A stretch of 64,000 nucleotides of DNA from Alicyclobacillus kakegawensis NBRC 103104 (GTDB taxonomy: Bacteria; Bacillota; Bacilli; Alicyclobacillales; Alicyclobacillaceae): assembly GCF_001552655.1 (NCBI RefSeq), contig NZ_BCRP01000002.1, positions 1 through 64,000 of the forward strand, read 5' to 3'. The notes below the pieces were generated by a model, which saw only the letters and a list, made by a program, of their open reading frames with translations, was not told where the DNA came from and did not search any database. Position 1 is the stretch's first letter. The number at the start of each line of letters is the position of its first letter. Positions 1 to 64,000 of this stretch are shown in pieces. Made by a program: the position numbers and the translations under genes.

Positions 1-102
1 AGATTTTAAGTCTGCTGCGTCTGCCGATTCCGCCATCCCGGCTCACGAAAATTCAATCAGAGTGTATCAGGTCGCCTTGACCGAAGTCAACCAAGTCCCG
101 CT

Positions 103-492
103 TCACATGGATTCCACCGTCTGGCCGGCCTGCTCCGTCAGCGTGCGCAGGGGGCGGTTGTGCTCATCTACCAAGATCACCGTGGGTTGGTGCGCCTTGA
201 TTTCCTCTTCGCTGTACACCCCATAAGAGATGATGATGACCAGGTCACCCTTCTGCCCAAGACGAGCTGCGGCGCCGTTCAGTTCGATGCAGCCACTGCC
301 TTCCTGGCCGTAAATGACATAAGTTTCCAGGCGAGCCCCGTTGTTGATGTTGACCACCTGCACTCTTTCGTTTTCCAACAGATCCGCCTGTTCGGCGAGT
401 TGACGATCAATCGTAATGCTGCCGACGTAGTTCAGGTTGGCTTCTGTGATGGTCGCCCGATGAATTTTCGACTTCATCATGGTGCGGAACAC
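103..492 (-). CDS. panD: aspartate 1-decarboxylase
   Basis: Pyruvoyl enzyme that decarboxylates L-aspartate to beta-alanine for pantothenate and CoA synthesis in the cytoplasm. The 129-residue length is normal for PanD. The self-processing site YVGSITID is present around residues 22-29; cleavage between Gly and Ser makes the pyruvoyl group. The N-terminal [16 protein letters not shown] block is also typical. I chose the GTG start at 492 because AGGAGG lies 9 nt upstream on this strand; the ATG five codons in would give the more usual MMKSKIH start and is the alternative. No panB or panC is seen next to it, so they are either outside the window or unlinked. Confidence 0.95.
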
Positions 493-723
493 CTGTCAGC
501 GCCTCCTTTGAGAAGCGATCCAGTTGCGATTATACGAGACCGCGCTACGAATGAAAAGAGAAAACGGCTAGGAACCGTGATTCGGCGGCCGCAGGCCATC
601 CCCAATTCCCGTTGTTGTCTTGTGCCGGGGCATCCTCGAGTCAAGGCTTGGAAGCCTCTCATCATGGGAACTGGGGTGCTTGCGGTATACTTAGTGGTTG
701 ATGGAGACAAGGGGGGACGGGCT

Positions 724-1149
724 GTGAGCAACACAGTCAGTACACATTTGGAGGTCCGTTGGGGTGAGTGCGATCCGGCCGGCATTGTGTACCATCCAGC
801 ATACATCGATTGGTTCTCGGTGGCGCGCATGCGCTGGCTTCGCCACCATGGTGTCGGCTACATGGAGGCGTTTCATGATCAAGGCCTTGTCGTCGTTGTG
901 CTCGGAGTGGAGTGCCGCTACCGGAAAACGCTGCGCGCTGAAGACCAGGTGCGTGTGGACGCGTCTCTGGTGACGTTGACACGCGCGCGCATGAAGTTTG
1001 AGTATCAGGTTTGGAACGCAGAGGGCGTTCTTTGTGCCGAGGGTTCGACCGAACACGCCTATGTGGATGAGAGCGGGCGCGCCGTGAATGTAGCCAAACG
1101 AGCCCCACAATTGTGGACACGGCTGCAGGCCTTGCGTGCGGAGTCGTAG
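724..1149 (+). CDS. acyl-CoA thioesterase, hotdog (YbgC/4-HBT) family
   Basis: Hydrolyses an acyl-CoA thioester; the substrate cannot be read from sequence. About 141 residues, one hotdog domain. The 4-hydroxybenzoyl-CoA thioesterase signature WGECDPAGIVYHPAYIDWF is near the N-terminus, with the Asp of DPAGIVY as the expected catalytic residue. The start is the GTG at 724, preceded by an AAGGGGGG-type ribosome site; the same frame is open far upstream but that part is antisense to panD and reads as a shadow. It stands alone before tRNA-Val and probably has its own promoter. Confidence 0.85.
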   Translation: MSNTVSTHLEVRWGECDPAGIVYHPAYIDWFSVARMRWLRHHGVGYMEAFHDQGLVVVVLGVECRYRKTLRAEDQVRVDASLVTLTRARMKFEYQVWNAEGVLCAEGSTEHAYVDESGRAVNVAKRAPQLWTRLQALRAES

Positions 1150-1230
1150 ACCACGCACGCGCGTCCGGGGCGAACCATGAGCCATGACCCGGCGGTTGCG
1201 GCCCGTGAACGTGTGGCCACCACCGACGCA

Positions 1231-1260
1231 TTGACAGCCGCCGCGCAGCCGTGCTATATT
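1231..1260 (+). promoter_or_regulatory. sigma-A promoter of tRNA-Val
   Basis: TTGACA at 1231-1236 and TATATT at 1255-1260 with an 18-bp spacer, ending 18 nt before the first tRNA base. Confidence 0.7.
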
Positions 1261-1278
1261 ACTACCTGTCCGTTGCAC

Positions 1279-1353
1279 GCGGCTGTAGCTCAGAGGGAGA
1301 GCACCACCTTGACACGGTGGGGGCCACAGGTTCGATTCCTGTCAGCCGCACCA
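1279..1353 (+). tRNA. tRNA-Val (anticodon GAC)
   Basis: Full cloverleaf: acceptor GCGGCTG paired with CAGCCGC, D arm GCTC/GAGC with a short D loop, anticodon stem CCACC/GGTGG with loop TTGACAC (anticodon GAC), T arm ACAGG-TTCGATT-CCTGT, discriminator A, and an encoded CCA end at 1351-1353. Confidence 0.97.
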
Positions 1354-1365
1354 TAGGAGCCATAG

Positions 1366-1395
1366 AAGGCACCTGCATTGTGCAGGTGCCTTTTT
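1366..1395 (+). terminator. intrinsic terminator after tRNA-Val
   Basis: Perfect 12-bp stem AAGGCACCTGCA/TGCAGGTGCCTT with a TTG loop, followed by a T run. Confidence 0.92.
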
Positions 1396-1396
1396 A

Positions 1397-1759
1397 ACGT
1401 TTTTACGTGGGGTTGCGGCCATTTGCTACCAATCTCCGTTTCAAGCCGCATGGGCTCAGCGGACTGTGGACCAAGACAAGCACAGGCCGCGGGCAGTCAC
1501 GGCAATCGGCGCCCATCCGCCCGGCGGATTGGCGGCAACGTGCCGTGACTCCGTGTTCCCCCACGGCATACGGTGGGAGGAACGACGCGGACGCGAGCTG
1601 TCACTCAGGACACCATAGCCTGACAGCCTGTTTCGATAACGAAAACGCGGGCGCTCCAGAAGCACAAGCAACGCCCGCATCCCCGGGCAGCGAGGTATAC
1701 GCGCCGGCCGCTTTTTTCATACTGGTCAAAGAAGGTGAACCAGAAAGGCGGATGTCCGC
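1397..1759. other. intergenic, no gene recognised
   Basis: GC-rich spacer upstream of ytxC. It holds an inverted repeat GTCACGGCA/TGCCGTGAC (about 1496-1550) and a stem GCGGGCG/CGCCCGC (about 1647-1678). Neither has a good T run. No convincing coding frame or clear promoter was seen. Confidence 0.5.
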
Positions 1760-2620
1760 ATGCGGAGCGTACGGATTCAAGTGGAGCTCGCACAACAAGC
1801 ATTGGCCAAGCGGTTGAACGACGCTGGGTGCAATCTCCAGCGTCTGGGTGACACGTGGTTTACGGCTTCTGGCGACGAGGAGCAGCTGCTGTCGGTGTTG
1901 CACGCCTTTATCCTATCGGACTGGCAATACGAATATATTCAACAGCGGTTGTCCTTGACACACCCAGAGTTGACCGAGGAGCAGCGGGAGTATATAGGCC
2001 TGTTGACCTTGCACCGTGTGCGCGGGCCGCGCGACCTGACCGACCCGAAACGCACGGCGGCGAGTCACCCCTTTGTCCACCCGTATCAGCAGTTTGCCGA
2101 TCAGCTGCGGGCGTCATTGGAAGAGCTGCTGGCAGGAGAGATGCTGTACGTGGAAGGCCTGGTCCGCTTTCGCGGGCGCCGGTATTTGCAGGGATTGCAG
2201 ATTGCCATGGAGGAGATGGTCGAGCAGGTCTTGGCAGATCAAGAGTACGAGGAGTTCGTCGCCCTGCTGCGTTACGTATTGGACGTGCAACAGCCATCGC
2301 GGCAGCGTCTGCACGTGTTTTGCGCCGACGAGCGGGTGTGGATATGCGATGATGGCGGCGAACTGGTCCGTGATCAAGAGGTGTCTTTGGCCGCGGCCCA
2401 GGCTTGTCCGGGCGAGAATGTGAACGGGGAGGATTTGGCTATGAGCATCCTCATCACGCGGTCGCCCGAGCAGATCGTCATTCACGACCTCAGCACCCGG
2501 GCGCCGTGGCCGAGTTTTGCCGAGACGGTCGAGCGGGTTTTTTTGGAGCGCTCGTTACGGTGCGGAGACTGTCCGACCTGTCGCCGCCTCAGGGAGAACG
2601 GCGAAATTGCGCCGATGTAG
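1760..2620 (+). CDS. ytxC: putative sporulation protein YtxC
   Basis: Soluble 286-residue protein of the YtxC family, whose molecular role is not established. The assignment rests on length, overall composition with a central helical region (for example LEELLAGEMLYVEGLVRFRG), and position directly upstream of thrS, as in B. subtilis. The C-terminus has a CGDCPTCRR cluster that could bind metal. The ATG at 1760 has a weak AAAGGCGG site about 8 nt upstream. The next gene has its own promoter and T-box, so co-transcription with thrS would be by read-through only. Confidence 0.75.
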   Translation: MRSVRIQVELAQQALAKRLNDAGCNLQRLGDTWFTASGDEEQLLSVLHAFILSDWQYEYIQQRLSLTHPELTEEQREYIGLLTLHRVRGPRDLTDPKRTAASHPFVHPYQQFADQLRASLEELLAGEMLYVEGLVRFRGRRYLQGLQIAMEEMVEQVLADQEYEEFVALLRYVLDVQQPSRQRLHVFCADERVWICDDGGELVRDQEVSLAAAQACPGENVNGEDLAMSILITRSPEQIVIHDLSTRAPWPSFAETVERVFLERSLRCGDCPTCRRLRENGEIAPM

Positions 2621-2691
2621 TCAAAACCCGGAGGAACCGCTTTCATTGTGGCAAAAATGCGACAAAATCCACATTTGCGTGGAGACTTGGG

Positions 2692-2719
2692 TTGACTTGT
2701 GATCACAAGTGGATATAAT
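2692..2719 (+). promoter_or_regulatory. thrS promoter overlapped by a 16-bp palindrome
   Basis: TTGACT (2692-2697), a 16-bp spacer and TATAAT (2714-2719). A perfect palindrome, ACTTGTGATCACAAGT, occupies 2695-2710, covering the 3' half of the -35 box and most of the spacer. A protein bound there would block RNA polymerase, so it may be an operator; no cognate regulator is known from the sequence. Confidence 0.75.
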
Positions 2720-2725
2720 GAACAA

Positions 2726-3007
2726 CAAATTTACTTTCGGAAATGCGATGACGAAGGACATGCCGACGGATGGTACGCGCAGCAGAGAGGCGGCGCCAGC
2801 GGCTGAGAGCGCGCCCGCGGGACTCCGGCCGGATACCACCTTCTATGCAGGCGTCGGGGAGGCAAGCGGCCGAAACGGCGCCCGGGGCGTACGTTATACG
2901 CGAATGAGGGCTTGGGACCGTTGCGAGGTCCAGGCCGAAGTTGGGTGGAACCACGGGAACAACGTTCTCGTCCTGATGCACAGACATCAAGGCGGGGGCG
3001 TTTTTTT
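2726..3007 (+). ncRNA. T-box leader of thrS
   Basis: Transcription attenuator that senses uncharged tRNA-Thr. The conserved T-box GGGTGGAACCACGG is at 2943-2956. Upstream lies a long structured stem I region with a GATACCACC segment; its ACC (2835-2837) is the likely threonine specifier codon. Downstream is a terminator stem from AACGTTCTCGTCCTGATG to CATCAAGGCGGGGGCGTT (2961-3003) followed by seven T. The specifier assignment follows the usual position and was not folded by computer. Confidence 0.9.
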
Positions 3008-3067
3008 ATGGGGTTTTCCAGGCCGCGGCGCCGCAGACAGAGGCAGTTGTGACAGGAGGCGATGAGA

Positions 3068-5011
3068 TTGGGGCAGTATGCAGTGCGATTGAAGGACGGA
3101 TCAGTCCGGCATTACCCGGCCAAAACCACCTTTGCGGAGATTGCGTCGGATATTGGACCGCGGCTGGGACGCGAAGCGGTCGCCGCCAAGGTGGACGGGC
3201 GTGTCCTCGACCTCAGCCGTGAACTTGAGGGCGATGTGGAGTTGGAGATCCTGACCTTGGATGCCCCGGAGGGTGTGGATGTGATGCGCCACACCTGCGC
3301 CCACGTCATGGCGCAGGCGGTCTCAAGGCTTTATCCGGGGGTCAAGTTTGCCATCGGACCGGTGATTGAGAACGGGTTTTACTACGATTTTGCCGATCAC
3401 GTTTTCACCCCGGAGCAGTTTGCCGAGATCGAGCAGGAGATGCAGCGCATCATCAAGGCCGACTACCCTGTCGTTCGGGAGGTGGTCAGCCGTGAGGAAG
3501 CGCTGCGGATGTTTCAGGAGCGGGGAGACCGGTTTAAGGTCGAGATCATCCAGGACCTGCCCGAAGATGAAACCCTGACCCTGTACCGCCAAGGCGAGTT
3601 TGTCGATTTGTGCCGGGGGCCGCACTTGCCGTCGACCGGCCGTATCAAATCGTTCAAGTTGATGTCCATCGCCGGCGCCTACTGGCGCGGGGACTCCAGC
3701 CGCGAGCAGTTGACCCGCCTGTACGCCGTGGCGTTTGCCAAAAAGTCGGAGCTGGAGGATTATCTCCAGCGCCTGGAGGAGGCCAAGCAGCGAGATCACC
3801 GCAAATTAGGCAAGGACCTGGGCATCTTCATGCTGTCCAAGGAGGTCGGTCAGGGCCTGCCGCTGTGGTTGCCCAACGGGGCCACCGTCCGCCGCATCAT
3901 AGAGCGCTACATTGTCGACCTGGAGGAGAGTCTCGGCTACCAGCACGTCTACACGCCGCACTTGGCCAGCGTGGAACTGTACAAGATTTCCGGGCACTGG
4001 CAGCATTACCATGACGACATGTATCCGCCGATGCAGATGGACAACGAGGAACTGGTGCTGCGCCCGATGAACTGTCCGCACCACATGATGATCTATAAAT
4101 CGCAGATGCACAGCTATCGGGACTTGCCGCTGCGCATCGCGGAACTGGGCACAATGCACCGGCACGAGATGTCGGGCGCTTTGGCCGGGTTGCAACGGGT
4201 GCGAGCGATGACGCTCAACGACGCGCACATCTTCCTGCGGCCCGACCAGCTAAAGCAGGAGTTCTCGCGCGTGGTGCGGTTGATTGAACGGGTGTACCAA
4301 GACTTCGGCATCACCGAGTACTACCACCGCCTATCCTATCGCGATCCGTCCGATACCGAGAAATACGTGCAAAACGACGAGATGTGGGAACTGGCGGAGC
4401 GGATGCTGCGGGAAGCGATGGACGAGATGGGCTTGGCATACGTCGAAGCGCCGGGCGAGGCCGCTTTTTACGGACCGAAGCTGGATGTGCAGGTGCGCAC
4501 GGCGCTCGGCAAGGACGAGACGCTCTCCACTGTGCAGCTGGATTTTCACCTGCCCAACCGGTTTGACCTGGAATACATCGGCGAGGACGGCAAGCCGCAC
4601 CGCCCCGTCGTCATCCACCGCGGCATTGTCGGCACGATGGAGCGCTTTGTCGCCTTCCTGCTGGAGCAATACAAAGGGGCGTTCCCGGCTTGGTTGGCGC
4701 CGGTGCAGGTGCGAATCGTCACGGTGGCGGAAGAGTTTTCCGGATACGCCAACGCGACGGCTGACGCTCTGCGAGCCCAGGGATTCCGGGTGCAGGTGGA
4801 CACGCGTCCGGAAAAAATTGGATATAAAATCCGCGAGGCCCAGGTGCAAAAGACGCCGTACACCCTGGTTGTGGGCGAGAAGGAACAATCCAACGCGACG
4901 GTCAGTGTGCGCCGCTACGGTCAAGGAGACGTGGGCAGCATGTCGCTGTCTGCCTTCGCGGCCCGGCTTGGCGAGGAAGTGGCCGAGAAGAGGCTGTTGG
5001 TGCAAGGTTGA
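3068..5011 (+). CDS. thrS: threonyl-tRNA synthetase
   Basis: Charges tRNA-Thr with threonine. Domain order: N-terminal TGS domain (about residues 1-60), the editing/SAD domain with [10 protein letters not shown], a class II catalytic core with the zinc-binding [12 protein letters not shown] region near residue 336, and a C-terminal anticodon-binding domain. The length (about 647 residues) is normal. AGGAGG at 3054-3059 lies only 2 nt from the ATG at 3062 but 8 nt from the TTG at 3068, so TTG is the better start; using the ATG adds two residues. Regulated by the T-box leader and perhaps by the palindrome in its promoter. Confidence 0.97.
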
Positions 5012-5036
5012 CAGTGCGGCGACAGTCCGCTAGAAT
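5008..5036 (+). promoter_or_regulatory. promoter of the infC operon inside the end of thrS
   Basis: TTGACA (5008-5013), a 17-bp spacer and TAGAAT (5031-5036). The -35 box overlaps the thrS stop codon. The expected start point is near 5043, just before the leader. Confidence 0.75.
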
Positions 5037-5042
5037 GAATCT

Positions 5043-5340
5043 GCTTGATTGACAAGTCAAATTGACAAGTCAAGATGACGAAAAGAAGGAGCTTCCCGCT
5101 TCTCACCTGGTGGGCACATGCCGACGGGTTACCGACTAAGGAGCGTTCATTCGCTGCTGCTCAGCACGCGTGCAGCTGCAAGCTGTGGAGTGCGGGCAGC
5201 TGCTGGAGAACGGCCAATGAAGGCACGAGGCGCGGGTTATCCCGCGCCTTTTCGATTGGTTGCGGGGACGCCGGAAGGCAGCCAGAGCCGCGCGCAGGCG
5301 GCGCCGTCACAAAGACGGTGAATCTTGGAGGTGAAACCTT
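5043..5340 (+). ncRNA. infC-rpmI-rplT leader (L20-type attenuator)
   Basis: Long untranslated leader before infC. It has a strong internal terminator at 5228-5252 (AGGCGCGGG, loop TTAT, CCCGCGCCT, then T), the arrangement used for L20 autoregulation in Bacilli. The 5' end carries two tandem copies of TTGACAAGTCAA (about 5047-5058 and 5061-5072), each a short inverted repeat. Assignment as an L20 leader rests on position and attenuator, not on a covariance search. Confidence 0.75.
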
Positions 5341-5862
5341 ATTAGCAAAGACGGATATCTGGTCAACGACGGGATTCGGGCCCGGGAGGTCCGTGTCATC
5401 GACGTCGACGGGACCCAGCTTGGCATCATGGGGATTCGTGAGGCCCGGCGCATCGCCGAGGAGAAGGAACTCGATTTGGTGGCCGTCGCGCCGACAGCCA
5501 AACCGCCGGTTTGTCGCATCATGGACTACGGCAAGTTCAAGTATGAACAGAGCAAGAAGGAAAAAGAGGCGCGTCGGAATCAGAAGATCGTCACGCTCAA
5601 GGAAGTCCGCATGACCCCGAACATTGAGGAGCACGACTTCCACGTCAAACTCAAGAATGTCGTCAAGTTCCTCAAGGAGGGGGACAAAGTCAAGGTGTCT
5701 GTACGCTTTCGCGGGCGCCAGATCACGCACTCGCAGTTGGGACAGCAGTTACTCATGAAACTGGCGACGAGCGTCTCGGAAGATGCGATTGTCGAGCGGA
5801 TGCCGAAGCTGGAAGGCCGCCAGATGATCATGATTCTGGCCCCCAAGCAGCCGTCTTCGTGA
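5341..5862 (+). CDS. infC: translation initiation factor IF-3
   Basis: Binds the 30S subunit and enforces start-codon selection. About 173 residues, the normal length, with an N-domain (VNDGIRAREVRVIDVDG and MGIREARRIAEEKELDLV), a lysine-rich linker (FKYEQSKKEKEARRNQK) and a C-domain ending MIMILAPKQ. The start is the rare ATT at 5341, in frame, with GGAGGTGA 6 nt upstream; no ATG gives a full-length protein. ATT starts are characteristic of infC and allow IF-3 to repress its own translation. First gene of the infC-rpmI-rplT operon. Confidence 0.95.
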   Translation: MSKDGYLVNDGIRAREVRVIDVDGTQLGIMGIREARRIAEEKELDLVAVAPTAKPPVCRIMDYGKFKYEQSKKEKEARRNQKIVTLKEVRMTPNIEEHDFHVKLKNVVKFLKEGDKVKVSVRFRGRQITHSQLGQQLLMKLATSVSEDAIVERMPKLEGRQMIMILAPKQPSS

Positions 5863-5919
5863 CTCGCGCCCCAGGCGGACAAGGACGGGACGCACAACGA
5901 TGGAATGGAGGACGTTGAC

Positions 5920-6114
5920 ATGCCGAAAATGAAGACCCACAGTGGCACTGCCAAACGCATCAAGAGGACGGCTTCTGGCAAATTGAAGCGGCCGCACGCC
6001 TTTGCCTACCACAAGGCAGTCAAGAAGGCGCCGGCGCGCAAGCGGCGGTTGCGCGGGACGACGCTGGTGTCGACCAGCGATCTGCGTCGCATCAAGCAGA
6101 TGCTGGCCCGATAA
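5920..6114 (+). CDS. rpmI: 50S ribosomal protein L35
   Basis: 64-residue, highly basic protein of the large ribosomal subunit. MPKMKTHSGTAKR is the standard N-terminus. The ATG at 5920 has GGAGG 8 nt upstream; the in-frame ATG at 5905 contains that ribosome site and is rejected. Lies between infC and rplT, the conserved order. Confidence 0.96.
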   Translation: MPKMKTHSGTAKRIKRTASGKLKRPHAFAYHKAVKKAPARKRRLRGTTLVSTSDLRRIKQMLAR

Positions 6115-6162
6115 GGCTCGCGAGGGGCACCAGGACCTATCATGTAAGGAGGAACAGGATTT

Positions 6163-6522
6163 ATGGCACGCGTAAAAGGCGGTATGGTAACACACCGCAA
6201 ACATAAAAAGATCCTGAAATTGGCTCGTGGGTACCGGGGTTCCAAGCACCGGCTGTTCCGTACGGCGAAGCAGCAGGTGTGGAAGTCCCTGCAGTACGCC
6301 TATCGGGATCGCCGCAACCGCAAGCGGGATTTCCGGCGTCTGTGGATTCAGCGCATCAACGCGGCGGCCCGTGTCAACGGTTTGTCCTACAACAAGTTCG
6401 TTCACGGTCTGAAGCTGGCGGGCGTTCAGGTCAACCGGAAGATGCTCGCGGATTTGGCGGTCACGGACAAGCAGGCGTTCGCTGAGTTGGCCAACGTGGC
6501 CAAGTCGAAGCTGGAGGCCTGA
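6163..6522 (+). CDS. rplT: 50S ribosomal protein L20
   Basis: 119-residue rRNA-binding protein needed for early 50S assembly; in Bacilli it also represses its own operon through the leader. Standard start MARVKGG and the conserved [12 protein letters not shown] and [15 protein letters not shown] blocks are present. A TAAGGAGG site precedes the ATG. Last gene of the operon, followed by a strong terminator. Confidence 0.97.
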
Positions 6523-6551
6523 AACGGGTTTGCGTAAAAATGAAGAACCAT

Positions 6552-6575
6552 CCCGGCGGATTCCGCCGGGTTTTT
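6552..6575 (+). terminator. intrinsic terminator after rplT
   Basis: CCCGGCGGA/TCCGCCGGG stem directly followed by TTTTT. Confidence 0.92.
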
Positions 6576-6622
6576 CGTGACCGCAGCCACGGCGAGGGCT
6601 TCGGTCTCGGGAGGGACGAGCC

Positions 6623-7399
6623 ATGTACATCGAGTCTCCTGCCAATGACAAAGTGCGCGCCTGGGCGAAACTGAAAACGCGGCGGGGCCGGCTGCAACAA
6701 CGGGCCTTCTTGGCCGAAGGGCCGCGTCAGTTGGACGAGGCCCTGGCCGCCGACGCGGACATTCTGGCTGTACTGTGGGATGTGGGGCGCGACGAACTGC
6801 CGGCGTCCGTGCGGGAACAGCTCCAGGCGCGCCGGATTGCGCTGGTGGAGTTGTCGCCGCAGGCGTTTGCCGCCGTATCCGATACCGTCACGCCACAAGG
6901 GGTGGTCACAGTGGTTCGCCTGCCGGAGCCCCCACTCACACAGCTTCCGGCGCGGTGTGTGATGCTGGACGGCATCCAGGACCCGGGCAACGTGGGCACC
7001 TTGCTGCGCACCGCCGAGGCGTTTGGCATTCCGCACGTGTGCTGCGCCAAGGGCACGGCCGATCCGTACGCGCCCAAGGTGGTGCGGGCCGCCATGGGGG
7101 CGCTGTTCCGGCTCGCGATTTCCCAGCTGCCTGCCCTTGATTTCATCCGCCAGTGGCGTCAGCAGTGGCCACAGGGTCAGGTGCTGGCCGCAGGCACGGG
7201 CGGATCGGTTGCATGCCATACGCAAGACTACGAACTGCCGACGTTGATGATCATCGGCAGCGAGGCGCGTGGGGTGTCGCCGGAAGTGGTGCGCGCCGCC
7301 GACCAGGAAGTTCGCATCCCGATGGCCGGCCACGCGGAGAGCCTGAACGCGGCGGCGGCGGGATCCATTCTCCTGTACGAGATGACCCGGCCGCGGTAG
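6623..7399 (+). CDS. TrmH/SpoU-family RNA methyltransferase
   Basis: S-adenosylmethionine-dependent 2'-O-methyltransferase for rRNA or tRNA, SPOUT fold. 258 residues: an N-terminal substrate-binding domain (about 1-105), then the three SpoU motifs, DGIQDPGNVGTLLRTAEAFG (motif 1), LMIIGSEARG (motif 2) and IPMAGHAESLNAAAAGSIL (motif 3). The ribosome site GGGAGGGACGAG precedes the ATG. A YsgA-like protein occupies a similar neighbourhood near rplT/pheST in B. subtilis. The exact target nucleotide cannot be told. Confidence 0.9.
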   Translation: MYIESPANDKVRAWAKLKTRRGRLQQRAFLAEGPRQLDEALAADADILAVLWDVGRDELPASVREQLQARRIALVELSPQAFAAVSDTVTPQGVVTVVRLPEPPLTQLPARCVMLDGIQDPGNVGTLLRTAEAFGIPHVCCAKGTADPYAPKVVRAAMGALFRLAISQLPALDFIRQWRQQWPQGQVLAAGTGGSVACHTQDYELPTLMIIGSEARGVSPEVVRAADQEVRIPMAGHAESLNAAAAGSILLYEMTRPR

Positions 7400-7400
7400 G

Positions 7401-8063
7401 TCAGTTGGAGCCTCCGACAGAGCGCTGATTTTCGTTGTGCGCGCCGACGGCCTTGCTGATGGTATCCATCTTCCGTTTCAGCCAACGGTGGAACCACCAA
7501 TACGCAGCCGCCAACGCCGCGGCGACGAGAACCGCGGGCAGAAGGTATTTCTGCCAGTCTGCCAGCACCGCGTGCGCCATGCGCTCAATCAGGGAGCCGG
7601 CGAGGATGAACGGTGTCGTCCACATGGCGGAGGCGATGAACATGACCGGGGCGTACACCGCCAGCCGGATGCGGTTGATGCCGGCGATGTACGGGACAAA
7701 GATGCGGACGAACGCGATGTATCGTGAAATGACCAGGGTCGGTACAGTATACTTGGCAAAGATGGCGTCCGCCTGGGCCAGTTTGTCTGGGGTCAGGCGC
7801 ACGTAGCGGCCGTACCGCAGGAGAAAGGGGCGGCCGAGCGCCCGACCAAGGAGATAAGCCACCATCGATCCGGCATAGGTCCCGCAGGTGGCCGCGACGA
7901 TTAGCCAGAACAGGCTGATCTGACCGTTTGCGTGCTGCGCGAGGACGCCGGAGGCGGTCAAAGTGGTTTCTCCTGGAACTGGAACAAACAGGTATTCGAG
8001 CGCCAGAGCGCCGCAGATGCCCCAATATCCGTAAACCTGCATCAGATGTTCGATAAAGTGCAC
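7401..8063 (-). CDS. DedA-family membrane protein
   Basis: Integral membrane protein of the DedA/SNARE-associated family; characterised members flip polyprenyl phosphates or phospholipids. 220 residues with about five hydrophobic segments. The family motif EYLFVPVPGETTL is near residue 23, and RYIAFVRIFVPYIAG holds the conserved Arg-rich re-entrant region. The start is GTG with a GGAAGAGG site. Converges on the methyltransferase gene with almost no spacer, and is divergent from the next gene. Confidence 0.88.
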   Translation of the reverse strand: MHFIEHLMQVYGYWGICGALALEYLFVPVPGETTLTASGVLAQHANGQISLFWLIVAATCGTYAGSMVAYLLGRALGRPFLLRYGRYVRLTPDKLAQADAIFAKYTVPTLVISRYIAFVRIFVPYIAGINRIRLAVYAPVMFIASAMWTTPFILAGSLIERMAHAVLADWQKYLLPAVLVAAALAAAYWWFHRWLKRKMDTISKAVGAHNENQRSVGGSN

Positions 8064-8187
8064 AGTCCTCTTCCTTTACAGGGAGTTTGGAAACGCCAGT
8101 CGTCTACCTGTATCTTATCAGTGAATCGGAAAGGCGTGCTAGGGGATTGATGGCAGCAAATACGGCAAATTTTCAAGGGATGGGGAT

Positions 8188-8709
8188 ATGATGGGCGGCG
8201 CGTACGACATGTGGGTGACCCCTCTGTTGGCGATGCTGGTGGCCCAGGTGTTGAAACCCCTGCTGCTGATGCTGCGTCTGCGTCGCTGGGATTGGAAGCT
8301 GATGCGTCAGTCAGGTGGGATGCCGAGCTCGCACACGGCGCTCGTGGTGGCGTTGGTGACCGAGTTGTGGCTGCGCGAGGGAGGGAGTGATCCCGTTCTC
8401 GCCATCGCCATGTTTGTCGCCCTCATCGTCATGTACGACGCCGCCGGCGTGCGCTGGCAGACCGGACGTCATGCCGCCGTTCTCAACCAACTGCTGCGCG
8501 ACCTGCAGGGGCGCAAGGACCTGTTTCAGCCCGGCGAGGACGCAGCGGCGCAACCCGAATCGGCCCCCATCCAGCAGTTGAACATTGCCAAGGCTCCTTG
8601 GTGGCTCATCGACTGGCCCATCTTGAACGAGCACGTGGGCCACAAACCCACGGAGGTGTTGGGCGGCTGCATCGTGGGCGTCGTGGTGGCGTTGTCGGTG
8701 CACTTTTAA
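8188..8709 (+). CDS. divergent PAP2-family membrane protein (YuiD/DUF212)
   Basis: 173-residue membrane protein of the YuiD group, a divergent branch of the PAP2 phosphatase fold with unproven activity. The conserved block SGGMPSSHTALVVAL contains the PSSH phosphatase-like motif, and YDAAGVRWQTGRHA and HKPTEVLGG complete the family signature. Several transmembrane helices. Ribosome site AAGGGATGGGGAT before the ATG. Single gene. Confidence 0.85.
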   Translation: MMGGAYDMWVTPLLAMLVAQVLKPLLLMLRLRRWDWKLMRQSGGMPSSHTALVVALVTELWLREGGSDPVLAIAMFVALIVMYDAAGVRWQTGRHAAVLNQLLRDLQGRKDLFQPGEDAAAQPESAPIQQLNIAKAPWWLIDWPILNEHVGHKPTEVLGGCIVGVVVALSVHF

Positions 8710-8881
8710 GCCCCGGCGCCCAGCGCGCTCCATCCGGCAGCCGCCACGCGGCGCTCATCCCCTTTTCTTCTTGCCTCTTCTTTTGCAAAAGCGGGCAATC
8801 GCCCATTTGTCCCATGGGTTCCTGCCCCGTCCTCCCCGCATATAGTGGGCTTTGACCACCCCAGATTAGGAGGACGGTGAC

Positions 8882-9103
8882 ATGGATAAGCAGTGGCGTT
8901 TTTATCGTCCCTACCGCAGCCCGTTCGACCCCTGCGTCCCGAAGCGTGTCAAGGCATATATTGTCCCTCCCAATCAGTTCATGCCGTTTCAGCCGCCGGG
9001 GCTGCGGACATTCTCGCCGCATGAGGCGCTCCGTAGAGGAACCTTGTGGCCGGATTTGTACAGCCCGTACAATCCGCCGCGCCGGGAGGAGATCGACCCA
9101 TGA
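8882..9103 (+). CDS. cotJA: spore coat protein CotJA
   Basis: 73-residue spore coat-associated protein made in the mother cell. The proline-rich sequence (RPYRSPFDPCVP, YIVPPNQFMPFQPPGLRTF, SPHEALRRGTLWPDLYSPY) is the CotJA family pattern. Strong AGGAGG site before the ATG at 8882. First gene of a cotJABC operon; overlaps cotJB by ATGA. A CATATAGT element (about 8840-8848) fits a sigma-E -10 box, but I did not find a convincing -35 partner. Confidence 0.93.
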   Translation: MDKQWRFYRPYRSPFDPCVPKRVKAYIVPPNQFMPFQPPGLRTFSPHEALRRGTLWPDLYSPYNPPRREEIDP

Positions 9104-9366
9104 CGCGCCATGCCATGCCGAAGGAGTATTACCGGTTGCTGTATGAGCTGCAAGCGGTCGATTTCGTCCTCGTGGAATTGGCCCTGTATCTGGATACCCA
9201 TCCGGACGACACTCAGGCGCTCCATGAGTTCCACCAATATCAACACCGCAAACAGGGGCTCACCCAGCAGTTCGAGCAGGCGTTCGGGCCGCTGCATGAA
9301 TTCGGCAACAGCCCTGTCGGCGCGCGCTGGACGTGGGCGGAGAGCCCATGGCCGTGGCAGGCGTAA
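9100..9366 (+). CDS. cotJB: spore coat protein CotJB
   Basis: About 88 residues, CotJB family: YYRLLYELQAVDFVLVELALYLDTHPDD followed by HEFHQYQHRK and a Trp/Pro-rich tail (ARWTWAESPWPWQA). The ATG at 9100 overlaps the cotJA stop codon and has GGAGGAG about 8 nt upstream inside cotJA, so the two are translationally coupled. The third gene, cotJC, begins 92 nt downstream but is split by the mobile element. Confidence 0.93.
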   Translation: MTRHAMPKEYYRLLYELQAVDFVLVELALYLDTHPDDTQALHEFHQYQHRKQGLTQQFEQAFGPLHEFGNSPVGARWTWAESPWPWQA

Positions 9367-9458
9367 CCGCTTTGGAGCCTGTGCAGCCGGCCGCGGCAGC
9401 ACCCGCCGGGCCTCGCGACGATTATTCGTGCTGATGCCGAAAAAGGGGTGATATTGTC

Positions 9459-9473
9459 GTGTGGGTGTACGAA
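9459..9473 (+). pseudogene. cotJC: cotJC, 5' fragment (first five codons)
   Basis: GTG TGG GTG TAC GAA codes for M-W-V-Y-E, the conserved N-terminus of CotJC. AAGGGGTGA lies 8 nt upstream, the right distance for a start, and the spacing after cotJB suits the operon. The next codon is TAG (9474-9476), which belongs to the inserted element. The remainder of the gene resumes at 33736. I treat it as a gene interrupted by a potentially excisable element, not as a decayed gene. Confidence 0.9.
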
Positions 9474-9492
9474 TAGAACCTCGGATCATGTA
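9459..9492 (+). other. attL, left attachment junction
   Basis: Chromosomal half TGTGGGTGTAC, core GA (9471-9472), then element half with ATAGAAC spacer and arm CTCGGATCATGTA (9480-9492). The arm is the exact reverse complement of the arm in attR. The cotJC frame is cut at the core. Confidence 0.88.
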
Positions 9493-9517
9493 ACCACAGG
9501 GCATACAAATACAAGCC

Positions 9518-11068
9518 CTAGATCCGCACGATCAATTCCAACTCAAATGGCCTATCGAGTGGCCATTCTTTTAGACGGTAGTACCGAACTTCGCGGAGGA
9601 CTGACTTCAGTAACTTATTTTTCGCTTCGATGTCCTCTGTTCGGTTGTACTCCTTGACGACATTGGCAATTGCGGGAATGAGCTTTTGGTGTTGGCGTTT
9701 TATCTGCTCCTGTCCGGCCAGTTCTGCTTCCACCTCGGATAATTCCCGCCTGGCTATGTCTAAACGTTCTCCAATGCGTCGACTACGCTCCAAAAACACT
9801 TCAATCGTGTATACGCCTCGCTCCAATAAATCGTGCAGATTCTCTCGCTGTTTCTCCAAATTAGAGATTTCCTCGTTCATACTCTTGATCTTTCGTTGCA
9901 ATAGTTGGGTGTCATCATGTTGTGTGGATGTATGGTCGCTCCTATGATCCTGTTTTGGAAGGGCGCGCGAAAGTGCGTCCAATTGCTCCAAGACTCTTGC
10001 TTCGACATCTTCATATCTGCCAATGCGTGTATTGCATCGATGTGTGGTGCAAACCAGCATGTTTTTGGATCTCCCATAGTGAGGACGCCGGGCCATCATT
10101 TTCCCGCATTGGCCACAACGAATGAGGCCAGCCAAAGCGTTTTTGAGACTATAGTCCTTCGTATTACGGGTGGACATCACATCCTGCATGGCATGGGCGC
10201 GATCCCACAATTCCTGATCGATTATGGCGGGGTGAGCATTCTCCACGATGATCCACTGTTCGCGGGGAAGTTTCACTTTGCGTTTTCCACCGGAAGGGGT
10301 TTTTACATACTTGTATTGCCCAAAAATGATGCGTCCCAGGTATGTTTCATTGTTGATGATGTCCCGGACCGTGACGCTTTCCCACTTTCCCCTGATCCCT
10401 GCTCCTGTAGGAGGTTCAATATGGTGATCATCCAACCAGTGCGCGATTCCGTATCGTCCCATTCCCTGTGCGCGAAGCTCGAATATCTTTTTCACAATCG
10501 GTGCCGTATCTGGATCGGGCACAAGGTGTAAATCTTCTCCTCGCGTATAGCCATACGGTATCCGACCGACGCACTTTCCTTCCTTTGCGGCCATCCTGCG
10601 CCCGCGGGCAAGTCGTCGGGCGATGATTTTGTACTCTCGTCGAGCTAGAAACTGCTCGAATTCGCTCCACTCCTCATCCAGTTCGTCTTGCAGGTCGTAA
10701 ACCGTTCGAGGCGTGATGATGAGCGTTTCCGAATACTTGAATGTGGCGGCAATAATCCCCTGATCAATCTGATCGCCACGTCCCAGACGATCCATGTCCA
10801 TGGTCAGGACGGCTTCGTATTTTCCTTCCTCTACCGCCTTCAGAAGCCGTTGCACCTCTGGACGGACCGCGATCGATTCGCCTGTAACAATTTCCTCGTA
10901 AACGTCCCTAATGGTGTAGCGATACTTCCGAGCCATCTCCAACAACGCTTTACGATGTTTAGCAAGCGTTTCTCCTTCCCCGCGCGCCTCCGATTCCAAA
11001 TCGGCACGGCTTTTGCGTAAGTACATGGCCACGCTTTTCAGCCCGATTGGATATCCTCCGTTTGGCAT
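9518..11068 (-). CDS. large serine recombinase (site-specific integrase/excisionase)
   Basis: 516-residue DNA recombinase that joins attP and attB and, with a directionality factor, excises the element. The N-terminal resolvase domain has the catalytic serine in YLRKSRAD (Ser20) and MDMDRLGRG. Then follow the recombinase domain (GRIPYGYTRGED...GRIIFGQYKYV), a zinc ribbon (CGQCGKMM and CTTHRC), and a long coiled coil (about 375-445) typical of large serine integrases. The ATG at 11068 has AAAGGTG 8 nt upstream. It is transcribed toward attL and ends about 45 bp from the core. A 14-bp palindrome and a CATATAAT element lie upstream. Confidence 0.95.
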   Translation of the reverse strand: MPNGGYPIGLKSVAMYLRKSRADLESEARGEGETLAKHRKALLEMARKYRYTIRDVYEEIVTGESIAVRPEVQRLLKAVEEGKYEAVLTMDMDRLGRGDQIDQGIIAATFKYSETLIITPRTVYDLQDELDEEWSEFEQFLARREYKIIARRLARGRRMAAKEGKCVGRIPYGYTRGEDLHLVPDPDTAPIVKKIFELRAQGMGRYGIAHWLDDHHIEPPTGAGIRGKWESVTVRDIINNETYLGRIIFGQYKYVKTPSGGKRKVKLPREQWIIVENAHPAIIDQELWDRAHAMQDVMSTRNTKDYSLKNALAGLIRCGQCGKMMARRPHYGRSKNMLVCTTHRCNTRIGRYEDVEARVLEQLDALSRALPKQDHRSDHTSTQHDDTQLLQRKIKSMNEEISNLEKQRENLHDLLERGVYTIEVFLERSRRIGERLDIARRELSEVEAELAGQEQIKRQHQKLIPAIANVVKEYNRTEDIEAKNKLLKSVLREVRYYRLKEWPLDRPFELELIVRI

Positions 11069-11084
11069 ATTGTCAACACCTTTG

Positions 11085-11098
11085 ATAGTTTAAACTAT
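11085..11098. promoter_or_regulatory. palindrome in the recombinase leader
   Basis: Perfect 14-bp palindrome ATAGTTTAAACTAT, 17 bp upstream of the recombinase start codon. The position suits an operator that silences the recombinase. No cognate repressor gene of the usual helix-turn-helix type is apparent in the element. Confidence 0.5.
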
Positions 11099-11168
11099 TG
11101 ATTCAGTGAGGCATTCCCCGCGTGACTTTACCCTGCACGATTTCCAATGCAGAATAAGCTCTGAATTG

Positions 11169-11176
11169 ATTATATG
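11169..11176 (-). promoter_or_regulatory. candidate sporulation-sigma -10 box before the recombinase
   Basis: On the minus strand CATATAAT, about 100 nt before the recombinase start, with AC 16 nt upstream. This loosely fits sigma-K (AC, then CATAnnnTA) or sigma-E. It fails the last position of the sigma-K consensus, so it is only a candidate. Confidence 0.3.
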
Positions 11177-11185
11177 TTGTTCTTT

Positions 11186-11786
11186 TTCGCAAGTGGTAGT
11201 ATAATTTAGCTAAGGCAATGGCACGCGCAACGTTGCCAATTTCGCAGAAAAAACGTATTTCTTAGGCAGAACTGACTATGTCTTGGACAAGTCTGGACAG
11301 TCCTGTTACCACTAGGGATTGTCGTTATGAGGGCAGTTGTATGTTGTGGATACAATATACAATATGGCCTACAACAACGAGGTCTAAGCGCGGGGCCAAT
11401 GTAGTCATGGAAGTGTGTCATGAAGGCAATTGTGGTTGATGTTGGAATATGTGTTTCTTGATGAATGCTGAGTCCAGATGGACGATGGATAAAGCGATTT
11501 GTTTTGAAAACAAATACCTTTCATGCTGAAATTCCAACATGTCGTCAATTTTTCCTGCGGGCGAAGGGTGCAAGGTTTGTACCCTTCGCCAAATAACGTC
11601 CTCATTTGTGTATCTCCTCTAAATTGTTGATTTGAAACTCCCTTTTTTCCTTATGTTCATGTACGTAATCTTTCTATCCCTGTAAAAAATCCTGAACAAG
11701 CTTTTTTGCATGCCTACAGCCAGGTCCCTGACGGGATGTGGCTTTTTTGTTCGTGTCTTTCATCCCAATAACTAGGAGGTATCTGC
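11186..11786. other. leader region between recombinase and helicase genes
   Basis: AT-rich, no confident gene. A plus-strand promoter-like pair TTGTTC...TATAAT is at about 11177-11205 (17-bp spacer). A perfect 10-bp inverted repeat GGCGAAGGGT/ACCCTTCGCC sits at 11560-11590. The minus strand 11605-11405 could encode 66 residues after a good GAGGAG site, but its composition is nondescript and I do not call it a gene. Confidence 0.5.
11718..11748 (+). terminator. terminator/attenuator before the helicase operon
   Basis: AGCCA-gg-TCCC, loop TGAC, GGGA-tg-TGGCT, then TTTTTT. It lies about 40 nt upstream of the small open frame and could attenuate the helicase transcript started near 11210. Confidence 0.6.
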
Positions 11787-11885
11787 ATGAGTGCAGGTAG
11801 GTATAGAGAGTTAAAGTTCGGGCTTACAGTTGCGTTCGTCAGTCGTACTGATTTCTATGAAGCATTCTTTGAGGGGGCGAGGTGA
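11787..11885 (+). CDS. small protein or leader peptide, 32 residues
   Basis: ATG at 11787 with AGGAGGT 8 nt upstream. Encodes 32 residues starting MSAGRYRELKFGL and ending YEAFFEGAR. Its TGA directly abuts the ATG of the helicase gene, so the two are probably translationally coupled. No homologue recognised; it may matter only as a coupling device. Confidence 0.55.
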   Translation: MSAGRYRELKFGLTVAFVSRTDFYEAFFEGAR

Positions 11886-13316
11886 ATGGGGGAACGAGTG
11901 ATCCGGAGGAGTACCAAGCCGAAATTTAAAACCGGAAAGCATCTGATTTACGGGTTAAACCATACCCAACAGGGACTTGCCGGATTGTTCTTGCGCTTGC
12001 ATGGTGAGGAAGTGAGGTATTGCCACGATACGCACACTTGGCTGGTGTGGGACGGTAATCGGTGGGTGCGAGATGAAACTGAGGTTGTGTGTCAACTCGC
12101 GATGGATACGGTCAAAACGTTGCACAACATTGCTGATCACTGGGAGGCCAAGAGTGGTATCGATCAGCTTACGCGGGATCAGGTGAAGAAGTGGGCGATT
12201 CGAGCCGAGACACGCCGTATGTTGGAAGAGGCCTTAAAGCTGTGCCGAGTCAATCCTCGTATTGCCATGAGAGAATATGATTTTGATCGTGATCCGTTCC
12301 AGTTAAACGTAATCAATGGGACATTGGATTTGCGTACGGGTCATCTCCGCGATCATCGTAAGAGGGATTACATCACGATGATGGCTCCTGTTGTGTATGA
12401 CGAGGGGGCAACTTGTCCGAACTGGTTGGAATTCCTCGCGAGGGTCATGGGGGGAGATGTTGAGCTCATCGAGTTTGTAAAGCGTGTCGTAGGTTACGCA
12501 TTGACCGGGGATAGTCGAGAAGAAAAGATGTTTCTTCTATATGGACCTCCACAAGCCGGGAAGACAACTTTCCTGGAGATCATTCGATCTCTCCTCGGAG
12601 ATTATGCGCGTCAGACAGATTTTTCGACGTTTGTGGCAACGGCTGTTGCGCCGAACGCACCTCGTGGAGACTTGGTACGGTTGGCCCGCGCACGCTACGT
12701 GTCGGCGAGTGAGGTGGAAGGTGGTCAACGGTTTGCGGAGGGATTGCTGAAAAGGCTAACTGGTCGAGATACGGTTACGGCGCGTGCTCTTTACAAAGAA
12801 TCCATAGAGTATCGACCTGGATATAAGCTGTTTTTCGGAGCCAACGATCTTCCAGATGTACGTGCGGACGAGGAAGCGATATGGCGTCGCATTTGCGTAA
12901 TTCCATTTTCTTGTCGTATTGATGACGAGGATCGGGACAATTTTTTACGTGACAAACTTGAGGCGGAGTTGCCGGGGATTTTGAAATGGGCGGTGGAAGG
13001 ATGTTTGGACTGGCAAAGGAATGGACTGGATATTCCAGGTGCCGTGTCCAACGCCACTCGTGTGTATCGAGAGGAATCGGATACCATCAAACAATTTTTG
13101 GAAGAATGTTGTATAACGGGGCCGGATAAGCAAGTGATGAGTAGCCTTCTTTATGGTGCATATGATGATTGGTGTGAGATTTACAATCTCAAACCGATTA
13201 GCCATAAGGCACTGATCCAGTATGTCAGTCGCCGTTTAGGATGTACGAAGGCTCGCGAAGGTGGTACGGGTCGGATGGTGATCACCGGGATCGCCTTACG
13301 TATACACGGTTCTTAA
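11886..13316 (+). CDS. P4-type SF3 helicase (phage/plasmid primase-like, D5 N-terminal family)
   Basis: Replication-initiator ATPase, 476 residues. An N-terminal D5_N-like region (HDTHTWLVWDGNRWVRDETE and DPFQLNVINGTLDLRTGHL) is followed by a superfamily 3 helicase core with Walker A GPPQAGKTT (G220-T228), ARARYVSASEVEGG (Walker B region), and LFFGANDLPDVRADEEAIWRR (sensor 1 and arginine finger region). There is no TOPRIM or AEP primase module, so it resembles only the helicase half of P4 alpha. A candidate iteron origin starts 16 bp after its stop codon. It implies that the excised circle can replicate. Confidence 0.88.
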   Translation: MGERVIRRSTKPKFKTGKHLIYGLNHTQQGLAGLFLRLHGEEVRYCHDTHTWLVWDGNRWVRDETEVVCQLAMDTVKTLHNIADHWEAKSGIDQLTRDQVKKWAIRAETRRMLEEALKLCRVNPRIAMREYDFDRDPFQLNVINGTLDLRTGHLRDHRKRDYITMMAPVVYDEGATCPNWLEFLARVMGGDVELIEFVKRVVGYALTGDSREEKMFLLYGPPQAGKTTFLEIIRSLLGDYARQTDFSTFVATAVAPNAPRGDLVRLARARYVSASEVEGGQRFAEGLLKRLTGRDTVTARALYKESIEYRPGYKLFFGANDLPDVRADEEAIWRRICVIPFSCRIDDEDRDNFLRDKLEAELPGILKWAVEGCLDWQRNGLDIPGAVSNATRVYREESDTIKQFLEECCITGPDKQVMSSLLYGAYDDWCEIYNLKPISHKALIQYVSRRLGCTKAREGGTGRMVITGIALRIHGS

Positions 13317-13331
13317 TATTGGAAAGTGATC

Positions 13332-13439
13332 TGTGAAGGGTGTGAACCATGTGAATGATTTTCTCCATGTTTCATGCAATCTGTTGAATATGTGGCTTAA
13401 GATTGCAATCTATTATTCACACCCTTCACAAGGTTCACC
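13332..13439. other. candidate replication origin with inverted iteron triplets
   Basis: Three contiguous 9-bp iterons on the plus strand (TGTGAAGGG, TGTGAACCA, TGTGAATGA; 13332-13358) face three on the minus strand (GGTGAACCT, TGTGAAGGG, TGTGAATAA; 13439-13413). All six share GTGAA. The 54 bp between them are AT-richer. They lie immediately downstream of the P4-type helicase gene. From memory the P4 alpha iteron is GGTGAACAG-like, which is strikingly similar. Confidence 0.72.
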
Positions 13440-13949
13440 GGTAGGCTGAAAAACCAGTTTGGAACAGGGGGTAAGTGGGAAAAGGGGATCGAAACGGAAA
13501 GGCCACCTGTAGAGGGATGAGTCACGGATCGTCAGTTCCCAGGCCCGCGAATGACTCACGAATTACGATTTTCATGCAGGGTGCCTCGGTGGGCTAAATC
13601 CTCTCGATCCTTTTTCAATTAAGTGAAACCCGCATTTTCGCTCACAAGTACTCAACTTCCACAAACCTGTCAATTCGGTTTTTCCTCCTTCCTTCGATGG
13701 TGAGGAAAAATAAGTGCAAAAAATCGAGTTTCTGTTGTGTGGAAACGTCAGAATGTTGCGAAGACAATGGAAATGAGGAGAGTTTATTCACCTGAGATTG
13801 CATGACAATTGCGCCTATTGCGTCTACGCGATGAGCCGATTGCATGTAGTTCGCCACACAAAATTACCGTTGCCATCATAGGCGATGGGGTTTGGCGTTC
13901 ACGCACGCGCAAAAATGCGCGTAGCACACATGGGAGGGAGGATCGAGAA
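13440..13949. other. intergenic, no confident gene
   Basis: About 500 bp between the iterons and the DUF5348 gene. A minus-strand frame (13857-13642, 71 residues) lacks a ribosome site and I do not support it. No clear promoter or terminator seen. Confidence 0.4.
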
Positions 13950-14177
13950 GTGAAACGTGGAGTTTTGCGTTTTAATTCTGAATCGGAAAGATGGCAATTT
14001 GTTTCCGACTCAGGAGAAGTTCAATACGACATGCATTGTGGAGATGGAGTCGACATAATGGTCGGTTCACAGTATGTGCATGGTCGCGTGGAAATGGCGA
14101 GCGACTGGTACGTCATTTTTCCGAACGCCCGTTTTTGCCTTATGCGCCAAAGTTTCTACGTTGCAAGAATGGCGTAG
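13950..14177 (+). CDS. DUF5348-like small protein
   Basis: 75 residues, start GTG at 13950 with GGGAGGGAGGAT 7 nt upstream. Ends with the pattern YDMHCGDGVDIMV...YVHGRVEMASDWYVIF, matching DUF5348 (xLHCG, a central W/Y, R-x-E-M and WYL blocks), a domain common on mobile elements of Bacillota with no known function. The longer open frame upstream of the GTG has no ribosome site. Lies between the origin and the radC-like gene. Confidence 0.65.
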   Translation: MKRGVLRFNSESERWQFVSDSGEVQYDMHCGDGVDIMVGSQYVHGRVEMASDWYVIFPNARFCLMRQSFYVARMA

Positions 14178-14270
14178 GAGCTTTTAACGTTTAGTATGAA
14201 CCAAAAATCGACAGACCGTGTTGGAGGTCTTGATTGGGCGGTTTTGGCCGTTCCCGATCCCTCTTTCTCT

Positions 14271-14320
14271 CCGACCGGTCGGCCTACCCTCGGCAGATTC
14301 GGGGAGGGGGGCGACCGGTC
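14271..14320. promoter_or_regulatory. twin ACCGGT operator-like sites before the radC-like gene
   Basis: A perfect 12-bp palindrome CCGACCGGTCGG (14271-14282) and a second CGACCGGTC (14312-14320), 40 bp apart, about four helical turns. They immediately precede the GGGAGGG ribosome site of the next gene. Confidence 0.4.
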
Positions 14321-14338
14321 TTGGGAGGGTTAAAGTGA

Positions 14339-14779
14339 ATGGGTTACAGGATCCCTTGTGTGCGGGTTACGCTGGTGCGTGAAGGTTCAATACCGTCGGA
14401 CACGAAACAGGTCCGATGTGCTGAAGATGCATACCAAATCCTAAGTTCTTATCTGGATGGAGTAGATCGTGAACACGTCGTGGTCATGTTCCTGAACACC
14501 AAGCACTACGTGTTGGGAATCAACACGGTGAGTGTTGGGAGTCTCGATGCCTCGGTCGTTCATCCAAGGGAGGTACTCAAGCCTGCGATTCTCGCCAACG
14601 CTAGCGCGATTTTGATTGCGCATAACCATCCATCGGGCGACCCGGAACCGAGTCCAGAGGACATTTCAGTCACGAAAATACTGTGTGAAGCATGTAAAAT
14701 TATCGGGATTGACCTTCTCGATCATCTGGTGCTTGGTGAGGGACGGTTTATCAGCATTCGAGCACAGGGATATTTGTGA
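14339..14779 (+). CDS. RadC-like JAB/MPN-domain protein
   Basis: 146 residues, JAB-family metalloprotease-like fold, no helix-hairpin-helix domain. The JAMM metal motif is visible: HNHPSGDPEPSPED from His95. Such RadC-like proteins are common on phages, plasmids and genomic islands; their biochemical role is unsettled and the link to DNA repair is weak. The ATG at 14339 follows a GGGAGGG site by about 10 nt. A strong terminator follows. Confidence 0.85.
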   Translation: MGYRIPCVRVTLVREGSIPSDTKQVRCAEDAYQILSSYLDGVDREHVVVMFLNTKHYVLGINTVSVGSLDASVVHPREVLKPAILANASAILIAHNHPSGDPEPSPEDISVTKILCEACKIIGIDLLDHLVLGEGRFISIRAQGYL

Positions 14780-14787
14780 TGAACTAC

Positions 14788-14814
14788 GGAGCCACGACCG
14801 GTGGCTCCATTTTT
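14788..14814 (+). terminator. intrinsic terminator after the radC-like gene
   Basis: GGAGCCAC, loop GACCG, GTGGCTCC, then ATTTTT. Confidence 0.85.
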
Positions 14815-15660
14815 GTTTGAAGGAGATCAAATAGAAGTGAGCAAGCGGTGTTTTCGTTTTTTCTTTGGATTTACTTTCATGTTAGGAGAAATTGAATTTC
14901 TATCTTGTGGTTGACAAATAACACCGACTTTACAATGAGGTCATAGACTACTATCTCTATTCGCGCGATCCGGTGCAAGGTGTCGGTATCGTCCGAACCG
15001 GCGTAAGGATTGCCGGTACATCAAAGTCCGGGTGGTAGCGCACCTATTTCGGCTCAGCTATAGCCCGGCGGTGTACGCCCAAGTTGAGAAGGCGGGCAAA
15101 TTTCGCTCAGACACTTTGTCAGCATTCTCTTGGCCAATGGGGAATGAAGAAGTGTCCGGAGTGGCGCACCATCAGCATCTTCTGTCGCGCGTGTGGCGTA
15201 GCGATGGGAATGTGGTGCTCGTGCCGTGCGGTTTTTCAAGCATGGCAACACAAATTTCAAGGAGGTGATGACGAGAAGGAAGGAGGTCAATGTAAGCGAC
15301 AGGATGGTCGCCTGACAATGCGCCGAGGCGGAAGCCGAGGATGCGACGCCCACCGCTTGCCAGTGGCAAGCACCCGTCAGGGTCTGTGGGCGGCCACGGT
15401 TTTTACGACGACATTTTGTGAAAATGGCGTCGTAAAAACACCCGCGGAGCGGGAATGTGGCACAGATGCTAACCACTTGTACATATGGACGGCAAAGGCA
15501 CGGGCCGAGCCACTGTCTCTGCACGAAGGGGCAGAGACAGTGGCGGACGCAGATCTGAAAGTGCCGTGAAATAGAGCGATCTTGCACGGGATCGAAGAGA
15601 AAAAGGGCGGAAACGAGCCAGTGTGCCAACGGGCGAAGTCTGTCCAGGGAGGGGGGCACA
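14815..15660. other. non-coding region rich in perfect hairpins
   Basis: No confident gene. Three strong inverted repeats crowd 15355-15544: GCTTGCCA/TGGCAAGC (15355-15371); a long stem GTTTTTACGACG-CATTTT pairing with AAAATG-CGTCGTAAAAAC (15399-15439); and a perfect 14-bp stem GCCACTGTCTCTGC/GCAGAGACAGTGGC (15509-15544). A good AAGGAGGTG site at 15260 leads only to a 15-codon frame. A Cys-rich stretch (CRACG and CSC, about 15190-15235) may be the remnant of a small zinc protein. Confidence 0.5.
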
Positions 15661-16515
15661 ATGATGCGTAGCACCGAAAAGACGCTTCTTGACCAGGTGA
15701 ATGCGGTATTTCGCCACACCAGACAAGGGAGCATTCTCACGCGTGAGCGCTACCGGGAAACCGGGGGGCGAATCGCGAAATTTCTCGGTGAGCGATTTCA
15801 GTTGAAAAATTTACGGAATCTGCAGGACAAACATTTGGAGGCGTATGTTCGTTACATGCAGGAGAACAGGCGAAGTCCCGCGCATATCAAGACGGAGTTG
15901 TCTGCCATCCGATGGATTGGGGACCAAATCGGATTGAAGCGTCCGCTCGAAGATCCGCGTACGTTCAACACCAGAATGGAGATCGGGCGTCGAAGTCTTC
16001 GAGGCCATGATCGGACTTGGAAGGCAGAAGATTTACGGATTATTGACCGTGCACCCGAGAGAGTCCAAAGTGTTTTGATTCTGGCCCGAGATCTAGGCCT
16101 TCGCATTCATGAGGTGCATCGGATCGACGTGGCGCATGCAAGAGATGCTCTGCGAACGAATCAGATTGAGATAAAGGGCAAAGGCGGTTTGATCCGTAAC
16201 GTTCCTCTGAGGGGAAGTGCGCGAGACGTGCTGGAGACCGCCATCAAGACGGTTAAACCCGGCCAAAAGTTGTTCGTGCCACATGGGATGAAAACCCATG
16301 AGGCGATTCGGGAGGTGCAGGACTTTATACGGGATAATCGTCCACTGGGGAGTACGGTGACGGCTCATGGACTTCGCCATGGATATGCCAGGGATCGTTA
16401 TTTGGAGTTTCGCAGGGCAGGGATGAGTGAACGTGAGGCGAAGGAACGGGTAAGTGAGCTACTCGGCCATCATCGGGGTGAAGTAACCGACATCTATCTG
16501 GGATCGCTCCGATAA
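15661..16515 (+). CDS. tyrosine recombinase/integrase 1
   Basis: 284-residue phage-integrase-type recombinase. An N-terminal SAM-like core-binding domain (about 1-110) precedes the catalytic domain with the first Arg in LARDLGLRIHEVHRI, HGLRHGYARDRY (H-x-x-R), and the Tyr in HHRGEVTDIYLG. It resembles the integrase_1 group found on integrative elements and plasmids. The ribosome site GGGAGGGGGG precedes the double ATG. Not closely similar to the two other tyrosine recombinases in the element. Target unknown; the hairpins just upstream are possible sites. Confidence 0.8.
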   Translation: MMRSTEKTLLDQVNAVFRHTRQGSILTRERYRETGGRIAKFLGERFQLKNLRNLQDKHLEAYVRYMQENRRSPAHIKTELSAIRWIGDQIGLKRPLEDPRTFNTRMEIGRRSLRGHDRTWKAEDLRIIDRAPERVQSVLILARDLGLRIHEVHRIDVAHARDALRTNQIEIKGKGGLIRNVPLRGSARDVLETAIKTVKPGQKLFVPHGMKTHEAIREVQDFIRDNRPLGSTVTAHGLRHGYARDRYLEFRRAGMSEREAKERVSELLGHHRGEVTDIYLGSLR

Positions 16516-16922
16516 TGCAGAATCATCGTTTGAGGTTGTCTCCAAGTTACATAAACCCACCGCATCGCGGAATGACATAGAATGAGTTATGCGCAATATT
16601 GTGCGAAACATCAGACGAGAACCGGAATGCAAAAAACCTCGTACCGGCTCATTTGCTTCGGTTTTATCGTATCTGACAAATCAGCGCTAATCATGTTTTT
16701 GAGCGAAGACTTAACCCAAAAAGACTTTCATCATCCAAACTTATGGTATAATCAATCCAGTTGAATACCGTGCTGAAAATGGACATGCCATTTTCCTGAT
16801 TACAGGGAAATGGTATGTCCATTTTTCGTTTTTCGTGGGTCGATCATGGCCGTCCGGTTGTGCCGGGGGGTTTTTGCTGACTATGCAATATACCCGCCGT
16901 ATGAATGAGGGAGGTATTGCAA
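16516..16922. other. intergenic containing repeat unit copy 1
   Basis: No gene. Holds the promoter-hairpin unit listed separately, a second weaker GC stem with a T run (about 16849-16877), and a TTATGCGCAAT box (16587-16597) similar to the boxes near the third tyrosine recombinase. Confidence 0.5.
16747..16826 (+). repeat. promoter-hairpin repeat unit, copy 1
   Basis: TATAAT at 16747-16752, about 23 nt, then a long hairpin AAATGGACATGCCATTTTCC / GGGAAATGGTATGTCCATTT (16776-16826) ending in T's. A copy at 32929-33007 matches across -10 box, spacer and hairpin. Changes in the 3' arm keep pairing with the unchanged 5' arm through G-U pairs. Likely a short terminated transcript. Confidence 0.7.
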
Positions 16923-17885
16923 GTGCGTCTTTCTGAAGCATCTGCGTCATTCCTAAACATCCGAACGCAAGAAGGGTTTTCGCGATACACAATCAGTGCC
17001 TATCGTCTTCAGCATCAACTTCTTATACGCGATATTGGGGACTTGGACATTGAAGATGTCACGCTTCCGGTTTTGCGCGAACATCTAAGCCGTCAAACAC
17101 ATCTGAAGCCTTCGAGCCTTGGACACAAGATCAGGGCTATCAAGACCCTCTTTAACTGGCTTGTTGAAGAGGAACTATTGTTGCGAAATCCTACGCTCAA
17201 GCTGAATGAACCTAAACGTGGCAAGCGGGTTCCAAAGGCGTTGACGATTGAAGAACTGGAATTACTCCGTGATTCCTGCGAATGCACCTTGGAGCACGCG
17301 CTGGTTGAGTTTTTCTTTGCCAGCGGATGTCGCGTAGCAGAAATTCAACGATTGAATCGAAGCGACATCGACTGGCAAAGGAACGCCGTAAAGGTTCTGG
17401 GCAAAGGAGACAAAGAACGTGAGGTCTACTTCGGAGCAAAAGCCCATATCTGGATGAAACGCTACCTGAGCGAGAGGACTGACGATGATCCGGCCCTATT
17501 CGTAACCGTAAGGAAGCCCCATCGCATGTCGATCCATGAAATTCAATACATTTTCAAACGGATCGCAAAACGCTGTGGATTGGCGGATCGTGTGAGTCCA
17601 CATAAAATGCGGCATACGCTGGCTACGGTGTTGATTAACCAAGGTGCCCCGCTGGTTGTTGTGCAAAGCATCCTTGGCCACGAGAAGCCGGAGACGACAC
17701 AGTTGTACGCGACCCTCAGTGGATCTGCGCGCCAACAGTCGTATCAACGATATTTTGTGCAGTGGCCGCATCTGCACTATGGTAAAATGTCGCATAGTCA
17801 TACGGTTTGCGTGGGTCGTCATTACTCAGTTAACGGGCAGGTTAACGCAAATCGACTTTATGCTAATATTATGGAAAACTATTGA
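16923..17885 (+). CDS. tyrosine recombinase 2 (XerC/D-like)
   Basis: About 320 residues. N-terminal SAM-like domain (SRYTISAYRLQHQLLIRDIG...HKIRAIKTLFNWLVEEELL), then the catalytic set: Arg in FFASGCRVAEIQRL, Lys in VLGKGDKEREV, HKMRHTLAT, LGHEKPETTQLYA with the nucleophilic Tyr. The C-terminal tail of about 55 residues past the Tyr is longer than in XerC/D. GTG at 16923 has GGAGG 8 nt upstream. Follows repeat unit copy 1; its substrate is not known. Confidence 0.85.
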   Translation: MRLSEASASFLNIRTQEGFSRYTISAYRLQHQLLIRDIGDLDIEDVTLPVLREHLSRQTHLKPSSLGHKIRAIKTLFNWLVEEELLLRNPTLKLNEPKRGKRVPKALTIEELELLRDSCECTLEHALVEFFFASGCRVAEIQRLNRSDIDWQRNAVKVLGKGDKEREVYFGAKAHIWMKRYLSERTDDDPALFVTVRKPHRMSIHEIQYIFKRIAKRCGLADRVSPHKMRHTLATVLINQGAPLVVVQSILGHEKPETTQLYATLSGSARQQSYQRYFVQWPHLHYGKMSHSHTVCVGRHYSVNGQVNANRLYANIMENY

Positions 17886-17920
17886 CGGCTTATTAAGCAC
17901 CAAGGATGGAGTGACCTAAT

Positions 17921-18499
17921 TTGCGTATTCGTTTTCGAAACGTAGTGATCATTGTGGGATTGTTCCTCGTGTTAATCACGCTATATGTTGGTTGGAAATA
18001 TGAACAAATCAATTCATATGGACGTTCCATAAAACCTGTAAAATCCGATGCAATTATCGTACTGGGGGCAGCCGTTATGAGGAACGATCAACCGAGTCCC
18101 GTTCTACAGGAACGCCTTGACTCGGCACTCACGCTTTATCACGAGCATTATGCCCCTGTATTTATCCTAACTGGAGGACAGGGTGAAGGTGAGCCTATAG
18201 CCGAAGCGGAAGCAAGTCAACGGTATTTGGAGAGTAAAGGAGTACCTTCGGCAGCGATGTACCTAGATAATCGATCCAAAAATACTTGGGAAAATTTGTT
18301 TGACGCAAAACAGATTATGCAGAAACAAGGGATGCATACAGCAATCATTGTGACGGACTTCTATCATCAGGAACGTGCCCAACTCTATGCTCGTGAACTA
18401 GGCATGGATACAAGCGGATACGTTGGACGAATTCCACCTAGGACCAACCCAAGGGAAACGTTACGTGAAGTGATTGCAATTACTCTAGAAAGACATTAG
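17921..18499 (+). CDS. YdcF/SanA-family membrane-anchored protein (DUF218)
   Basis: 192 residues: one N-terminal transmembrane helix (about residues 8-24, VVIIVGLFLVLITLYVG), then a DUF218 domain outside or at the membrane (SDAIIVLGAAVMRNDQPSPVLQERL, FILTGGQGEGEPIAEAE, NTWENLFDAK, VTDFYHQERA). Family members act in envelope integrity or vancomycin sensitivity, activity unclear. Start is TTG at 17921 with GGAGTGA about 7 nt before. Cargo gene between two tyrosine recombinases. Confidence 0.82.
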   Translation: MRIRFRNVVIIVGLFLVLITLYVGWKYEQINSYGRSIKPVKSDAIIVLGAAVMRNDQPSPVLQERLDSALTLYHEHYAPVFILTGGQGEGEPIAEAEASQRYLESKGVPSAAMYLDNRSKNTWENLFDAKQIMQKQGMHTAIIVTDFYHQERAQLYARELGMDTSGYVGRIPPRTNPRETLREVIAITLERH

Positions 18500-18894
18500 C
18501 AACATTGCTATTGCACATAAGGGGGCGAATGTACAAGATTGGGGTTCACCTAACCCTGCATCATCATACAAAATACGGTATATAGGGGGACGCCACGTTG
18601 TTCTGCATGCTTGAGTGAGGGGAAATCCGCGGAAACTACTTTCAATCAACATTTTACTACACCTCGTCCTCATTAAGCAGTCGGAGCAATTCGCCTATTC
18701 GAAGGATCGTTCAGATTTCGCGTGCCTCTTTAAAATCGTTGTCCTGGCTCTAAAGCGGTCACTGGTTGGATAGGGCCAGAGCGATTCGGTTCCTCCTCTT
18801 GCCGTTCACAAAGCACTCCAAAAAATGGATTGAAACTAAGCATGGAGTCTCTGCGTCTACGTTATGTGTACAAAATCAGGAGGTCAACCTAAAC
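18500..18894. other. intergenic, nothing recognised
   Basis: About 395 bp of AT-rich sequence with no convincing frame, terminator or promoter apart from the AGGAGGT site of the lipoprotein gene at its end. Confidence 0.4.
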
Positions 18895-19500
18895 ATGACA
18901 AGATATAGCAAATGGATAACAACTTCAGGAGCATCATTAACTATCGTGGGAATTCTTGCAGGGTGTGGTTTGGCAGGCAATGGACCATCTGAAACAACGA
19001 ATGTGACGAATACGGAGACAACAGCAACCAACAATTCTGGATCGACAAGCTCGAATCTATCTGCGCCAACAACATCGAAGCAAACAAATGAAATGAACAC
19101 CGATGCAATCACCATCTACACAAATCCAAATTTTTTGCCGCAGAGTAAAGGTCAAGAATATACCTCATATTTTGATGGAACAGTAGTTGTAGAAACATCG
19201 AATCAAATGTCCCAAGAAGAAAAAGGCGGGCATAGTCCGTGGAAGGCAAGTCCAGTTTATGTTGCTTTGTATGGGACACAGAACTTTGCACCGGATGGCT
19301 CAATCATCCAGACTTCGGATACATCCAAGGAATTTGTAGGAACGTATCACGGTGTAAAGGTGACATATACGCTTCTTTCATCCACTGGTCACACCGCCAA
19401 GGTAGTCGAAAAGGGATTGCCATTTAGCTTGACCATCGATCTGTACAAGCCGTTGCATCATTACTACTGGTTGATTGATGGTGTTCAGATAGATGGTTAA
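18895..19500 (+). CDS. predicted lipoprotein, unknown function
   Basis: 201 residues. Lipoprotein signal peptide with lipobox ILAGC near residue 24, then a Thr/Ser/Asn-rich linker (about 30-65) and a beta-rich domain rich in aromatic residues (YTSYFDGTVVVET, SPVYVALYGTQNFAPDG, YYWLIDGVQIDG). No family recognised. The ATG at 18895 has AGGAGGT about 11 nt upstream; the frame is open further upstream but the signal peptide fixes this start. Very AT-rich compared with host genes. Confidence 0.7.
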   Translation: MTRYSKWITTSGASLTIVGILAGCGLAGNGPSETTNVTNTETTATNNSGSTSSNLSAPTTSKQTNEMNTDAITIYTNPNFLPQSKGQEYTSYFDGTVVVETSNQMSQEEKGGHSPWKASPVYVALYGTQNFAPDGSIIQTSDTSKEFVGTYHGVKVTYTLLSSTGHTAKVVEKGLPFSLTIDLYKPLHHYYWLIDGVQIDG

Positions 19501-19611
19501 CCTCTAAAGAATTTGATTGGTATTAATAGTGTCGGGTTATATCAGAACGCCACATTTTCGTGAATTTTTAAGTTGCGGGAAACAGAGCACCAACACTCTC
19601 CCTTTAGTGGG

Positions 19612-20454
19612 TTACTTCGAAACATACAGTCCCTCCATAGCATCACGCATCTTTTCGAGGCTGGGGGTCGCGTAGCTTCGGGTAACGTTTAGATCCGTGT
19701 GCCCCGCCAATTTTGCGACCGTCACTAAATCGACACCAGCATCAAGTAACCCACGAACGAATGTGTGGCGAAGGGCGTGGGGGTGGTATTGCTCCCCCAA
19801 CTGTCTGAGCATGTGTTCGACTGTTCTCGCTGAAATGCGTCGTCGCTGGTTCGACACGAACAACGGATCGTCCAGGGCAACGTCTCCTCGCTGAGAGAGA
19901 TATTCTTGTACTCGGCTTCTTACTTCAGACGTGGCGGGGACAACCCGTTCCTTGTCACCTTTACCGCGATTCACGTACACCAATCCTCCACGTTTCAATT
20001 CGATGTCCTTCACATTGAGCGCGACCAATTCACCTACCCGAAGCCCACAATACAGCAGAATAGTGACAATCGCGATGTCACGAAGATTTCGCTTTTGCTC
20101 CACTAGGCGCAGAAGGCGATTTCGATCATTGCGCTCGAGAGATTTTGGAATCCGTTGCAGGATGGGTGTACGTTTGACAACGCGTATGTGTTGAACACAG
20201 GATTCCTGGCCGGACCACTTTGCGAAACCTCGAATCGCGTTGTACGCGAGGTTGACCGTACTGGCCTTGAGGCCTTTGGCGGTCAGATACGTGATATAAG
20301 ATTGCACATCCACGCGGGTAAGTCCGTCATCGAGCGACGTGCCTGATTCGACGAGGTACTGGTTGAATTTTTCCAGTTGCGTCCGGTAAGTCTTGATCGT
20401 TTTTTCGGATTTGCCAACAAGGGCTTGCTCGGCGTATTGGTCAATGATTGACAT
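19612..20454 (-). CDS. tyrosine recombinase 3 (XerC/D-like)
   Basis: 280 residues from the ATG at 20454, which has GGAGG 10 nt upstream; a GTG at 20541 would add 29 residues but lacks a ribosome site. SAM-like domain (KTIKTYRTQLEKFNQYL, STVNLAYNAIRGFAKW), then the catalytic residues: Arg in LLYCGLRVGELVAL, Lys in VNRGKGDKERVV, HPHALRHTFVRGL, LAGHTDLNVTRSYATP with Tyr. Typical integron/XerD-like length. A recombinase-like core site (20555-20583) lies just upstream of its start. Confidence 0.88.
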   Translation of the reverse strand: MSIIDQYAEQALVGKSEKTIKTYRTQLEKFNQYLVESGTSLDDGLTRVDVQSYITYLTAKGLKASTVNLAYNAIRGFAKWSGQESCVQHIRVVKRTPILQRIPKSLERNDRNRLLRLVEQKRNLRDIAIVTILLYCGLRVGELVALNVKDIELKRGGLVYVNRGKGDKERVVPATSEVRSRVQEYLSQRGDVALDDPLFVSNQRRRISARTVEHMLRQLGEQYHPHALRHTFVRGLLDAGVDLVTVAKLAGHTDLNVTRSYATPSLEKMRDAMEGLYVSK

Positions 20455-20473
20455 GGTTTTGATGCCTCCAGAG

Positions 20474-20583
20474 TTATACGCAATGATTTTCGGGTGTTCA
20501 CGCGATGCTTCCGCCTGGAATGACAAGCTTTTCTCAATCACATTGTACTATAATATTGCGTATAACTCATACTTATACGCAAT
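20474..20583. repeat. inverted-arm site next to tyrosine recombinase 3
   Basis: Core 20555-20583: ATTGCGTATAA, 7-bp spacer CTCATAC, TTATACGCAAT, two perfect 11-bp arms, the geometry of a Xer/Cre-type recombination site. A third arm TTATACGCAAT is at 20474-20484, and a one-mismatch version is at 16587-16597. Confidence 0.6.
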
Positions 20584-20649
20584 GGCTGTTCGGAAACATA
20601 AGTTTAGAGTGATTTAAGGTGTAACCTCGCGGGAAAACATGAAAGGATT

Positions 20650-21657
20650 ATGTTGTTCCTTGGGGGTGGGTTACTCGCAGGGGATCTTCAATCTTTGTCG
20701 AACAGAGGAATAGATGTTTCCAACCTTATACAAGAGTGGGTTATTCGAATGGATGAGTTTACGCGAGCGTATTATGAACTGGCATTCAAGGTCGCCTTCA
20801 TGGAGCGCAAAGGTAATGCCTTTCAGGATTTTTTCTCAGACATAATGGAAAAGTGTCATCCAGGTGCATTCGAGCGTGTGCGTCCATGGGGTCGACACGG
20901 TGACCGAAAGAACGACGGTTGTATCATAGAAACTGGTCAGTTCTTTCAGGTATACGCTCCGAATGAGATGAAGGTAGATGACGCAATTGGCAAGATTGAT
21001 ACAGATTTCCGAGGCGCATTGGAACATTGGTCAAAGTATTTACGGGAATGGATATTTGTTCATAATTCCCGGGATGGGCTGAGTCCAGACATTACTCGAA
21101 AACTCGCTGACCTTCGCCTGGAATTTCCGGGAATAAAGATATCTACATTCGGATTCGAGTCATTGCGGCAAAAGGTGTTTTCACTGAGTGAACCTGATAT
21201 AGCATCCCTTCTTGGGCCAGTTCCAACTCAGAGGGATATGATGAGCTTCGGATTCGAGGACTTAAAGCCAATATTAGTTAGAATAGGCGAGGCTTCAGAG
21301 GGAACTGAGGAGGATATGCATCCCGTTCCACTGTCAAAGTTAACGGCAAATGGGCTGTCAGCAAGTGTTCAAACACTAATTAAAGCTGGCATGACGCGCG
21401 CGCATCTAGTGCAGGACTTTTTTTATACATGGCATGATCCGCTTCTTGGTGACCGTGTAGCTGCTGCATTTCGTGAAGAATACACTCGCTTAAAAATGAG
21501 TGGCTACGATCCTGATGAAATCTTCATCAGATTGCAAGTATTCGCTGGGGGTTCAGAAATAAACTCTCCACGACATCAGACTGCTGTGCTAGCTGTCTTG
21601 GCACACCTGTTTGAGAGTTGCGATATCTATGAACGTCCACGCGAGGAGTTAGTATGA
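20650..21657 (+). CDS. ABC-three-component system, nuclease-like/CTD subunit
   Basis: 335 residues. The N-terminal half has a restriction-endonuclease-like pattern (FQDFFSDIMEKC...GDRKNDGCIIETGQFFQVYAP, with D85, D89 and Q100), the rest is helical (residues 190-330) and resembles the C-terminal domains paired with DUF2326 ATPases. Overlaps the next gene by ATGA, and the three genes form one operon. Start uncertain: the ATG at 20650 has a poor site; ATG at 20749 (MDEFTRAYYELAFK) is closer to what such proteins usually begin with. I recognise the family from gene order and motif, not from a database match. Confidence 0.6.
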   Translation: MLFLGGGLLAGDLQSLSNRGIDVSNLIQEWVIRMDEFTRAYYELAFKVAFMERKGNAFQDFFSDIMEKCHPGAFERVRPWGRHGDRKNDGCIIETGQFFQVYAPNEMKVDDAIGKIDTDFRGALEHWSKYLREWIFVHNSRDGLSPDITRKLADLRLEFPGIKISTFGFESLRQKVFSLSEPDIASLLGPVPTQRDMMSFGFEDLKPILVRIGEASEGTEEDMHPVPLSKLTANGLSASVQTLIKAGMTRAHLVQDFFYTWHDPLLGDRVAAAFREEYTRLKMSGYDPDEIFIRLQVFAGGSEINSPRHQTAVLAVLAHLFESCDIYERPREELV

Positions 21658-21902
21658 TGATATTGCCAACCAAACGGCTGTCTGAAGAACGGGCCTTGAT
21701 ACGTGTAGGTGCCGAAATACTGGGGTTACTAACAGAGCCGAAGACCGTTTCGCGTTTGTGGAACGAAATTAAGGATGTGCATGGTCGTTATACTCATGGT
21801 GCTCCATTAACATATGACTGGTTCGTACTGGCGCTAGATTTTTTATACATCTTGAACACAGTTGATCTTGAAGACGGTCGGATTCGGAGGAAATACAAGT
21901 GA
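21654..21902 (+). CDS. ABC-three-component system, middle component
   Basis: 82-residue small helical protein (LPTKRLSEERALIRVGAEIL, WFVLALDFLYILNTVDLEDGRIRR). Length, acidic-basic pattern and position between the nuclease-like gene and the ATPase gene fit the middle component of ABC-3C conflict systems. Start ATG overlaps the previous stop and its own stop overlaps the GTG of the ATPase gene, so translation is coupled at both ends. Confidence 0.6.
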   Translation: MMILPTKRLSEERALIRVGAEILGLLTEPKTVSRLWNEIKDVHGRYTHGAPLTYDWFVLALDFLYILNTVDLEDGRIRRKYK

Positions 21903-23647
21903 TCCATCGTATATTCAGTAGTCGTACTACTTTCAAAGAACTTACGTTTCATCCCGGTCTTAACCTGTTAATTACCGAAAAGAGTCCAGGTGCGACGAGC
22001 AGACAGACTCGTAATGGAGCAGGGAAGTCCAGTTTGGTAGAAATTATCCATTTTCTTCTTGGTTCAAACTGCGATAAACAATCTATTTTTAGAAATGATG
22101 CGTTGATTCATGATTACTATGGAATGGATTTCGATTTAAGGGGCTCACGGACTCAGGTAAGCCGCTCTGGCCAAAGGCCATCGGATATTTACGTAACGAC
22201 GGATAATCACACATTATGGCCACGCGAGAGTGGCGTAAGCAAAAATGAATTGAAGTTTTCTAATTCCGATTGGAAGTCTATCCTGGGCCTTCTGGTATTC
22301 AATCTCCCAATCAATAACGACAATGTAAAGTTCGGTCCAAGTTTTAGGTCTTTAGTTACGTATTTTGCTCGTAGGCAAAGTGCAAACGGCTTTAGCACAC
22401 CTGAAAAGCACTCTACAATACAACAACTTTGGGATACACAGGTGTCCATTTCTTATTTGCTTGGTTTAGATTGGACTATTCCACAGCAATGGCAGGTTGT
22501 GAGGCAGAAAGAAGGGGCACTAAAGGAACTTCGGAAGATTGCTGCAGATGGGGAGCTACATCATGTAATTGGAACAGTTGCTGATCTACGCACAAAATTG
22601 ACGTTGGCAGAAGAGCGTGTTCGTCGGTTACGTGAAAATATTGAGACCTTTAATATTCTTCCAGAATACCGCGAACTCGAAAACGAGGCCAATGAGTTGA
22701 CGCAGAAGTTGGCAAACTATTCAAATTTAAACACGGTCGATCGAGAGCTAATTGACGAACTCGAACGTTCCATCCAAAATGAACCCATTCCTCCCGTTGA
22801 CAGCCTAGAACGTCTCTATAGAGAAGTCGGTGTCATTTTTCCTGACGTTGCGAAAAAACGAATTGAGGATGCACGAGTGTTTCATCAGTCTGTAGTGAGT
22901 AATCGCAGGTCCTACCTTCAGGGTGAAATCGATGCAGCTAAACAACGTATTGCGGAACGTAACGCAGAAATGGAACGCTTTACGAAGCGGCGTGCCGACA
23001 TCATGAAAGTACTTAGTTCGCATGGGGCTTTGGAGCATTTTATGGATTTACAGTCCCATCTTGTAAAGATGGAGGCTGAAGTTGAATCCATTCGCCAACG
23101 GTTTATCGCTGCCGAGCAATTAGAGGGTCAGAAGACCGAACTGGAGATTGAGCGTCGGAAACTGCTGGTTCGGTTACAACAAGACTACCAGGAAGAATCA
23201 AGTGTTTTAAGGGATGCCATTGTCACCTTTCAAGAGATTTCGAACGCACTGTATGAAAATGCGGGGAGCTTAAGTATCGTGGAAACCTCCAACGGGCCTC
23301 AGTTCGAGGTGAAGATACAAGGTGGAAAGAGCAAAGGGATAAACAATATGCAGATATTCTGTTTTGACATGATGTTGATGAAAATATGTTCAGCACGGGC
23401 GATCGGTCCAGGATTCCTAATTCATGACAGTCATCTGTTTGATGGTGTCGATGATCGACAGATTGCGACGGCATTAAGCATCGGAGCACGATTGGCCGAT
23501 GAGTGTGGCTTTCAATATATCGTTACCATGAACTCTGATGACTTACCTAAAGAGTTCCCTCCAGGTTTTGATCTCTTGGATTATGAACTGCCGTTACGAC
23601 TTACCGACGCGTCGGACGATGGAGGATTATTCGGTATTCGTTTTTGA
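21899..23647 (+). CDS. ABC-three-component system ATPase (DUF2326, SMC-like)
   Basis: 582 residues. Walker A NGAGKSS at residues 39-45 within an SMC/RecF-like N-terminus (FHPGLNLLITEKSP), long coiled coils (about 210-330 and 365-450), and a C-terminal DUF2326 domain with FLIHDSHLFDGVDDRQIATAL (Walker B-like) and YIVTMNSDDLP. These ATPases partner with a nuclease or other effector in predicted conflict systems. GTG start with GGAGG 8 nt upstream, coupled to the middle component. Probably an anti-invader module, inferred from family and from its place beside a type I RM system. Confidence 0.75.
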   Translation: MIHRIFSSRTTFKELTFHPGLNLLITEKSPGATSRQTRNGAGKSSLVEIIHFLLGSNCDKQSIFRNDALIHDYYGMDFDLRGSRTQVSRSGQRPSDIYVTTDNHTLWPRESGVSKNELKFSNSDWKSILGLLVFNLPINNDNVKFGPSFRSLVTYFARRQSANGFSTPEKHSTIQQLWDTQVSISYLLGLDWTIPQQWQVVRQKEGALKELRKIAADGELHHVIGTVADLRTKLTLAEERVRRLRENIETFNILPEYRELENEANELTQKLANYSNLNTVDRELIDELERSIQNEPIPPVDSLERLYREVGVIFPDVAKKRIEDARVFHQSVVSNRRSYLQGEIDAAKQRIAERNAEMERFTKRRADIMKVLSSHGALEHFMDLQSHLVKMEAEVESIRQRFIAAEQLEGQKTELEIERRKLLVRLQQDYQEESSVLRDAIVTFQEISNALYENAGSLSIVETSNGPQFEVKIQGGKSKGINNMQIFCFDMMLMKICSARAIGPGFLIHDSHLFDGVDDRQIATALSIGARLADECGFQYIVTMNSDDLPKEFPPGFDLLDYELPLRLTDASDDGGLFGIRF

Positions 23648-23812
23648 AATAACTACGTGAGCTATGGGAGTTAAGAGCTGGATTTAAGGTCAGAGACGCT
23701 GGAACGGGACAAGACCTCGATAATTGGCGACATACATGAACGATAAGTGGGCCGTTTGCTATATTTTATATGACGTTATCCGTTGTTCAGATAGACATGG
23801 AGGTAGCTTGCA

Positions 23813-25945
23813 TTGTCCCAACTTGAAAACATCGAAGCCATTGAAAAGCGTTTGTGGCGTGCAGCAGATACGCTAAGGGCCAATTCAAATTACGCCAGCA
23901 ATGAGTACTTTCTACCCGTTATGGGCTTAATCTTTCTGCGGCATGCCTATAGCCGATTTCTTGCCGTACGCGATGAAATCCTTGCCTCTCTTCCCACACG
24001 GGGCGGACGTACCAGAGCATTGTCAAAAGAAGACTTCTCCCAAAAGGGTGCCATCTTTTTGCGTGAAATCGCGCAATTTGATTACCTGGTGTCTCTGAAG
24101 GACAGTGATGATCGCGCTCGTGCCATTATTGACGCCATGGAGTCTATCGAAGCGGACTACGAATCTTTACGCGGGGTTCTTCCTAAGTCAGAATATCAGG
24201 AACTGGACAACGAAGTGCTCGGTCAACTGCTTCGCACGCTCAACCCGGAAGCGTTGAAACGGGCGTCCGGAGACATTTTTGGTCGCATCTACGAATATTT
24301 TCTTACGCAGTTCGCGGATCAGAAGGCGCACGACGGTGGTGAGTTTTTTACCCCTGTGTCCCTTGTCTCCCTCATCGCAAATGTGTTGGAACCTGAAAAA
24401 GGCATCGTGCTGGATCCCGCTTGCGGCTCCGGTGGCATGTTCGTACAAAGCGCTCATTTCGTGGAGCGCCTACACGCCAACCCAACCGAACGACTCACGT
24501 TTTACGGATTGGAGAAAAATCCGACGACCATTCGGTTAGCAAAGATGAATCTGGCGGTACACGGGCTTGAAGGGGATATCCAGAAAGCTATTACCTACTA
24601 TGAAGATCCGCATAACCTACTTGGCAAAGCAGACTATGTAATGGCCAATCCGCCGTTCAATGTGGATGAAGTGGATGCCGAAAAGGTGAAGAATGATCCA
24701 CGCCTGCCCTTTGGCTTACCGGGCGTGAACAAAAGTGGCAAGGTGTCAAACGGAAATTACCTCTGGATTAGCTATTTCTACAGCTATCTGAACGATCACG
24801 GTCGCGCCGGGTTCGTCATGTCCTCACAGGCATCAAGCGCCGGACGGGATGAAGCGGAGGTTCGCCGTAAACTCATCGAAACCGGCGATGTCGACATCAT
24901 GATCGCGATCCGCTCAAACTTTTTTTACACTCGGACTGTACCGTGCGAACTTTGGTTTCTCAATCGTGCAAAGCCGATCGAGTACCGTGATAAGGTGCTC
25001 ATGATTGACGCCCGTAACATCTATCGCAAGGTGACCCGGAAAATATATGATTTCAGTCCAGAGCAGTTGCAGAACCTTCTTGCGATTGTGTGGCTCTATC
25101 GTGGGGAAAATCAACGGTTTGTTGAATTACTGAAGAGCTATCTGCACAGAACCTCGGAGGAAGCGAGACGATGCTATTTTTACCTTGACCAGGATGGCAA
25201 AGAAACCGACTTACTACGGGGCTACATATCTGCTCTTCATGAGTTGCGCGAGCGGATCGATCCGTTTGTATCGTCCGATCTTGTCAGCGATGGTCCCGTT
25301 CTTGCGGAAACCCGAAGCGAGTTCGATTCCACTCTTGCGACATTTTCCGAGGATGTAACTCGCTTCTTCGACTTGTTGATTAAAAAGGACGGGCTGTGGA
25401 GTGACAAGAAATTCGATTTGCCTGCTTTGAAAGAAGTCGAAAAGCATATGTCCGAACTGGCTCACCAAAGCCGTGATCTCGTGAAACAGGCAGAACACGT
25501 GAACAAGTTGGTCAACCGTCTGATCGACGTGTGTGAGAAGGGATTTGGAGCAAAGGAAAGTAGTTTGTGGTCACACACTGAGATCAACCGTGCGAAAAAG
25601 GCGGTAGAGTCTTGCCGACAGGAAGCGGTAGAACAGTTGAAACTCGTGCGCTACTATTATCGCCAGGCTGAATGGCTGTTGGAGCGATTCCCCGATGGGC
25701 AATACCGCGACGTGCCTGGATTGGTTAAGACGGTTGACCAGGAAGAAATCAAAGACAACGACTGGAGCCTGACGCCTGGTCGCTATGTCGGCGTTGCGCC
25801 CGAGGAACAGGACGAGGATTTTGATTTTGAGGAAGCATTGCGGGAAATTCATATGGAGTTGGAAGGGCTAAATACTGAGGCTATCGAATTAGGAACCAAG
25901 ATCCAGCGTAATTTTGAGCAATTGGGGGCAACCTCACGTGCCTAA
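23813..25945 (+). CDS. hsdM: type I restriction-modification system, methyltransferase subunit
   Basis: 710-residue N6-adenine methyltransferase of a type I R-M complex. N-terminal HsdM domain (KRLWRAADTLRANSNYASNEYF), SAM-binding motif DPACGSGGMF from D201, catalytic NPPF at N279. The C-terminal 300 residues are helical and longer than in EcoKI HsdM. Start is TTG at 23813 with GGAGGTAG 7 nt upstream. First gene of an hsdM-S-R operon with overlapping ends. Preceded by a 165-bp spacer that should hold its promoter. Confidence 0.93.
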   Translation: MSQLENIEAIEKRLWRAADTLRANSNYASNEYFLPVMGLIFLRHAYSRFLAVRDEILASLPTRGGRTRALSKEDFSQKGAIFLREIAQFDYLVSLKDSDDRARAIIDAMESIEADYESLRGVLPKSEYQELDNEVLGQLLRTLNPEALKRASGDIFGRIYEYFLTQFADQKAHDGGEFFTPVSLVSLIANVLEPEKGIVLDPACGSGGMFVQSAHFVERLHANPTERLTFYGLEKNPTTIRLAKMNLAVHGLEGDIQKAITYYEDPHNLLGKADYVMANPPFNVDEVDAEKVKNDPRLPFGLPGVNKSGKVSNGNYLWISYFYSYLNDHGRAGFVMSSQASSAGRDEAEVRRKLIETGDVDIMIAIRSNFFYTRTVPCELWFLNRAKPIEYRDKVLMIDARNIYRKVTRKIYDFSPEQLQNLLAIVWLYRGENQRFVELLKSYLHRTSEEARRCYFYLDQDGKETDLLRGYISALHELRERIDPFVSSDLVSDGPVLAETRSEFDSTLATFSEDVTRFFDLLIKKDGLWSDKKFDLPALKEVEKHMSELAHQSRDLVKQAEHVNKLVNRLIDVCEKGFGAKESSLWSHTEINRAKKAVESCRQEAVEQLKLVRYYYRQAEWLLERFPDGQYRDVPGLVKTVDQEEIKDNDWSLTPGRYVGVAPEEQDEDFDFEEALREIHMELEGLNTEAIELGTKIQRNFEQLGATSRA

Positions 25946-27134
25946 AACACTAAATGATGTATGTGAGTTCATCGTAGATTGCCTGCATAGTACCGCACCT
26001 ACACAGCCAGAAGGGTTTCCGTTAATCAGAACCCCTAACGTTGGTAGAGGGCGCTTAGTGCTCGATGATGTGTATTACGTTTCCGAGGAAACGTATCGTA
26101 TTTGGACACAGCGTGCAGTACCAGAACCGAATGATCTCATTCTTGCCAGAGAAGCCCCTGCTGGTAATGTTGCCATTATAAAAGATGGACAGACGGTGTG
26201 TCTCGGCCAGAGAACAGTTCATCTGCGTCCCAACTCTGAAATCGTAGACCCGGATTTTCTTTGTTATTTGCTCCTTTCACCAGTCCATCAGGCCTTGCTT
26301 TTATCAGCAGAGACGGGCGCTACAGCCAAACATGTAAACATGAAAGACATACGAAAGTTGCCGTTGATGTATTTGCCGGAATTGGACACCCAACGGAGAA
26401 TTGGTTCCATCTTGTCGGCCTACGATGATCTCATCGAAAACAACCGTCGCCGGATCGAACTGCTCGAACGGGCAGCACGACTGTTGTACAAGGAGTGGTT
26501 CGTGCATTTTCGGTTTCCCGGCCATGAGCATGTGAAGATTGTTGATGGCGTACCGGAGGGGTGGATTAAAACCACTGCATACGAAGCGATGGAGATTCTA
26601 AGTGGTGGAACTCCAAAAACATCTGTACCCGAGTATTGGGAAGGGGATATCCCGTTTTATACGCCAAAGGACTCTTCGGATAGCGTGTATGTGTACGAGA
26701 CAGAGAAAAAGCTCACAGAGGAGGGGCTTCGAAATTGTAACAGTAAATTATATCCAAAGGATACGGTGTTTATCACTGCTCGAGGCACGGTTGGTAAGAT
26801 CAACCTAGCACAAGTCCCCATGGCAATGAATCAATCATGCTATGCTCTGGTTGCGCGTTCACCTCTTAATCAATACTTTCTGTACTTTGCACTTGTGCAT
26901 GGGGTACAGCAATTTAAGAGCAGAGCCTCGGGTTCGGTGTTCGATGCAATTGTTCGCGATACATTCAAGCTCATTCCTTTTGCAGTTCCAAACGACTGGC
27001 TTGTTAATGCCTTTACGTCATACGTTGAGCCATTGTTAAGACAAATTGAAAACTTGTCGACACAGAATCAAAAGCTCAAGCTTGCCCGTGACCTCTTACT
27101 CCCCCGTCTGATGAACGGAGAGATTGCTATATGA
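25938..27134 (+). CDS. hsdS: type I restriction-modification system, specificity subunit
   Basis: About 398 residues, two target-recognition domains. TRD1 covers about 1-145, the central conserved helix about 146-200 (LDTQRRIGSILSAYDDLIEN and LYKEWFVHFRFPG), TRD2 about 205-345, and the C-terminal helix ends KLARDLLLPRLMNGEI. TRDs set the bipartite DNA target, which cannot be predicted here. GTG at 25938 overlaps the end of hsdM; a TTG at 25914 would add eight residues. No second or silent hsdS is nearby, so TRD shuffling by the tyrosine recombinases is not obvious. Confidence 0.9.
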   Translation: MPKTLNDVCEFIVDCLHSTAPTQPEGFPLIRTPNVGRGRLVLDDVYYVSEETYRIWTQRAVPEPNDLILAREAPAGNVAIIKDGQTVCLGQRTVHLRPNSEIVDPDFLCYLLLSPVHQALLLSAETGATAKHVNMKDIRKLPLMYLPELDTQRRIGSILSAYDDLIENNRRRIELLERAARLLYKEWFVHFRFPGHEHVKIVDGVPEGWIKTTAYEAMEILSGGTPKTSVPEYWEGDIPFYTPKDSSDSVYVYETEKKLTEEGLRNCNSKLYPKDTVFITARGTVGKINLAQVPMAMNQSCYALVARSPLNQYFLYFALVHGVQQFKSRASGSVFDAIVRDTFKLIPFAVPNDWLVNAFTSYVEPLLRQIENLSTQNQKLKLARDLLLPRLMNGEIAI

Positions 27135-30100
27135 GCCGGATGACCGAAGACAATCTTGTCCAACAGACTACCGCACAATACCTGCAGGATTCCCTCGGTT
27201 GGGAGTCTGTCTATGCGTATAATCATGAGGATTTTGGCCCGAATAGCCTGCTTGGTCGCAATTCCCGAAGAGAAGTTGTGCTCACCCGTTATCTCAGGGC
27301 AAGTTTGGAGCGTCTGAACCCTGGTCTACCGAACTCCGCATACGAAGATGCCGTTCGCGATATCGTGGAATACAGCGCAAGTCAGTCCACACTGGCGACG
27401 AATCGCGAAAAATATGCACTCCTGAAGGATGGCATTCAAGTATCCTATCGTAACGCGCATGGGGAATTGAAGCAGGAACGATTGCGTGTGTTTGATTTTG
27501 ACGATCCGCTTCAAAATCACTTTCTCTGCGTTCGTGAACTGTGGATTTACGGAGACATCTATCATAGGCGGGCGGACATCGTCGGATTTGTCAACGGCAT
27601 CCCGCTTCTTTTCATGGAACTGAAGAATGTGCATAAAGATCTTCGCCACGCCTACGAGGAGAATTTGTCCGACTACAAGGACACCATTCCGCACATCTTC
27701 CACCACAACGCATTCATTGTGCTTGGTAACGGTATTCGCGCCAAGGTGGGGACGCTCTCCAGCCAATATGAGCATTTTTACGATTGGAAACGCCTGGACG
27801 AGAGCGATGCTGGTGTCGTTGATATGGAGACTTTACTCAAAGGCATTTGTGACAAACGAAATTTCATGGATCTCTTTGAAAACTTCATTTTGTTCGACGA
27901 TTCTTCCGGACAGACGGTCAAGATTCTTGCACAGAACCACCAATTCCTCGGCGTGAATCGTGCCATTGAGTCTGTCCGAAATCGCCAAGAACGGTTGGGC
28001 AAACTCGGTGTGTTTTGGCACACACAGGGTTCTGGAAAAAGCTACTCTATGGTCTTTTTCGCGCGCAAGGTGCATCGCAAGATTGGTGGGAACTTCACGT
28101 TCTTGATCGTCACAGATCGCGATGATTTGGACACGCAAATTTACAAAACTTTTGCCGGATGTGGACTTGTCAATCACGAAAAGGACCCATGCAGGGCATC
28201 CAGTGGTGACGATTTACGTCAACTGCTCAGCGAGCATAAAAGCTACATATTCACGCTGATTCAAAAGTTCAATCAAACCGTCGATCCGAACATCGGTTAC
28301 TCTCTTCGTGATGACATCATTATCATCTCGGATGAAGCTCATCGCACTCAGTACGGATTGTTAAATCTAAACATGCGCAACGCACTTCCAAACGCAAGCC
28401 TGATTGGATTCACGGGTACTCCGCTTTTTCAAGGTGATGAGCGAACCAAGCAAATGTTCGGAGACTACATATCGACCTATGATTTTCAGCGGGCCGTCGA
28501 GGATGAGGCCACCGTCCCGCTTTACTACGATGCGCGAGGCGACAAGTTAGGTGTTGCGACCAATGATTTGAACGAGCGGATCGCAGAGAAGCTTGAGGAA
28601 TTTGAAACGGACGATATCAATGTAGAGGAACGGCTGGAACGCGAACTGCGCCGGGACTACCACATCATCACTGCCGAGAAGCGCCTGAGACAGATTGCAG
28701 AAGATTTCGCGATTCACTACTCGAATGCGTGGGAAACCGGTAAGGCGATGTTTGTTTGCATTGATAAGATTACCTGCGTTCGGATGTACAATCTGATTCA
28801 AGACGCTTGGCAGAGAAGGATTGCTGAATTGGAATCGAACTTGTCCAAGGTTCACGATCCGCAGGAAGTCATCTACCGACAACGCCAAATCAACTGGATG
28901 AAGGACACGCAAATGGCGGTTGTAGTAAGCGAGGAACAGGGTGAGATCGAGAAATTCCGCAAATGGAGGCTGGACATCAAGCCCCATCGCCAGCTTATTA
29001 AAAACGGATTTGAAACGGACGATCAGAAGCGGTTGGACATTGAGTCGGCGTTCAAGAAGGAATCACATCCATTCCGGGTGGCGATTGTTTGCGCCATGTG
29101 GTTGACGGGGTTCGATGTGCCGAGCCTGTCCACGCTGTATCTGGATAAACCACTGAAAGCTCACACACTAATGCAGACCATTGCTCGCGCCAATCGAAAA
29201 AACGAGGGAAAGAACAATGGACTGATTGTGGACTACTGTGGAATTCTGAAGAATTTGCGTGCTGCTTTGGCGACCTATGCGGGCCGGGGTGACGAAGGTC
29301 CTGGAGGATCTGGCGAGGATGGGCGCGATCCCGCTAAGCCTGACGAAGAACTGCTGGCAGATTTAGTGGAGTCAATTGCTTTAGTTCGGTCGTTCTTACA
29401 TGAGGGCAATGCGCCCCTGGACGATATCATTCATCAAACTGGATTCGCACGTAATGCTGCCATTCTGGCAGCCAAGGAAGTGGCCAATCAGAACGACGAG
29501 ACGCGAAAACGCTTTGAAGTGATGTGTCGGGAGGTCTTCAAGAAATTCAAGGCCTGTCTGAATGTTTCCGGTGTCAACGAGTACCGGCAAGAGTATGAAG
29601 CTATTAACATAGTATATCGCAGTTTACAGGAAGATCGGGACTTGGCGGACATCTCGGATATCATTCAAAAGTTACACGGGGTTGTTGATCAGGCGATCAC
29701 GACTACGAACGAGAGGGTTGGGGAGTCGACTACACCATACGATATCTCCAAAATTGATTTTGAACGATTACGCAAGGAATTTGAGCGCAGTTCTGCTAAG
29801 AACACGACCGTGCAGAATTTGAAGAGCGTGATCGAAAAACGGCTCCGGCGTCTGCTCATGCAAAATCCGTTGCGGACGGATTTTCAGAAGCATTACGAGG
29901 AGATTGTGGAGGAGTACAATCGCGAGAAAGACAGGCTTACGATCGAGAAGACCTTCGAGGCGTTGCTAGAATTGGCTAAGAGTTTAAATGAAGAAGAATC
30001 TCGGGCCATGCGTGAAGGTTTGGATGAGGAGAGCTTGGCTATATTCGATCTGCTTACAAAACCCGACTTGTCGGCCAAGGAAGTGAAGCGGATCAAGCAG

Positions 30101-30343
30101 GTGGCTGTGGAACTTCTCCGAATTCTGAAGGAAGAGAAGTTGAAGATTGATCACTGGCGCGACAAGGAATCGACCCGAGATGCAGTAAGGGTGGCAATTC
30201 GGGACTTTTTATACAGCGAATCTACGGGGCTTCCAGTGGATAGCTATACAGATGAAGACGTTGATGAGAAGACTGATTTGGTGTTTCGGCACGTGTTTTG
30301 GGCATATCCCACGGTGCCTTCGCCGGTGTATGCGGGTGCTTAG
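27131..30343 (+). CDS. hsdR: type I restriction-modification system, restriction/translocase subunit
   Basis: 1070-residue motor and nuclease subunit. N-terminal PD-(D/E)xK nuclease with D149 in RRADIVGF and ELK at E163-K165; SF2 motor with Walker A QGSGKS (K303) and SDEAH (D401), then TGTPLF and the second RecA domain with MWLTGFDVPSLSTLYLDKPL and QTIARANR. The helical C-terminus binds HsdM. ATG overlaps the hsdS stop (ATGA). All motifs appear intact, so restriction is probably active. Confidence 0.95.
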   Translation: MSRMTEDNLVQQTTAQYLQDSLGWESVYAYNHEDFGPNSLLGRNSRREVVLTRYLRASLERLNPGLPNSAYEDAVRDIVEYSASQSTLATNREKYALLKDGIQVSYRNAHGELKQERLRVFDFDDPLQNHFLCVRELWIYGDIYHRRADIVGFVNGIPLLFMELKNVHKDLRHAYEENLSDYKDTIPHIFHHNAFIVLGNGIRAKVGTLSSQYEHFYDWKRLDESDAGVVDMETLLKGICDKRNFMDLFENFILFDDSSGQTVKILAQNHQFLGVNRAIESVRNRQERLGKLGVFWHTQGSGKSYSMVFFARKVHRKIGGNFTFLIVTDRDDLDTQIYKTFAGCGLVNHEKDPCRASSGDDLRQLLSEHKSYIFTLIQKFNQTVDPNIGYSLRDDIIIISDEAHRTQYGLLNLNMRNALPNASLIGFTGTPLFQGDERTKQMFGDYISTYDFQRAVEDEATVPLYYDARGDKLGVATNDLNERIAEKLEEFETDDINVEERLERELRRDYHIITAEKRLRQIAEDFAIHYSNAWETGKAMFVCIDKITCVRMYNLIQDAWQRRIAELESNLSKVHDPQEVIYRQRQINWMKDTQMAVVVSEEQGEIEKFRKWRLDIKPHRQLIKNGFETDDQKRLDIESAFKKESHPFRVAIVCAMWLTGFDVPSLSTLYLDKPLKAHTLMQTIARANRKNEGKNNGLIVDYCGILKNLRAALATYAGRGDEGPGGSGEDGRDPAKPDEELLADLVESIALVRSFLHEGNAPLDDIIHQTGFARNAAILAAKEVANQNDETRKRFEVMCREVFKKFKACLNVSGVNEYRQEYEAINIVYRSLQEDRDLADISDIIQKLHGVVDQAITTTNERVGESTTPYDISKIDFERLRKEFERSSAKNTTVQNLKSVIEKRLRRLLMQNPLRTDFQKHYEEIVEEYNREKDRLTIEKTFEALLELAKSLNEEESRAMREGLDEESLAIFDLLTKPDLSAKEVKRIKQVAVELLRILKEEKLKIDHWRDKESTRDAVRVAIRDFLYSESTGLPVDSYTDEDVDEKTDLVFRHVFWAYPTVPSPVYAGA

Positions 30344-30848
30344 AATTGGTTTGAAGATCTACAGTCCAACCGCGGTTAGTTGATACAGCCTACAGTAAGG
30401 GGGACGTTTAATAGAAGTCGCGGGCAACTGTAGGCTCGCCAGTCAGGTTTATTCAATAGCCCCAGTGCCCCTTCTGGTAACATGGTTCGCGTTTTTGAAA
30501 TGCGCCACCTGGGAGTAGTGAGATAGCACCGCAGTGCATCAACCTCTAGAAAACCATAATGACGTTACCTGAAAGGGCACTAGCTATTCGAATTGATATC
30601 GTAGTACCGACTCTTTTGAAAACTCGCGTAGAAACATAATTTCCAGTGGTATCGTATTCTCCTATTAAGGAATCCCTTCTCTCTCTGAACGGATAAGTTC
30701 TATCTAGCTCATTGACGTAGAAGAGTGGTGTTCGTCAAGGACGAACTGTGCGGGTAACGGAAGTAGGCAGGATTGAAGGAACTGGAACGTCAATTGGGTT
30801 AGCGCTTGGGGGCGGAAGGGAGCTATACTCCGAGAAGGAGTGACATGA
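30344..30848. other. intergenic, no gene recognised
   Basis: About 500 bp after hsdR. A perfect 10-bp inverted repeat AGCCTACAGT/ACTGTAGGCT brackets 30387-30436 but has no T run. No convincing frame; the last 25 bp carry the AAGGAG site of the next gene. Confidence 0.4.
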
Positions 30849-32372
30849 ATGGCGTACCTTGCGAGAATAGAGTGGGAAATGTTACAAAATCCAGTTACCT
30901 TTGAGTGCGAAATACCTGAGCAGCTTCCGACTGGCAATCAGGCAAAGTGCAATGTATACCGTGACGATGAATACAAAATCGCTGCCGATCTTGAAATTAC
31001 TGGAGTTGATCACCGAGACGTCGAATATAGGCGTGAACAAAGAAGAAAAGTTCCAGCAGGAACCAACGTAACAACGTGGACTTTATCCTCTGTAAACCAC
31101 AGTGTATATCGTTATTCATTGTCGGGAGCTGTGGAAGGAAGCAGTACGTTGAATTTTAATCCGACCACCTCGGCAACCATATACAAAGCCCAACTGCTTA
31201 TCACTGCTGGTTTTGATATGCAAGTTGATACGGACTACGAACTAGGATGGATTAGCGATTGGTACATAAATGGTCCTCGCAATGCATTTCTCTTTACTTC
31301 TAGTTCACGGAGAAAGTACAAAGAAACATTTGAACGAGAGTTTAGTTCCCTTGACGGGTTGGGAATTCCTCAAATATTCAAGGGAAGTTGTGAATTCTCA
31401 GGGTCCATGTACGATCATTCCCTAATTCAATCGGGTGACGTCACATTTATCATTGGGCGTGTACCAAAATCGTACGGACCATCATGGTCAAATAATCTAT
31501 TCATCTCATATTTTCCTCAACTCGGGCCGATACCGCAGGTAGAAACTCGAGAGGCCATATCCGAGATTGTCGGATTTATTCTGGGAAGGCATTTGCTACA
31601 TGTGGGATCTTCGACTTTTGACCAACTCGGACAGCAAATGCAACAAAATGCTATATCCCCATGGGGAGACAATATTAAGGCAACTTGTCTTCGACCTGAT
31701 CTTTCACCAATACATAAAGGTCAACATGATGAGCTTAACCTTGTAGATGATACGTTACGAAGTTTGACTGCGGAATATCTCAGGTTACGGGACTCGTTCT
31801 CGCTCAGAGACGCTCTCTGGCGGTATTGGATCGCAAATGGAACGCCACTAGGTACAAACCTTCCGATCCTGTCATCGGCCCTTGAATGCTTAATGAAAGC
31901 TTGGTTCAGGTCTACAAAGAGTAAATCTCATGGTGTATATGTTCCATACAAGGAATTTCAAGAGCTGATTGCTGAAGGTGTAGAAAAAATCGATCAGGCA
32001 CTAAGCGACGTATCAGCCCGAGAAATTATTCTCAGAAAAATTGCGGGAACGAACCAAATGGGAGTGAATGAACAGTTCACTGTCTTCTTCGAAGAAATAG
32101 GACTTCCTATTGGGGACGTTGAACAGGTTGCGATCAGGGAACGGAACAGTATGGCTCATGGCCACTTGACGGGTGATGACTGGCACTATGTAGCCGTCGT
32201 CACCCGTGCCTATCAAACGTTGTTTCACCGTGTTTTCTTGAAGTTGCTAAGGTATTCCGGCCAGTACGTTGATTATTCTACGTATGGCTTTCCTAAACGA
32301 GACTTGTTGGAACCGATGGGTGGCCCCTTGGGAGACGGGCAACTTAAAAAGGAACTGGTGCGTCGGGCTTGA
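30849..32372 (+). CDS. HEPN-domain protein, ApeA-like candidate defence RNase
   Basis: 507 residues. The N-terminal half is beta-rich (about 1-290), the C-terminal part helical with the HEPN nuclease motif RNSMAH at R432-H437 (R-x4-H). The two-part layout resembles ApeA, an anti-phage HEPN protein, and the ApeA N-terminal domain family; I judge this from architecture and motif only. ATG at 30849 with AAGGAG 8 nt upstream; monocistronic. It sits directly after an intact type I R-M operon, which supports a defence role. Alternative: a HEPN toxin with unknown trigger. Confidence 0.6.
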   Translation: MAYLARIEWEMLQNPVTFECEIPEQLPTGNQAKCNVYRDDEYKIAADLEITGVDHRDVEYRREQRRKVPAGTNVTTWTLSSVNHSVYRYSLSGAVEGSSTLNFNPTTSATIYKAQLLITAGFDMQVDTDYELGWISDWYINGPRNAFLFTSSSRRKYKETFEREFSSLDGLGIPQIFKGSCEFSGSMYDHSLIQSGDVTFIIGRVPKSYGPSWSNNLFISYFPQLGPIPQVETREAISEIVGFILGRHLLHVGSSTFDQLGQQMQQNAISPWGDNIKATCLRPDLSPIHKGQHDELNLVDDTLRSLTAEYLRLRDSFSLRDALWRYWIANGTPLGTNLPILSSALECLMKAWFRSTKSKSHGVYVPYKEFQELIAEGVEKIDQALSDVSAREIILRKIAGTNQMGVNEQFTVFFEEIGLPIGDVEQVAIRERNSMAHGHLTGDDWHYVAVVTRAYQTLFHRVFLKLLRYSGQYVDYSTYGFPKRDLLEPMGGPLGDGQLKKELVRRA

Positions 32373-32928
32373 CGAATCAAAGATAATGCCCCTTCAGGGT
32401 AAGCGTCAAATAGACCGCACCTAGTGCCGGATGGCGGTTTGTCCGATGATACTCCCAGAGCCTTTTGAGAGGGACGACGTTCACGAAGCAACAGTTAGCC
32501 GAACTTCGTGAGACATGGCGTGCGCGTGTCGCGGATTTTTCACGCAAGTGGGCAATTCTGTACAATTAGGTGCTCCGCTAATCGGGATGAACGAACGCCT
32601 GGCAAGTAAAACACTCCATCTATCGATTGAGGGCTAAAGCATTACTGCTAACAGAAATGCTAACGGACCGTTAGCAAACGACCGATAATCGCCGGTATGA
32701 GGTAATACACCAATACTTAAAACTCCGCGTCAAATAAGGGAAAACGGCATTCTTCGTCATCCGGCGACACGCCCGGAGAGGAATTCCTAAACCACGTCTG
32801 CCCTAAGTCACAAAAGGACGTGGGGCGGAATAATGCTTGCTTAACAAGAATGCTCTCGAGGAATCGCATAATCGTGGTTTTACATCTTTGACATTTAACG
32901 TGGTACGAACAATCAAGTGAAAGTGTGC
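32373..32928. other. decayed intergenic region
   Basis: Contains a transposase-like fragment (listed separately) and a near-continuous palindrome TGCTAACGG-A-CCGTTAGCA (32658-32676). No complete gene. Confidence 0.45.
32471..32569 (+). pseudogene. fragment resembling an IS66-type TnpA N-terminus
   Basis: A 32-residue stretch ending in a stop reads TKQQLAELRETWRARVADF, similar to the helix at the start of IS66-family orfA proteins. No start codon, no helix-turn-helix partner and no terminal repeats were found, so at best a remnant. Confidence 0.35.
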
Positions 32929-33007
32929 TATAATCGAATCAAGTTAATAGCGTTTGAAAATGGACATGCCATTTTCCTGATTCCCAGGAATGGCGTGTCC
33001 ATTTTTT
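32929..33007 (+). repeat. promoter-hairpin repeat unit, copy 2
   Basis: TATAAT at 32929-32934, then the same 5' arm AAATGGACATGCCATTTTCC and a pairing 3' arm AGGAATGGCGTGTCCATTT, followed by a T run (33002-33007). Direct repeat of 16747-16826. It lies just upstream of the small gene at 33096. Confidence 0.7.
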
Positions 33008-33095
33008 ATTTCAGCGGATATCTGAGTGGTAAACAATAACCGGGCAAGTGGTCAAGCGGTGTTGACATAAGTTTTGGGGAAGGGGGGCGATAAAT

Positions 33096-33344
33096 ATGGC
33101 ACAGGAAACCGAACAGCAACAATGGGTTCGTGTCGAGAAGTTCGAAATTCCTGGGTGCCGTGTTTTTGTCTCTCCCGATTCTCTCGTCTTACTCCCCGAA
33201 AGTGAAAGAGAGGAAGTATGGGCGCGGTCGGTTGCGGAACGTAGCGGACCTGCTGTGTTGTGGCTGGCAGCATTGGAGGTTGCGTTCAGATCGGATGTAT
33301 TGAAGGAATCGCCAAAAGTGAAAGCTGATCAGGAAATCCCCTAA
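33096..33344 (+). CDS. small hypothetical protein, 82 residues, near attR
   Basis: Start ATG at 33096 with a GGGGGG site about 8 nt upstream. The sequence (MAQETEQQQWVRVEKFEIPG, VFVSPDSLVLLPESEREEVW, RSGPAVLWLAALEVAF) has no recognised family. It is the last gene before attR, a common place for a recombination directionality factor or a small regulator. The size suits an RDF, but nothing in the sequence proves it. Confidence 0.55.
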   Translation: MAQETEQQQWVRVEKFEIPGCRVFVSPDSLVLLPESEREEVWARSVAERSGPAVLWLAALEVAFRSDVLKESPKVKADQEIP

Positions 33345-33715
33345 TCGGCTGACCCAAAGTCAGCTCAGCCTCCAATCCTCTCCTTTTGTTGTTATTCGTG
33401 GATCGAAATTCTCGTGTTCGACTAGTCAATGCCTTGTTGCGCCCGAATTGTCCGGTAAGGTATGAAAAATGGTAAACCCATGTAAAAATCTAACCCGGTC
33501 CCTTGTCCGTAGAAGGAGGAGTGGGAGGGGTGAATGGCCGTAGGCCAGAGGGGAGGAGCGAAGCGGCTTCCCCTGTGTCGCGCCTGTGGAGATTGTGGGT
33601 AACTCGAAGAGTTATCCATCAAATCCACAGACGTCAGCATTCATGCTTCTTTCCGGGTACACTGGATCATAAATGCCCCAGAGCACCCTCTAACGCAAGG
33701 GCTTATCGTGATGGA
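33345..33715. other. right end of the element, no confident gene
   Basis: Contains a nested hairpin at 33584-33630: outer CTGTGGA/TCCACAG and inner GGGTAACTC/GAGTTATCC with a GAA loop. A basic, cysteine-containing frame starting GTG near 33532 runs through the attR site into cotJC in another frame; I do not call it. Confidence 0.4.
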
Positions 33716-33741
33716 TACATGATCCGAGTTTTTATGAAAAG
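33716..33741 (+). other. attR, right attachment junction
   Basis: Element arm TACATGATCCGAG (33716-33728), spacer TTTTTAT, core GA (33736-33737), then chromosomal AAAGAAACTGC. The arm is the exact inverse of the attL arm and both arms are 7 bp from the core. Confidence 0.88.
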
Positions 33742-34293
33742 AAACTGCAATACCCGGTCAAGGTGTCCAAGTGCGACCCACGCTTGGCCAAATACCTGAT
33801 TGAGCAGTACGGCGGCGCCGATGGGGAACTGGCGGCGGCCCTCCGCTACCTCAACCAGCGATACACCATCCCCGACAAGGTGATAGGCCTGTTGACCGAT
33901 ATCGGTACGGAAGAGTTCGCCCATCTGGAAATGATTGCGACGATGGTATACAAACTGACCAAGGATGCCACCCCGGAGCAGCTGCGGGAGGCGGGATTGG
34001 GCGAACACTACGCGGACCACAGCTATGCCCTCCACTACCACAACGCGGCCGGACATCCGTTCACGGTCACCTACATTCAAGCCAAAGGCGATCCGATTGC
34101 CGACCTGTACGAGGACATCGCGGCCGAGGAGAAGGCGCGGGCCACGTATCAGTGGCTGATTGACCTGACGGATGACGTCGATCTGCAGGACAGCCTCCGG
34201 TTCCTGCGCGAGCGCGAGGTTATCCACTCGCAACGGTTCCGCGAGGCGGTGGAGATCCTCAAAGACCACGAGGGCGAGAAAAAGGTGTTTTAA
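33736..34293 (+). pseudogene. cotJC: cotJC, 3' part (codons 5-189), manganese-catalase-like coat protein
   Basis: CotJC is a ferritin-like manganese catalase homologue in the spore coat. From GAA AAG AAA CTG the frame reads EKKLQYPVKVSKCDPRLAKY and continues through the strongly conserved body (IGTEEFAHLEMIATM, EEKARATYQWLIDL, FLREREVIHSQRFREAVEIL), whose Glu/His residues form the di-metal site. No start codon with a ribosome site lies in frame upstream: a TGA stands at 33709-33711, and the first in-frame GTG (33763) has no site. The body shows no decay. Joined to 9459-9473 it gives 189 codons, the normal CotJC length. Confidence 0.93.
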
Positions 34294-34334
34294 GGCCTCC
34301 TGGCCCACGCGAAGGCGCCTCCACAGGTGGTCGC

Positions 34335-36218
34335 CTACGGATTGGACGCGGGCACCAGTGCAACCGGCACGAAACCGCGGACGCTGTTGATGAGCCACAA
34401 CCGCTCGGCGGCCGCCAGCTCGTCCACGTGGATACGCCGCTCTTGCAGCTTGCCTTCTTGGATGAGCCGGCGACGCAGCGTGCCGTTGAGGAGTCCGCAG
34501 GCGCACGGCGGCGTATACAGCTGTCCATTGTATTGGGCCACCAGGTTGCCGATGGTGAACTCGGTGGCCTCCTTGCGCTCATTCCACAACAAGACGTCGA
34601 ACACATCGCCCGCAGCGGCCCGATGGGAGTCATAGACCGCGCGGTGGGTGGTCTTGTGAAATAGAAACGGATTGCTGCTGTCGATGGGCGATTTGGCCAA
34701 CCGGATGGGCTTCGCCTCCGCGCTCTCGGCGGTCTCGGCGTCAGCCAGTGGTGTGGTGTGGACGGTCAGGCGGCCGTCGCAGGCGGCCGACAGCCGCACC
34801 CGCCAGCATCCTTCGCTATGCTCGGCCGCAACCCGGTCGAGTGTGCGGCGAAGGTTTTGCTCGTCGATGGTAAACTGAAAGTAGCGGGCCGAATCCAAGA
34901 GGCGTTCGACGTGTTCCTCCAGCAGGTGCCAGCGGCCATGCTGCAAACGCATGGTTTCCAGCAATTCAAAGGCGGGAGCGGGTTGGAGCGCCGCTTGCGT
35001 TTTGACCAGCGCCTCGCTGAATTCGCCTTCAGGGGTAGAGTCCCAGGTGATTCCGCCGCCGGTGCCGTAGACCGCGGTGTGGGTCCATCGGTCCAGCAGC
35101 AGGGTACGGATAGCCACACTGAAGATGGCTTGTCCTTGGGGTGTCACGTAGCCAATGGCGCCGCAGTACACGCCGCGCGGCTCTGTCTCCAGCTTGGTGA
35201 TGATGTGCGCCGTCCGCGGTTTGGGCGCTCCTGTGACCGATCCGCAAGGAAACAGCGCGGCGAGTGCGTCGAGCCACGTGTATCCCTGGCGCAGGCGGGC
35301 GGAAATCGTCGAGGTCATCTGCAAAGCGGTCGGATAGACTTCCACATCGAACAGCGACTCCACGCGGACCGTCCCCGGTTCGGCGATACGGCCCAGGTCG
35401 TTGCGCAGCAGGTCGACAATCATCACGTTTTCGGCCCGGTTTTTCTCCGACGTCCGGAGCCATGCGATGTGTTGTTCGTCTTCCCGGGGATAGCGACCGC
35501 GCTTGTGCGTTCCTTTCATCGGGCGGGTGAGTACATAGAGGCCGTCAGTGCGAAAGAACAATTCCGGCGACAGCGACACGATGCCCCAACGCCCCAGGTC
35601 CAGACAGGCGGCAAACGGCGGAGTCGGCCCCTGCGTGCAGCGGGTAAACCACGACCACGGGCTCGTGCGCAACTGGGATTTCATGCGGAAGGTATAATTG
35701 ACCTGATAGGTTTCGCCCTTGCCGATGGCTTCTTTGATGGCGCGAATCGCCTTCTGGTAATCCGCTTTCGACACATTGGGCAGCCACGCTTCAGGGGTGA
35801 ACGAGGGTTGCGCGGGGAGCCAATCAGGGTTCTCCCCTGGCCTGTGTGTCACCGAATCCGGCGCACCCGTCACGGGAGGTGCGAGGCACACCGGGGAAGA
35901 GGCGGTTTTCGATTTTGTGGGATGGCGAAAGATCCCGAACCAGACCAGCGGCAGGCCGGCCACTGGTGGATGAGTGGACAGCGCCGGGTCAAAGGCGGGG
36001 GACGCTTCATAAGCGATGTACCCGGCGGCATAACAGCCGTCCTCACAGGCTGCCTTCACGCGGGCTAAGGCGGGCAGAACCTCAGGCACGGTGGCAGCCG
36101 TGATGATGTCTTCCGGTTGCGTGAAGACGAGCGGCTGCGTGTTCGCTGTTCCGTCTGGGTTTTCGCGAAACGCGAAGTATAACCATGGCTCTGTGTACGC
36201 CACAGGTCGCATGCTCAT
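34335..36218 (-). CDS. pabB: aminodeoxychorismate synthase I fused to aminodeoxychorismate lyase
   Basis: 627-residue bifunctional enzyme of p-aminobenzoate/folate synthesis. The N-terminal chorismate-binding PabB part (about 1-385) has GTHKRGRYP, MIVDLLRNDLGRI and FPCGSVTGAPK. The C-terminal PabC-like class IV aminotransferase part (about 395-627) starts FELLETMRLQHG and has FLFHKTTHRAVYD with the likely PLP lysine and NERKEATEFTIGNLV. The glutaminase subunit PabA is not encoded nearby. The ATG at 36218 has a GAAAGG site. Not in an operon with cotJC, which is convergent. Confidence 0.93.
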   Translation of the reverse strand: MSMRPVAYTEPWLYFAFRENPDGTANTQPLVFTQPEDIITAATVPEVLPALARVKAACEDGCYAAGYIAYEASPAFDPALSTHPPVAGLPLVWFGIFRHPTKSKTASSPVCLAPPVTGAPDSVTHRPGENPDWLPAQPSFTPEAWLPNVSKADYQKAIRAIKEAIGKGETYQVNYTFRMKSQLRTSPWSWFTRCTQGPTPPFAACLDLGRWGIVSLSPELFFRTDGLYVLTRPMKGTHKRGRYPREDEQHIAWLRTSEKNRAENVMIVDLLRNDLGRIAEPGTVRVESLFDVEVYPTALQMTSTISARLRQGYTWLDALAALFPCGSVTGAPKPRTAHIITKLETEPRGVYCGAIGYVTPQGQAIFSVAIRTLLLDRWTHTAVYGTGGGITWDSTPEGEFSEALVKTQAALQPAPAFELLETMRLQHGRWHLLEEHVERLLDSARYFQFTIDEQNLRRTLDRVAAEHSEGCWRVRLSAACDGRLTVHTTPLADAETAESAEAKPIRLAKSPIDSSNPFLFHKTTHRAVYDSHRAAAGDVFDVLLWNERKEATEFTIGNLVAQYNGQLYTPPCACGLLNGTLRRRLIQEGKLQERRIHVDELAAAERLWLINSVRGFVPVALVPASNP

Positions 36219-36312
36219 CTTGTATCCAGCCTTTCTCAGCAGGGTGTATGAGGAATTCAGTCAGAACCTCGGCACTAGCGAGATTCTGCAGCAAAAGGAG
36301 CGCGTTGTCCAG

Positions 36313-37518
36313 ATGTCGTTGAGCCTGCGGGGTGGGGGCCGGACGGCCCACGTGCTGTTTTATGCGGTCACTATGCTCTATTGGTTTTCGATGTATACAT
36401 ACGTGCCGATTCTGTCGCCGTACATTCGGGCCATCGGCGGATCGTACTTCTTCGTCGGCGTGGTCATTGGAAGTTACGGGTTTACCCAGATGTTGCTGCG
36501 GGTGCCGCTGGGTATTGGGTCGGACCGCCTAGGGCGGCGTAAGTTGTTCATCGTCTCCGGGGTCGCCTGTTCGGCGGCGTCGAGTCTCGGTTTCGCCCTG
36601 ACCAGCGACCCCTGGTCCGCGTTGGGATGGCGAGCCTTGGCGGGCGTCGCGGCCGCCAGCTGGGTGGCGTTTACGGTCTTTTTCGCCAGTTCTTTCGCGC
36701 CGGAGGATGCCCAGCGCGCGATGGGACTGATTAGCTTTTACACCAGCATCGGCCAGATGGCGGCGACGACCCTGGGCGGGTTTTTGGCGGAGGACTATGG
36801 CTGGCATGCCCCGTTCTGGGTGGGAGCGGCCGGCGGCGCACTGGGCCTTTTGTTGGCCCTGTGCATTCGGGAGACGGTGCAGGCTTCGCGAAGTCCAGTG
36901 ACAACCAGGGAACTGCTGCGGTTGGGACGCAGTTGGCCTCTGTTGTCGGTCTCGCTGCTCGCCGTGTTTGGCCAGAGCGTGACGTTCACCACCATGTACG
37001 GATTCACCAGTTTGGCGGCCGTGCAGGTGGGCGCCGACAAGGCGGACCTGTCGATTTTGACACTGGTCACCACCCTTCCCAACGCCATTGCCGGGTATGT
37101 GGGCGGGGCGTACCTGGCGCGGGGCATCGGCGACCGTCTCACCTTGTTTGGCGGATTTTCGGTTGCCGCCTTGGCGACCGCGTGCGTGCCTGTCGTGCAC
37201 AACCTGCCGGTGCTGATGTTGACGCAGGCGGTCAACGGGTTTGCGCAAGGGCTCCTGGTTCCGATTTTGATGGGCCTGTCGATTCGCTCAGTCAGCCCCA
37301 GCATGCGGGCCACGGCGATGGGATTCTTTCAGGCCATTTATTCCGTCGGCATGTGTGCAGGACCCTTTGTTTCCGGGTGGCTGGGCGGCCTGCTGGGGCT
37401 GTCCGGCGTGTTCTGGTTTACCGCCTGCGTCAGTTTGGCCGGGGGCGCTCTGTGTCTGCTCTGGATTCCGTCGGCGAAGCTGCGGAAAGCCACTTCCACC
37501 AGCGCTGGTGCGGGCTGA
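36313..37518 (+). CDS. MFS transporter
   Basis: About 401 residues, 12 predicted transmembrane helices, with the MFS motif A-like GIGSDRLGRRKLFIV after helix 2. Substrate unknown; the sequence resembles drug or sugar efflux carriers. The frame is open further upstream, but the ATG at 36313 (MSLSLRGGGRTAHVLFYAV) has AGGAG 11 nt upstream and starts just before helix 1. Divergent from pabB with about 95 bp between starts. May be independent of the cox-like cluster that follows. Confidence 0.85.
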   Translation: MSLSLRGGGRTAHVLFYAVTMLYWFSMYTYVPILSPYIRAIGGSYFFVGVVIGSYGFTQMLLRVPLGIGSDRLGRRKLFIVSGVACSAASSLGFALTSDPWSALGWRALAGVAAASWVAFTVFFASSFAPEDAQRAMGLISFYTSIGQMAATTLGGFLAEDYGWHAPFWVGAAGGALGLLLALCIRETVQASRSPVTTRELLRLGRSWPLLSVSLLAVFGQSVTFTTMYGFTSLAAVQVGADKADLSILTLVTTLPNAIAGYVGGAYLARGIGDRLTLFGGFSVAALATACVPVVHNLPVLMLTQAVNGFAQGLLVPILMGLSIRSVSPSMRATAMGFFQAIYSVGMCAGPFVSGWLGGLLGLSGVFWFTACVSLAGGALCLLWIPSAKLRKATSTSAGAG

Positions 37519-37686
37519 ACCAGGGACGCACCCTCCGCCTGTCCCAGGCGTTTTGCATGCTGCGCCGATCATATCGTGATCAGCAGGGTTTTATGTCCCA
37601 GATGTAGAATGGTTTAAGGAGAGTTGTTGCACAAGTCGGCGTTATCCAACAGTCGTGACAAATCCTGCGAGAAGAGGAGAATCGCG

Positions 37687-38136
37687 ATGAAGATTGCCGG
37701 AAGCAAGGCGTTTCCGACAGATCCGCTCCGGACCTATGAACTGTTGGTCGACCCAGAGGTCATTTCACGGGCGATGCCGGGCGTGAAATCACTGGAGAAG
37801 AAGAGCGACTCCTTGTATGAAGCGACGATGGAGGTGGGGGTAGCGGGCATCAAGGGCTCTTATCAAGGAACGCTGGAGCTTTTGGATGTGGAGCCGGGCG
37901 ACCGGTACCGGCTGGTCGTTCATGGCGAGGGGCCGATGGGGTTCATGGATGCCGATGTAGTCGTCTCCATGGCGGCCACCGAGACGGGCGGTTCAGAGGT
38001 GGTGTACGAGGGAGAGGCCAAGGTCGGGGGCACGGTAGCCGGTGTGGGCCAACGCGTTCTGGCCGGGGTTGCCAAATTCCTGATTGGGCAGTTTTTCAAC
38101 GGCGTGGTCAAGGAAGCCAAGCGCTCGCTGACGTGA
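37687..38136 (+). CDS. coxG: CoxG-like SRPBCC protein
   Basis: 149 residues, START/SRPBCC fold. Conserved pattern MKIAGSKAF...DPEVISRAMPGVKSLEK...GVAGIKGSYQGTLELLD and VVYEGEAKVGGTVAGVGQRVL. CoxG proteins help recruit or mature the molybdenum hydroxylase at the membrane in Oligotropha. The ATG at 37687 has AGAGGAGAA upstream. First gene of the coxG-D-E-M-S-L cluster. Confidence 0.88.
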   Translation: MKIAGSKAFPTDPLRTYELLVDPEVISRAMPGVKSLEKKSDSLYEATMEVGVAGIKGSYQGTLELLDVEPGDRYRLVVHGEGPMGFMDADVVVSMAATETGGSEVVYEGEAKVGGTVAGVGQRVLAGVAKFLIGQFFNGVVKEAKRSLT

Positions 38137-38181
38137 GTACGCCGTTGCCGGCTGGGTGTCGCAAGCTGGAGGGATGCTTAG

Positions 38182-39015
38182 TTGCGGACGGGGATGCAGG
38201 AACCATTGCAGCGTGTGGGCTACATCGCCAGCAGTGAACTGGCCACCATCGTCGAACTGGCGGTCGCGCTCAAGCGGCCGCTGTTGCTGGAAGGACCGGC
38301 GGGGGTGGGCAAGACGTCGCTGGCGGTAGCGCTGGCGGAGTCCTTGGGGCGTGAACTGGTGCGCCTGCAGTGCTACGAGGGGCTGGACGCCGCGCACGCC
38401 TTGTATGACTGGAACTACCACAAGCAGCTCGCGGACCTCACAAAACACCGGGATGCCGACGTGTTTAGCGAGTCGTACCTGTTGCCGCGGCCACTGGTCA
38501 AGGCGTTATTGTCGAGCACCGGTGCCGTGTTGCTGATAGATGAAGTGGACCGGGCAGATGAGGGGTTCGAGGCCCTGTTGCTGGAGTTCCTGGCCGATTT
38601 CCAAGTCACGGTCCCGGAGTGGCGGACGGTGTCCGCGGTGGTGGAGCCTGTGGTCGTTGTCACCTCCAACCGCACCCGGCTGCTCAGCGACGCGCTGCGC
38701 CGCCGCTGTCTGTACCACAGCTTTGATTGGCCCACCTACGAGCAGGAACGGGCCGTGCTGAAGCTCCACGTTCCGGATTTGGCGGAGGATGTCGCGGACT
38801 CCATGGTCCGTTTGGTGCAGGCGATGCGCACGTGGGACCTGCAGAAGCCCCCGGGACTGGCCGAGACGCTGGACTGGGGGCGCGCGTATCTGGCGGTGGG
38901 TGGAGAGTGGACGACCTCCTGGGTGCAACGCACGCTCGGCTGCGTGATCAAGGACAGCCTGGATCTGGATACGGTGCGCGCCCGCTTGGCGCAACTGGTG
39001 GAGCCGGACACTTGA
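38182..39015 (+). CDS. coxD: MoxR-family AAA+ ATPase (CoxD-like)
   Basis: 277 residues. Walker A GPAGVGKT near residue 39, Walker B AVLLIDEVDRAD, sensor 1 VVVTSNRTRLLSDALRRRC. In cox clusters CoxD is thought to mature the active site (insertion of sulfur or copper) together with the VWA protein CoxE. TTG start at 38182 with GGAGGG 8 nt upstream. About 105 bp separate it from the annotated coxE start. Confidence 0.92.
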   Translation: MRTGMQEPLQRVGYIASSELATIVELAVALKRPLLLEGPAGVGKTSLAVALAESLGRELVRLQCYEGLDAAHALYDWNYHKQLADLTKHRDADVFSESYLLPRPLVKALLSSTGAVLLIDEVDRADEGFEALLLEFLADFQVTVPEWRTVSAVVEPVVVVTSNRTRLLSDALRRRCLYHSFDWPTYEQERAVLKLHVPDLAEDVADSMVRLVQAMRTWDLQKPPGLAETLDWGRAYLAVGGEWTTSWVQRTLGCVIKDSLDLDTVRARLAQLVEPDT

Positions 39016-39120
39016 AGGGCACCGCGGTTTCAGCCCGGGTATGCCACCCGCGCCGCGTCCGCGCCCGCATCGGCGCCGGATGCGTCCCTCGGAGCCTCAC
39101 GGCCGCCTAAGTTTATCCAA

Positions 39121-39918
39121 TTGGGTGGCGGCAGCGCGAGCCGGGGAGTAGGGGGAACCGTCGATTCTCTGCCAGCCCGCCTGCCTGCGTGGGCTGAGCG
39201 GCCGCTGCGGGCGGCCGGGATGCCGTTGCAACCGAGCCGCCGCCCGTGGCAGATGCGGCCCGACAGCGGGGTCGATTGGCGGCGCACCGTGCGGCTGTGG
39301 GCGAGGCTCGGCCGCATGAGTCTCCATGTGGCTCCCGGCCGACGGTTTACCCGACCCGGGCGCGTGGCCGTGTTGTGGGATGTGTCCGGATCGATGGCGG
39401 AGTTCATCCCCCTGTACGCGCCGTGGCTGTACGCATTGGCGCGCGATTTGCCCCAGGTCGGGGTGTTCTTGTTCGCCAATCGCCTAGTGGACGCGACGGC
39501 CCTGTTTCGCCAACCCTATCCGCAGACCAAGCGCGGGCTCGAGCGCCTGCAGCAGGTGTGGCGCGGGGGCACCCGGCTGGGCGAGGTGCTCGCGGAATGG
39601 GTGGAAGGCCGAGGCCGCCGCTGGCTGACGCCGCAGACCACCGTGGTGGTTGTCAGCGACGGTTGGGACGCCGGCGATCCGGCGGTATTGGCGAAGGCGC
39701 TTCAGTCCATCCGCCGCCGCGGCTGCCGCATTCTGTGGGTGCATCCATGGTTGGGGACACCTGGATTTGCGCCGCGGACCCGTGCGCTGTTGGCGGCGCG
39801 GCCGTTCATCGACCGCATGGCCCCCGGCCACTCTGCCGCAGCGCTGCTGCGTCTGACGTGGGATGCGGGTTCGCGCAGTGGATTCACAGACGAAAGCGAT
39901 GAGGAAGGGATGTCATGA
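39121..39918 (+). CDS. coxE: VWA-domain protein (CoxE-like), short N-terminus
   Basis: 265 residues with the VWA metal site (MIDAS) DVSGSMAEF, plus GGTRLGEVL and VVSDGWDAGDP. Partner of the MoxR ATPase. CoxE proteins are usually near 390 residues, so roughly the first third is missing. The frame is open back to 39016 (reading ...RPPKFIQLGGG) but has no ATG, GTG or TTG before 39121, and the TTG at 39121 has no good ribosome site, so the true start is unclear and a deletion or rare start is possible. Overlaps coxM by ATGA. Confidence 0.82.
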   Translation: MGGGSASRGVGGTVDSLPARLPAWAERPLRAAGMPLQPSRRPWQMRPDSGVDWRRTVRLWARLGRMSLHVAPGRRFTRPGRVAVLWDVSGSMAEFIPLYAPWLYALARDLPQVGVFLFANRLVDATALFRQPYPQTKRGLERLQQVWRGGTRLGEVLAEWVEGRGRRWLTPQTTVVVVSDGWDAGDPAVLAKALQSIRRRGCRILWVHPWLGTPGFAPRTRALLAARPFIDRMAPGHSAAALLRLTWDAGSRSGFTDESDEEGMS

Positions 39919-40748
39919 AACCGGTCTCGTTTTCCTACTATCGCCCAAATTCCGTTGCCGAAGCATTGCACATCTTGGCCCAGGAAGAGGAGGCGAAAGT
40001 GATTGCCGGCGGGCAGAGCCTGGTGCCGCTGATGAACTTTCGCCTCAGCCGCCCGAAGACGCTGGTGGACATCAACGGTTTGCGCGAGCTGGCGGCGGTG
40101 GAGGCAGACGGCAAGGTGCTGCGCATCGGTGCGTTGGTGCGGCATCAGGAGCTGCTGGCCCATCCTTTGGTCGTGAAACATTTCCCGGCCCTCGCCGCAG
40201 CAGCGGCAGAGATTGGTCACTGGGCGATTCGCACCCGCGGCACTATCGGCGGTTCCCTTGTCCACGCAGACCCGGCCGCCGAACTGCCGGCGGCCATGGT
40301 GGCGCACCGGGGCGTGCTGGTGCTGACCAGCGCCCGCGGGGAGCGGAGGGTGGACGCGGACGCGTTCTTCTATGGTTATTTGATGACCGACATCGCGCCG
40401 GACGAGCTCCTGACCGCGGTCGAGCTGCCACTTCCTAGCGGTGTCCGCTACGGTTTTGCGGAGCATGCCAGGCGCCCCGGGGACTTTGCGCTGGCCGGAG
40501 CGTTCGTGGAGGTCGCCGAAACGGGCCATGCGGGCGCCGTGACCTGGTTTGGCGTCGGGGGGCGGCCGGATCGTCAGGAGATGGAGCTGTCCCCGGATGC
40601 CTCTTCGCGGGAGCGGCAGTTTGCGGCCGCTCTGGCCGAGATGGACGGGCCGGAAGACGAGGTGGAGGCGCGCTATCGGCGTCAACTCGCTGCAGCGGCG
40701 GCGGAGCAGGCGTACCAGCGTGCGACAGCGAGCGGGAGGGGGAATTGA
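39915..40748 (+). CDS. coxM: FAD-binding subunit of a molybdenum hydroxylase (CoxM-like)
   Basis: 277 residues, CO-dehydrogenase flavoprotein/xanthine dehydrogenase FAD subunit. The FAD-binding blocks KVIAGGQSLVPLMNFRLSRP and RTRGTIGGSLVHADPAAELPA are intact. Passes electrons from the Fe-S subunit to quinone or another acceptor. Overlaps coxE at its start and the next gene at its stop, so translation is coupled. Confidence 0.93.
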   Translation: MKPVSFSYYRPNSVAEALHILAQEEEAKVIAGGQSLVPLMNFRLSRPKTLVDINGLRELAAVEADGKVLRIGALVRHQELLAHPLVVKHFPALAAAAAEIGHWAIRTRGTIGGSLVHADPAAELPAAMVAHRGVLVLTSARGERRVDADAFFYGYLMTDIAPDELLTAVELPLPSGVRYGFAEHARRPGDFALAGAFVEVAETGHAGAVTWFGVGGRPDRQEMELSPDASSRERQFAAALAEMDGPEDEVEARYRRQLAAAAAEQAYQRATASGRGN

Positions 40749-40750
40749 GC

Positions 40751-41323
40751 ATGCAGTCGGTGAGCGAGAGCGCGGTCGCTGGACGGCCGAAGACGAGCGT
40801 GACCTTGGTGGTCAACGGGCAGCGGCACACCCTGGAGGTGGAGCCGCGTTGGCTGTTGTCGGATGTCTTGCGCCACCAGTTGGGTTTGACCGGGACGCAC
40901 GTTGGGTGCGAGCAGGGTGTATGCGGCAGCTGCACGGTGTTGGTGGACGGGCAGCCGCAGCGCAGCTGCCTGATGTTCGCGGTGCAGGCGGAGGGCCACG
41001 AGATCACCACCGTCGAAGGATTGACGCCGGAGCAAGGGCTGAGCCCGCTGCAGGCGGCGTTTGAGCGCCACCACGCGCTGCAGTGCGGGTTTTGTACGCC
41101 GGGCATGATTGTGACGGCGGAAGCGCTGCTGCGCGAGAATCCCAATCCGGACGAAGAGACCATCCGCGAGGTGCTGTCGGGCAACCTCTGCCGTTGCACG
41201 GGCTACCAATCGATTGTGGCTGCGGTGCAGGACGCCGCGCGGGTGCTCCGGGAGGGCGGCGCGGTGGACACGGAAGTGGCTGCGCAGGGCCAGAACGAAG
41301 CAGCGGGGGGTGAGCAGGCGTGA
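40751..41323 (+). CDS. coxS: [2Fe-2S] subunit of a molybdenum hydroxylase (CoxS-like)
   Basis: About 190 residues. Plant-type cluster ligands in GCEQGVCGSC...C and the second cluster in CGFCTPGM...CRCTGY. The N-terminus (about 20 residues) and the C-terminus (about 20 residues, Gly/Glu-rich) are longer than in the CO dehydrogenase small subunit. ATG at 40751 chosen because GGGAGGGGG lies about 8 nt upstream; a TTG at 40745 is possible. Overlaps coxL. Confidence 0.93.
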   Translation: MQSVSESAVAGRPKTSVTLVVNGQRHTLEVEPRWLLSDVLRHQLGLTGTHVGCEQGVCGSCTVLVDGQPQRSCLMFAVQAEGHEITTVEGLTPEQGLSPLQAAFERHHALQCGFCTPGMIVTAEALLRENPNPDEETIREVLSGNLCRCTGYQSIVAAVQDAARVLREGGAVDTEVAAQGQNEAAGGEQA

Positions 41324-43653
41324 GCATCACGCAAGGGCCGTTGAAACCCCAGTTCACCGGCGCGCGCGTCACGCGCCTTGAGGATGCCCGTTTGTTGCGC
41401 GGCCGCGGCCGCTACCTGGACGACATCGACGTTCCCGGCACCCTGCACGTCGCGTTCGTCCGTTCCAACCGGCCGGCGGCGCGGATTGTGTCCATCGACG
41501 TGGAAGGGGCGTTGGCGGTCCCCGGAGTGCATGCGGTATGGACGGCCGAGGACTGCGGGATCACGCTGTACACCGAGCGCTACGACGTGGGTCAGCCGGT
41601 GTTGGCGAAGGACGAGGTGCGGTTTGTCGGCGAAGCGGTGGCGGCGGTGTTTGCGGAAGACCGGTATGTGGCGGAGGACGCGGCGGAGCGGGTGCGCGTG
41701 GTGTACGATGCGCTGCCGCCCGTGCTCACTTTCGACGAGGCGCTCTCGGAAGAGGGGCGCCGCGTCCACGCCCATCGAGCCAACCTCTTTCACCACACGG
41801 AGCATGAGACGGATGGGTTTGCCGGGGCCTTCGCCAACGCCCCGCACCGGGCCCAGGCGACCTTCGTGACGCACCGCCAGACGGGCGTTCCCATGGAACC
41901 GCGCGGCTGCATGGCGCAACTGGATGCGGCGACCGGACGGCTGACGGTCTACGTCTCGCATCAATCGCCCCACCAGTTCCGGTCTCAGCTCACGCGCTTG
42001 CTGCAGATGCCGGAGAATCAGATTCGCGTCGTCGTTCCGGAGGTCGGAGGGGCGTTTGGCATCAAGGCGATGCTGTACCCGGAATACCTGGTGGTCGCCG
42101 ATGCGGCGCGCCGGTTGGGACGGCCGGTGAAGTGGGTGAGCGACCGGACGGAAAGTCTGCTGGCCGACGCGCACGCGCGCGACAACCGGCACGAGGTGGA
42201 GGTGGCCTTTGATGACGAAGGTCGCATCCTGGCCGTTCGCGATCACGTGTTTGGCGATACGGGCGCCTACCCGTTTCTCGGGTTTCCGGGTGCCGTCGGC
42301 GAGGCCGGGTGGGCCACCAGCATGCTGACCGGCCCCTACAAGATCCCGCACGTGTCCATCACGGTGGACTGTGTGTTCAGCAACAAGGCGCCGGAGGGGG
42401 CTTACCGCGGCGTCGGGGGGCCAGTGGGGGCGCAGGTGCAGGAAGGCATCATCGATTTGGTCGCCCGCCGCTTGGGCAAGGATGTCGCCGATGTGCGCCG
42501 CATCAATTTCATCCGCGACGAAGACTTCCCGTACCAGACGGCGACCGGCAACGTCTATGACCCGGGGTCCTATGCGGAGTCGATGGAGCAGGCGCTGGCG
42601 CTCATTGATTACGAGCGGTTCCGCCGCGAACAGGCGGAACTCAGGCGGCAGGGACGCTACCTGGGCATCGGCATCTGCACGTTCGTGGAACCCTCCGCCG
42701 GGGCCGAATCGGAGGCGGGATCCACCCCGTACGAGGCGGCCTCCCTCCGCATCGAACCGACTGGCACCGTGACAGCTGCCCTGGGACTGGGCCCGTCCGG
42801 GCAGGGGCACGAGACGACAATGGCGCAGTTGATTGCAGACCAGTTGGGTGTCGACATCAAAGACGTGGTGGTCATTCACGGCGACACAGACAGCGCCCCG
42901 TTCGGCGGCGGAACTGGTGGCAGCCGATCCGGCACCATCGGCGGGGGCGCCGCGCTCCGCGCCAGTCAGGAGATGCGCCAGCGGCTCATTAAGCTGGCCG
43001 CCCACCTGCTGGAGGCAGCGGAGGAAGACGTGGAACTGGTGGACGGACACGCCCAGGTCAAAGGCGTCCCCGCCCGCGCTTATTCGGTCCGGGATTTGGC
43101 CCGCATTGCCTACACCGATGTGGCCCGGTTGCCTGAGGGCATGCAGCCGGGACTGGAGGTGGTTGTGCGCTACCAGCCACCGCTGTCCGCCACGTATTCC
43201 AATGGGACACACGTCGCCTTGGTCGAAGTGGATGTAAAGACCGGGTTTGTTCGTGTGCTCGACTATGTGGTGGTCAACGATTGCGGCCGTTTGATCAACC
43301 CCATGATTGTCGAGGGACAGATTCATGGCGGCGTAGCGCAGGGTATCGGCAGCGCGTTCCTGGAGGAGCTGCGGTACGACGACAGCGGCCAGTTGGTGAC
43401 CACTTCGCTGATGGACTATCTGTTGCCGGCAGCCACCGATGTGCCGCGCATGCGCGTAACCCACATCGAAACCCCATCTGCCAACGTCGGTGGGTTCAAG
43501 GGAATGGGGGAAGGGTCACTGATTGCCGCTCCGCCCGCCCTGGCCGGAGCGGTCTCGGACGCGTTGGCGCCGTTCGGCGTATTTGTGACCGAGATCCCTG
43601 TGCATCCGCGGCAAATCCTCGAATGGGTGCAGGGAGGCGTCCACTCGGCCTGA
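41320..43653 (+). CDS. molybdopterin-binding catalytic subunit, form II CoxL-like
   Basis: 777 residues, xanthine-dehydrogenase-family large subunit. Molybdopterin contacts are visible (GGAFGIKAML, GTGGSRSGTIGGGA, VNDCGRLINP, KGMGEGSLIAAPP with Glu731 as expected catalytic base). The active-site loop reads AYRGVGG at 361-367. True CO dehydrogenase (form I) needs AYxCSFR with the copper-binding Cys, which is absent; form II usually has AYRGAGR, so even the loop Arg is replaced by Gly. The substrate is therefore unlikely to be CO and may be an aldehyde or a heterocycle. Confidence 0.9.
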   Translation: MSITQGPLKPQFTGARVTRLEDARLLRGRGRYLDDIDVPGTLHVAFVRSNRPAARIVSIDVEGALAVPGVHAVWTAEDCGITLYTERYDVGQPVLAKDEVRFVGEAVAAVFAEDRYVAEDAAERVRVVYDALPPVLTFDEALSEEGRRVHAHRANLFHHTEHETDGFAGAFANAPHRAQATFVTHRQTGVPMEPRGCMAQLDAATGRLTVYVSHQSPHQFRSQLTRLLQMPENQIRVVVPEVGGAFGIKAMLYPEYLVVADAARRLGRPVKWVSDRTESLLADAHARDNRHEVEVAFDDEGRILAVRDHVFGDTGAYPFLGFPGAVGEAGWATSMLTGPYKIPHVSITVDCVFSNKAPEGAYRGVGGPVGAQVQEGIIDLVARRLGKDVADVRRINFIRDEDFPYQTATGNVYDPGSYAESMEQALALIDYERFRREQAELRRQGRYLGIGICTFVEPSAGAESEAGSTPYEAASLRIEPTGTVTAALGLGPSGQGHETTMAQLIADQLGVDIKDVVVIHGDTDSAPFGGGTGGSRSGTIGGGAALRASQEMRQRLIKLAAHLLEAAEEDVELVDGHAQVKGVPARAYSVRDLARIAYTDVARLPEGMQPGLEVVVRYQPPLSATYSNGTHVALVEVDVKTGFVRVLDYVVVNDCGRLINPMIVEGQIHGGVAQGIGSAFLEELRYDDSGQLVTTSLMDYLLPAATDVPRMRVTHIETPSANVGGFKGMGEGSLIAAPPALAGAVSDALAPFGVFVTEIPVHPRQILEWVQGGVHSA

Positions 43654-43675
43654 GGCGCGGCCCGTCAACTGGCGA

Positions 43676-43717
43676 GGGCGTATCCGACTTCGCTCGGATG
43701 CGCCCTTGTTTATCTTT
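43676..43717 (+). terminator. terminator of the cox-like operon
   Basis: GGGCGTATCCGA, loop CTTCGC, TCGGATGCGCCC (one mismatch), then TTGTTTATCTTT. Confidence 0.8.
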
Positions 43718-43777
43718 CGCGCCAAGAAAGAGTAGACTGAGATTGAGACTTGTATGACATGGGGGGAGCAGGCCGCA

Positions 43778-46408
43778 TTGCATACAGATAAAGGTCAACA
43801 CCTGTTGTTCACATCTAACATCTATGCTTTTGCACTTAACTTTCAGTCTTCCGCGCTGTTGACCATTTCGGTTCCGGCGATGCTGATACGGCTGGCTCCG
43901 GCCCAGCACACCATCGCCCTGGCGCAGTTGGCGACGCTCAGCGCCTTCGTGGCCATGATTGTCCCGCCGGCGGTCGGGGTCTGGGCCGACAGAGGGGTGC
44001 TCGGAGGCCGACACGGCAGCATCCGTATCGGCGGGGGGTTGAACGCGCTTGGCCTGGTGGGGATGTATCTCGCGCCCAGCGAGGCTTGGTTCATGTTCTG
44101 GTGCCTGGTGACCATGTTGGGACACAGTACGGCCACGGTCGCCTACCAGGCGCTGTGGTCAGAGGTGGTGCCAGAATCGATGCGGGGGCAGGCCTCCGGA
44201 TACAACGGAGCCGCCGTCCTGCTCGGGACCATATTTGGTCTCGGGACGGCTGCCTTGTCGCCGAAAGTATCGCTGCTGCCAATGGCCGGCGTGATCTTCG
44301 TGGGCTTTCTCGCCACCACTCTCTGCCTGCCCAAGGCGGGCGCGCCGACGCGCCGGGCCCTGCGCGTCCAGCGCAGCCGCGGCGACTTCGTGCGGATCTT
44401 TTTCGCCCAAACGCTGATCTCGTTCGGTATGACGCTCTTGATGACGTTTGTGCTGTACTTTTTTCACGATGTGCTGCACATATCCAATCCGTCCCAAGGG
44501 ACCGCGTTTGTGGCAGGTCTTTCACTCATTGGCTCAGTGTTCGCCAGTATCGCAATCGGCCGCTTAGCGGACTCCAACCGGCGCCGCCGCCTGACCGCCG
44601 TCTCCATTGTGCCGATGGCGCTCGCCGCCGGGGGGTTTGCCTTCCTGCAGGCGGAACGGTGGATTCTCGTGTTTGCCCTGGTCTTTGGGCTCGGTTTCGG
44701 TGGATTTTTGGCCACCAGCTGGGCGCTGACCGTCGATGTGCTGCCGGATAGGGAGCATGTCGGCCGCGACCTGGGCATTTGGGGCGTCGCATCGGCCATT
44801 CCCGCGGTCCTCGCGCCGATGGCGGGCGGCTGGGTGTTGACCAGCGCCGCCACCGCGACCATCGGCTATCGGCGCTTGTTCCTGCTTGCAGCGGCATCAT
44901 TCTTGGCGGGCGCCTTGGTGGTCTGGTCAATCCGCAGTCAGGGCCGCCTGCGCCGCGGTATGGGCCATCCGACTTTTGTGGACGATGGCCGGTCCGTCAG
45001 CGCAGAGCAGCCAGGGACGGTAGCTTATCCGTCGGCCAGTGCGCCCGCTGCGGCCGCGCCCGAGGCGCCTGGTCCGGGTTCGTCCCTCACACCGGCGTCC
45101 CCGTGGTGGGGCGTGCCGCTCCGGCTCTTGATTGCCGGCATCGTGGCCGGTTACGTGCGGCTCTGCTACCGGGTGCGTTTCGACGGGCCGCTGCCGCGGC
45201 TGGGCGGAGGGGCATTGATTGTGTCCAATCATCAACACGACCTGGAAGGCATGGTCATTCCCGCCTGGCTGAACCTGCGCCGGACCCACCGGCACCCGGT
45301 CTACTGCGCCGCCAGTCAACGCCTGTTTGAACCGGGGTTCTTGGCCTTCCGCGGCCCGGCGTGGCTGCGGCCGTTGCTCTACCGGTTGAACCTGGCGCCC
45401 CTGTTTCGCAGCATCGGGGTGCTGCCGATAGAAAACCAGCCGCTGGCGCGGCCGTTGCAGAGCTACGCCTACGAGGCGTTGCAGTTGCGCGGGAACGTAT
45501 CGTTGGGTGAGGTGTTTACCGCCCCGTGGTTGGAGCGGCTCGGCCTCTCCCCGGATCAACCGCTGTCCCGGCTGTGGAGTGTGCGTTGGGCCGAGCGCTC
45601 CATGGAGCGGATGCCGAGCACGTGCCTTGTCGATGACCTGCGCCGCCAGGTTCGCCGCGCGCAGCGCCAACGCATCCGCCAGCAACTGGACCAGATACGG
45701 GCCGTCCTGCTGTCCGGGAGGGCGCTTTACCTGACGCCGGAAGGGCGGTATTCTCAAGACGGAAAAATGATGCGGTTTCGGCAGTCGTACATAGAGTTGG
45801 CGCCACTCGCCAGGAACGTGTACGCGTTCTCGCTCAGCTACGATCCGTACGTGCACCGTTCCCTGAGCTTGTACGTGCGCGTGGGGCGCATTCCGCCAGA
45901 GGTGAAAACGGACGTGGCGGCGGTAAACGCGTGGGTTGCGGCGGCCAGGCCGGTGGTGGTGAGCCAAGTACTCTGCGACTGGCTGAGCACCTTGCCGCCG
46001 GGAACCGTGTTCAGCGCCGACGAAGCCCGGGAGGCCGTCCGCCAGCGTGTCCTGGACCTGCCGCCCGGGGCGCGGCTGGTCCCAGAGCTGGTCGACCCAA
46101 CGCAAACGACGCGGGCACTGCGGCGGGCGTTAGCGGGCATGGTGCGCCTGCACAGCTTGCGCCCGGCTGAGGGTGGCAAGTTTTGCCTGGCCGCGGTACA
46201 CAGGCATCCGATGTTTGCCGACGTGGAGGACATGGTGCGCTTTCAGGCGACCGTCTTTCGCGAGACCCGGGAGGCCCTGTGCCGGTTGGCCGGCAGCGAC
46301 GGCTGGGACGCCGACGTGTGTCCGCAAGAGGACATGGCCCTGCCGGTGTCCGCCCAGGTTTCCGCGCAGGCTGAAAGCACCACGGTGTCAGGAACCGATA
46401 CCCTATAG
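43778..46408 (+). CDS. MFS transporter fused to a PlsC-like acyltransferase
   Basis: About 876 residues. N-terminal MFS part (about 1-400, 12 helices), an Ala/Pro-rich linker (about 415-450), then an acyltransferase domain with SNHQHDLEGMV (block I), a likely phosphate-binding region, and LYLTPEGRYS (block III). The arrangement recalls LplT-Aas lysophospholipid flippase-acyltransferases. Block I has Glu where the HX4D motif normally has Asp. The frame starts with an ATG at 43754 without a site; TTG at 43778 has GGGGGGAG 9 nt upstream and is preferred. Confidence 0.85.
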   Translation: MHTDKGQHLLFTSNIYAFALNFQSSALLTISVPAMLIRLAPAQHTIALAQLATLSAFVAMIVPPAVGVWADRGVLGGRHGSIRIGGGLNALGLVGMYLAPSEAWFMFWCLVTMLGHSTATVAYQALWSEVVPESMRGQASGYNGAAVLLGTIFGLGTAALSPKVSLLPMAGVIFVGFLATTLCLPKAGAPTRRALRVQRSRGDFVRIFFAQTLISFGMTLLMTFVLYFFHDVLHISNPSQGTAFVAGLSLIGSVFASIAIGRLADSNRRRRLTAVSIVPMALAAGGFAFLQAERWILVFALVFGLGFGGFLATSWALTVDVLPDREHVGRDLGIWGVASAIPAVLAPMAGGWVLTSAATATIGYRRLFLLAAASFLAGALVVWSIRSQGRLRRGMGHPTFVDDGRSVSAEQPGTVAYPSASAPAAAAPEAPGPGSSLTPASPWWGVPLRLLIAGIVAGYVRLCYRVRFDGPLPRLGGGALIVSNHQHDLEGMVIPAWLNLRRTHRHPVYCAASQRLFEPGFLAFRGPAWLRPLLYRLNLAPLFRSIGVLPIENQPLARPLQSYAYEALQLRGNVSLGEVFTAPWLERLGLSPDQPLSRLWSVRWAERSMERMPSTCLVDDLRRQVRRAQRQRIRQQLDQIRAVLLSGRALYLTPEGRYSQDGKMMRFRQSYIELAPLARNVYAFSLSYDPYVHRSLSLYVRVGRIPPEVKTDVAAVNAWVAAARPVVVSQVLCDWLSTLPPGTVFSADEAREAVRQRVLDLPPGARLVPELVDPTQTTRALRRALAGMVRLHSLRPAEGGKFCLAAVHRHPMFADVEDMVRFQATVFRETREALCRLAGSDGWDADVCPQEDMALPVSAQVSAQAESTTVSGTDTL

Positions 46409-46420
46409 GAGGATGGTACG

Positions 46421-47545
46421 TTGACTTCAGGGCAACAGCGATTTACGAAGTTGATAGAGAGCCTGCCCGCATCGGTCCCGTTTGTGGGCCCGGAGACGCT
46501 TGAGCGGCAAACGGGGGTTGCCATCGCCTTGCGGCTGGGCGCCAACGAGAGTCCGTTTGGGCCTTCACCCAAGGCGCTGGCCGCTATGCAGGAACACTTG
46601 GCCGAGCTGGCGTGGTACGGGGACCCCGAAAATTACGACCTGCGCCAGGCCCTCGCCCAGCGGCACCAGGTTCCCTATGAAGCGATTTCCGTCGGCTGCG
46701 GGATTGACGACCTGCTGGGGCTGGTGGTGCGGGTGTTCGTGGAGCCGGGCGATGTGGTGGTCACATCGCAGGGGGCGTACCCGACGTTCAACTACCATGT
46801 CCACGGCTACGGAGGCCGGCTGCACTTTGTCCCCTACACGGACACGTTTCGCAATGACCTGCCGGCCCTGGCCCGGGCGGCGCAACAGGTGCGGGCGAAG
46901 CTCCTGTATTTGGCCAATCCCGACAACCCGACCGGATCGTACTACGACGGAACGGAACTGGCCGCTTTTCTTGATCAGGTTCCGGATTCATGCACCGTCA
47001 TACTCGATGAGGCCTACATGGAGTTCGCGCCCCCCGGAACGGCGCTGCCCATGGCGGTGGATGATCCGCGCTTGATTCGCATGCGCACCTTCTCCAAGGC
47101 GTACGGCATGGCCGGCGCCCGCATTGGCTACGCCATCGCACCGCCGGACGTGGTGGCCGCGCTGGACAAGGTCCGGCTTCACTTCGGGGTCGCTCGCATG
47201 GCCCAGGTCGGCGCCTTGGCCGCCCTCGGAGACGAAGAATTTGTGCGTCAGGTGGTGCAAGAGACGGCCAGGGGGCGAAGGGAGTATGGCGAGTTGGCCC
47301 AGCAGCTTGGATTCCGGGCGCTGCCCTCGGCGACCAACTTCGTGGCCATCGATGTGGGCAGTGAAGGGGTGGCGCGGCGGCTGGTCGATCAACTGTTTCA
47401 GCATGGGGTGTTCATTCGCATGCCCGGGGTCGCGCCGCTCAGCCGCTGCATTCGTGTGACGGTGGGCACCGCCGCCCAGCGGGCGGAACTGGCCCAGGTG
47501 CTGCCGCTGGTGGTGAACGAGGTGCTCGAAGGGGGACGCGTCTGA
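46421..47545 (+). CDS. PLP-dependent aminotransferase, HisC-like
   Basis: 374 residues, class I/II fold. RLGANESPFGPSP is the HisC-type N-terminus, NPDNPTGSYY and DEAYMEFA are cofactor contacts, and RTFSKAYGMAGARIGY contains the PLP lysine. HisC proteins are often broad, so it need not make histidine; no other his genes are nearby. TTG start at 46421 with GGAGGATGG 8 nt upstream. Stop and next start overlap (TGATG), coupling it to an omega-amidase-like gene, which suggests transamination with an amide donor. Confidence 0.88.
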   Translation: MTSGQQRFTKLIESLPASVPFVGPETLERQTGVAIALRLGANESPFGPSPKALAAMQEHLAELAWYGDPENYDLRQALAQRHQVPYEAISVGCGIDDLLGLVVRVFVEPGDVVVTSQGAYPTFNYHVHGYGGRLHFVPYTDTFRNDLPALARAAQQVRAKLLYLANPDNPTGSYYDGTELAAFLDQVPDSCTVILDEAYMEFAPPGTALPMAVDDPRLIRMRTFSKAYGMAGARIGYAIAPPDVVAALDKVRLHFGVARMAQVGALAALGDEEFVRQVVQETARGRREYGELAQQLGFRALPSATNFVAIDVGSEGVARRLVDQLFQHGVFIRMPGVAPLSRCIRVTVGTAAQRAELAQVLPLVVNEVLEGGRV

Positions 47546-48357
47546 TGCGGATTGCGCTGTGCCAGATGCAGGTGTGGCAGGGGCAGCGGGAGACCAATTG
47601 GCGTACGGCGGAGGGGATGCTGGAGGAAGCGGCCCGAGCCGGCGCCCAGGTGGCGGTGCTGCCGGAAATGTGGACGTGCGGCTACGACTTCGCCCGCCTG
47701 GATGAGCACGCCGAGGCCATCGACGGTCCCACCCGCCAACGCCTGGCCGCCGCGGCGCGTAGCCTTGGTCTGTGGGTGGTGGGGGGGTCTTGGCCGCTGC
47801 GGGACGCCGAGGGCGTGGCCAACGCCTCCCTGACGTTTGCCTCCGATGGGCAGTTGAAGCACGTTTACCGCAAGGTGCACCTGATTGGCCTGATGGACGA
47901 GGACAAATACCTTCGGGCGGGCCGCGAAGCTGCGACGTTTTCGCTCGACACGGTCGAGGCGGCGGTCATGATCTGCTACGACCTGCGGTTTCCGGAACTG
48001 GGCCGGCGCTATGCGCTGGCGGGGGCCAAGGTGCTGTTTGTACCGGCGGAATGGCCCCGACAGCGGGCCGCCCACTGGCGGACATTGTGCGTCGCCCGCG
48101 CCATTGAGAACCAGGCCTACGTGGTGGCGGTGAACATGGTGGGGTACAACGACAAGGACCAGTTTGCGGGCGGGTCCATGGTCGTGGATCCTTGGGGGGA
48201 GACGGTCGCCGAGTGCAATCCACAGCCAGGCGTTGTCTGTGTCGACATCGACTTGGCCAAGGTGGATCAGGTGCGGACGGCCATGTCGGTGCTACGCGAC
48301 GTGCGCCCGGACGTATATGGATCCGGAGAGAATCATTTGGGAATTACGACTTCATGA
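47545..48357 (+). CDS. carbon-nitrogen hydrolase (omega-amidase/MtnU-like)
   Basis: 270 residues, nitrilase superfamily. The catalytic triad is visible: E41 (PEMW), K110 (YRKVHL), C144 (ICYDLRFPE). The best family fit is omega-amidase, which hydrolyses alpha-ketoglutaramate or alpha-ketosuccinamate left after glutamine or asparagine transamination. Its translational coupling with the preceding aminotransferase supports this (as in MtnE/MtnU or glutamine transaminase pairs). Substrate not proven. Confidence 0.88.
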   Translation: MRIALCQMQVWQGQRETNWRTAEGMLEEAARAGAQVAVLPEMWTCGYDFARLDEHAEAIDGPTRQRLAAAARSLGLWVVGGSWPLRDAEGVANASLTFASDGQLKHVYRKVHLIGLMDEDKYLRAGREAATFSLDTVEAAVMICYDLRFPELGRRYALAGAKVLFVPAEWPRQRAAHWRTLCVARAIENQAYVVAVNMVGYNDKDQFAGGSMVVDPWGETVAECNPQPGVVCVDIDLAKVDQVRTAMSVLRDVRPDVYGSGENHLGITTS

Positions 48358-48385
48358 TAGTTTCCATTTTCAGGGTATCCTGTAC

Positions 48386-48414
48386 TTGTCACCATTCTGC
48401 CTGAGTGATAGGAT
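48386..48414 (+). promoter_or_regulatory. candidate promoter of odhAB
   Basis: TTGTCA (48386-48391), 17-bp spacer, TAGGAT (48409-48414). A GC stem CGCGCC/GGCGCG (about 48452-48471) follows in the leader before odhA. Confidence 0.45.
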
Positions 48415-48557
48415 CATTTCCGGCAGTTGTTTGCTGCCATGCACGCCGCGCCGCTGCAGGGGCGCGCTTTACTGTGTTTTCAGCATGTATGGCAAGCCGG
48501 ATTATTCCTCACGCTACGTATGGCGATTGAGCGATTCCGAGATGAGGAGATGGACGT

Positions 48558-51407
48558 ATGGCGAATGGGACACCAGCCGACACGCACAATCCGTGGCGGG
48601 AATTTGTCGGTCCCAATCTCGGGTACATCAACGAGTTGTATGAACGCTACCGTGAAGATCCGCAGTCGGTGGACGAGAGCGCGCGTGTGTTGTTTGACCA
48701 GTACGGTCCGCCGCCGCAGGATGAGACCGGTCCGTCGCCCGCACAGGCAAGCGCCGGGGCGCCGGATGTGCACGATTGGGAGAAGGTTCTGGCGGCCGCG
48801 GAGTTGGTCCGCAACATCCGTACATACGGACACTTGGCGGCCGAGATTGATCCGATAGACGATTCGGGCCGGGATACGCATTACTTGGAACCGGCCACCT
48901 ACGGCTTGACGGAGGCGGACTTGGCGCAGATCCCCGCCCGCCTGATTTGGCCGCAAGCGCCTTCCGATGTCGTCGACGGACGCACGGCCATCGCGCGCCT
49001 GCGCGAAATTTATACGCACTCGTTGGCGTATGAGTTTGAGCATGTGCATGTGGCGGAGGAGCGCGTCTGGCTGAACCAGATGGTGGAATCGGGGGCGTTC
49101 AAGCGCCCCCTCACCGCGGAGCAGCAGCGAGCGCTCTTGCGGCGGTTGTCGGAAGTGGAAGGGTTTGAACGGTTCCTGCACCGGACGTTTGTCGGCCAGA
49201 AGCGGTTCTCGATTGAAGGTGTCGACATCCTGGTGCCGATGCTCGACCACCTGATTCGCTGCGCGGTCGAGGCCGGGGCGCGCGACGTGATGATTGGCAT
49301 GGCGCACCGCGGTCGCTTGAACGTGTTGGCGCACGTTTTGGGCAAACCGTACGGCGTCATCTTCACCGAGTTCCACGCAGCCCCCAACAAGGAACTGGTG
49401 CCGTCCGAAGGGTCCATGGGTATCAATTACGGCTGGACCGGCGACGTCAAGTACCACTTGGGCATGGCGCGTTCGCTGACGGAGGGTGAGTCGGTACAGG
49501 TGCGGTTGACCCTGGCCAACAACCCGAGCCACCTTGAGGTCGTCAACCCGGTGGTGGAAGGGTTCACCCGCGCGGCCCAGGAGGACCGGCGGGGCGGCGG
49601 GGCGCCCAAACAGGACCCCAAGCGGGCCTTTGCGGTGCTGGTCCACGGCGACGCAGCGTTCTCGGGCGAGGGGGTGGTGGCTGAGACGCTCAACCTCTCC
49701 CGCCTGCCTGGGTACCAAACAGGCGGCACGATTCACATCATCACCAACAACAAGGTCGGGTTCACCACGGAGAGTTTTGACGGCCGCTCGACACGCTATG
49801 CGAGCGATTTGGCCAAAGGGTATGAAATCCCGATTGTGCACGTCAACGCGGATGACCCGGAGGCCTGCCTGGCCGCCATCTATCTGGCCTGCCAGTACCG
49901 TTCTCGCTTCCATCGTGATTTCTTGATTGACCTGATTGGCTATCGGCGCTGGGGCCATAACGAAATGGACGATCCGGCCGTGACCCAGCCGCTGATGTAC
50001 CAAAAGATCAACCAGCACAAGACGGTGCGGACGCTGTATGCGGATGCCCTCGTGCGCCAGGGTGTCGTGCAGCCAGAGGAAGTACAAAAGATGGAGCAGG
50101 ACGTGCAGCAGCGCTTGCAGCAGGAGTATCAGCGGGTGGCCCAGGGCGAGGTGGATCCGCCCAAGTCGCCGATCTCGGACGCCGGTCGGCCAGACCTGGT
50201 CCGCACAGCTGTCCCTGCAGAGCGCCTGCGCGCCATTAACCGCGCCCTGTTGACCTGGCCGGAAGGATTCACTGTGTATCCCAAACTGGCGCGCATCTTG
50301 AAGCGGCGCGAAACCAGCCTGGAGGGTGACGGGCGCGTGGATTGGCCGTTGGCCGAAGCGCTGGCGTTTGCCACCGTGCTCGAGGAGGGCACGCCGGTGC
50401 GCATCACGGGCCAGGACACGGAGCGCGGCACCTTCGCCCAGCGCCATCTGGTGTTGCACGACCCGAACACGGGCCGCACCTGGTCTCCGCTACAAGCCCT
50501 GCCGCAGGCGAAGGCCACCTTTGCCATCCACAACAGCCCCTTGACAGAGACAGGCGTGCTCGGTTTCGAGTACGGTTACAACGTGTTTGCTCCTGAGACC
50601 CTGGTGCTGTGGGAGGCCCAATACGGGGATTTTGCCAACGTAGCGCAGCCGATGTTTGACCAGTTCATCGCTGCCGGGCGCGCCAAGTGGGGCCAGGATT
50701 CCGGTTTGGTGATGCTGCTGCCGCACGGGTACGAGGGTCAGGGCCCGGAGCATTCGAGCGCTCGCCTCGAACGTTACCTGCAGCTGGCCGCCGAGGACAA
50801 CTGGGTGGTGGCGTATCTGTCCAGCGCTGCCCAGTACTTCCACCTGCTGCGGCGCCAGGCTGCGCGGTTGGGGACGCCCCACATGCGGCCGCTGGTGCTC
50901 ATGGCGCCGAAGAGCTTGCTGCGAAACCCGCGCACGTCCTCACCATGGCAGGAGCTTTGCGAGGGCGAGTTTCGGCCGATTGTGGAGCAGCCCGGCTTGG
51001 GACAGCAGCCGGACAAGGTCAGACGGCTCATCCTGTGCACCGGCAAGATGGCATTGGACCTGGAGGCAGCGTTGGAGTCGGCCGCCGAGAAGCCCGAGCA
51101 TGTGCACATCGTGCGCGTCGAGCAGCTGTATCCGTATCCGCAGGAGGAGATCGAGGCTGTGGTGAGCCGGTTCAGCAACCTGGAAGAGGTTGTCTGGGTG
51201 CAGGAAGAGCCGAAAAACATGGGCGCCTGGAATTACATGGAGCCGCGCATCCACGCGTCTGTGGCTGATCACATCACGGTCGGCTACATCGGCCGGCGCA
51301 GGCGGTCCAGCCCGGCGGAAGGGGAGCCGGATGTGCACAATGTCGAGCAGGCGCGCATTGTTTCGGAAGCGCTGCAGCTAAATGAGTCGAAGATAGCCGT
51401 GAAGTAG
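48558..51407 (+). CDS. odhA: 2-oxoglutarate dehydrogenase E1 component
   Basis: 949-residue thiamine-diphosphate enzyme, decarboxylates 2-oxoglutarate in the TCA cycle. N-terminal lipoyl-independent segment (FVGPNLGYINELYERYREDP), then the ThDP-binding signature GDAAFSGEGVVAETLNL...NNKVGFTT, GHNEMDDPAVTQPLMY, and the C-terminal transketolase-like domain (ITGQDTERGTFAQRHLVLHD, MLLPHGYEGQGPEHSSAR). Length normal. ATG at 48558 with GAGGAGATGG upstream. Operon with odhB, 12 bp apart. Confidence 0.97.
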   Translation: MANGTPADTHNPWREFVGPNLGYINELYERYREDPQSVDESARVLFDQYGPPPQDETGPSPAQASAGAPDVHDWEKVLAAAELVRNIRTYGHLAAEIDPIDDSGRDTHYLEPATYGLTEADLAQIPARLIWPQAPSDVVDGRTAIARLREIYTHSLAYEFEHVHVAEERVWLNQMVESGAFKRPLTAEQQRALLRRLSEVEGFERFLHRTFVGQKRFSIEGVDILVPMLDHLIRCAVEAGARDVMIGMAHRGRLNVLAHVLGKPYGVIFTEFHAAPNKELVPSEGSMGINYGWTGDVKYHLGMARSLTEGESVQVRLTLANNPSHLEVVNPVVEGFTRAAQEDRRGGGAPKQDPKRAFAVLVHGDAAFSGEGVVAETLNLSRLPGYQTGGTIHIITNNKVGFTTESFDGRSTRYASDLAKGYEIPIVHVNADDPEACLAAIYLACQYRSRFHRDFLIDLIGYRRWGHNEMDDPAVTQPLMYQKINQHKTVRTLYADALVRQGVVQPEEVQKMEQDVQQRLQQEYQRVAQGEVDPPKSPISDAGRPDLVRTAVPAERLRAINRALLTWPEGFTVYPKLARILKRRETSLEGDGRVDWPLAEALAFATVLEEGTPVRITGQDTERGTFAQRHLVLHDPNTGRTWSPLQALPQAKATFAIHNSPLTETGVLGFEYGYNVFAPETLVLWEAQYGDFANVAQPMFDQFIAAGRAKWGQDSGLVMLLPHGYEGQGPEHSSARLERYLQLAAEDNWVVAYLSSAAQYFHLLRRQAARLGTPHMRPLVLMAPKSLLRNPRTSSPWQELCEGEFRPIVEQPGLGQQPDKVRRLILCTGKMALDLEAALESAAEKPEHVHIVRVEQLYPYPQEEIEAVVSRFSNLEEVVWVQEEPKNMGAWNYMEPRIHASVADHITVGYIGRRRRSSPAEGEPDVHNVEQARIVSEALQLNESKIAVK

Positions 51408-51419
51408 GAGGGCAAGGCC

Positions 51420-52715
51420 GTGAGCGAGATTAAGGTCCCGGAGTTGGCGGAATCGATTGTGGAAGGCACGATTGCTACCTGGCTGAAACAGGTAGGCGAC
51501 ACGGTCCAGGCAGGGGAAGCGGTGGCGGAACTCGAGACGGACAAGGTGAACGTGGAAGTTGTCGCCAACGAAGCTGGAGTCCTGCAGGAGATTTTGAAGC
51601 AAGCAGGCGAGACGGTGCAGGTCGGCGAGACCATCGCCATTCTGGGAGCCGGTGCGCCGGCCGGGGAGGGAGCGCCGGCCGCCGCGCCCGCGTCCGAGCC
51701 GGCCCCGGCGCCGCAGACGGCGTCCGCCAACGCTGAGCAGGTCCCGGGTCAGGAGGGCCCGAAATATCAACCGCCGCTGGCGGCGCCCGCACCGCAAGCG
51801 GATGGTGGACAGGCCCTGGCGACGCCGGCCGCTCGCCGACTGGCAAAGGAGCGCGGTCTTGATCTGACGGCCGTCCCCAGCCGAGATCCGGCAGGACGCA
51901 TCACCGCCGGCGACGTGGCTGCGGCCGGTCAGGCGACTTTCGCGCCTGCCCCGGCCGCCCGTCCGAGTGCGCCGGCAGCCGCGTCGGCTCCGGCAACGCC
52001 GGCACCGTTTGGCGACAAGCGTGTGGAGCGGGTGCCGATGTCGCGTCGGCGTCAGACCATCGCCAAGCGTCTGGTCGAGGTGCAGCATACGGCGGCCATG
52101 CTCACCACCTTCAACGAGGTGGACATGACTGCCATCATGGACGTGCGCAAGCGTCGCAAGGACATGTTCAAGGAGCAGCACGGTGTCGGTCTCGGTTTTA
52201 TGTCGTTTTTCACCAAGGCCGTGGTCGGTGCGCTTAAGGCGTTTCCTCTGCTGAACGCGGAGATTCAGGGCACCGAGTTGGTGGTCAAGCACTACTACGA
52301 TATTGGCATCGCCGTCTCGACCGAAGGCGGTCTGGTCGTGCCTGTGGTGCGGGAAGCGGATCGCCTGACGTTTGCCGAGATTGAGCAGGAGATTGCCCGG
52401 TTGGCGAAGAAGGCGCGCGACAACAAGCTGAGCTTGGAGGACCTGCAGGGTGGCACGTTCACCATCACCAACGGCGGTGTGTTCGGATCGCTGTTCTCAA
52501 CCCCCATCCTGAATGGGCCACAGGTGGGCATCCTCGGCATGCACGGCATCAAGGAGCGTCCGGTTGCCGTCAACGGGCAGGTGGAAATTCGGCCGATGAT
52601 GTACCTGGCCCTGTCCTATGACCATCGCATTGTCGATGGCGCTGAAGCTGTGCAGTTCCTCGGCCGTATCAAGCAGATGATCGAAGACCCGGAGACATTG
52701 CTTTTGGAAGGCTGA
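51420..52715 (+). CDS. odhB: 2-oxoglutarate dehydrogenase E2 (dihydrolipoamide succinyltransferase)
   Basis: 431 residues. One lipoyl domain ([15 protein letters not shown], with the lipoyl Lys), an Ala/Pro-rich linker (about 82-135), the E3-binding domain ([16 protein letters not shown]...GRITAGDV, about 137-172), another linker, and the catalytic domain ending [14 protein letters not shown] with the catalytic His. GTG start at 51420 with GGAGGG. E3 (lipoamide dehydrogenase) is not in this window. Confidence 0.97.
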
Positions 52716-52731
52716 GGCGTACGCGATGCAT

Positions 52732-52772
52732 AACCACCCCGGCAAGTGTCATATTGCTTGGGGTGGTTTTCT
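52732..52772 (+). terminator. intrinsic terminator after odhB
   Basis: AACCACCCC-gg-CAAG, loop about 10 nt, CTTG-GGGTGGTT, then TTTTCTTGTTT. Confidence 0.85.
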
Positions 52773-52800
52773 TGTTTGCTCATGGAATTTGGGAAGGGGG

Positions 52801-53580
52801 ATGGTGGCCTTGCCGAGGACGCTGATGCTGCTGCACGGTCTCCTGAACTGGCATCCATGGGGGCGCCCGTTCCTGCGCGGGCTTGCGCGGGCACTGCCGC
52901 ATCATCGGGTCGTGCTCGTCTACACGGACGCGTGCACCCAGGTTTGGCGGCGTGATGTGGGGGGGGCAACGGTCTTCGGCTGCGGCCGCGATTGGCCGTA
53001 CCTGCCCGGGCGGGAGGTTTTGTCGGTGCAGGCGCGCCGGGTCCAGGTGAAGTGGGAGTTGCTGCGCCGAGAATGCGGATTGGCGGCTCCGATTGACGTC
53101 ATCGGCCACAGTTTAGGCGGACTGGTCGCCAGGCTGTTCGCAGAGCGTGAGCCCGGTTTGGTGCGCCACGTGGTCACCATCGCGACACCCCATCACGGGA
53201 CTCCGCTCGCCACACAGGGGCTTCAGCTGGCCGGCTGCTTGGGGTGGGGACAGGTTCTCCGGGAGCTCACACCAGCGGCAATGGCCGAGTTCAATCGAGA
53301 ACATGCGCCGCAGGCGTTGCGCCTCACTTCAGGCGGGCGCGTATTCACACTGCGCGGAAGAGCGAACGGCACTTTGCGGTACTGGGGGACCTGCGGAGAA
53401 GTGTGGTACGGGCAGCGGAGGCTGTTGCGGCGGTACGGCACGGCCAGCGACGGCTTGGTGCCTGACGATTCCGCGCTGTTGGACGGCGCCGTCCACCTCG
53501 GCGACTTTCCCTATGATCACCGCGCCCTCGTCCGCAGTGTCCAGGTGGCGCGGCGTATAGCCGAGGTACTGCGGGAATAG
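52801..53580 (+). CDS. alpha/beta-hydrolase, triacylglycerol lipase-like
   Basis: About 259 residues. Nucleophile elbow GHSLGGLVAR near residue 103, oxyanion region MLLHGLLNWHPWG, ATPHHGTPLA, the likely acid in TASDGLVPDDS and His in YDHRALVRS. No signal peptide is evident, so it may be cytoplasmic or leave by another route. Start uncertain: ATG at 52801 sits right against AAGGGGG; a TTG at 52810 has better spacing. Single gene behind the odhB terminator. Confidence 0.8.
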   Translation: MVALPRTLMLLHGLLNWHPWGRPFLRGLARALPHHRVVLVYTDACTQVWRRDVGGATVFGCGRDWPYLPGREVLSVQARRVQVKWELLRRECGLAAPIDVIGHSLGGLVARLFAEREPGLVRHVVTIATPHHGTPLATQGLQLAGCLGWGQVLRELTPAAMAEFNREHAPQALRLTSGGRVFTLRGRANGTLRYWGTCGEVWYGQRRLLRRYGTASDGLVPDDSALLDGAVHLGDFPYDHRALVRSVQVARRIAEVLRE

Positions 53581-53662
53581 CAGCTGACAAGCACTCCATG
53601 GCAACGCGTTTTGCAAGCAGGCGAAGTCTGGGTGGGCTGACTGCGTAACGATGGAATCTTCC

Positions 53663-53692
53663 TTGCCAATCCCCTGAGGTTTCGGGTATAGT
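53663..53692 (+). promoter_or_regulatory. promoter of the lacI-type regulator gene
   Basis: TTGCCA (53663-53668), 18-bp spacer, TATAGT (53687-53692). Confidence 0.6.
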
Positions 53693-53707
53693 GAGGACAG
53701 AAAGATC

Positions 53708-53747
53708 ATGAAACCGTTTTATGAAAATGTTTATGAAAGCGCTTATA
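53708..53747. promoter_or_regulatory. two LacI-type operators upstream of the regulator
   Basis: ATGAAACCGTTTTAT (53708-53722) and ATGAAAGCGCTTATA (53733-53747). Both have the imperfect-palindrome core AAAnCGnTTT or AAGCGCTT typical of LacI/GalR operators. They lie downstream of the promoter and just before the gene, fitting autorepression. Confidence 0.6.
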
Positions 53748-53763
53748 GGGCAGGGGACTGCGG

Positions 53764-54789
53764 ATGAAGAAGGTGACGATACGCACCGTGGCCAACAGGG
53801 CAGGGGTGTCTCCGGCGACCGTGTCCCGGGTGTTGAACGATCCGCTCAAAGTCGGGGCCGATACGCGCCGGAAAGTGCAGCAGGCGATGGCGGAGCTGGA
53901 CTTTCAGCCAAGCGCGATTGCCCGCGGGCTGAGTATGCAGCACATGGACACCATCGGGTTGTTAGTCCCGGGCATCAACGGCCTATTTTTCAACGAGCTC
54001 TACCAGGGAATCGACGAGGTCGCCGGGGAGCACGGCATGAAGGTGCTCCTGTTTGACGCGCAGCTGGACCACCACCGGGCACTGGACGGTTTCACCTTTT
54101 TGAAACAACACCATGTGGCCGGCATCATCTTCACCAGCGGATCAATAACGGACGACTACCAGGCGATGATTGATCGATTGGGGATCCCGGTGGTGCTCGC
54201 CTTGACGCATTCGCGCATGCGGCCATTGTCTGCCTTTCGGACGGACGACGTCAAGGCTGCCTTCGACGCGACAGCTTACCTAATGGCACGCGGCCACAAC
54301 CGTATCGCCATGGTGTCCGGGCCGCCGGAAAATGAGGTGGCGGGCGCCACGCGGCTTCAGGGATACCGGCAGGCGCTGACCCGTTATGGGGCCGAATATG
54401 TGGAGGAACTCGTGGATTTCGGAGACTTTCATTTCCACGAGGGATATCGAGCGATGGAGCGCATCTTGGCGAGAGTGGGTAAAGAGGGTTTCACGGCCGT
54501 GTTCGCGGCCAGCGACGAGATGGCCTTGGGGGCGATCCGGTGCCTGGCTGAGCATGGGCTGCGCGTGCCGGAGGACGTCTCGGTGATGGGTTATGACAAT
54601 CTGTATGTGGCCGAGATGGTGACGCCCGGGCTCACGACTGTCGCCCAACCGTTTCAGCATATTGGGCGATTGGCGGTGGAATGCTTGCTGCAGGCTATTG
54701 CCGCCGGGCAGACCGAGACGTGTGGGGGCATTCATTTGCTCCCGCATCAGATCATTGAACGCGGCACGGTGAAAGCGCTATCCCAATGA
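53764..54789 (+). CDS. LacI/GalR-family transcriptional regulator
   Basis: 341 residues. N-terminal helix-turn-helix (TIRTVANRAGVSPATVSRVLN, about 5-25) with hinge FQPSAIARGL, then a periplasmic-binding-like effector domain (TIGLLVPGINGLFF, IIFTSGSIT, GYDNLYVAEMVTPGLTTVAQP). Likely represses the transporter/TenA operon that follows, and itself through the operators upstream. The effector could be the transported compound. ATG at 53764; the ribosome site AGGGGA is about 7 nt upstream. Confidence 0.93.
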   Translation: MKKVTIRTVANRAGVSPATVSRVLNDPLKVGADTRRKVQQAMAELDFQPSAIARGLSMQHMDTIGLLVPGINGLFFNELYQGIDEVAGEHGMKVLLFDAQLDHHRALDGFTFLKQHHVAGIIFTSGSITDDYQAMIDRLGIPVVLALTHSRMRPLSAFRTDDVKAAFDATAYLMARGHNRIAMVSGPPENEVAGATRLQGYRQALTRYGAEYVEELVDFGDFHFHEGYRAMERILARVGKEGFTAVFAASDEMALGAIRCLAEHGLRVPEDVSVMGYDNLYVAEMVTPGLTTVAQPFQHIGRLAVECLLQAIAAGQTETCGGIHLLPHQIIERGTVKALSQ

Positions 54790-54882
54790 AAAGATGGTCT
54801 TCCAACGCATTGGATGCACGAATCATGTTCAGATAGACGATGCGAGCGTGCATCAAAAATGACAAATTTGGAGGGGTTTGTG

Positions 54883-56220
54883 ATGAATCGTGCGCGCAAA
54901 GGCGCGGTCGTTGGCACGGCAGTTGCCCTGGTGTGCAGTGTTGCGGCAGGGTGCGGATCGGCCGGAGGCGGGTCAAACACGGCCAATGCCGCGCAGTCGG
55001 GCGGCGCGAAGCCGATTGACACTGCGCATGCCAAAGGGACCATCGTCTGGGCCACGCCTCCTATCACCCAGACAGGCCTGCCAGAAACGATGGTCAAAGC
55101 GTTCGAGCAGAGCCATCCGAACATCAAGGTAAAATTGCAGTTGCAGGATAACAACACCGATACAAACCGCGCCAGCTTGACGACTGCCATCGGCGGCGGG
55201 TCCAATACGCCGGACGTGTACCTGGGCGACGTGGTGTGGCCTGCCCAGTTCGCGGCCAACCAGTTGGCGAAGCCCTTGACGGGCCTGGTGCCGAATTCGT
55301 TCTGGAACCGGTTTGCCGACGGGCTCGTACAGGGGGCCACTTACCACGGCAAGGTGTACGCCGCCCCATTCTTCGTGGATACCGCCTTTTTGTTCTATCG
55401 CAAGGACCTGTTGGCGAAGGCGGGCCTTTCGGTGCCAAAGACCTGGGAGGATGTCCAGAAAGACGCGCAAATTCTCCAGAAGAAAGGCCTGGTCAAATAC
55501 GGCTTCGTGTGGCAGGGGGCGTCCTATGAAGGCTTGCTGTGCGACTTCGACGAGTATCTGGCCGATGCGGGCGGCCAGGTCTTGGACAAAGACGGGAAAC
55601 CTGCTATCGATTCCGCGGCGGCTAAGAAGGCGCTGACCTTCATGCGCGGGCTCATCACGAGCGGTGTGACACCAAAGTCTGTCGTGCAGTTTACGGAACA
55701 GGAGTCGCAAAACGTATTTACGGAGGGTAACGCTGCATTCATTCGCAATTGGTCCTATGCGTGGCCGAACTCGCAAGACCCGAAAGCCTCCAAGGTGGTC
55801 GGCAAGGTCGGGGTCACGGCGCTGCCGTCGTTTAACGGGGGCACAGGTTACAGCACCATCGGCGGTTGGGATTTGTACGTGAACCCGCACACCAAGAACC
55901 TGCCGGCGGCTCTGGCGTTCATCGATTGGATGACCGGCAAGCAGGCGCAGTCCATCCTAGCCAAGCAGTTCAGTGAGATCCCGACCAACAAACAAGTGCA
56001 AAACGATCCGTCCGTAAAACAGAAGAGTCCCATCTTCTCCATCGTGCCGAAGGTCAAGTACGTGTCCCGTCCGGCGCAAAATCCGAACTATCCAGCCATT
56101 GCCAAAGCCGTGTATTCAAACGTCAATGCGGCCCTGGCGGGCAGTGTCAGTACGGACAAGGCGCTTGCAAATGCAGCCAAGCAAATCCAGTCGGCTCTGG
56201 GAGGAAACGGCGGCCTCTAA
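54883..56220 (+). CDS. ABC transporter substrate-binding lipoprotein (CUT1 type)
   Basis: About 445 residues. Lipoprotein signal peptide with lipobox VAAGC; the mature part has the extracellular solute-binding family 1 pattern (VKAFEQSHPNIKVKLQ, DVYLGDVVWPAQFAANQLAKPL, KVYAAPFFVDTAFLFYRKDLL, NAAFIRNWSYAWP). ATG at 54883 has GGAGGGG 6 nt upstream. The family mostly binds sugars, but tenA at the end of this operon leaves other ligands open. Confidence 0.92.
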   Translation: MNRARKGAVVGTAVALVCSVAAGCGSAGGGSNTANAAQSGGAKPIDTAHAKGTIVWATPPITQTGLPETMVKAFEQSHPNIKVKLQLQDNNTDTNRASLTTAIGGGSNTPDVYLGDVVWPAQFAANQLAKPLTGLVPNSFWNRFADGLVQGATYHGKVYAAPFFVDTAFLFYRKDLLAKAGLSVPKTWEDVQKDAQILQKKGLVKYGFVWQGASYEGLLCDFDEYLADAGGQVLDKDGKPAIDSAAAKKALTFMRGLITSGVTPKSVVQFTEQESQNVFTEGNAAFIRNWSYAWPNSQDPKASKVVGKVGVTALPSFNGGTGYSTIGGWDLYVNPHTKNLPAALAFIDWMTGKQAQSILAKQFSEIPTNKQVQNDPSVKQKSPIFSIVPKVKYVSRPAQNPNYPAIAKAVYSNVNAALAGSVSTDKALANAAKQIQSALGGNGGL

Positions 56221-56284
56221 GGCGTGCGAATCCCTCCGGCGGGGTCGGCTCACCGGCCCTGCCGGAGGATTAGGGGAGTGAACC

Positions 56285-57235
56285 ATGGCGATGCATCAGA
56301 CTCTCTCGTCCGGAGTAGTCCGGCCGCCCAGCCGGCGCGTCCGCCTATTGCGGAACCAACGCCGGGCCGGCTACAGCATGTTGTTGCCGATGGCTGTCGT
56401 GATTGCGGCGGTCACATTGTTTCCCATTCTTTATTCGGTTTGGATGAGCCTCAACGATGTCCATCTGGAGACCAACGGGTTTGCGCTGTCGTTCACCGGG
56501 CTCGCCAATTACCGGGTGCTGGCGGGCAGCCGCGTGTTTTGGCACAGTGTATGGTTCACAGTGTACTATGCCGTCGTCACGGTGGCGGTCGAGCTCATCT
56601 TGGGCACGCTGATTGCCCTGGCCATCAACGGGGTGCGTCGGCTCAAGGACCTGTCCCTGGTCATCATGTTGATTCCCTGGTCGCTGATCACAGTCATTTC
56701 GGCTCAGATGTGGGCTTACATTTACAACGGTGTGTATGGTGTACTGAACGCCATCTTGCAAGCGCTGCACCTGATTGGCGGGCCAGTGGCCTGGCTGGGC
56801 TCCCCGGGCTTGGCGATTGCCGCCATGATGGTGGCCGATATCTGGAAAACGACTCCGTTTGTTGTGATTATTTTACTAGCTGGTTTACAGATGATCCCGG
56901 ACGAGTATCATGAGGCGGCTTACATGGACGGCGCCAACCGCTGGCACGCGTTTTGGCGTGTGACTCTCCCCATGTTGCGCGGGAGTATCGCTCTGGCCGG
57001 GTTATTCCGCATTCTGCAGGCCTTCGGGGTGTTCGACCTGCCGTTTGTGCTGACCAACGGGGGACCTGGGACCGCCACCGAGTCGCTGGCGATTCTTGGC
57101 TACGAGACACTGTTCCAAAACCTGCACTTTGGCCCGGGCACAGCCGTCGCGGTCAGTACGGTGGTCATGGTGCTGATAGTCTGCCTGGTGTTCCTGTCCG
57201 CGTTTCGATCGATGGTTGAAACGGAGGGAGCCTGA
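56285..57235 (+). CDS. ABC transporter permease (MalF-like)
   Basis: 316 residues, about six transmembrane helices. The EAA loop for the ATPase reads EAAYMDGANRWHAFWRVTLPML. ATG at 56285 with AGGGGAG upstream. Overlaps the second permease gene by TGATG. No ATPase gene is in the operon, so it probably uses a shared MsmX-type ATPase. Confidence 0.92.
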   Translation: MAMHQTLSSGVVRPPSRRVRLLRNQRRAGYSMLLPMAVVIAAVTLFPILYSVWMSLNDVHLETNGFALSFTGLANYRVLAGSRVFWHSVWFTVYYAVVTVAVELILGTLIALAINGVRRLKDLSLVIMLIPWSLITVISAQMWAYIYNGVYGVLNAILQALHLIGGPVAWLGSPGLAIAAMMVADIWKTTPFVVIILLAGLQMIPDEYHEAAYMDGANRWHAFWRVTLPMLRGSIALAGLFRILQAFGVFDLPFVLTNGGPGTATESLAILGYETLFQNLHFGPGTAVAVSTVVMVLIVCLVFLSAFRSMVETEGA

Positions 57236-58065
57236 TGGTCCAGTCGCGAAGTCGCACGGCGCTGGGGTACGTTGTCCTCATTCTGTTCCTGATCTTGATT
57301 TTGTTGCCGTTTGTATGGATGTTATTGACGTCGTTCAAGTCGCCCTTGGAGCTCAGCCAATACCCACCTACATTCATTCCAGAGCGGTTTACCTTCAGCA
57401 ATTATCACGACGCCTTTAGCCGCTACGGATTTGCCGGGTACATCCGTAACAGCGTGATTGTCTCGGTCGCCAGCACATTCTGTGTGTTGGCGTTGGCGAG
57501 TATGGCTGGTTTTGCCGTGGCGCGTCTGCCGATTCGGGGCAAGGGCACATTGATGGTGATGCTGCTTGTCATCTCCATGTTTCCGCCCATTGCCATCGTC
57601 ACCCCCCTGTACATGCTGCTGCGCAGCGTGGGTTGGCTCAACTCGTATCAAGCGCTCATCATTCCCTATACGGCGTTCAACCTGCCGTTTGCGGTGTGGA
57701 TACTGCGCAACTACTTTCTCCAGGTGCCCGGAGCCTTGCTGGAGGCGGCCACGGTCGACGGTGCGACCGTGTTCCAGTCGTTTTGGCGCATTTTCCTGCC
57801 GTTGACCCGGCCCGGGTTGTTCACGGCGGCGGTCTTCACGTTTGTGGCGGCGTGGACGGAGTTCTTTATGGCGCTTGTGTTCAATTCGTCCGACAACATG
57901 CGCACCATTCCGGTCGGCATCGCCCTGTTCAGCGGCCAGTACAATGTACCCTATGGAACGATTTTCGCCGGGTCCGTGGTCTCCCTGGTTCCGGTTGTGG
58001 CGTTGGTGATTCTGTTCCGCAAGTGGATTGTCAGTGGGTTGACCAGCGGGGCGGTGAAAGGGTAA
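57235..58065 (+). CDS. ABC transporter permease (MalG-like)
   Basis: 276 residues, six helices, with the EAA loop EAATVDGATVFQSFWRIFLPL. Translationally coupled to the first permease. Together with the binding protein it forms a CUT1-type importer lacking its own nucleotide-binding subunit. Confidence 0.92.
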   Translation: MVQSRSRTALGYVVLILFLILILLPFVWMLLTSFKSPLELSQYPPTFIPERFTFSNYHDAFSRYGFAGYIRNSVIVSVASTFCVLALASMAGFAVARLPIRGKGTLMVMLLVISMFPPIAIVTPLYMLLRSVGWLNSYQALIIPYTAFNLPFAVWILRNYFLQVPGALLEAATVDGATVFQSFWRIFLPLTRPGLFTAAVFTFVAAWTEFFMALVFNSSDNMRTIPVGIALFSGQYNVPYGTIFAGSVVSLVPVVALVILFRKWIVSGLTSGAVKG

Positions 58066-58107
58066 GAGAGTAGGTGTAAGCGCGAATCCTACGGGGAGGT
58101 TAGGTGG

Positions 58108-58785
58108 ATGGGGCAGAAGGTGACCGATTGGTTGCATGAACAAGCGCGCAGCATCTGGCAGGCGGCCCATCAGCATCCGTTTGTGCGCGAGTTAGGCGAA
58201 GGAACTCTGGATGTGGATAAATTCCGGTTTTATATCTTGCAGGACTATGTATACCTCATCGACTACAGCAAGCTGTTTGCCTGGGCGGTCATCAAGGCGC
58301 CAAAACTGGAGTGGGCCAGGCGGTTTGCGGGACTGCTCGAATCAACCTTGAATCGGGAAATGGACCTGCATAGGGGCTACGCGGCCCGGTTTGGCATCTC
58401 ACCGGAGGAGTTGGAGAGGACCGAGTCCGCGCCTGTCACGGTTGCCTATACCAAGTATGTCCTCGATGCGGCCGCTCACGGAGACCTGGCGGAACTACTG
58501 GCCGCGCTTTTGCCTTGCGCCTGGTTGTACTGGGAAGTAGGCTGCAGTCTGGCTGAGTCGAATCGTTTGCCGCCCGATTCGCTGTATCGCTCCTGGATTG
58601 AACAATACGCAGACCCACGGTTTGGCGAGTTGACGACGTGGTTGCGGGCATGCTTGGATGAGCTGGCGGAAGGCGCGCCGGATTGGCGGCGCCGGCGTCT
58701 GTCTGACCGCTTCGTCACCGCCAGCCGGTTCGAATACATGTTTTGGGATGCAGCCTATCACATGTCCGGATGGCCTGTCTCCTGA
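58108..58785 (+). CDS. tenA: TenA-family thiaminase II/aminopyrimidine hydrolase
   Basis: 225 residues. Active-site cysteine C137 in ALLPCAWLYWEVG and the family blocks HPFVRELGEGTLDVDKFRFY and QDYVYLIDYSKLFA are present. TenA releases 4-amino-5-hydroxymethyl-2-methylpyrimidine from base-degraded thiamin (salvage). ATG follows GGGGAGGTTAGG. Last gene of the transporter operon. Its final 28 bp overlap the end of the convergent NCS1 permease gene. Confidence 0.92.
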   Translation: MGQKVTDWLHEQARSIWQAAHQHPFVRELGEGTLDVDKFRFYILQDYVYLIDYSKLFAWAVIKAPKLEWARRFAGLLESTLNREMDLHRGYAARFGISPEELERTESAPVTVAYTKYVLDAAAHGDLAELLAALLPCAWLYWEVGCSLAESNRLPPDSLYRSWIEQYADPRFGELTTWLRACLDELAEGAPDWRRRRLSDRFVTASRFEYMFWDAAYHMSGWPVS

Positions 58786-60140
58786 TTCAGCATGGTTGCG
58801 TTGAAACCTAAGCGTGATTTCATCGGGAAATAGTACAGGGCGGCAGCTACCAGCAGTCCGACTATCCACGCGATGTCGGCGCCGCCCATATGTCTGGCCA
58901 GCACGCCCACGTACAGGTCTGTGTTCATGAACGGGAACTGGACTAATACAGCCACCACATAAGCCAGAATCGCTATCCAGTTGACCTTTCCGTATTCCCC
59001 GTGCAGGTCAAAAATCGCGTCGATGTTGTATCGACCCCGGCGCAGCAGATAGAAGTCGACCAGATTGATGGCCGTCCACGGAATCATGAAATACAGCAAC
59101 AGCAGCAGGAACTTTGAGTAGTTGTCGAGGAAGTTGCCTTGCCCCCAAATGGCGATGGCGGTACCGGCCGTGGCCACCAAGACAATGAACAGGAGCCGCG
59201 CTGTCCGTGTCGCCCTCCAGGGAGCAAAAGCGCTGACGGTCGTCGCGACGGACATGAAGCCCCCATATAAATTGAGGGTGTTGATGGCGAGCACGCCCAA
59301 CATAATCAACAGATAGACCGCGATATCCGCACCCGCTCCGGCCAAGTTTCCCAAATAAGCAACCATTTCTTGGGACTCCTTGGGGGCGATGACACCTGCC
59401 ATAGCGCCAAGGATCATCATCCAGCTGCTGCCGATGACGGATCCCAGATACGTGTACCAAAACGTCGCTCTTGTGGATGTGCGGCTCGGTAGGTAGCGTG
59501 AGTAATCCGCGACGTACGGGGCATAGGTGAGCTGCCACGACGCCATGATGGACAACACCAGCAGGAACGGCCCCCACGAGAAGCCGGGCTCGGCCATGTG
59601 CGTTGGAAACGGCTGTTGCAGCAAACGGACAGTAAGATATATAAACAAGAGCAAGAAGAGGACGGCCACCACCCGCTCATAGCGGTGAATAAGATCGTAC
59701 CCAAAAGTAACAAGGAGAACGGCCGCCAGATTGACAATCACGAGGCTCAGGTTCTGCGGGACCTGTAGGGCCAAGGCCAGGGCCTGGGCGCCGAGCACGG
59801 AGCTGGTGGAGAAAAAACCAAGGTACATGACGATGACCAAGACCAACGGCAACACGGCGCCGATGACTCCAAATTGCGCCCGGCTCTGAATCATCTGTGG
59901 GACGCCCAGCTTCGGGCCCTGTGCGGAGTGGTAGGCCATGAATATCCCGCCGACGGCGTTGCCGGCGACAACGGCGATGAGGGCCCACCACAGGTTGAGG
60001 CCGAGGACGGTCGCGAGCGCCCCGGTCACGACCGTGGTAATCTGGGCGTTGGCTGAGAACCAGATGTTGAATAGATTGCGTACGCTGCCGTGGCGCTCCG
60101 CTTCCGGGATATACTCAATGCTGCGCTGTTCCATGTGCAT
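58758..60140 (-). CDS. NCS1-family permease (cytosine/purine/thiamin-precursor type)
   Basis: About 460 residues, 12 helices. The NCS1 signature is seen in NIWFSANAQITTVVTGALA, QGPKLGVPQMIQSRAQFGVIG and YAPYVADYSRYLP. Substrates of the family are nucleobases, allantoin, or hydroxymethylpyrimidine. Next to tenA, a pyrimidine precursor of thiamin is the most likely. ATG at 60140 follows a GGGGGG site; the frame extends far upstream without a site. No TPP riboswitch was found in its leader. Confidence 0.88.
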   Translation of the reverse strand: MHMEQRSIEYIPEAERHGSVRNLFNIWFSANAQITTVVTGALATVLGLNLWWALIAVVAGNAVGGIFMAYHSAQGPKLGVPQMIQSRAQFGVIGAVLPLVLVIVMYLGFFSTSSVLGAQALALALQVPQNLSLVIVNLAAVLLVTFGYDLIHRYERVVAVLFLLLFIYLTVRLLQQPFPTHMAEPGFSWGPFLLVLSIMASWQLTYAPYVADYSRYLPSRTSTRATFWYTYLGSVIGSSWMMILGAMAGVIAPKESQEMVAYLGNLAGAGADIAVYLLIMLGVLAINTLNLYGGFMSVATTVSAFAPWRATRTARLLFIVLVATAGTAIAIWGQGNFLDNYSKFLLLLLYFMIPWTAINLVDFYLLRRGRYNIDAIFDLHGEYGKVNWIAILAYVVAVLVQFPFMNTDLYVGVLARHMGGADIAWIVGLLVAAALYYFPMKSRLGFNATMLNQETGHPDM

Positions 60141-60581
60141 GGCGAGCCCCCCTTGGTGTGTCTGGCGGCACGTGAGTTTGGCTTGAAGAGTCGAAATCAT
60201 AGTACGTATGCACATTGTAAGACGATATCTCACGGCCGTCTCTGGCAATATTTGCGGTGGATCGGTAATTTTTTGCGAACCTGTGTCTAACAGAACAGGA
60301 AAGCGACAACAGTGGATTACAGGCATGGATGTTGACATGATGGACGTGTAGAGAGCCCGGGGTCGTCCAGCCGCACGTTTTCTCGTCCTCGCAAATTTCT
60401 GCTCGCAAACCGCAACCCCATCCATTTACGGTCCGTACCGGCTGGCGTACCCTCTAGGGCAAAAGGCGTATCGCGGGTTTCGACGCAACGCGCATCCCGT
60501 GTGTCCAGATTCATCAAGGCCTGGCACCCTGCGCGTGGGGACAGGACGGGTGTGTCAGCATGAGTACAGGAGGTCGACGCC
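60141..60581. other. divergent intergenic region between NCS1 permease and hutU
   Basis: About 440 bp. It must hold divergent promoters, but no clear sigma-A pair was found. No THI box (CTGAGA) on either strand. The last 20 bp contain ACAGGAGG of hutU. Confidence 0.4.
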
Positions 60582-62231
<1,650 letters not shown>

Positions 62232-62261
62232 AGGTGTGTGAATGGCAGGGGGGATGTGTGC

Positions 62262-63542
62262 ATGCAAGTGGACCTGTTGATTCGCAACGGTCGCTTGGCC
62301 ACCTTGGCGGGTGGAGAAGGTCCGCGGCGCGGGCGGACGATGCGGGATGTGGGCTACGTCGAGGGCGGCGTGGTCGGTGTCAAGGACGGGAAGCTGGCGT
62401 TCGTAGGCGACGCTGCGGCGGCGGATGGTGCGCGGCTGGAGGCCAAGACAACGGTCGACGCAGACGGCCGCCTGGTCACGCCGGGTCTGGTTGATCCGCA
62501 CACCCACCTGGTGCATGCAGGGTCACGCGAGAACGAACTGAGTCTCAAGCTGGACGGCGTGCCGTATCTGGACATTCTGCGCCAAGGCGGAGGCATTCTC
62601 GCAACGGTGCGGGCGACGAGGCAGGCCGCCGAGGAGGAGCTTCTTACACAGGCGAAGGTCTCGCTCGCGCGCATGCTGGAGCAGGGTGTGACGACGGTGG
62701 AGGCCAAAAGTGGCTATGGCCTCGACAAGGACACGGAACTTCGCCAGCTGCGCGTCGCCCGTGCGCTGAACGACGCGCAGCCGGTGGATGTGGTGTCCAC
62801 CTTTCTCGGCCCCCACGCCCTGCCTCCCGAGTTCCGGGAGGACCCGGACACATTCCTCGACTTGATGTTGGAGCTGGCGGACGAAGTGCGCGCCCAGGGG
62901 TTGGCGGAGTTCTGCGATATTTTCTGCGAGGAAGGCGTGTTTTCGGTCGCCCAGAGCCGCCGTTTTCTCCAGGCCTGCAAAGAGAAGGGGTTTGCGCTGA
63001 AGATACACGCCGACGAAATCGAGGCCCTGGGCGGTGCCGAGCTGGCGGCGGAACTCGGGGCGACCAGCGTGGACCACGTCATCAACGCGTCGCGGGCAGG
63101 GCTGGCCGCCTGCGCCCAAGCTGGCGTGATTGCCGTACTCCTGCCGGGAACCTCGTGGAACCTGGGGGCGAAACCGGCGGACGCCCGATTCATCCTTGAC
63201 CAGGCGGAGGGGGCAGTGGCGCTGGCCACTGACTACAATCCTGGCAGTTGTCCGACCGAATCGCTGCAGTTGATCATGGCCTTTGCGGCCAACCTGTACA
63301 GGATGACGCCGGAAGAAATCCTGACCGCGGTCACGCGCAACGCCGCCTACGCCGTTGGACGCGGCCACCTCGTCGGTACCATCGAGGTGGGCAAGCAGGC
63401 GGACCTCTGCATCTGGAACACGGATGAGCTGGCGTACATTCCGTATCACTTCGGCGTCAACCACGTCGAGGCGGTGTTCAAGCGCGGGATCCCGGTCGTT
63501 CAATCCGGCCGCGTGCTGGACGAAAGAGGTGGAGGCCGGTGA
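62262..63542 (+). CDS. hutI: imidazolonepropionase
   Basis: 426 residues, amidohydrolase superfamily. Metal ligands DPHTHLVHAGSRENEL, the conserved KSGYGLD, LKIHADE and ATDYNPGSCPTESLQ. Opens the imidazolone ring to N-formimino-glutamate. ATG at 62262 has AGGGGGG about 8 nt upstream; the in-frame ATG at 62238 has no site. Stop overlaps the hutG start. Confidence 0.97.
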   Translation: MQVDLLIRNGRLATLAGGEGPRRGRTMRDVGYVEGGVVGVKDGKLAFVGDAAAADGARLEAKTTVDADGRLVTPGLVDPHTHLVHAGSRENELSLKLDGVPYLDILRQGGGILATVRATRQAAEEELLTQAKVSLARMLEQGVTTVEAKSGYGLDKDTELRQLRVARALNDAQPVDVVSTFLGPHALPPEFREDPDTFLDLMLELADEVRAQGLAEFCDIFCEEGVFSVAQSRRFLQACKEKGFALKIHADEIEALGGAELAAELGATSVDHVINASRAGLAACAQAGVIAVLLPGTSWNLGAKPADARFILDQAEGAVALATDYNPGSCPTESLQLIMAFAANLYRMTPEEILTAVTRNAAYAVGRGHLVGTIEVGKQADLCIWNTDELAYIPYHFGVNHVEAVFKRGIPVVQSGRVLDERGGGR

Positions 63543-64000
63543 TTTCTCACGTGCAGCGTCCCGGTTGGCGCTTTCGCGACCATCTGGACCCGAAAGTGGC
63601 GGATTGGATTCAGCCCTACCCCGAGGGCGATGCGGACCGAGCGGCGTTTGACCTGGCCTTGCTGGGCGCGCCGCTCAGCAAAACGTCCATCAGCCACTCA
63701 GCGGCGTTTCAGTTGCCTGCGGCCATTCGTTCGGCGTTCCAATCCTTGACGCCGTACAGTGTCCATCATCGCCTGGACCTATCGCAGCGGCTGCGGATGG
63801 TGGACCTGGGCGACGTGCGCATGCACCTGACGGACCTGGCTCGTTGCCACGAGGCCATCGAAGGGGCGGTTGCGTCCTATTGGAGCACGTATCAGGTGCC
63901 GTTGGTGATGTTTGGCGGCGACCACTCGACGACTGGGTGCGCGGTGCTCGGACTGGCGCGGGCGACCGAACGCCGCATCGGAATCGTTCACTTTGACGCC
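63539..64000 (+). CDS. hutG: formimidoylglutamase (partial, runs off the window)
   Basis: First 154 codons, arginase/ureohydrolase family. Visible MFGGDHSTT and HFDA manganese motifs, and LALLGAPLSKTSIS near residue 40. Last step of histidine degradation in Bacilli: formiminoglutamate to glutamate and formamide. GTG start at 63539 overlaps the hutI stop, with an AGGTGG site upstream. The 3' end lies beyond 64000. Confidence 0.93.
   Translation, partial: MISHVQRPGWRFRDHLDPKVADWIQPYPEGDADRAAFDLALLGAPLSKTSISHSAAFQLPAAIRSAFQSLTPYSVHHRLDLSQRLRMVDLGDVRMHLTDLARCHEAIEGAVASYWSTYQVPLVMFGGDHSTTGCAVLGLARATERRIGIVHFDA

Follow-up and report, generated by a model that had tools for sequence, protein, structure and literature searches.

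In PICIs and SaPIs, the origin of replication lies immediately 3' of the initiator gene and consists of two iteron sets around an A+T-rich stretch, an organization that, according to the accessible part of the paper describing it, no known bacterial replicon other than PICIs has (PMC6092414). SCC elements carry a helicase that is either of the DUF927 kind (Cch) or of the D5_N type (Cch2), and according to excerpts of the account of SCCmec Cch2, both the whole protein and its isolated C-terminal domain bind direct repeats that lie just 3' of the gene encoding it (PMC7581432). In P4, annotated type-1 repeats, mostly TGTTCACC (= GGTGAACA) and two of them 9 bp apart, are located in crr, directly 3' of alpha, and in the Streptococcus phage Sfi21 a 302-bp non-coding region directly 3' of a putative primase gene is annotated as the origin. 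Gene-intervening elements such as skin, gin and SpyCI split a host gene, which precise excision would restore. gin has no phage genes and carries serine recombinases and a restriction-modification system; the text of the gin paper makes no mention of replication. SpyCI of streptococci excises and replicates as an episome, as stated in the available portion of the report (PMC4129442).

The window analyzed here, a stretch of 64,000 nucleotides from Alicyclobacillus kakegawensis, contains an element of about 24,265 bp that, like these, splits a gene. The gene belongs to the Mn_catalase family, adjoins CotJB and is one that we take to be the sporulation gene cotJC, whereas SpyCI targets mutL. Its 5' stub (GTG TGG GTG TAC GAA, 9459-9473) and the left attP arm (CTCGGATCATGTA, 9480-9492) together occupy 9459-9492 on the forward strand; the right arm (TACATGATCCGAG, 33716-33728) and the rest of cotJC occupy 33716-34293 on the same strand, with the remainder of the gene resuming at 33733-33738. 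Joining the ends of the element yields an attP whose 13-bp inverted arms (TACATGATCCGAG/CTCGGATCATGTA) match perfectly, and a crossover at GAA, which would be placed at 9471-9473 and 33736-33738, joins the flanks into the cotJC frame (GTG TGG GTG TAC GAA AAG AAA CTG). Excision is therefore plausible, and if precise it would restore the reading frame. An uninterrupted version of the gene is found in another genome of the same genus, where the flanks align with locus L155 at 89% over 445 bases and 93% over 265; locus L156 aligns too. A literature search covering mainly open-access papers listed no recognizable account of a cotJC-intervening element.

The gene next to the left end, on the reverse strand (9518-11068), encodes a large serine integrase with Resolvase, Recombinase and Zn_ribbon_recom domains by Pfam and a match to the PHROGs integrase family phrog_95. 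Three tyrosine recombinases are also present (15661-16515, 16905-17885 and 19612-20541), together with a RadC-like gene and a defence cargo made up of an ABC-3C system (PADLOC PDC-M68; CTD10, MC6, DUF2326) and a type I restriction-modification operon, at 20650-23647 and 23813-30343. Upstream of the first tyrosine recombinase, the stretch 14900-15560 holds no convincing gene; its RNA folds far better than shuffled sequences (z -6.8, 20 shuffles). Rfam gave no match there, and across 9000-34400 it gave a single match, below the gathering score of the family. A PHROGs scan of 10 element ORFs, restricted to those long enough and other than the defence genes, found no structural or packaging family: the ORFs matched integration or DNA-metabolism families or nothing. 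Some PICIs lack phage-derived packaging or capsid-interference genes. We do not file the element as a PICI. SCC elements insert at rlmH/orfX, and this one sits in cotJC.

What may make this more than a passive insertion is a repeat array at 13332-13439, which the first-pass annotation had singled out as six 9-bp iterons in two inverted triplets and as a likely origin. Direct reading confirms six 9-bp units in two opposed, gap-free triplets, all with GTGAA. The first triplet is on the forward strand (13332-13358), with TGTGAAGGG at 13332, TGTGAACCA at 13341 and TGTGAATGA at 13350; the second is inverted (13413-13439, reverse strand), with GGTGAACCT at 13439-13431, TGTGAAGGG at 13430-13422 and TGTGAATAA at 13421-13413. 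A repeat finder reports perfect complementarity over 15 bases between 13332-13346 and 13416-13430. The spacer between the triplets (13359-13412) is 67% A+T, compared with 52% for the element as a whole, making it a candidate melting region, and contains an 8-bp inverted repeat (TGCAATCT/AGATTGCA, 13375-13382 and 13400-13407, repeat finder). The array begins 15 nt past the stop of a helicase gene whose ORF ends at 13316, bearing out its placement directly after a P4-type SF3 helicase gene (Pfam D5_N). The array was ruled out as an att site, since the att arms map to 9480-9492 and 33716-33728.

The suggestion that the shared GTGAA and the 9-bp period were unlikely to arise by chance also stood up. 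The pattern GTGAAN4GTGAAN4GTGAA, which was chosen after the array had been seen, matches twice in the window and not once in 100 dinucleotide shuffles; in the whole 3,421,583-base assembly it matches exactly twice, both times at the array, and the triple pattern read backwards has no match there. A test blind to the motif, in which the commonest 6-mer in the 300 nt 3' of the gene was compared with 300 shuffles, gave p = 1/301 for the window.

But does such an array follow related helicases elsewhere? Relatives were drawn from the order (a match in 21 of 59 genomes), the class (77 of 398), IMG/VR, and phages and plasmids (12 records). The helicase alone gave no confirmed relative against genome contigs and two in a single-protein viral search; with an alignment as the query against IMG/VR, the best 80 viral loci out of at least 600 rows were kept. 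Filtering took 153 loci to 151 that match the helicase by tblastn, 150 with a stop codon and 85 nonredundant ones, window included, after removal of loci sharing 70% identity or more over 150 aa, and of L003, which has 291 nt downstream. This set reflects a search by similarity rather than random sampling, and open frames shorter than 300 aa, probably fragments, occur in three of the 85.

When the 300 nt 3' of the stop codon were compared with dinucleotide shuffles, 43 of the 85 loci had a commonest 6-mer with p<=0.01 (42 of 84 without the window); among control segments, 1 of 70 lying upstream, 2 of 71 at +1000 and none of 85 within the gene did so. Opposed tandem sets with an 8-12-bp period follow 35 of 84 helicase genes, window excluded, compared with 1/69, 3/70 and 1/84 in the controls. 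Repeats on the same strand are spaced 8-12 nt apart more often than in the controls (lag 9: 28/84, versus 5/69 upstream and 14/70 far), and in the loci at p<=0.05 the motif is on both strands in 47 of 51. Together with the shuffles and the assembly-wide uniqueness, the 6-mer and opposed-set tests rule out chance repeats. Against an origin weigh the other 42 of the 85, which miss p<=0.01, among them two plasmids with close helicases (Thermaerobacter L035, p 0.99; pGEOTH02 L036, p 0.75). The 6-mer test also misses real-looking arrays: that of L127 (AGGGA) scored p 0.50 and was found with 5-mers.

The motifs differ from one helicase to another (GGTTA, GGTGAC, AGTTAC, GGTGTA, CTGTCC and others), as would be the case if every helicase recognized units of its own. 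The geometry of the window recurs at L070, whose helicase is 37% identical: GTGAA units, here GTGAACC, stand 0, 9 and 18 nt after the stop and TTCAC units at 80, 89 and 98, where the window has them at 17, 26 and 35 and at 100, 109 and 118. L070 is a viral contig with what we read as a tape-measure-like gene next door. Four or more downstream copies of GTGAA occur in just three of the 85 loci (the window, L070 and L066), compared with 1/70 upstream and 0/71 far. As a separate observation, contig C38 of the window's own genome (L002, 12.8 kb) encodes a second P4-type helicase, followed by opposed GTGACA iterons, 8 copies in 300 nt.

The helicase itself is a stand-alone P4-type SF3 protein of 476 aa (11886-13316, forward strand; Pfam D5_N, DUF5906, Pox_D5). 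PHROGs labels it a DNA primase, the four best families being matched only C-terminally (e.g. 335-763 of 772). A profile built from 12 relatives found 8 distinct sequences of solved structure, including the putative primase C962R, poxvirus D5/E5 and 7ola, which is deposited as a DNA primase and is presumably a SaPI protein. With an AlphaFold2 model built from 42 sequences (pLDDT 90.4), all of the best 50 Foldseek rows were C962R or E5, D5-type primase-helicases. At its C terminus, the model predicts a strand-helix-helix-strand-strand unit that we name 'winged-helix-like', the presumed reader of the iterons.

Taken together, we consider it quite likely that the 24.3-kb serine-integrase element in cotJC has a replication origin whose initiator-binding part is the array. 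The helicase from the adjacent gene would read the GTGAA units through its winged-helix-like end, and two helicase oligomers may assemble, one on each opposed triplet, and open the A+T-rich spacer between them; the excised circle would then be copied with host priming or a priming activity as yet unseen. Because the repeats share their build with the start sites of replication in phage P4 and related genomic islands, the element is probably able to replicate itself once excised. As predicted, the array would be an origin of a known kind in an unusual place, an assignment to the P4/PICI/SCC type that we make with good confidence: it lies immediately 3' of an SF3/D5_N gene, with tandem iterons in two sets around an A+T-rich stretch. 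The first-pass reading of the array as a likely origin is thus upheld as a prediction, with position, orientation, 9-bp step and core matching P4 crr, Sfi21, PICI/SaPI and SCCmec Cch2, and with recurrence in about half of the relatives.

The usual partner of such a helicase is a primase, a point not raised in the first-pass annotation. No primase domain was found among the element ORFs scanned. In the closest relative, genome G016, a Prim-Pol gene lies just upstream of the helicase; a tblastn search of the window with that Prim-Pol returned nothing better than E 0.17. As far as scanned, the window helicase appears to be without its partner, a weak point of the origin reading that leaves room for two others. 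In one of them, the array is the relic of an origin, and the module fell silent after loss of the primase gene. The undetectable Prim-Pol fits such a loss, as does the length of the protein, 476 aa where 63 of 85 relatives have an open frame of at least 700 aa. However, the helicase ORF is intact and keeps the invariant columns of the family, all six GTGAA cores are intact, and the SaPI primase is not essential in vivo, according to the accessible sections of the Cch2 paper (PMC7581432); we regard a relic as unlikely. G016 itself, whose helicase (L166, contig C55) is 61% identical, has no array 3' of the gene and no match to the GTGAA triple pattern in its genome. It cannot serve as a test of array conservation, because the gene end differs and the contig ends: similarity stops near the 3' end of the gene and is followed by other sequence. 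At L166 (11765-14469), the very 3' end of the helicase gene diverges, and a gene that by eye is IS-like comes next.

In the other reading, the array is a crr-like cis element or a copy-control (incompatibility) site bound by the helicase, and synthesis starts elsewhere in the element. The comparison with P4 raises this directly. The likeness is close (an array directly 3' of alpha, a GTGAA core, a 9-bp step and copies in both orientations), but P4 has two 120-bp copies and a separate rep_origin (9086-9809) with type-1 repeats of its own, so that an array working like P4 crr could be a cis-required region rather than the start point. P4 alpha is moreover a 777-aa primase-helicase, 24% identical to the window helicase over 235 aa, and the integrase annotated in P4 belongs to the arm-type kind rather than to the serine recombinases. 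Since GTGAA is uncommon in the family, the likeness to P4 may be coincidence. Against a separate start point stands the absence of the triple pattern from the rest of the genome; furthermore, the stretch immediately 3' of the gene serves as the origin itself in Sfi21 (by annotation) and in PICIs, the latter as given in the available text (PMC6092414). We therefore hold a crr-like role to be improbable. Sfi21, whose putative primase is 22% identical to the window helicase over 305 aa (E 8e-14), differs in being a phage replicon and in a motif that by eye is built on GTTAC. PICI origins share with the array the position 3' of the initiator gene, the two iteron sets and the A+T-rich middle; here, however, this organization sits in a serine-integrase element in cotJC, and tailed-phage relatives of the helicase have the same organization. 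SCCmec differs in its iteron, AAGTG, in its target gene, and in its CCPol/MP partner, of which none was identified in the window element, although not searched for by name.

That the opposed triplets form an RNA hairpin ending the helicase message, as a terminator or stability element, is very improbable: the transcript does fold better than shuffled sequence (z -3.6, equalled by 0 of 200), but no terminator-like site was found at the array (a promoter and terminator scan of 13200-14400 gave no excess over shuffles), a hairpin needs no 9-bp tandem period, the unit order differs between the arms, and the 51 relatives at p<=0.05 have 4 to 11 motif copies in varied orders.

A second cotJC element places the predicted origin in a wider setting. 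In a genome that appears to be Alicyclobacillus acidiphilus NBRC 100859 (with C67 corresponding to contig NZ_BCQI01000067.1), the same att arms are found at the two halves of a split cotJC on contigs C37 and C67, and att arms, integrase, replicase and iterons are recovered at L182:2546-9683 and L183:747-1320. Further along the same contig is a type I restriction-modification operon (HsdM, HsdS and HsdR by Pfam; L188:9938-15622). The halves are on different contigs and there is a further cotJC-like copy (C8), so the full extent of this element is tentative. A search for the attR pattern in 84,980 species genomes, a collection that may not include the window's own, returned that A. acidiphilus record only. 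The two integrases are 78% identical. The A. acidiphilus replicase, by contrast, is of the Prim-Pol/DUF927 kind and 1176 aa long; it does not resemble the window helicase significantly (blastp best E 1.7), and its gene is followed by opposed AGGGACAT iterons at 85, 97, 118 and 128 (forward) and 190 and 198 (reverse) from the gene end. The replication modules are thus a D5_N helicase with GTGAA iterons in one case and Prim-Pol/DUF927 with AGGGACAT iterons in the other, reminiscent of the alternation of DUF927 and D5_N-type helicases in SCC.

The two elements may belong to a non-phage lineage that resides in cotJC and exists as a replicating circle when outside the gene, with integrase and att sites fixed and the replication module swapped. 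The switch in a spore gene would then at the same time be a self-copying, defence-carrying replicon, an analogue of SCC in spore formers; we see the case for and against this as evenly balanced. The two cotJC elements with their different replicases offer a direct test case for replication after excision among elements that intervene in sporulation genes. For uncharacterized phages, islands and plasmids, the family comparison suggests a candidate rule for finding origins, namely to search the region 3' of a D5_N helicase gene for tandem repeats in opposed sets that recur every 8-12 bp. For A. kakegawensis, the insertion in cotJC changes from a passive insert to a candidate replicon for which both initiator and origin are defined.
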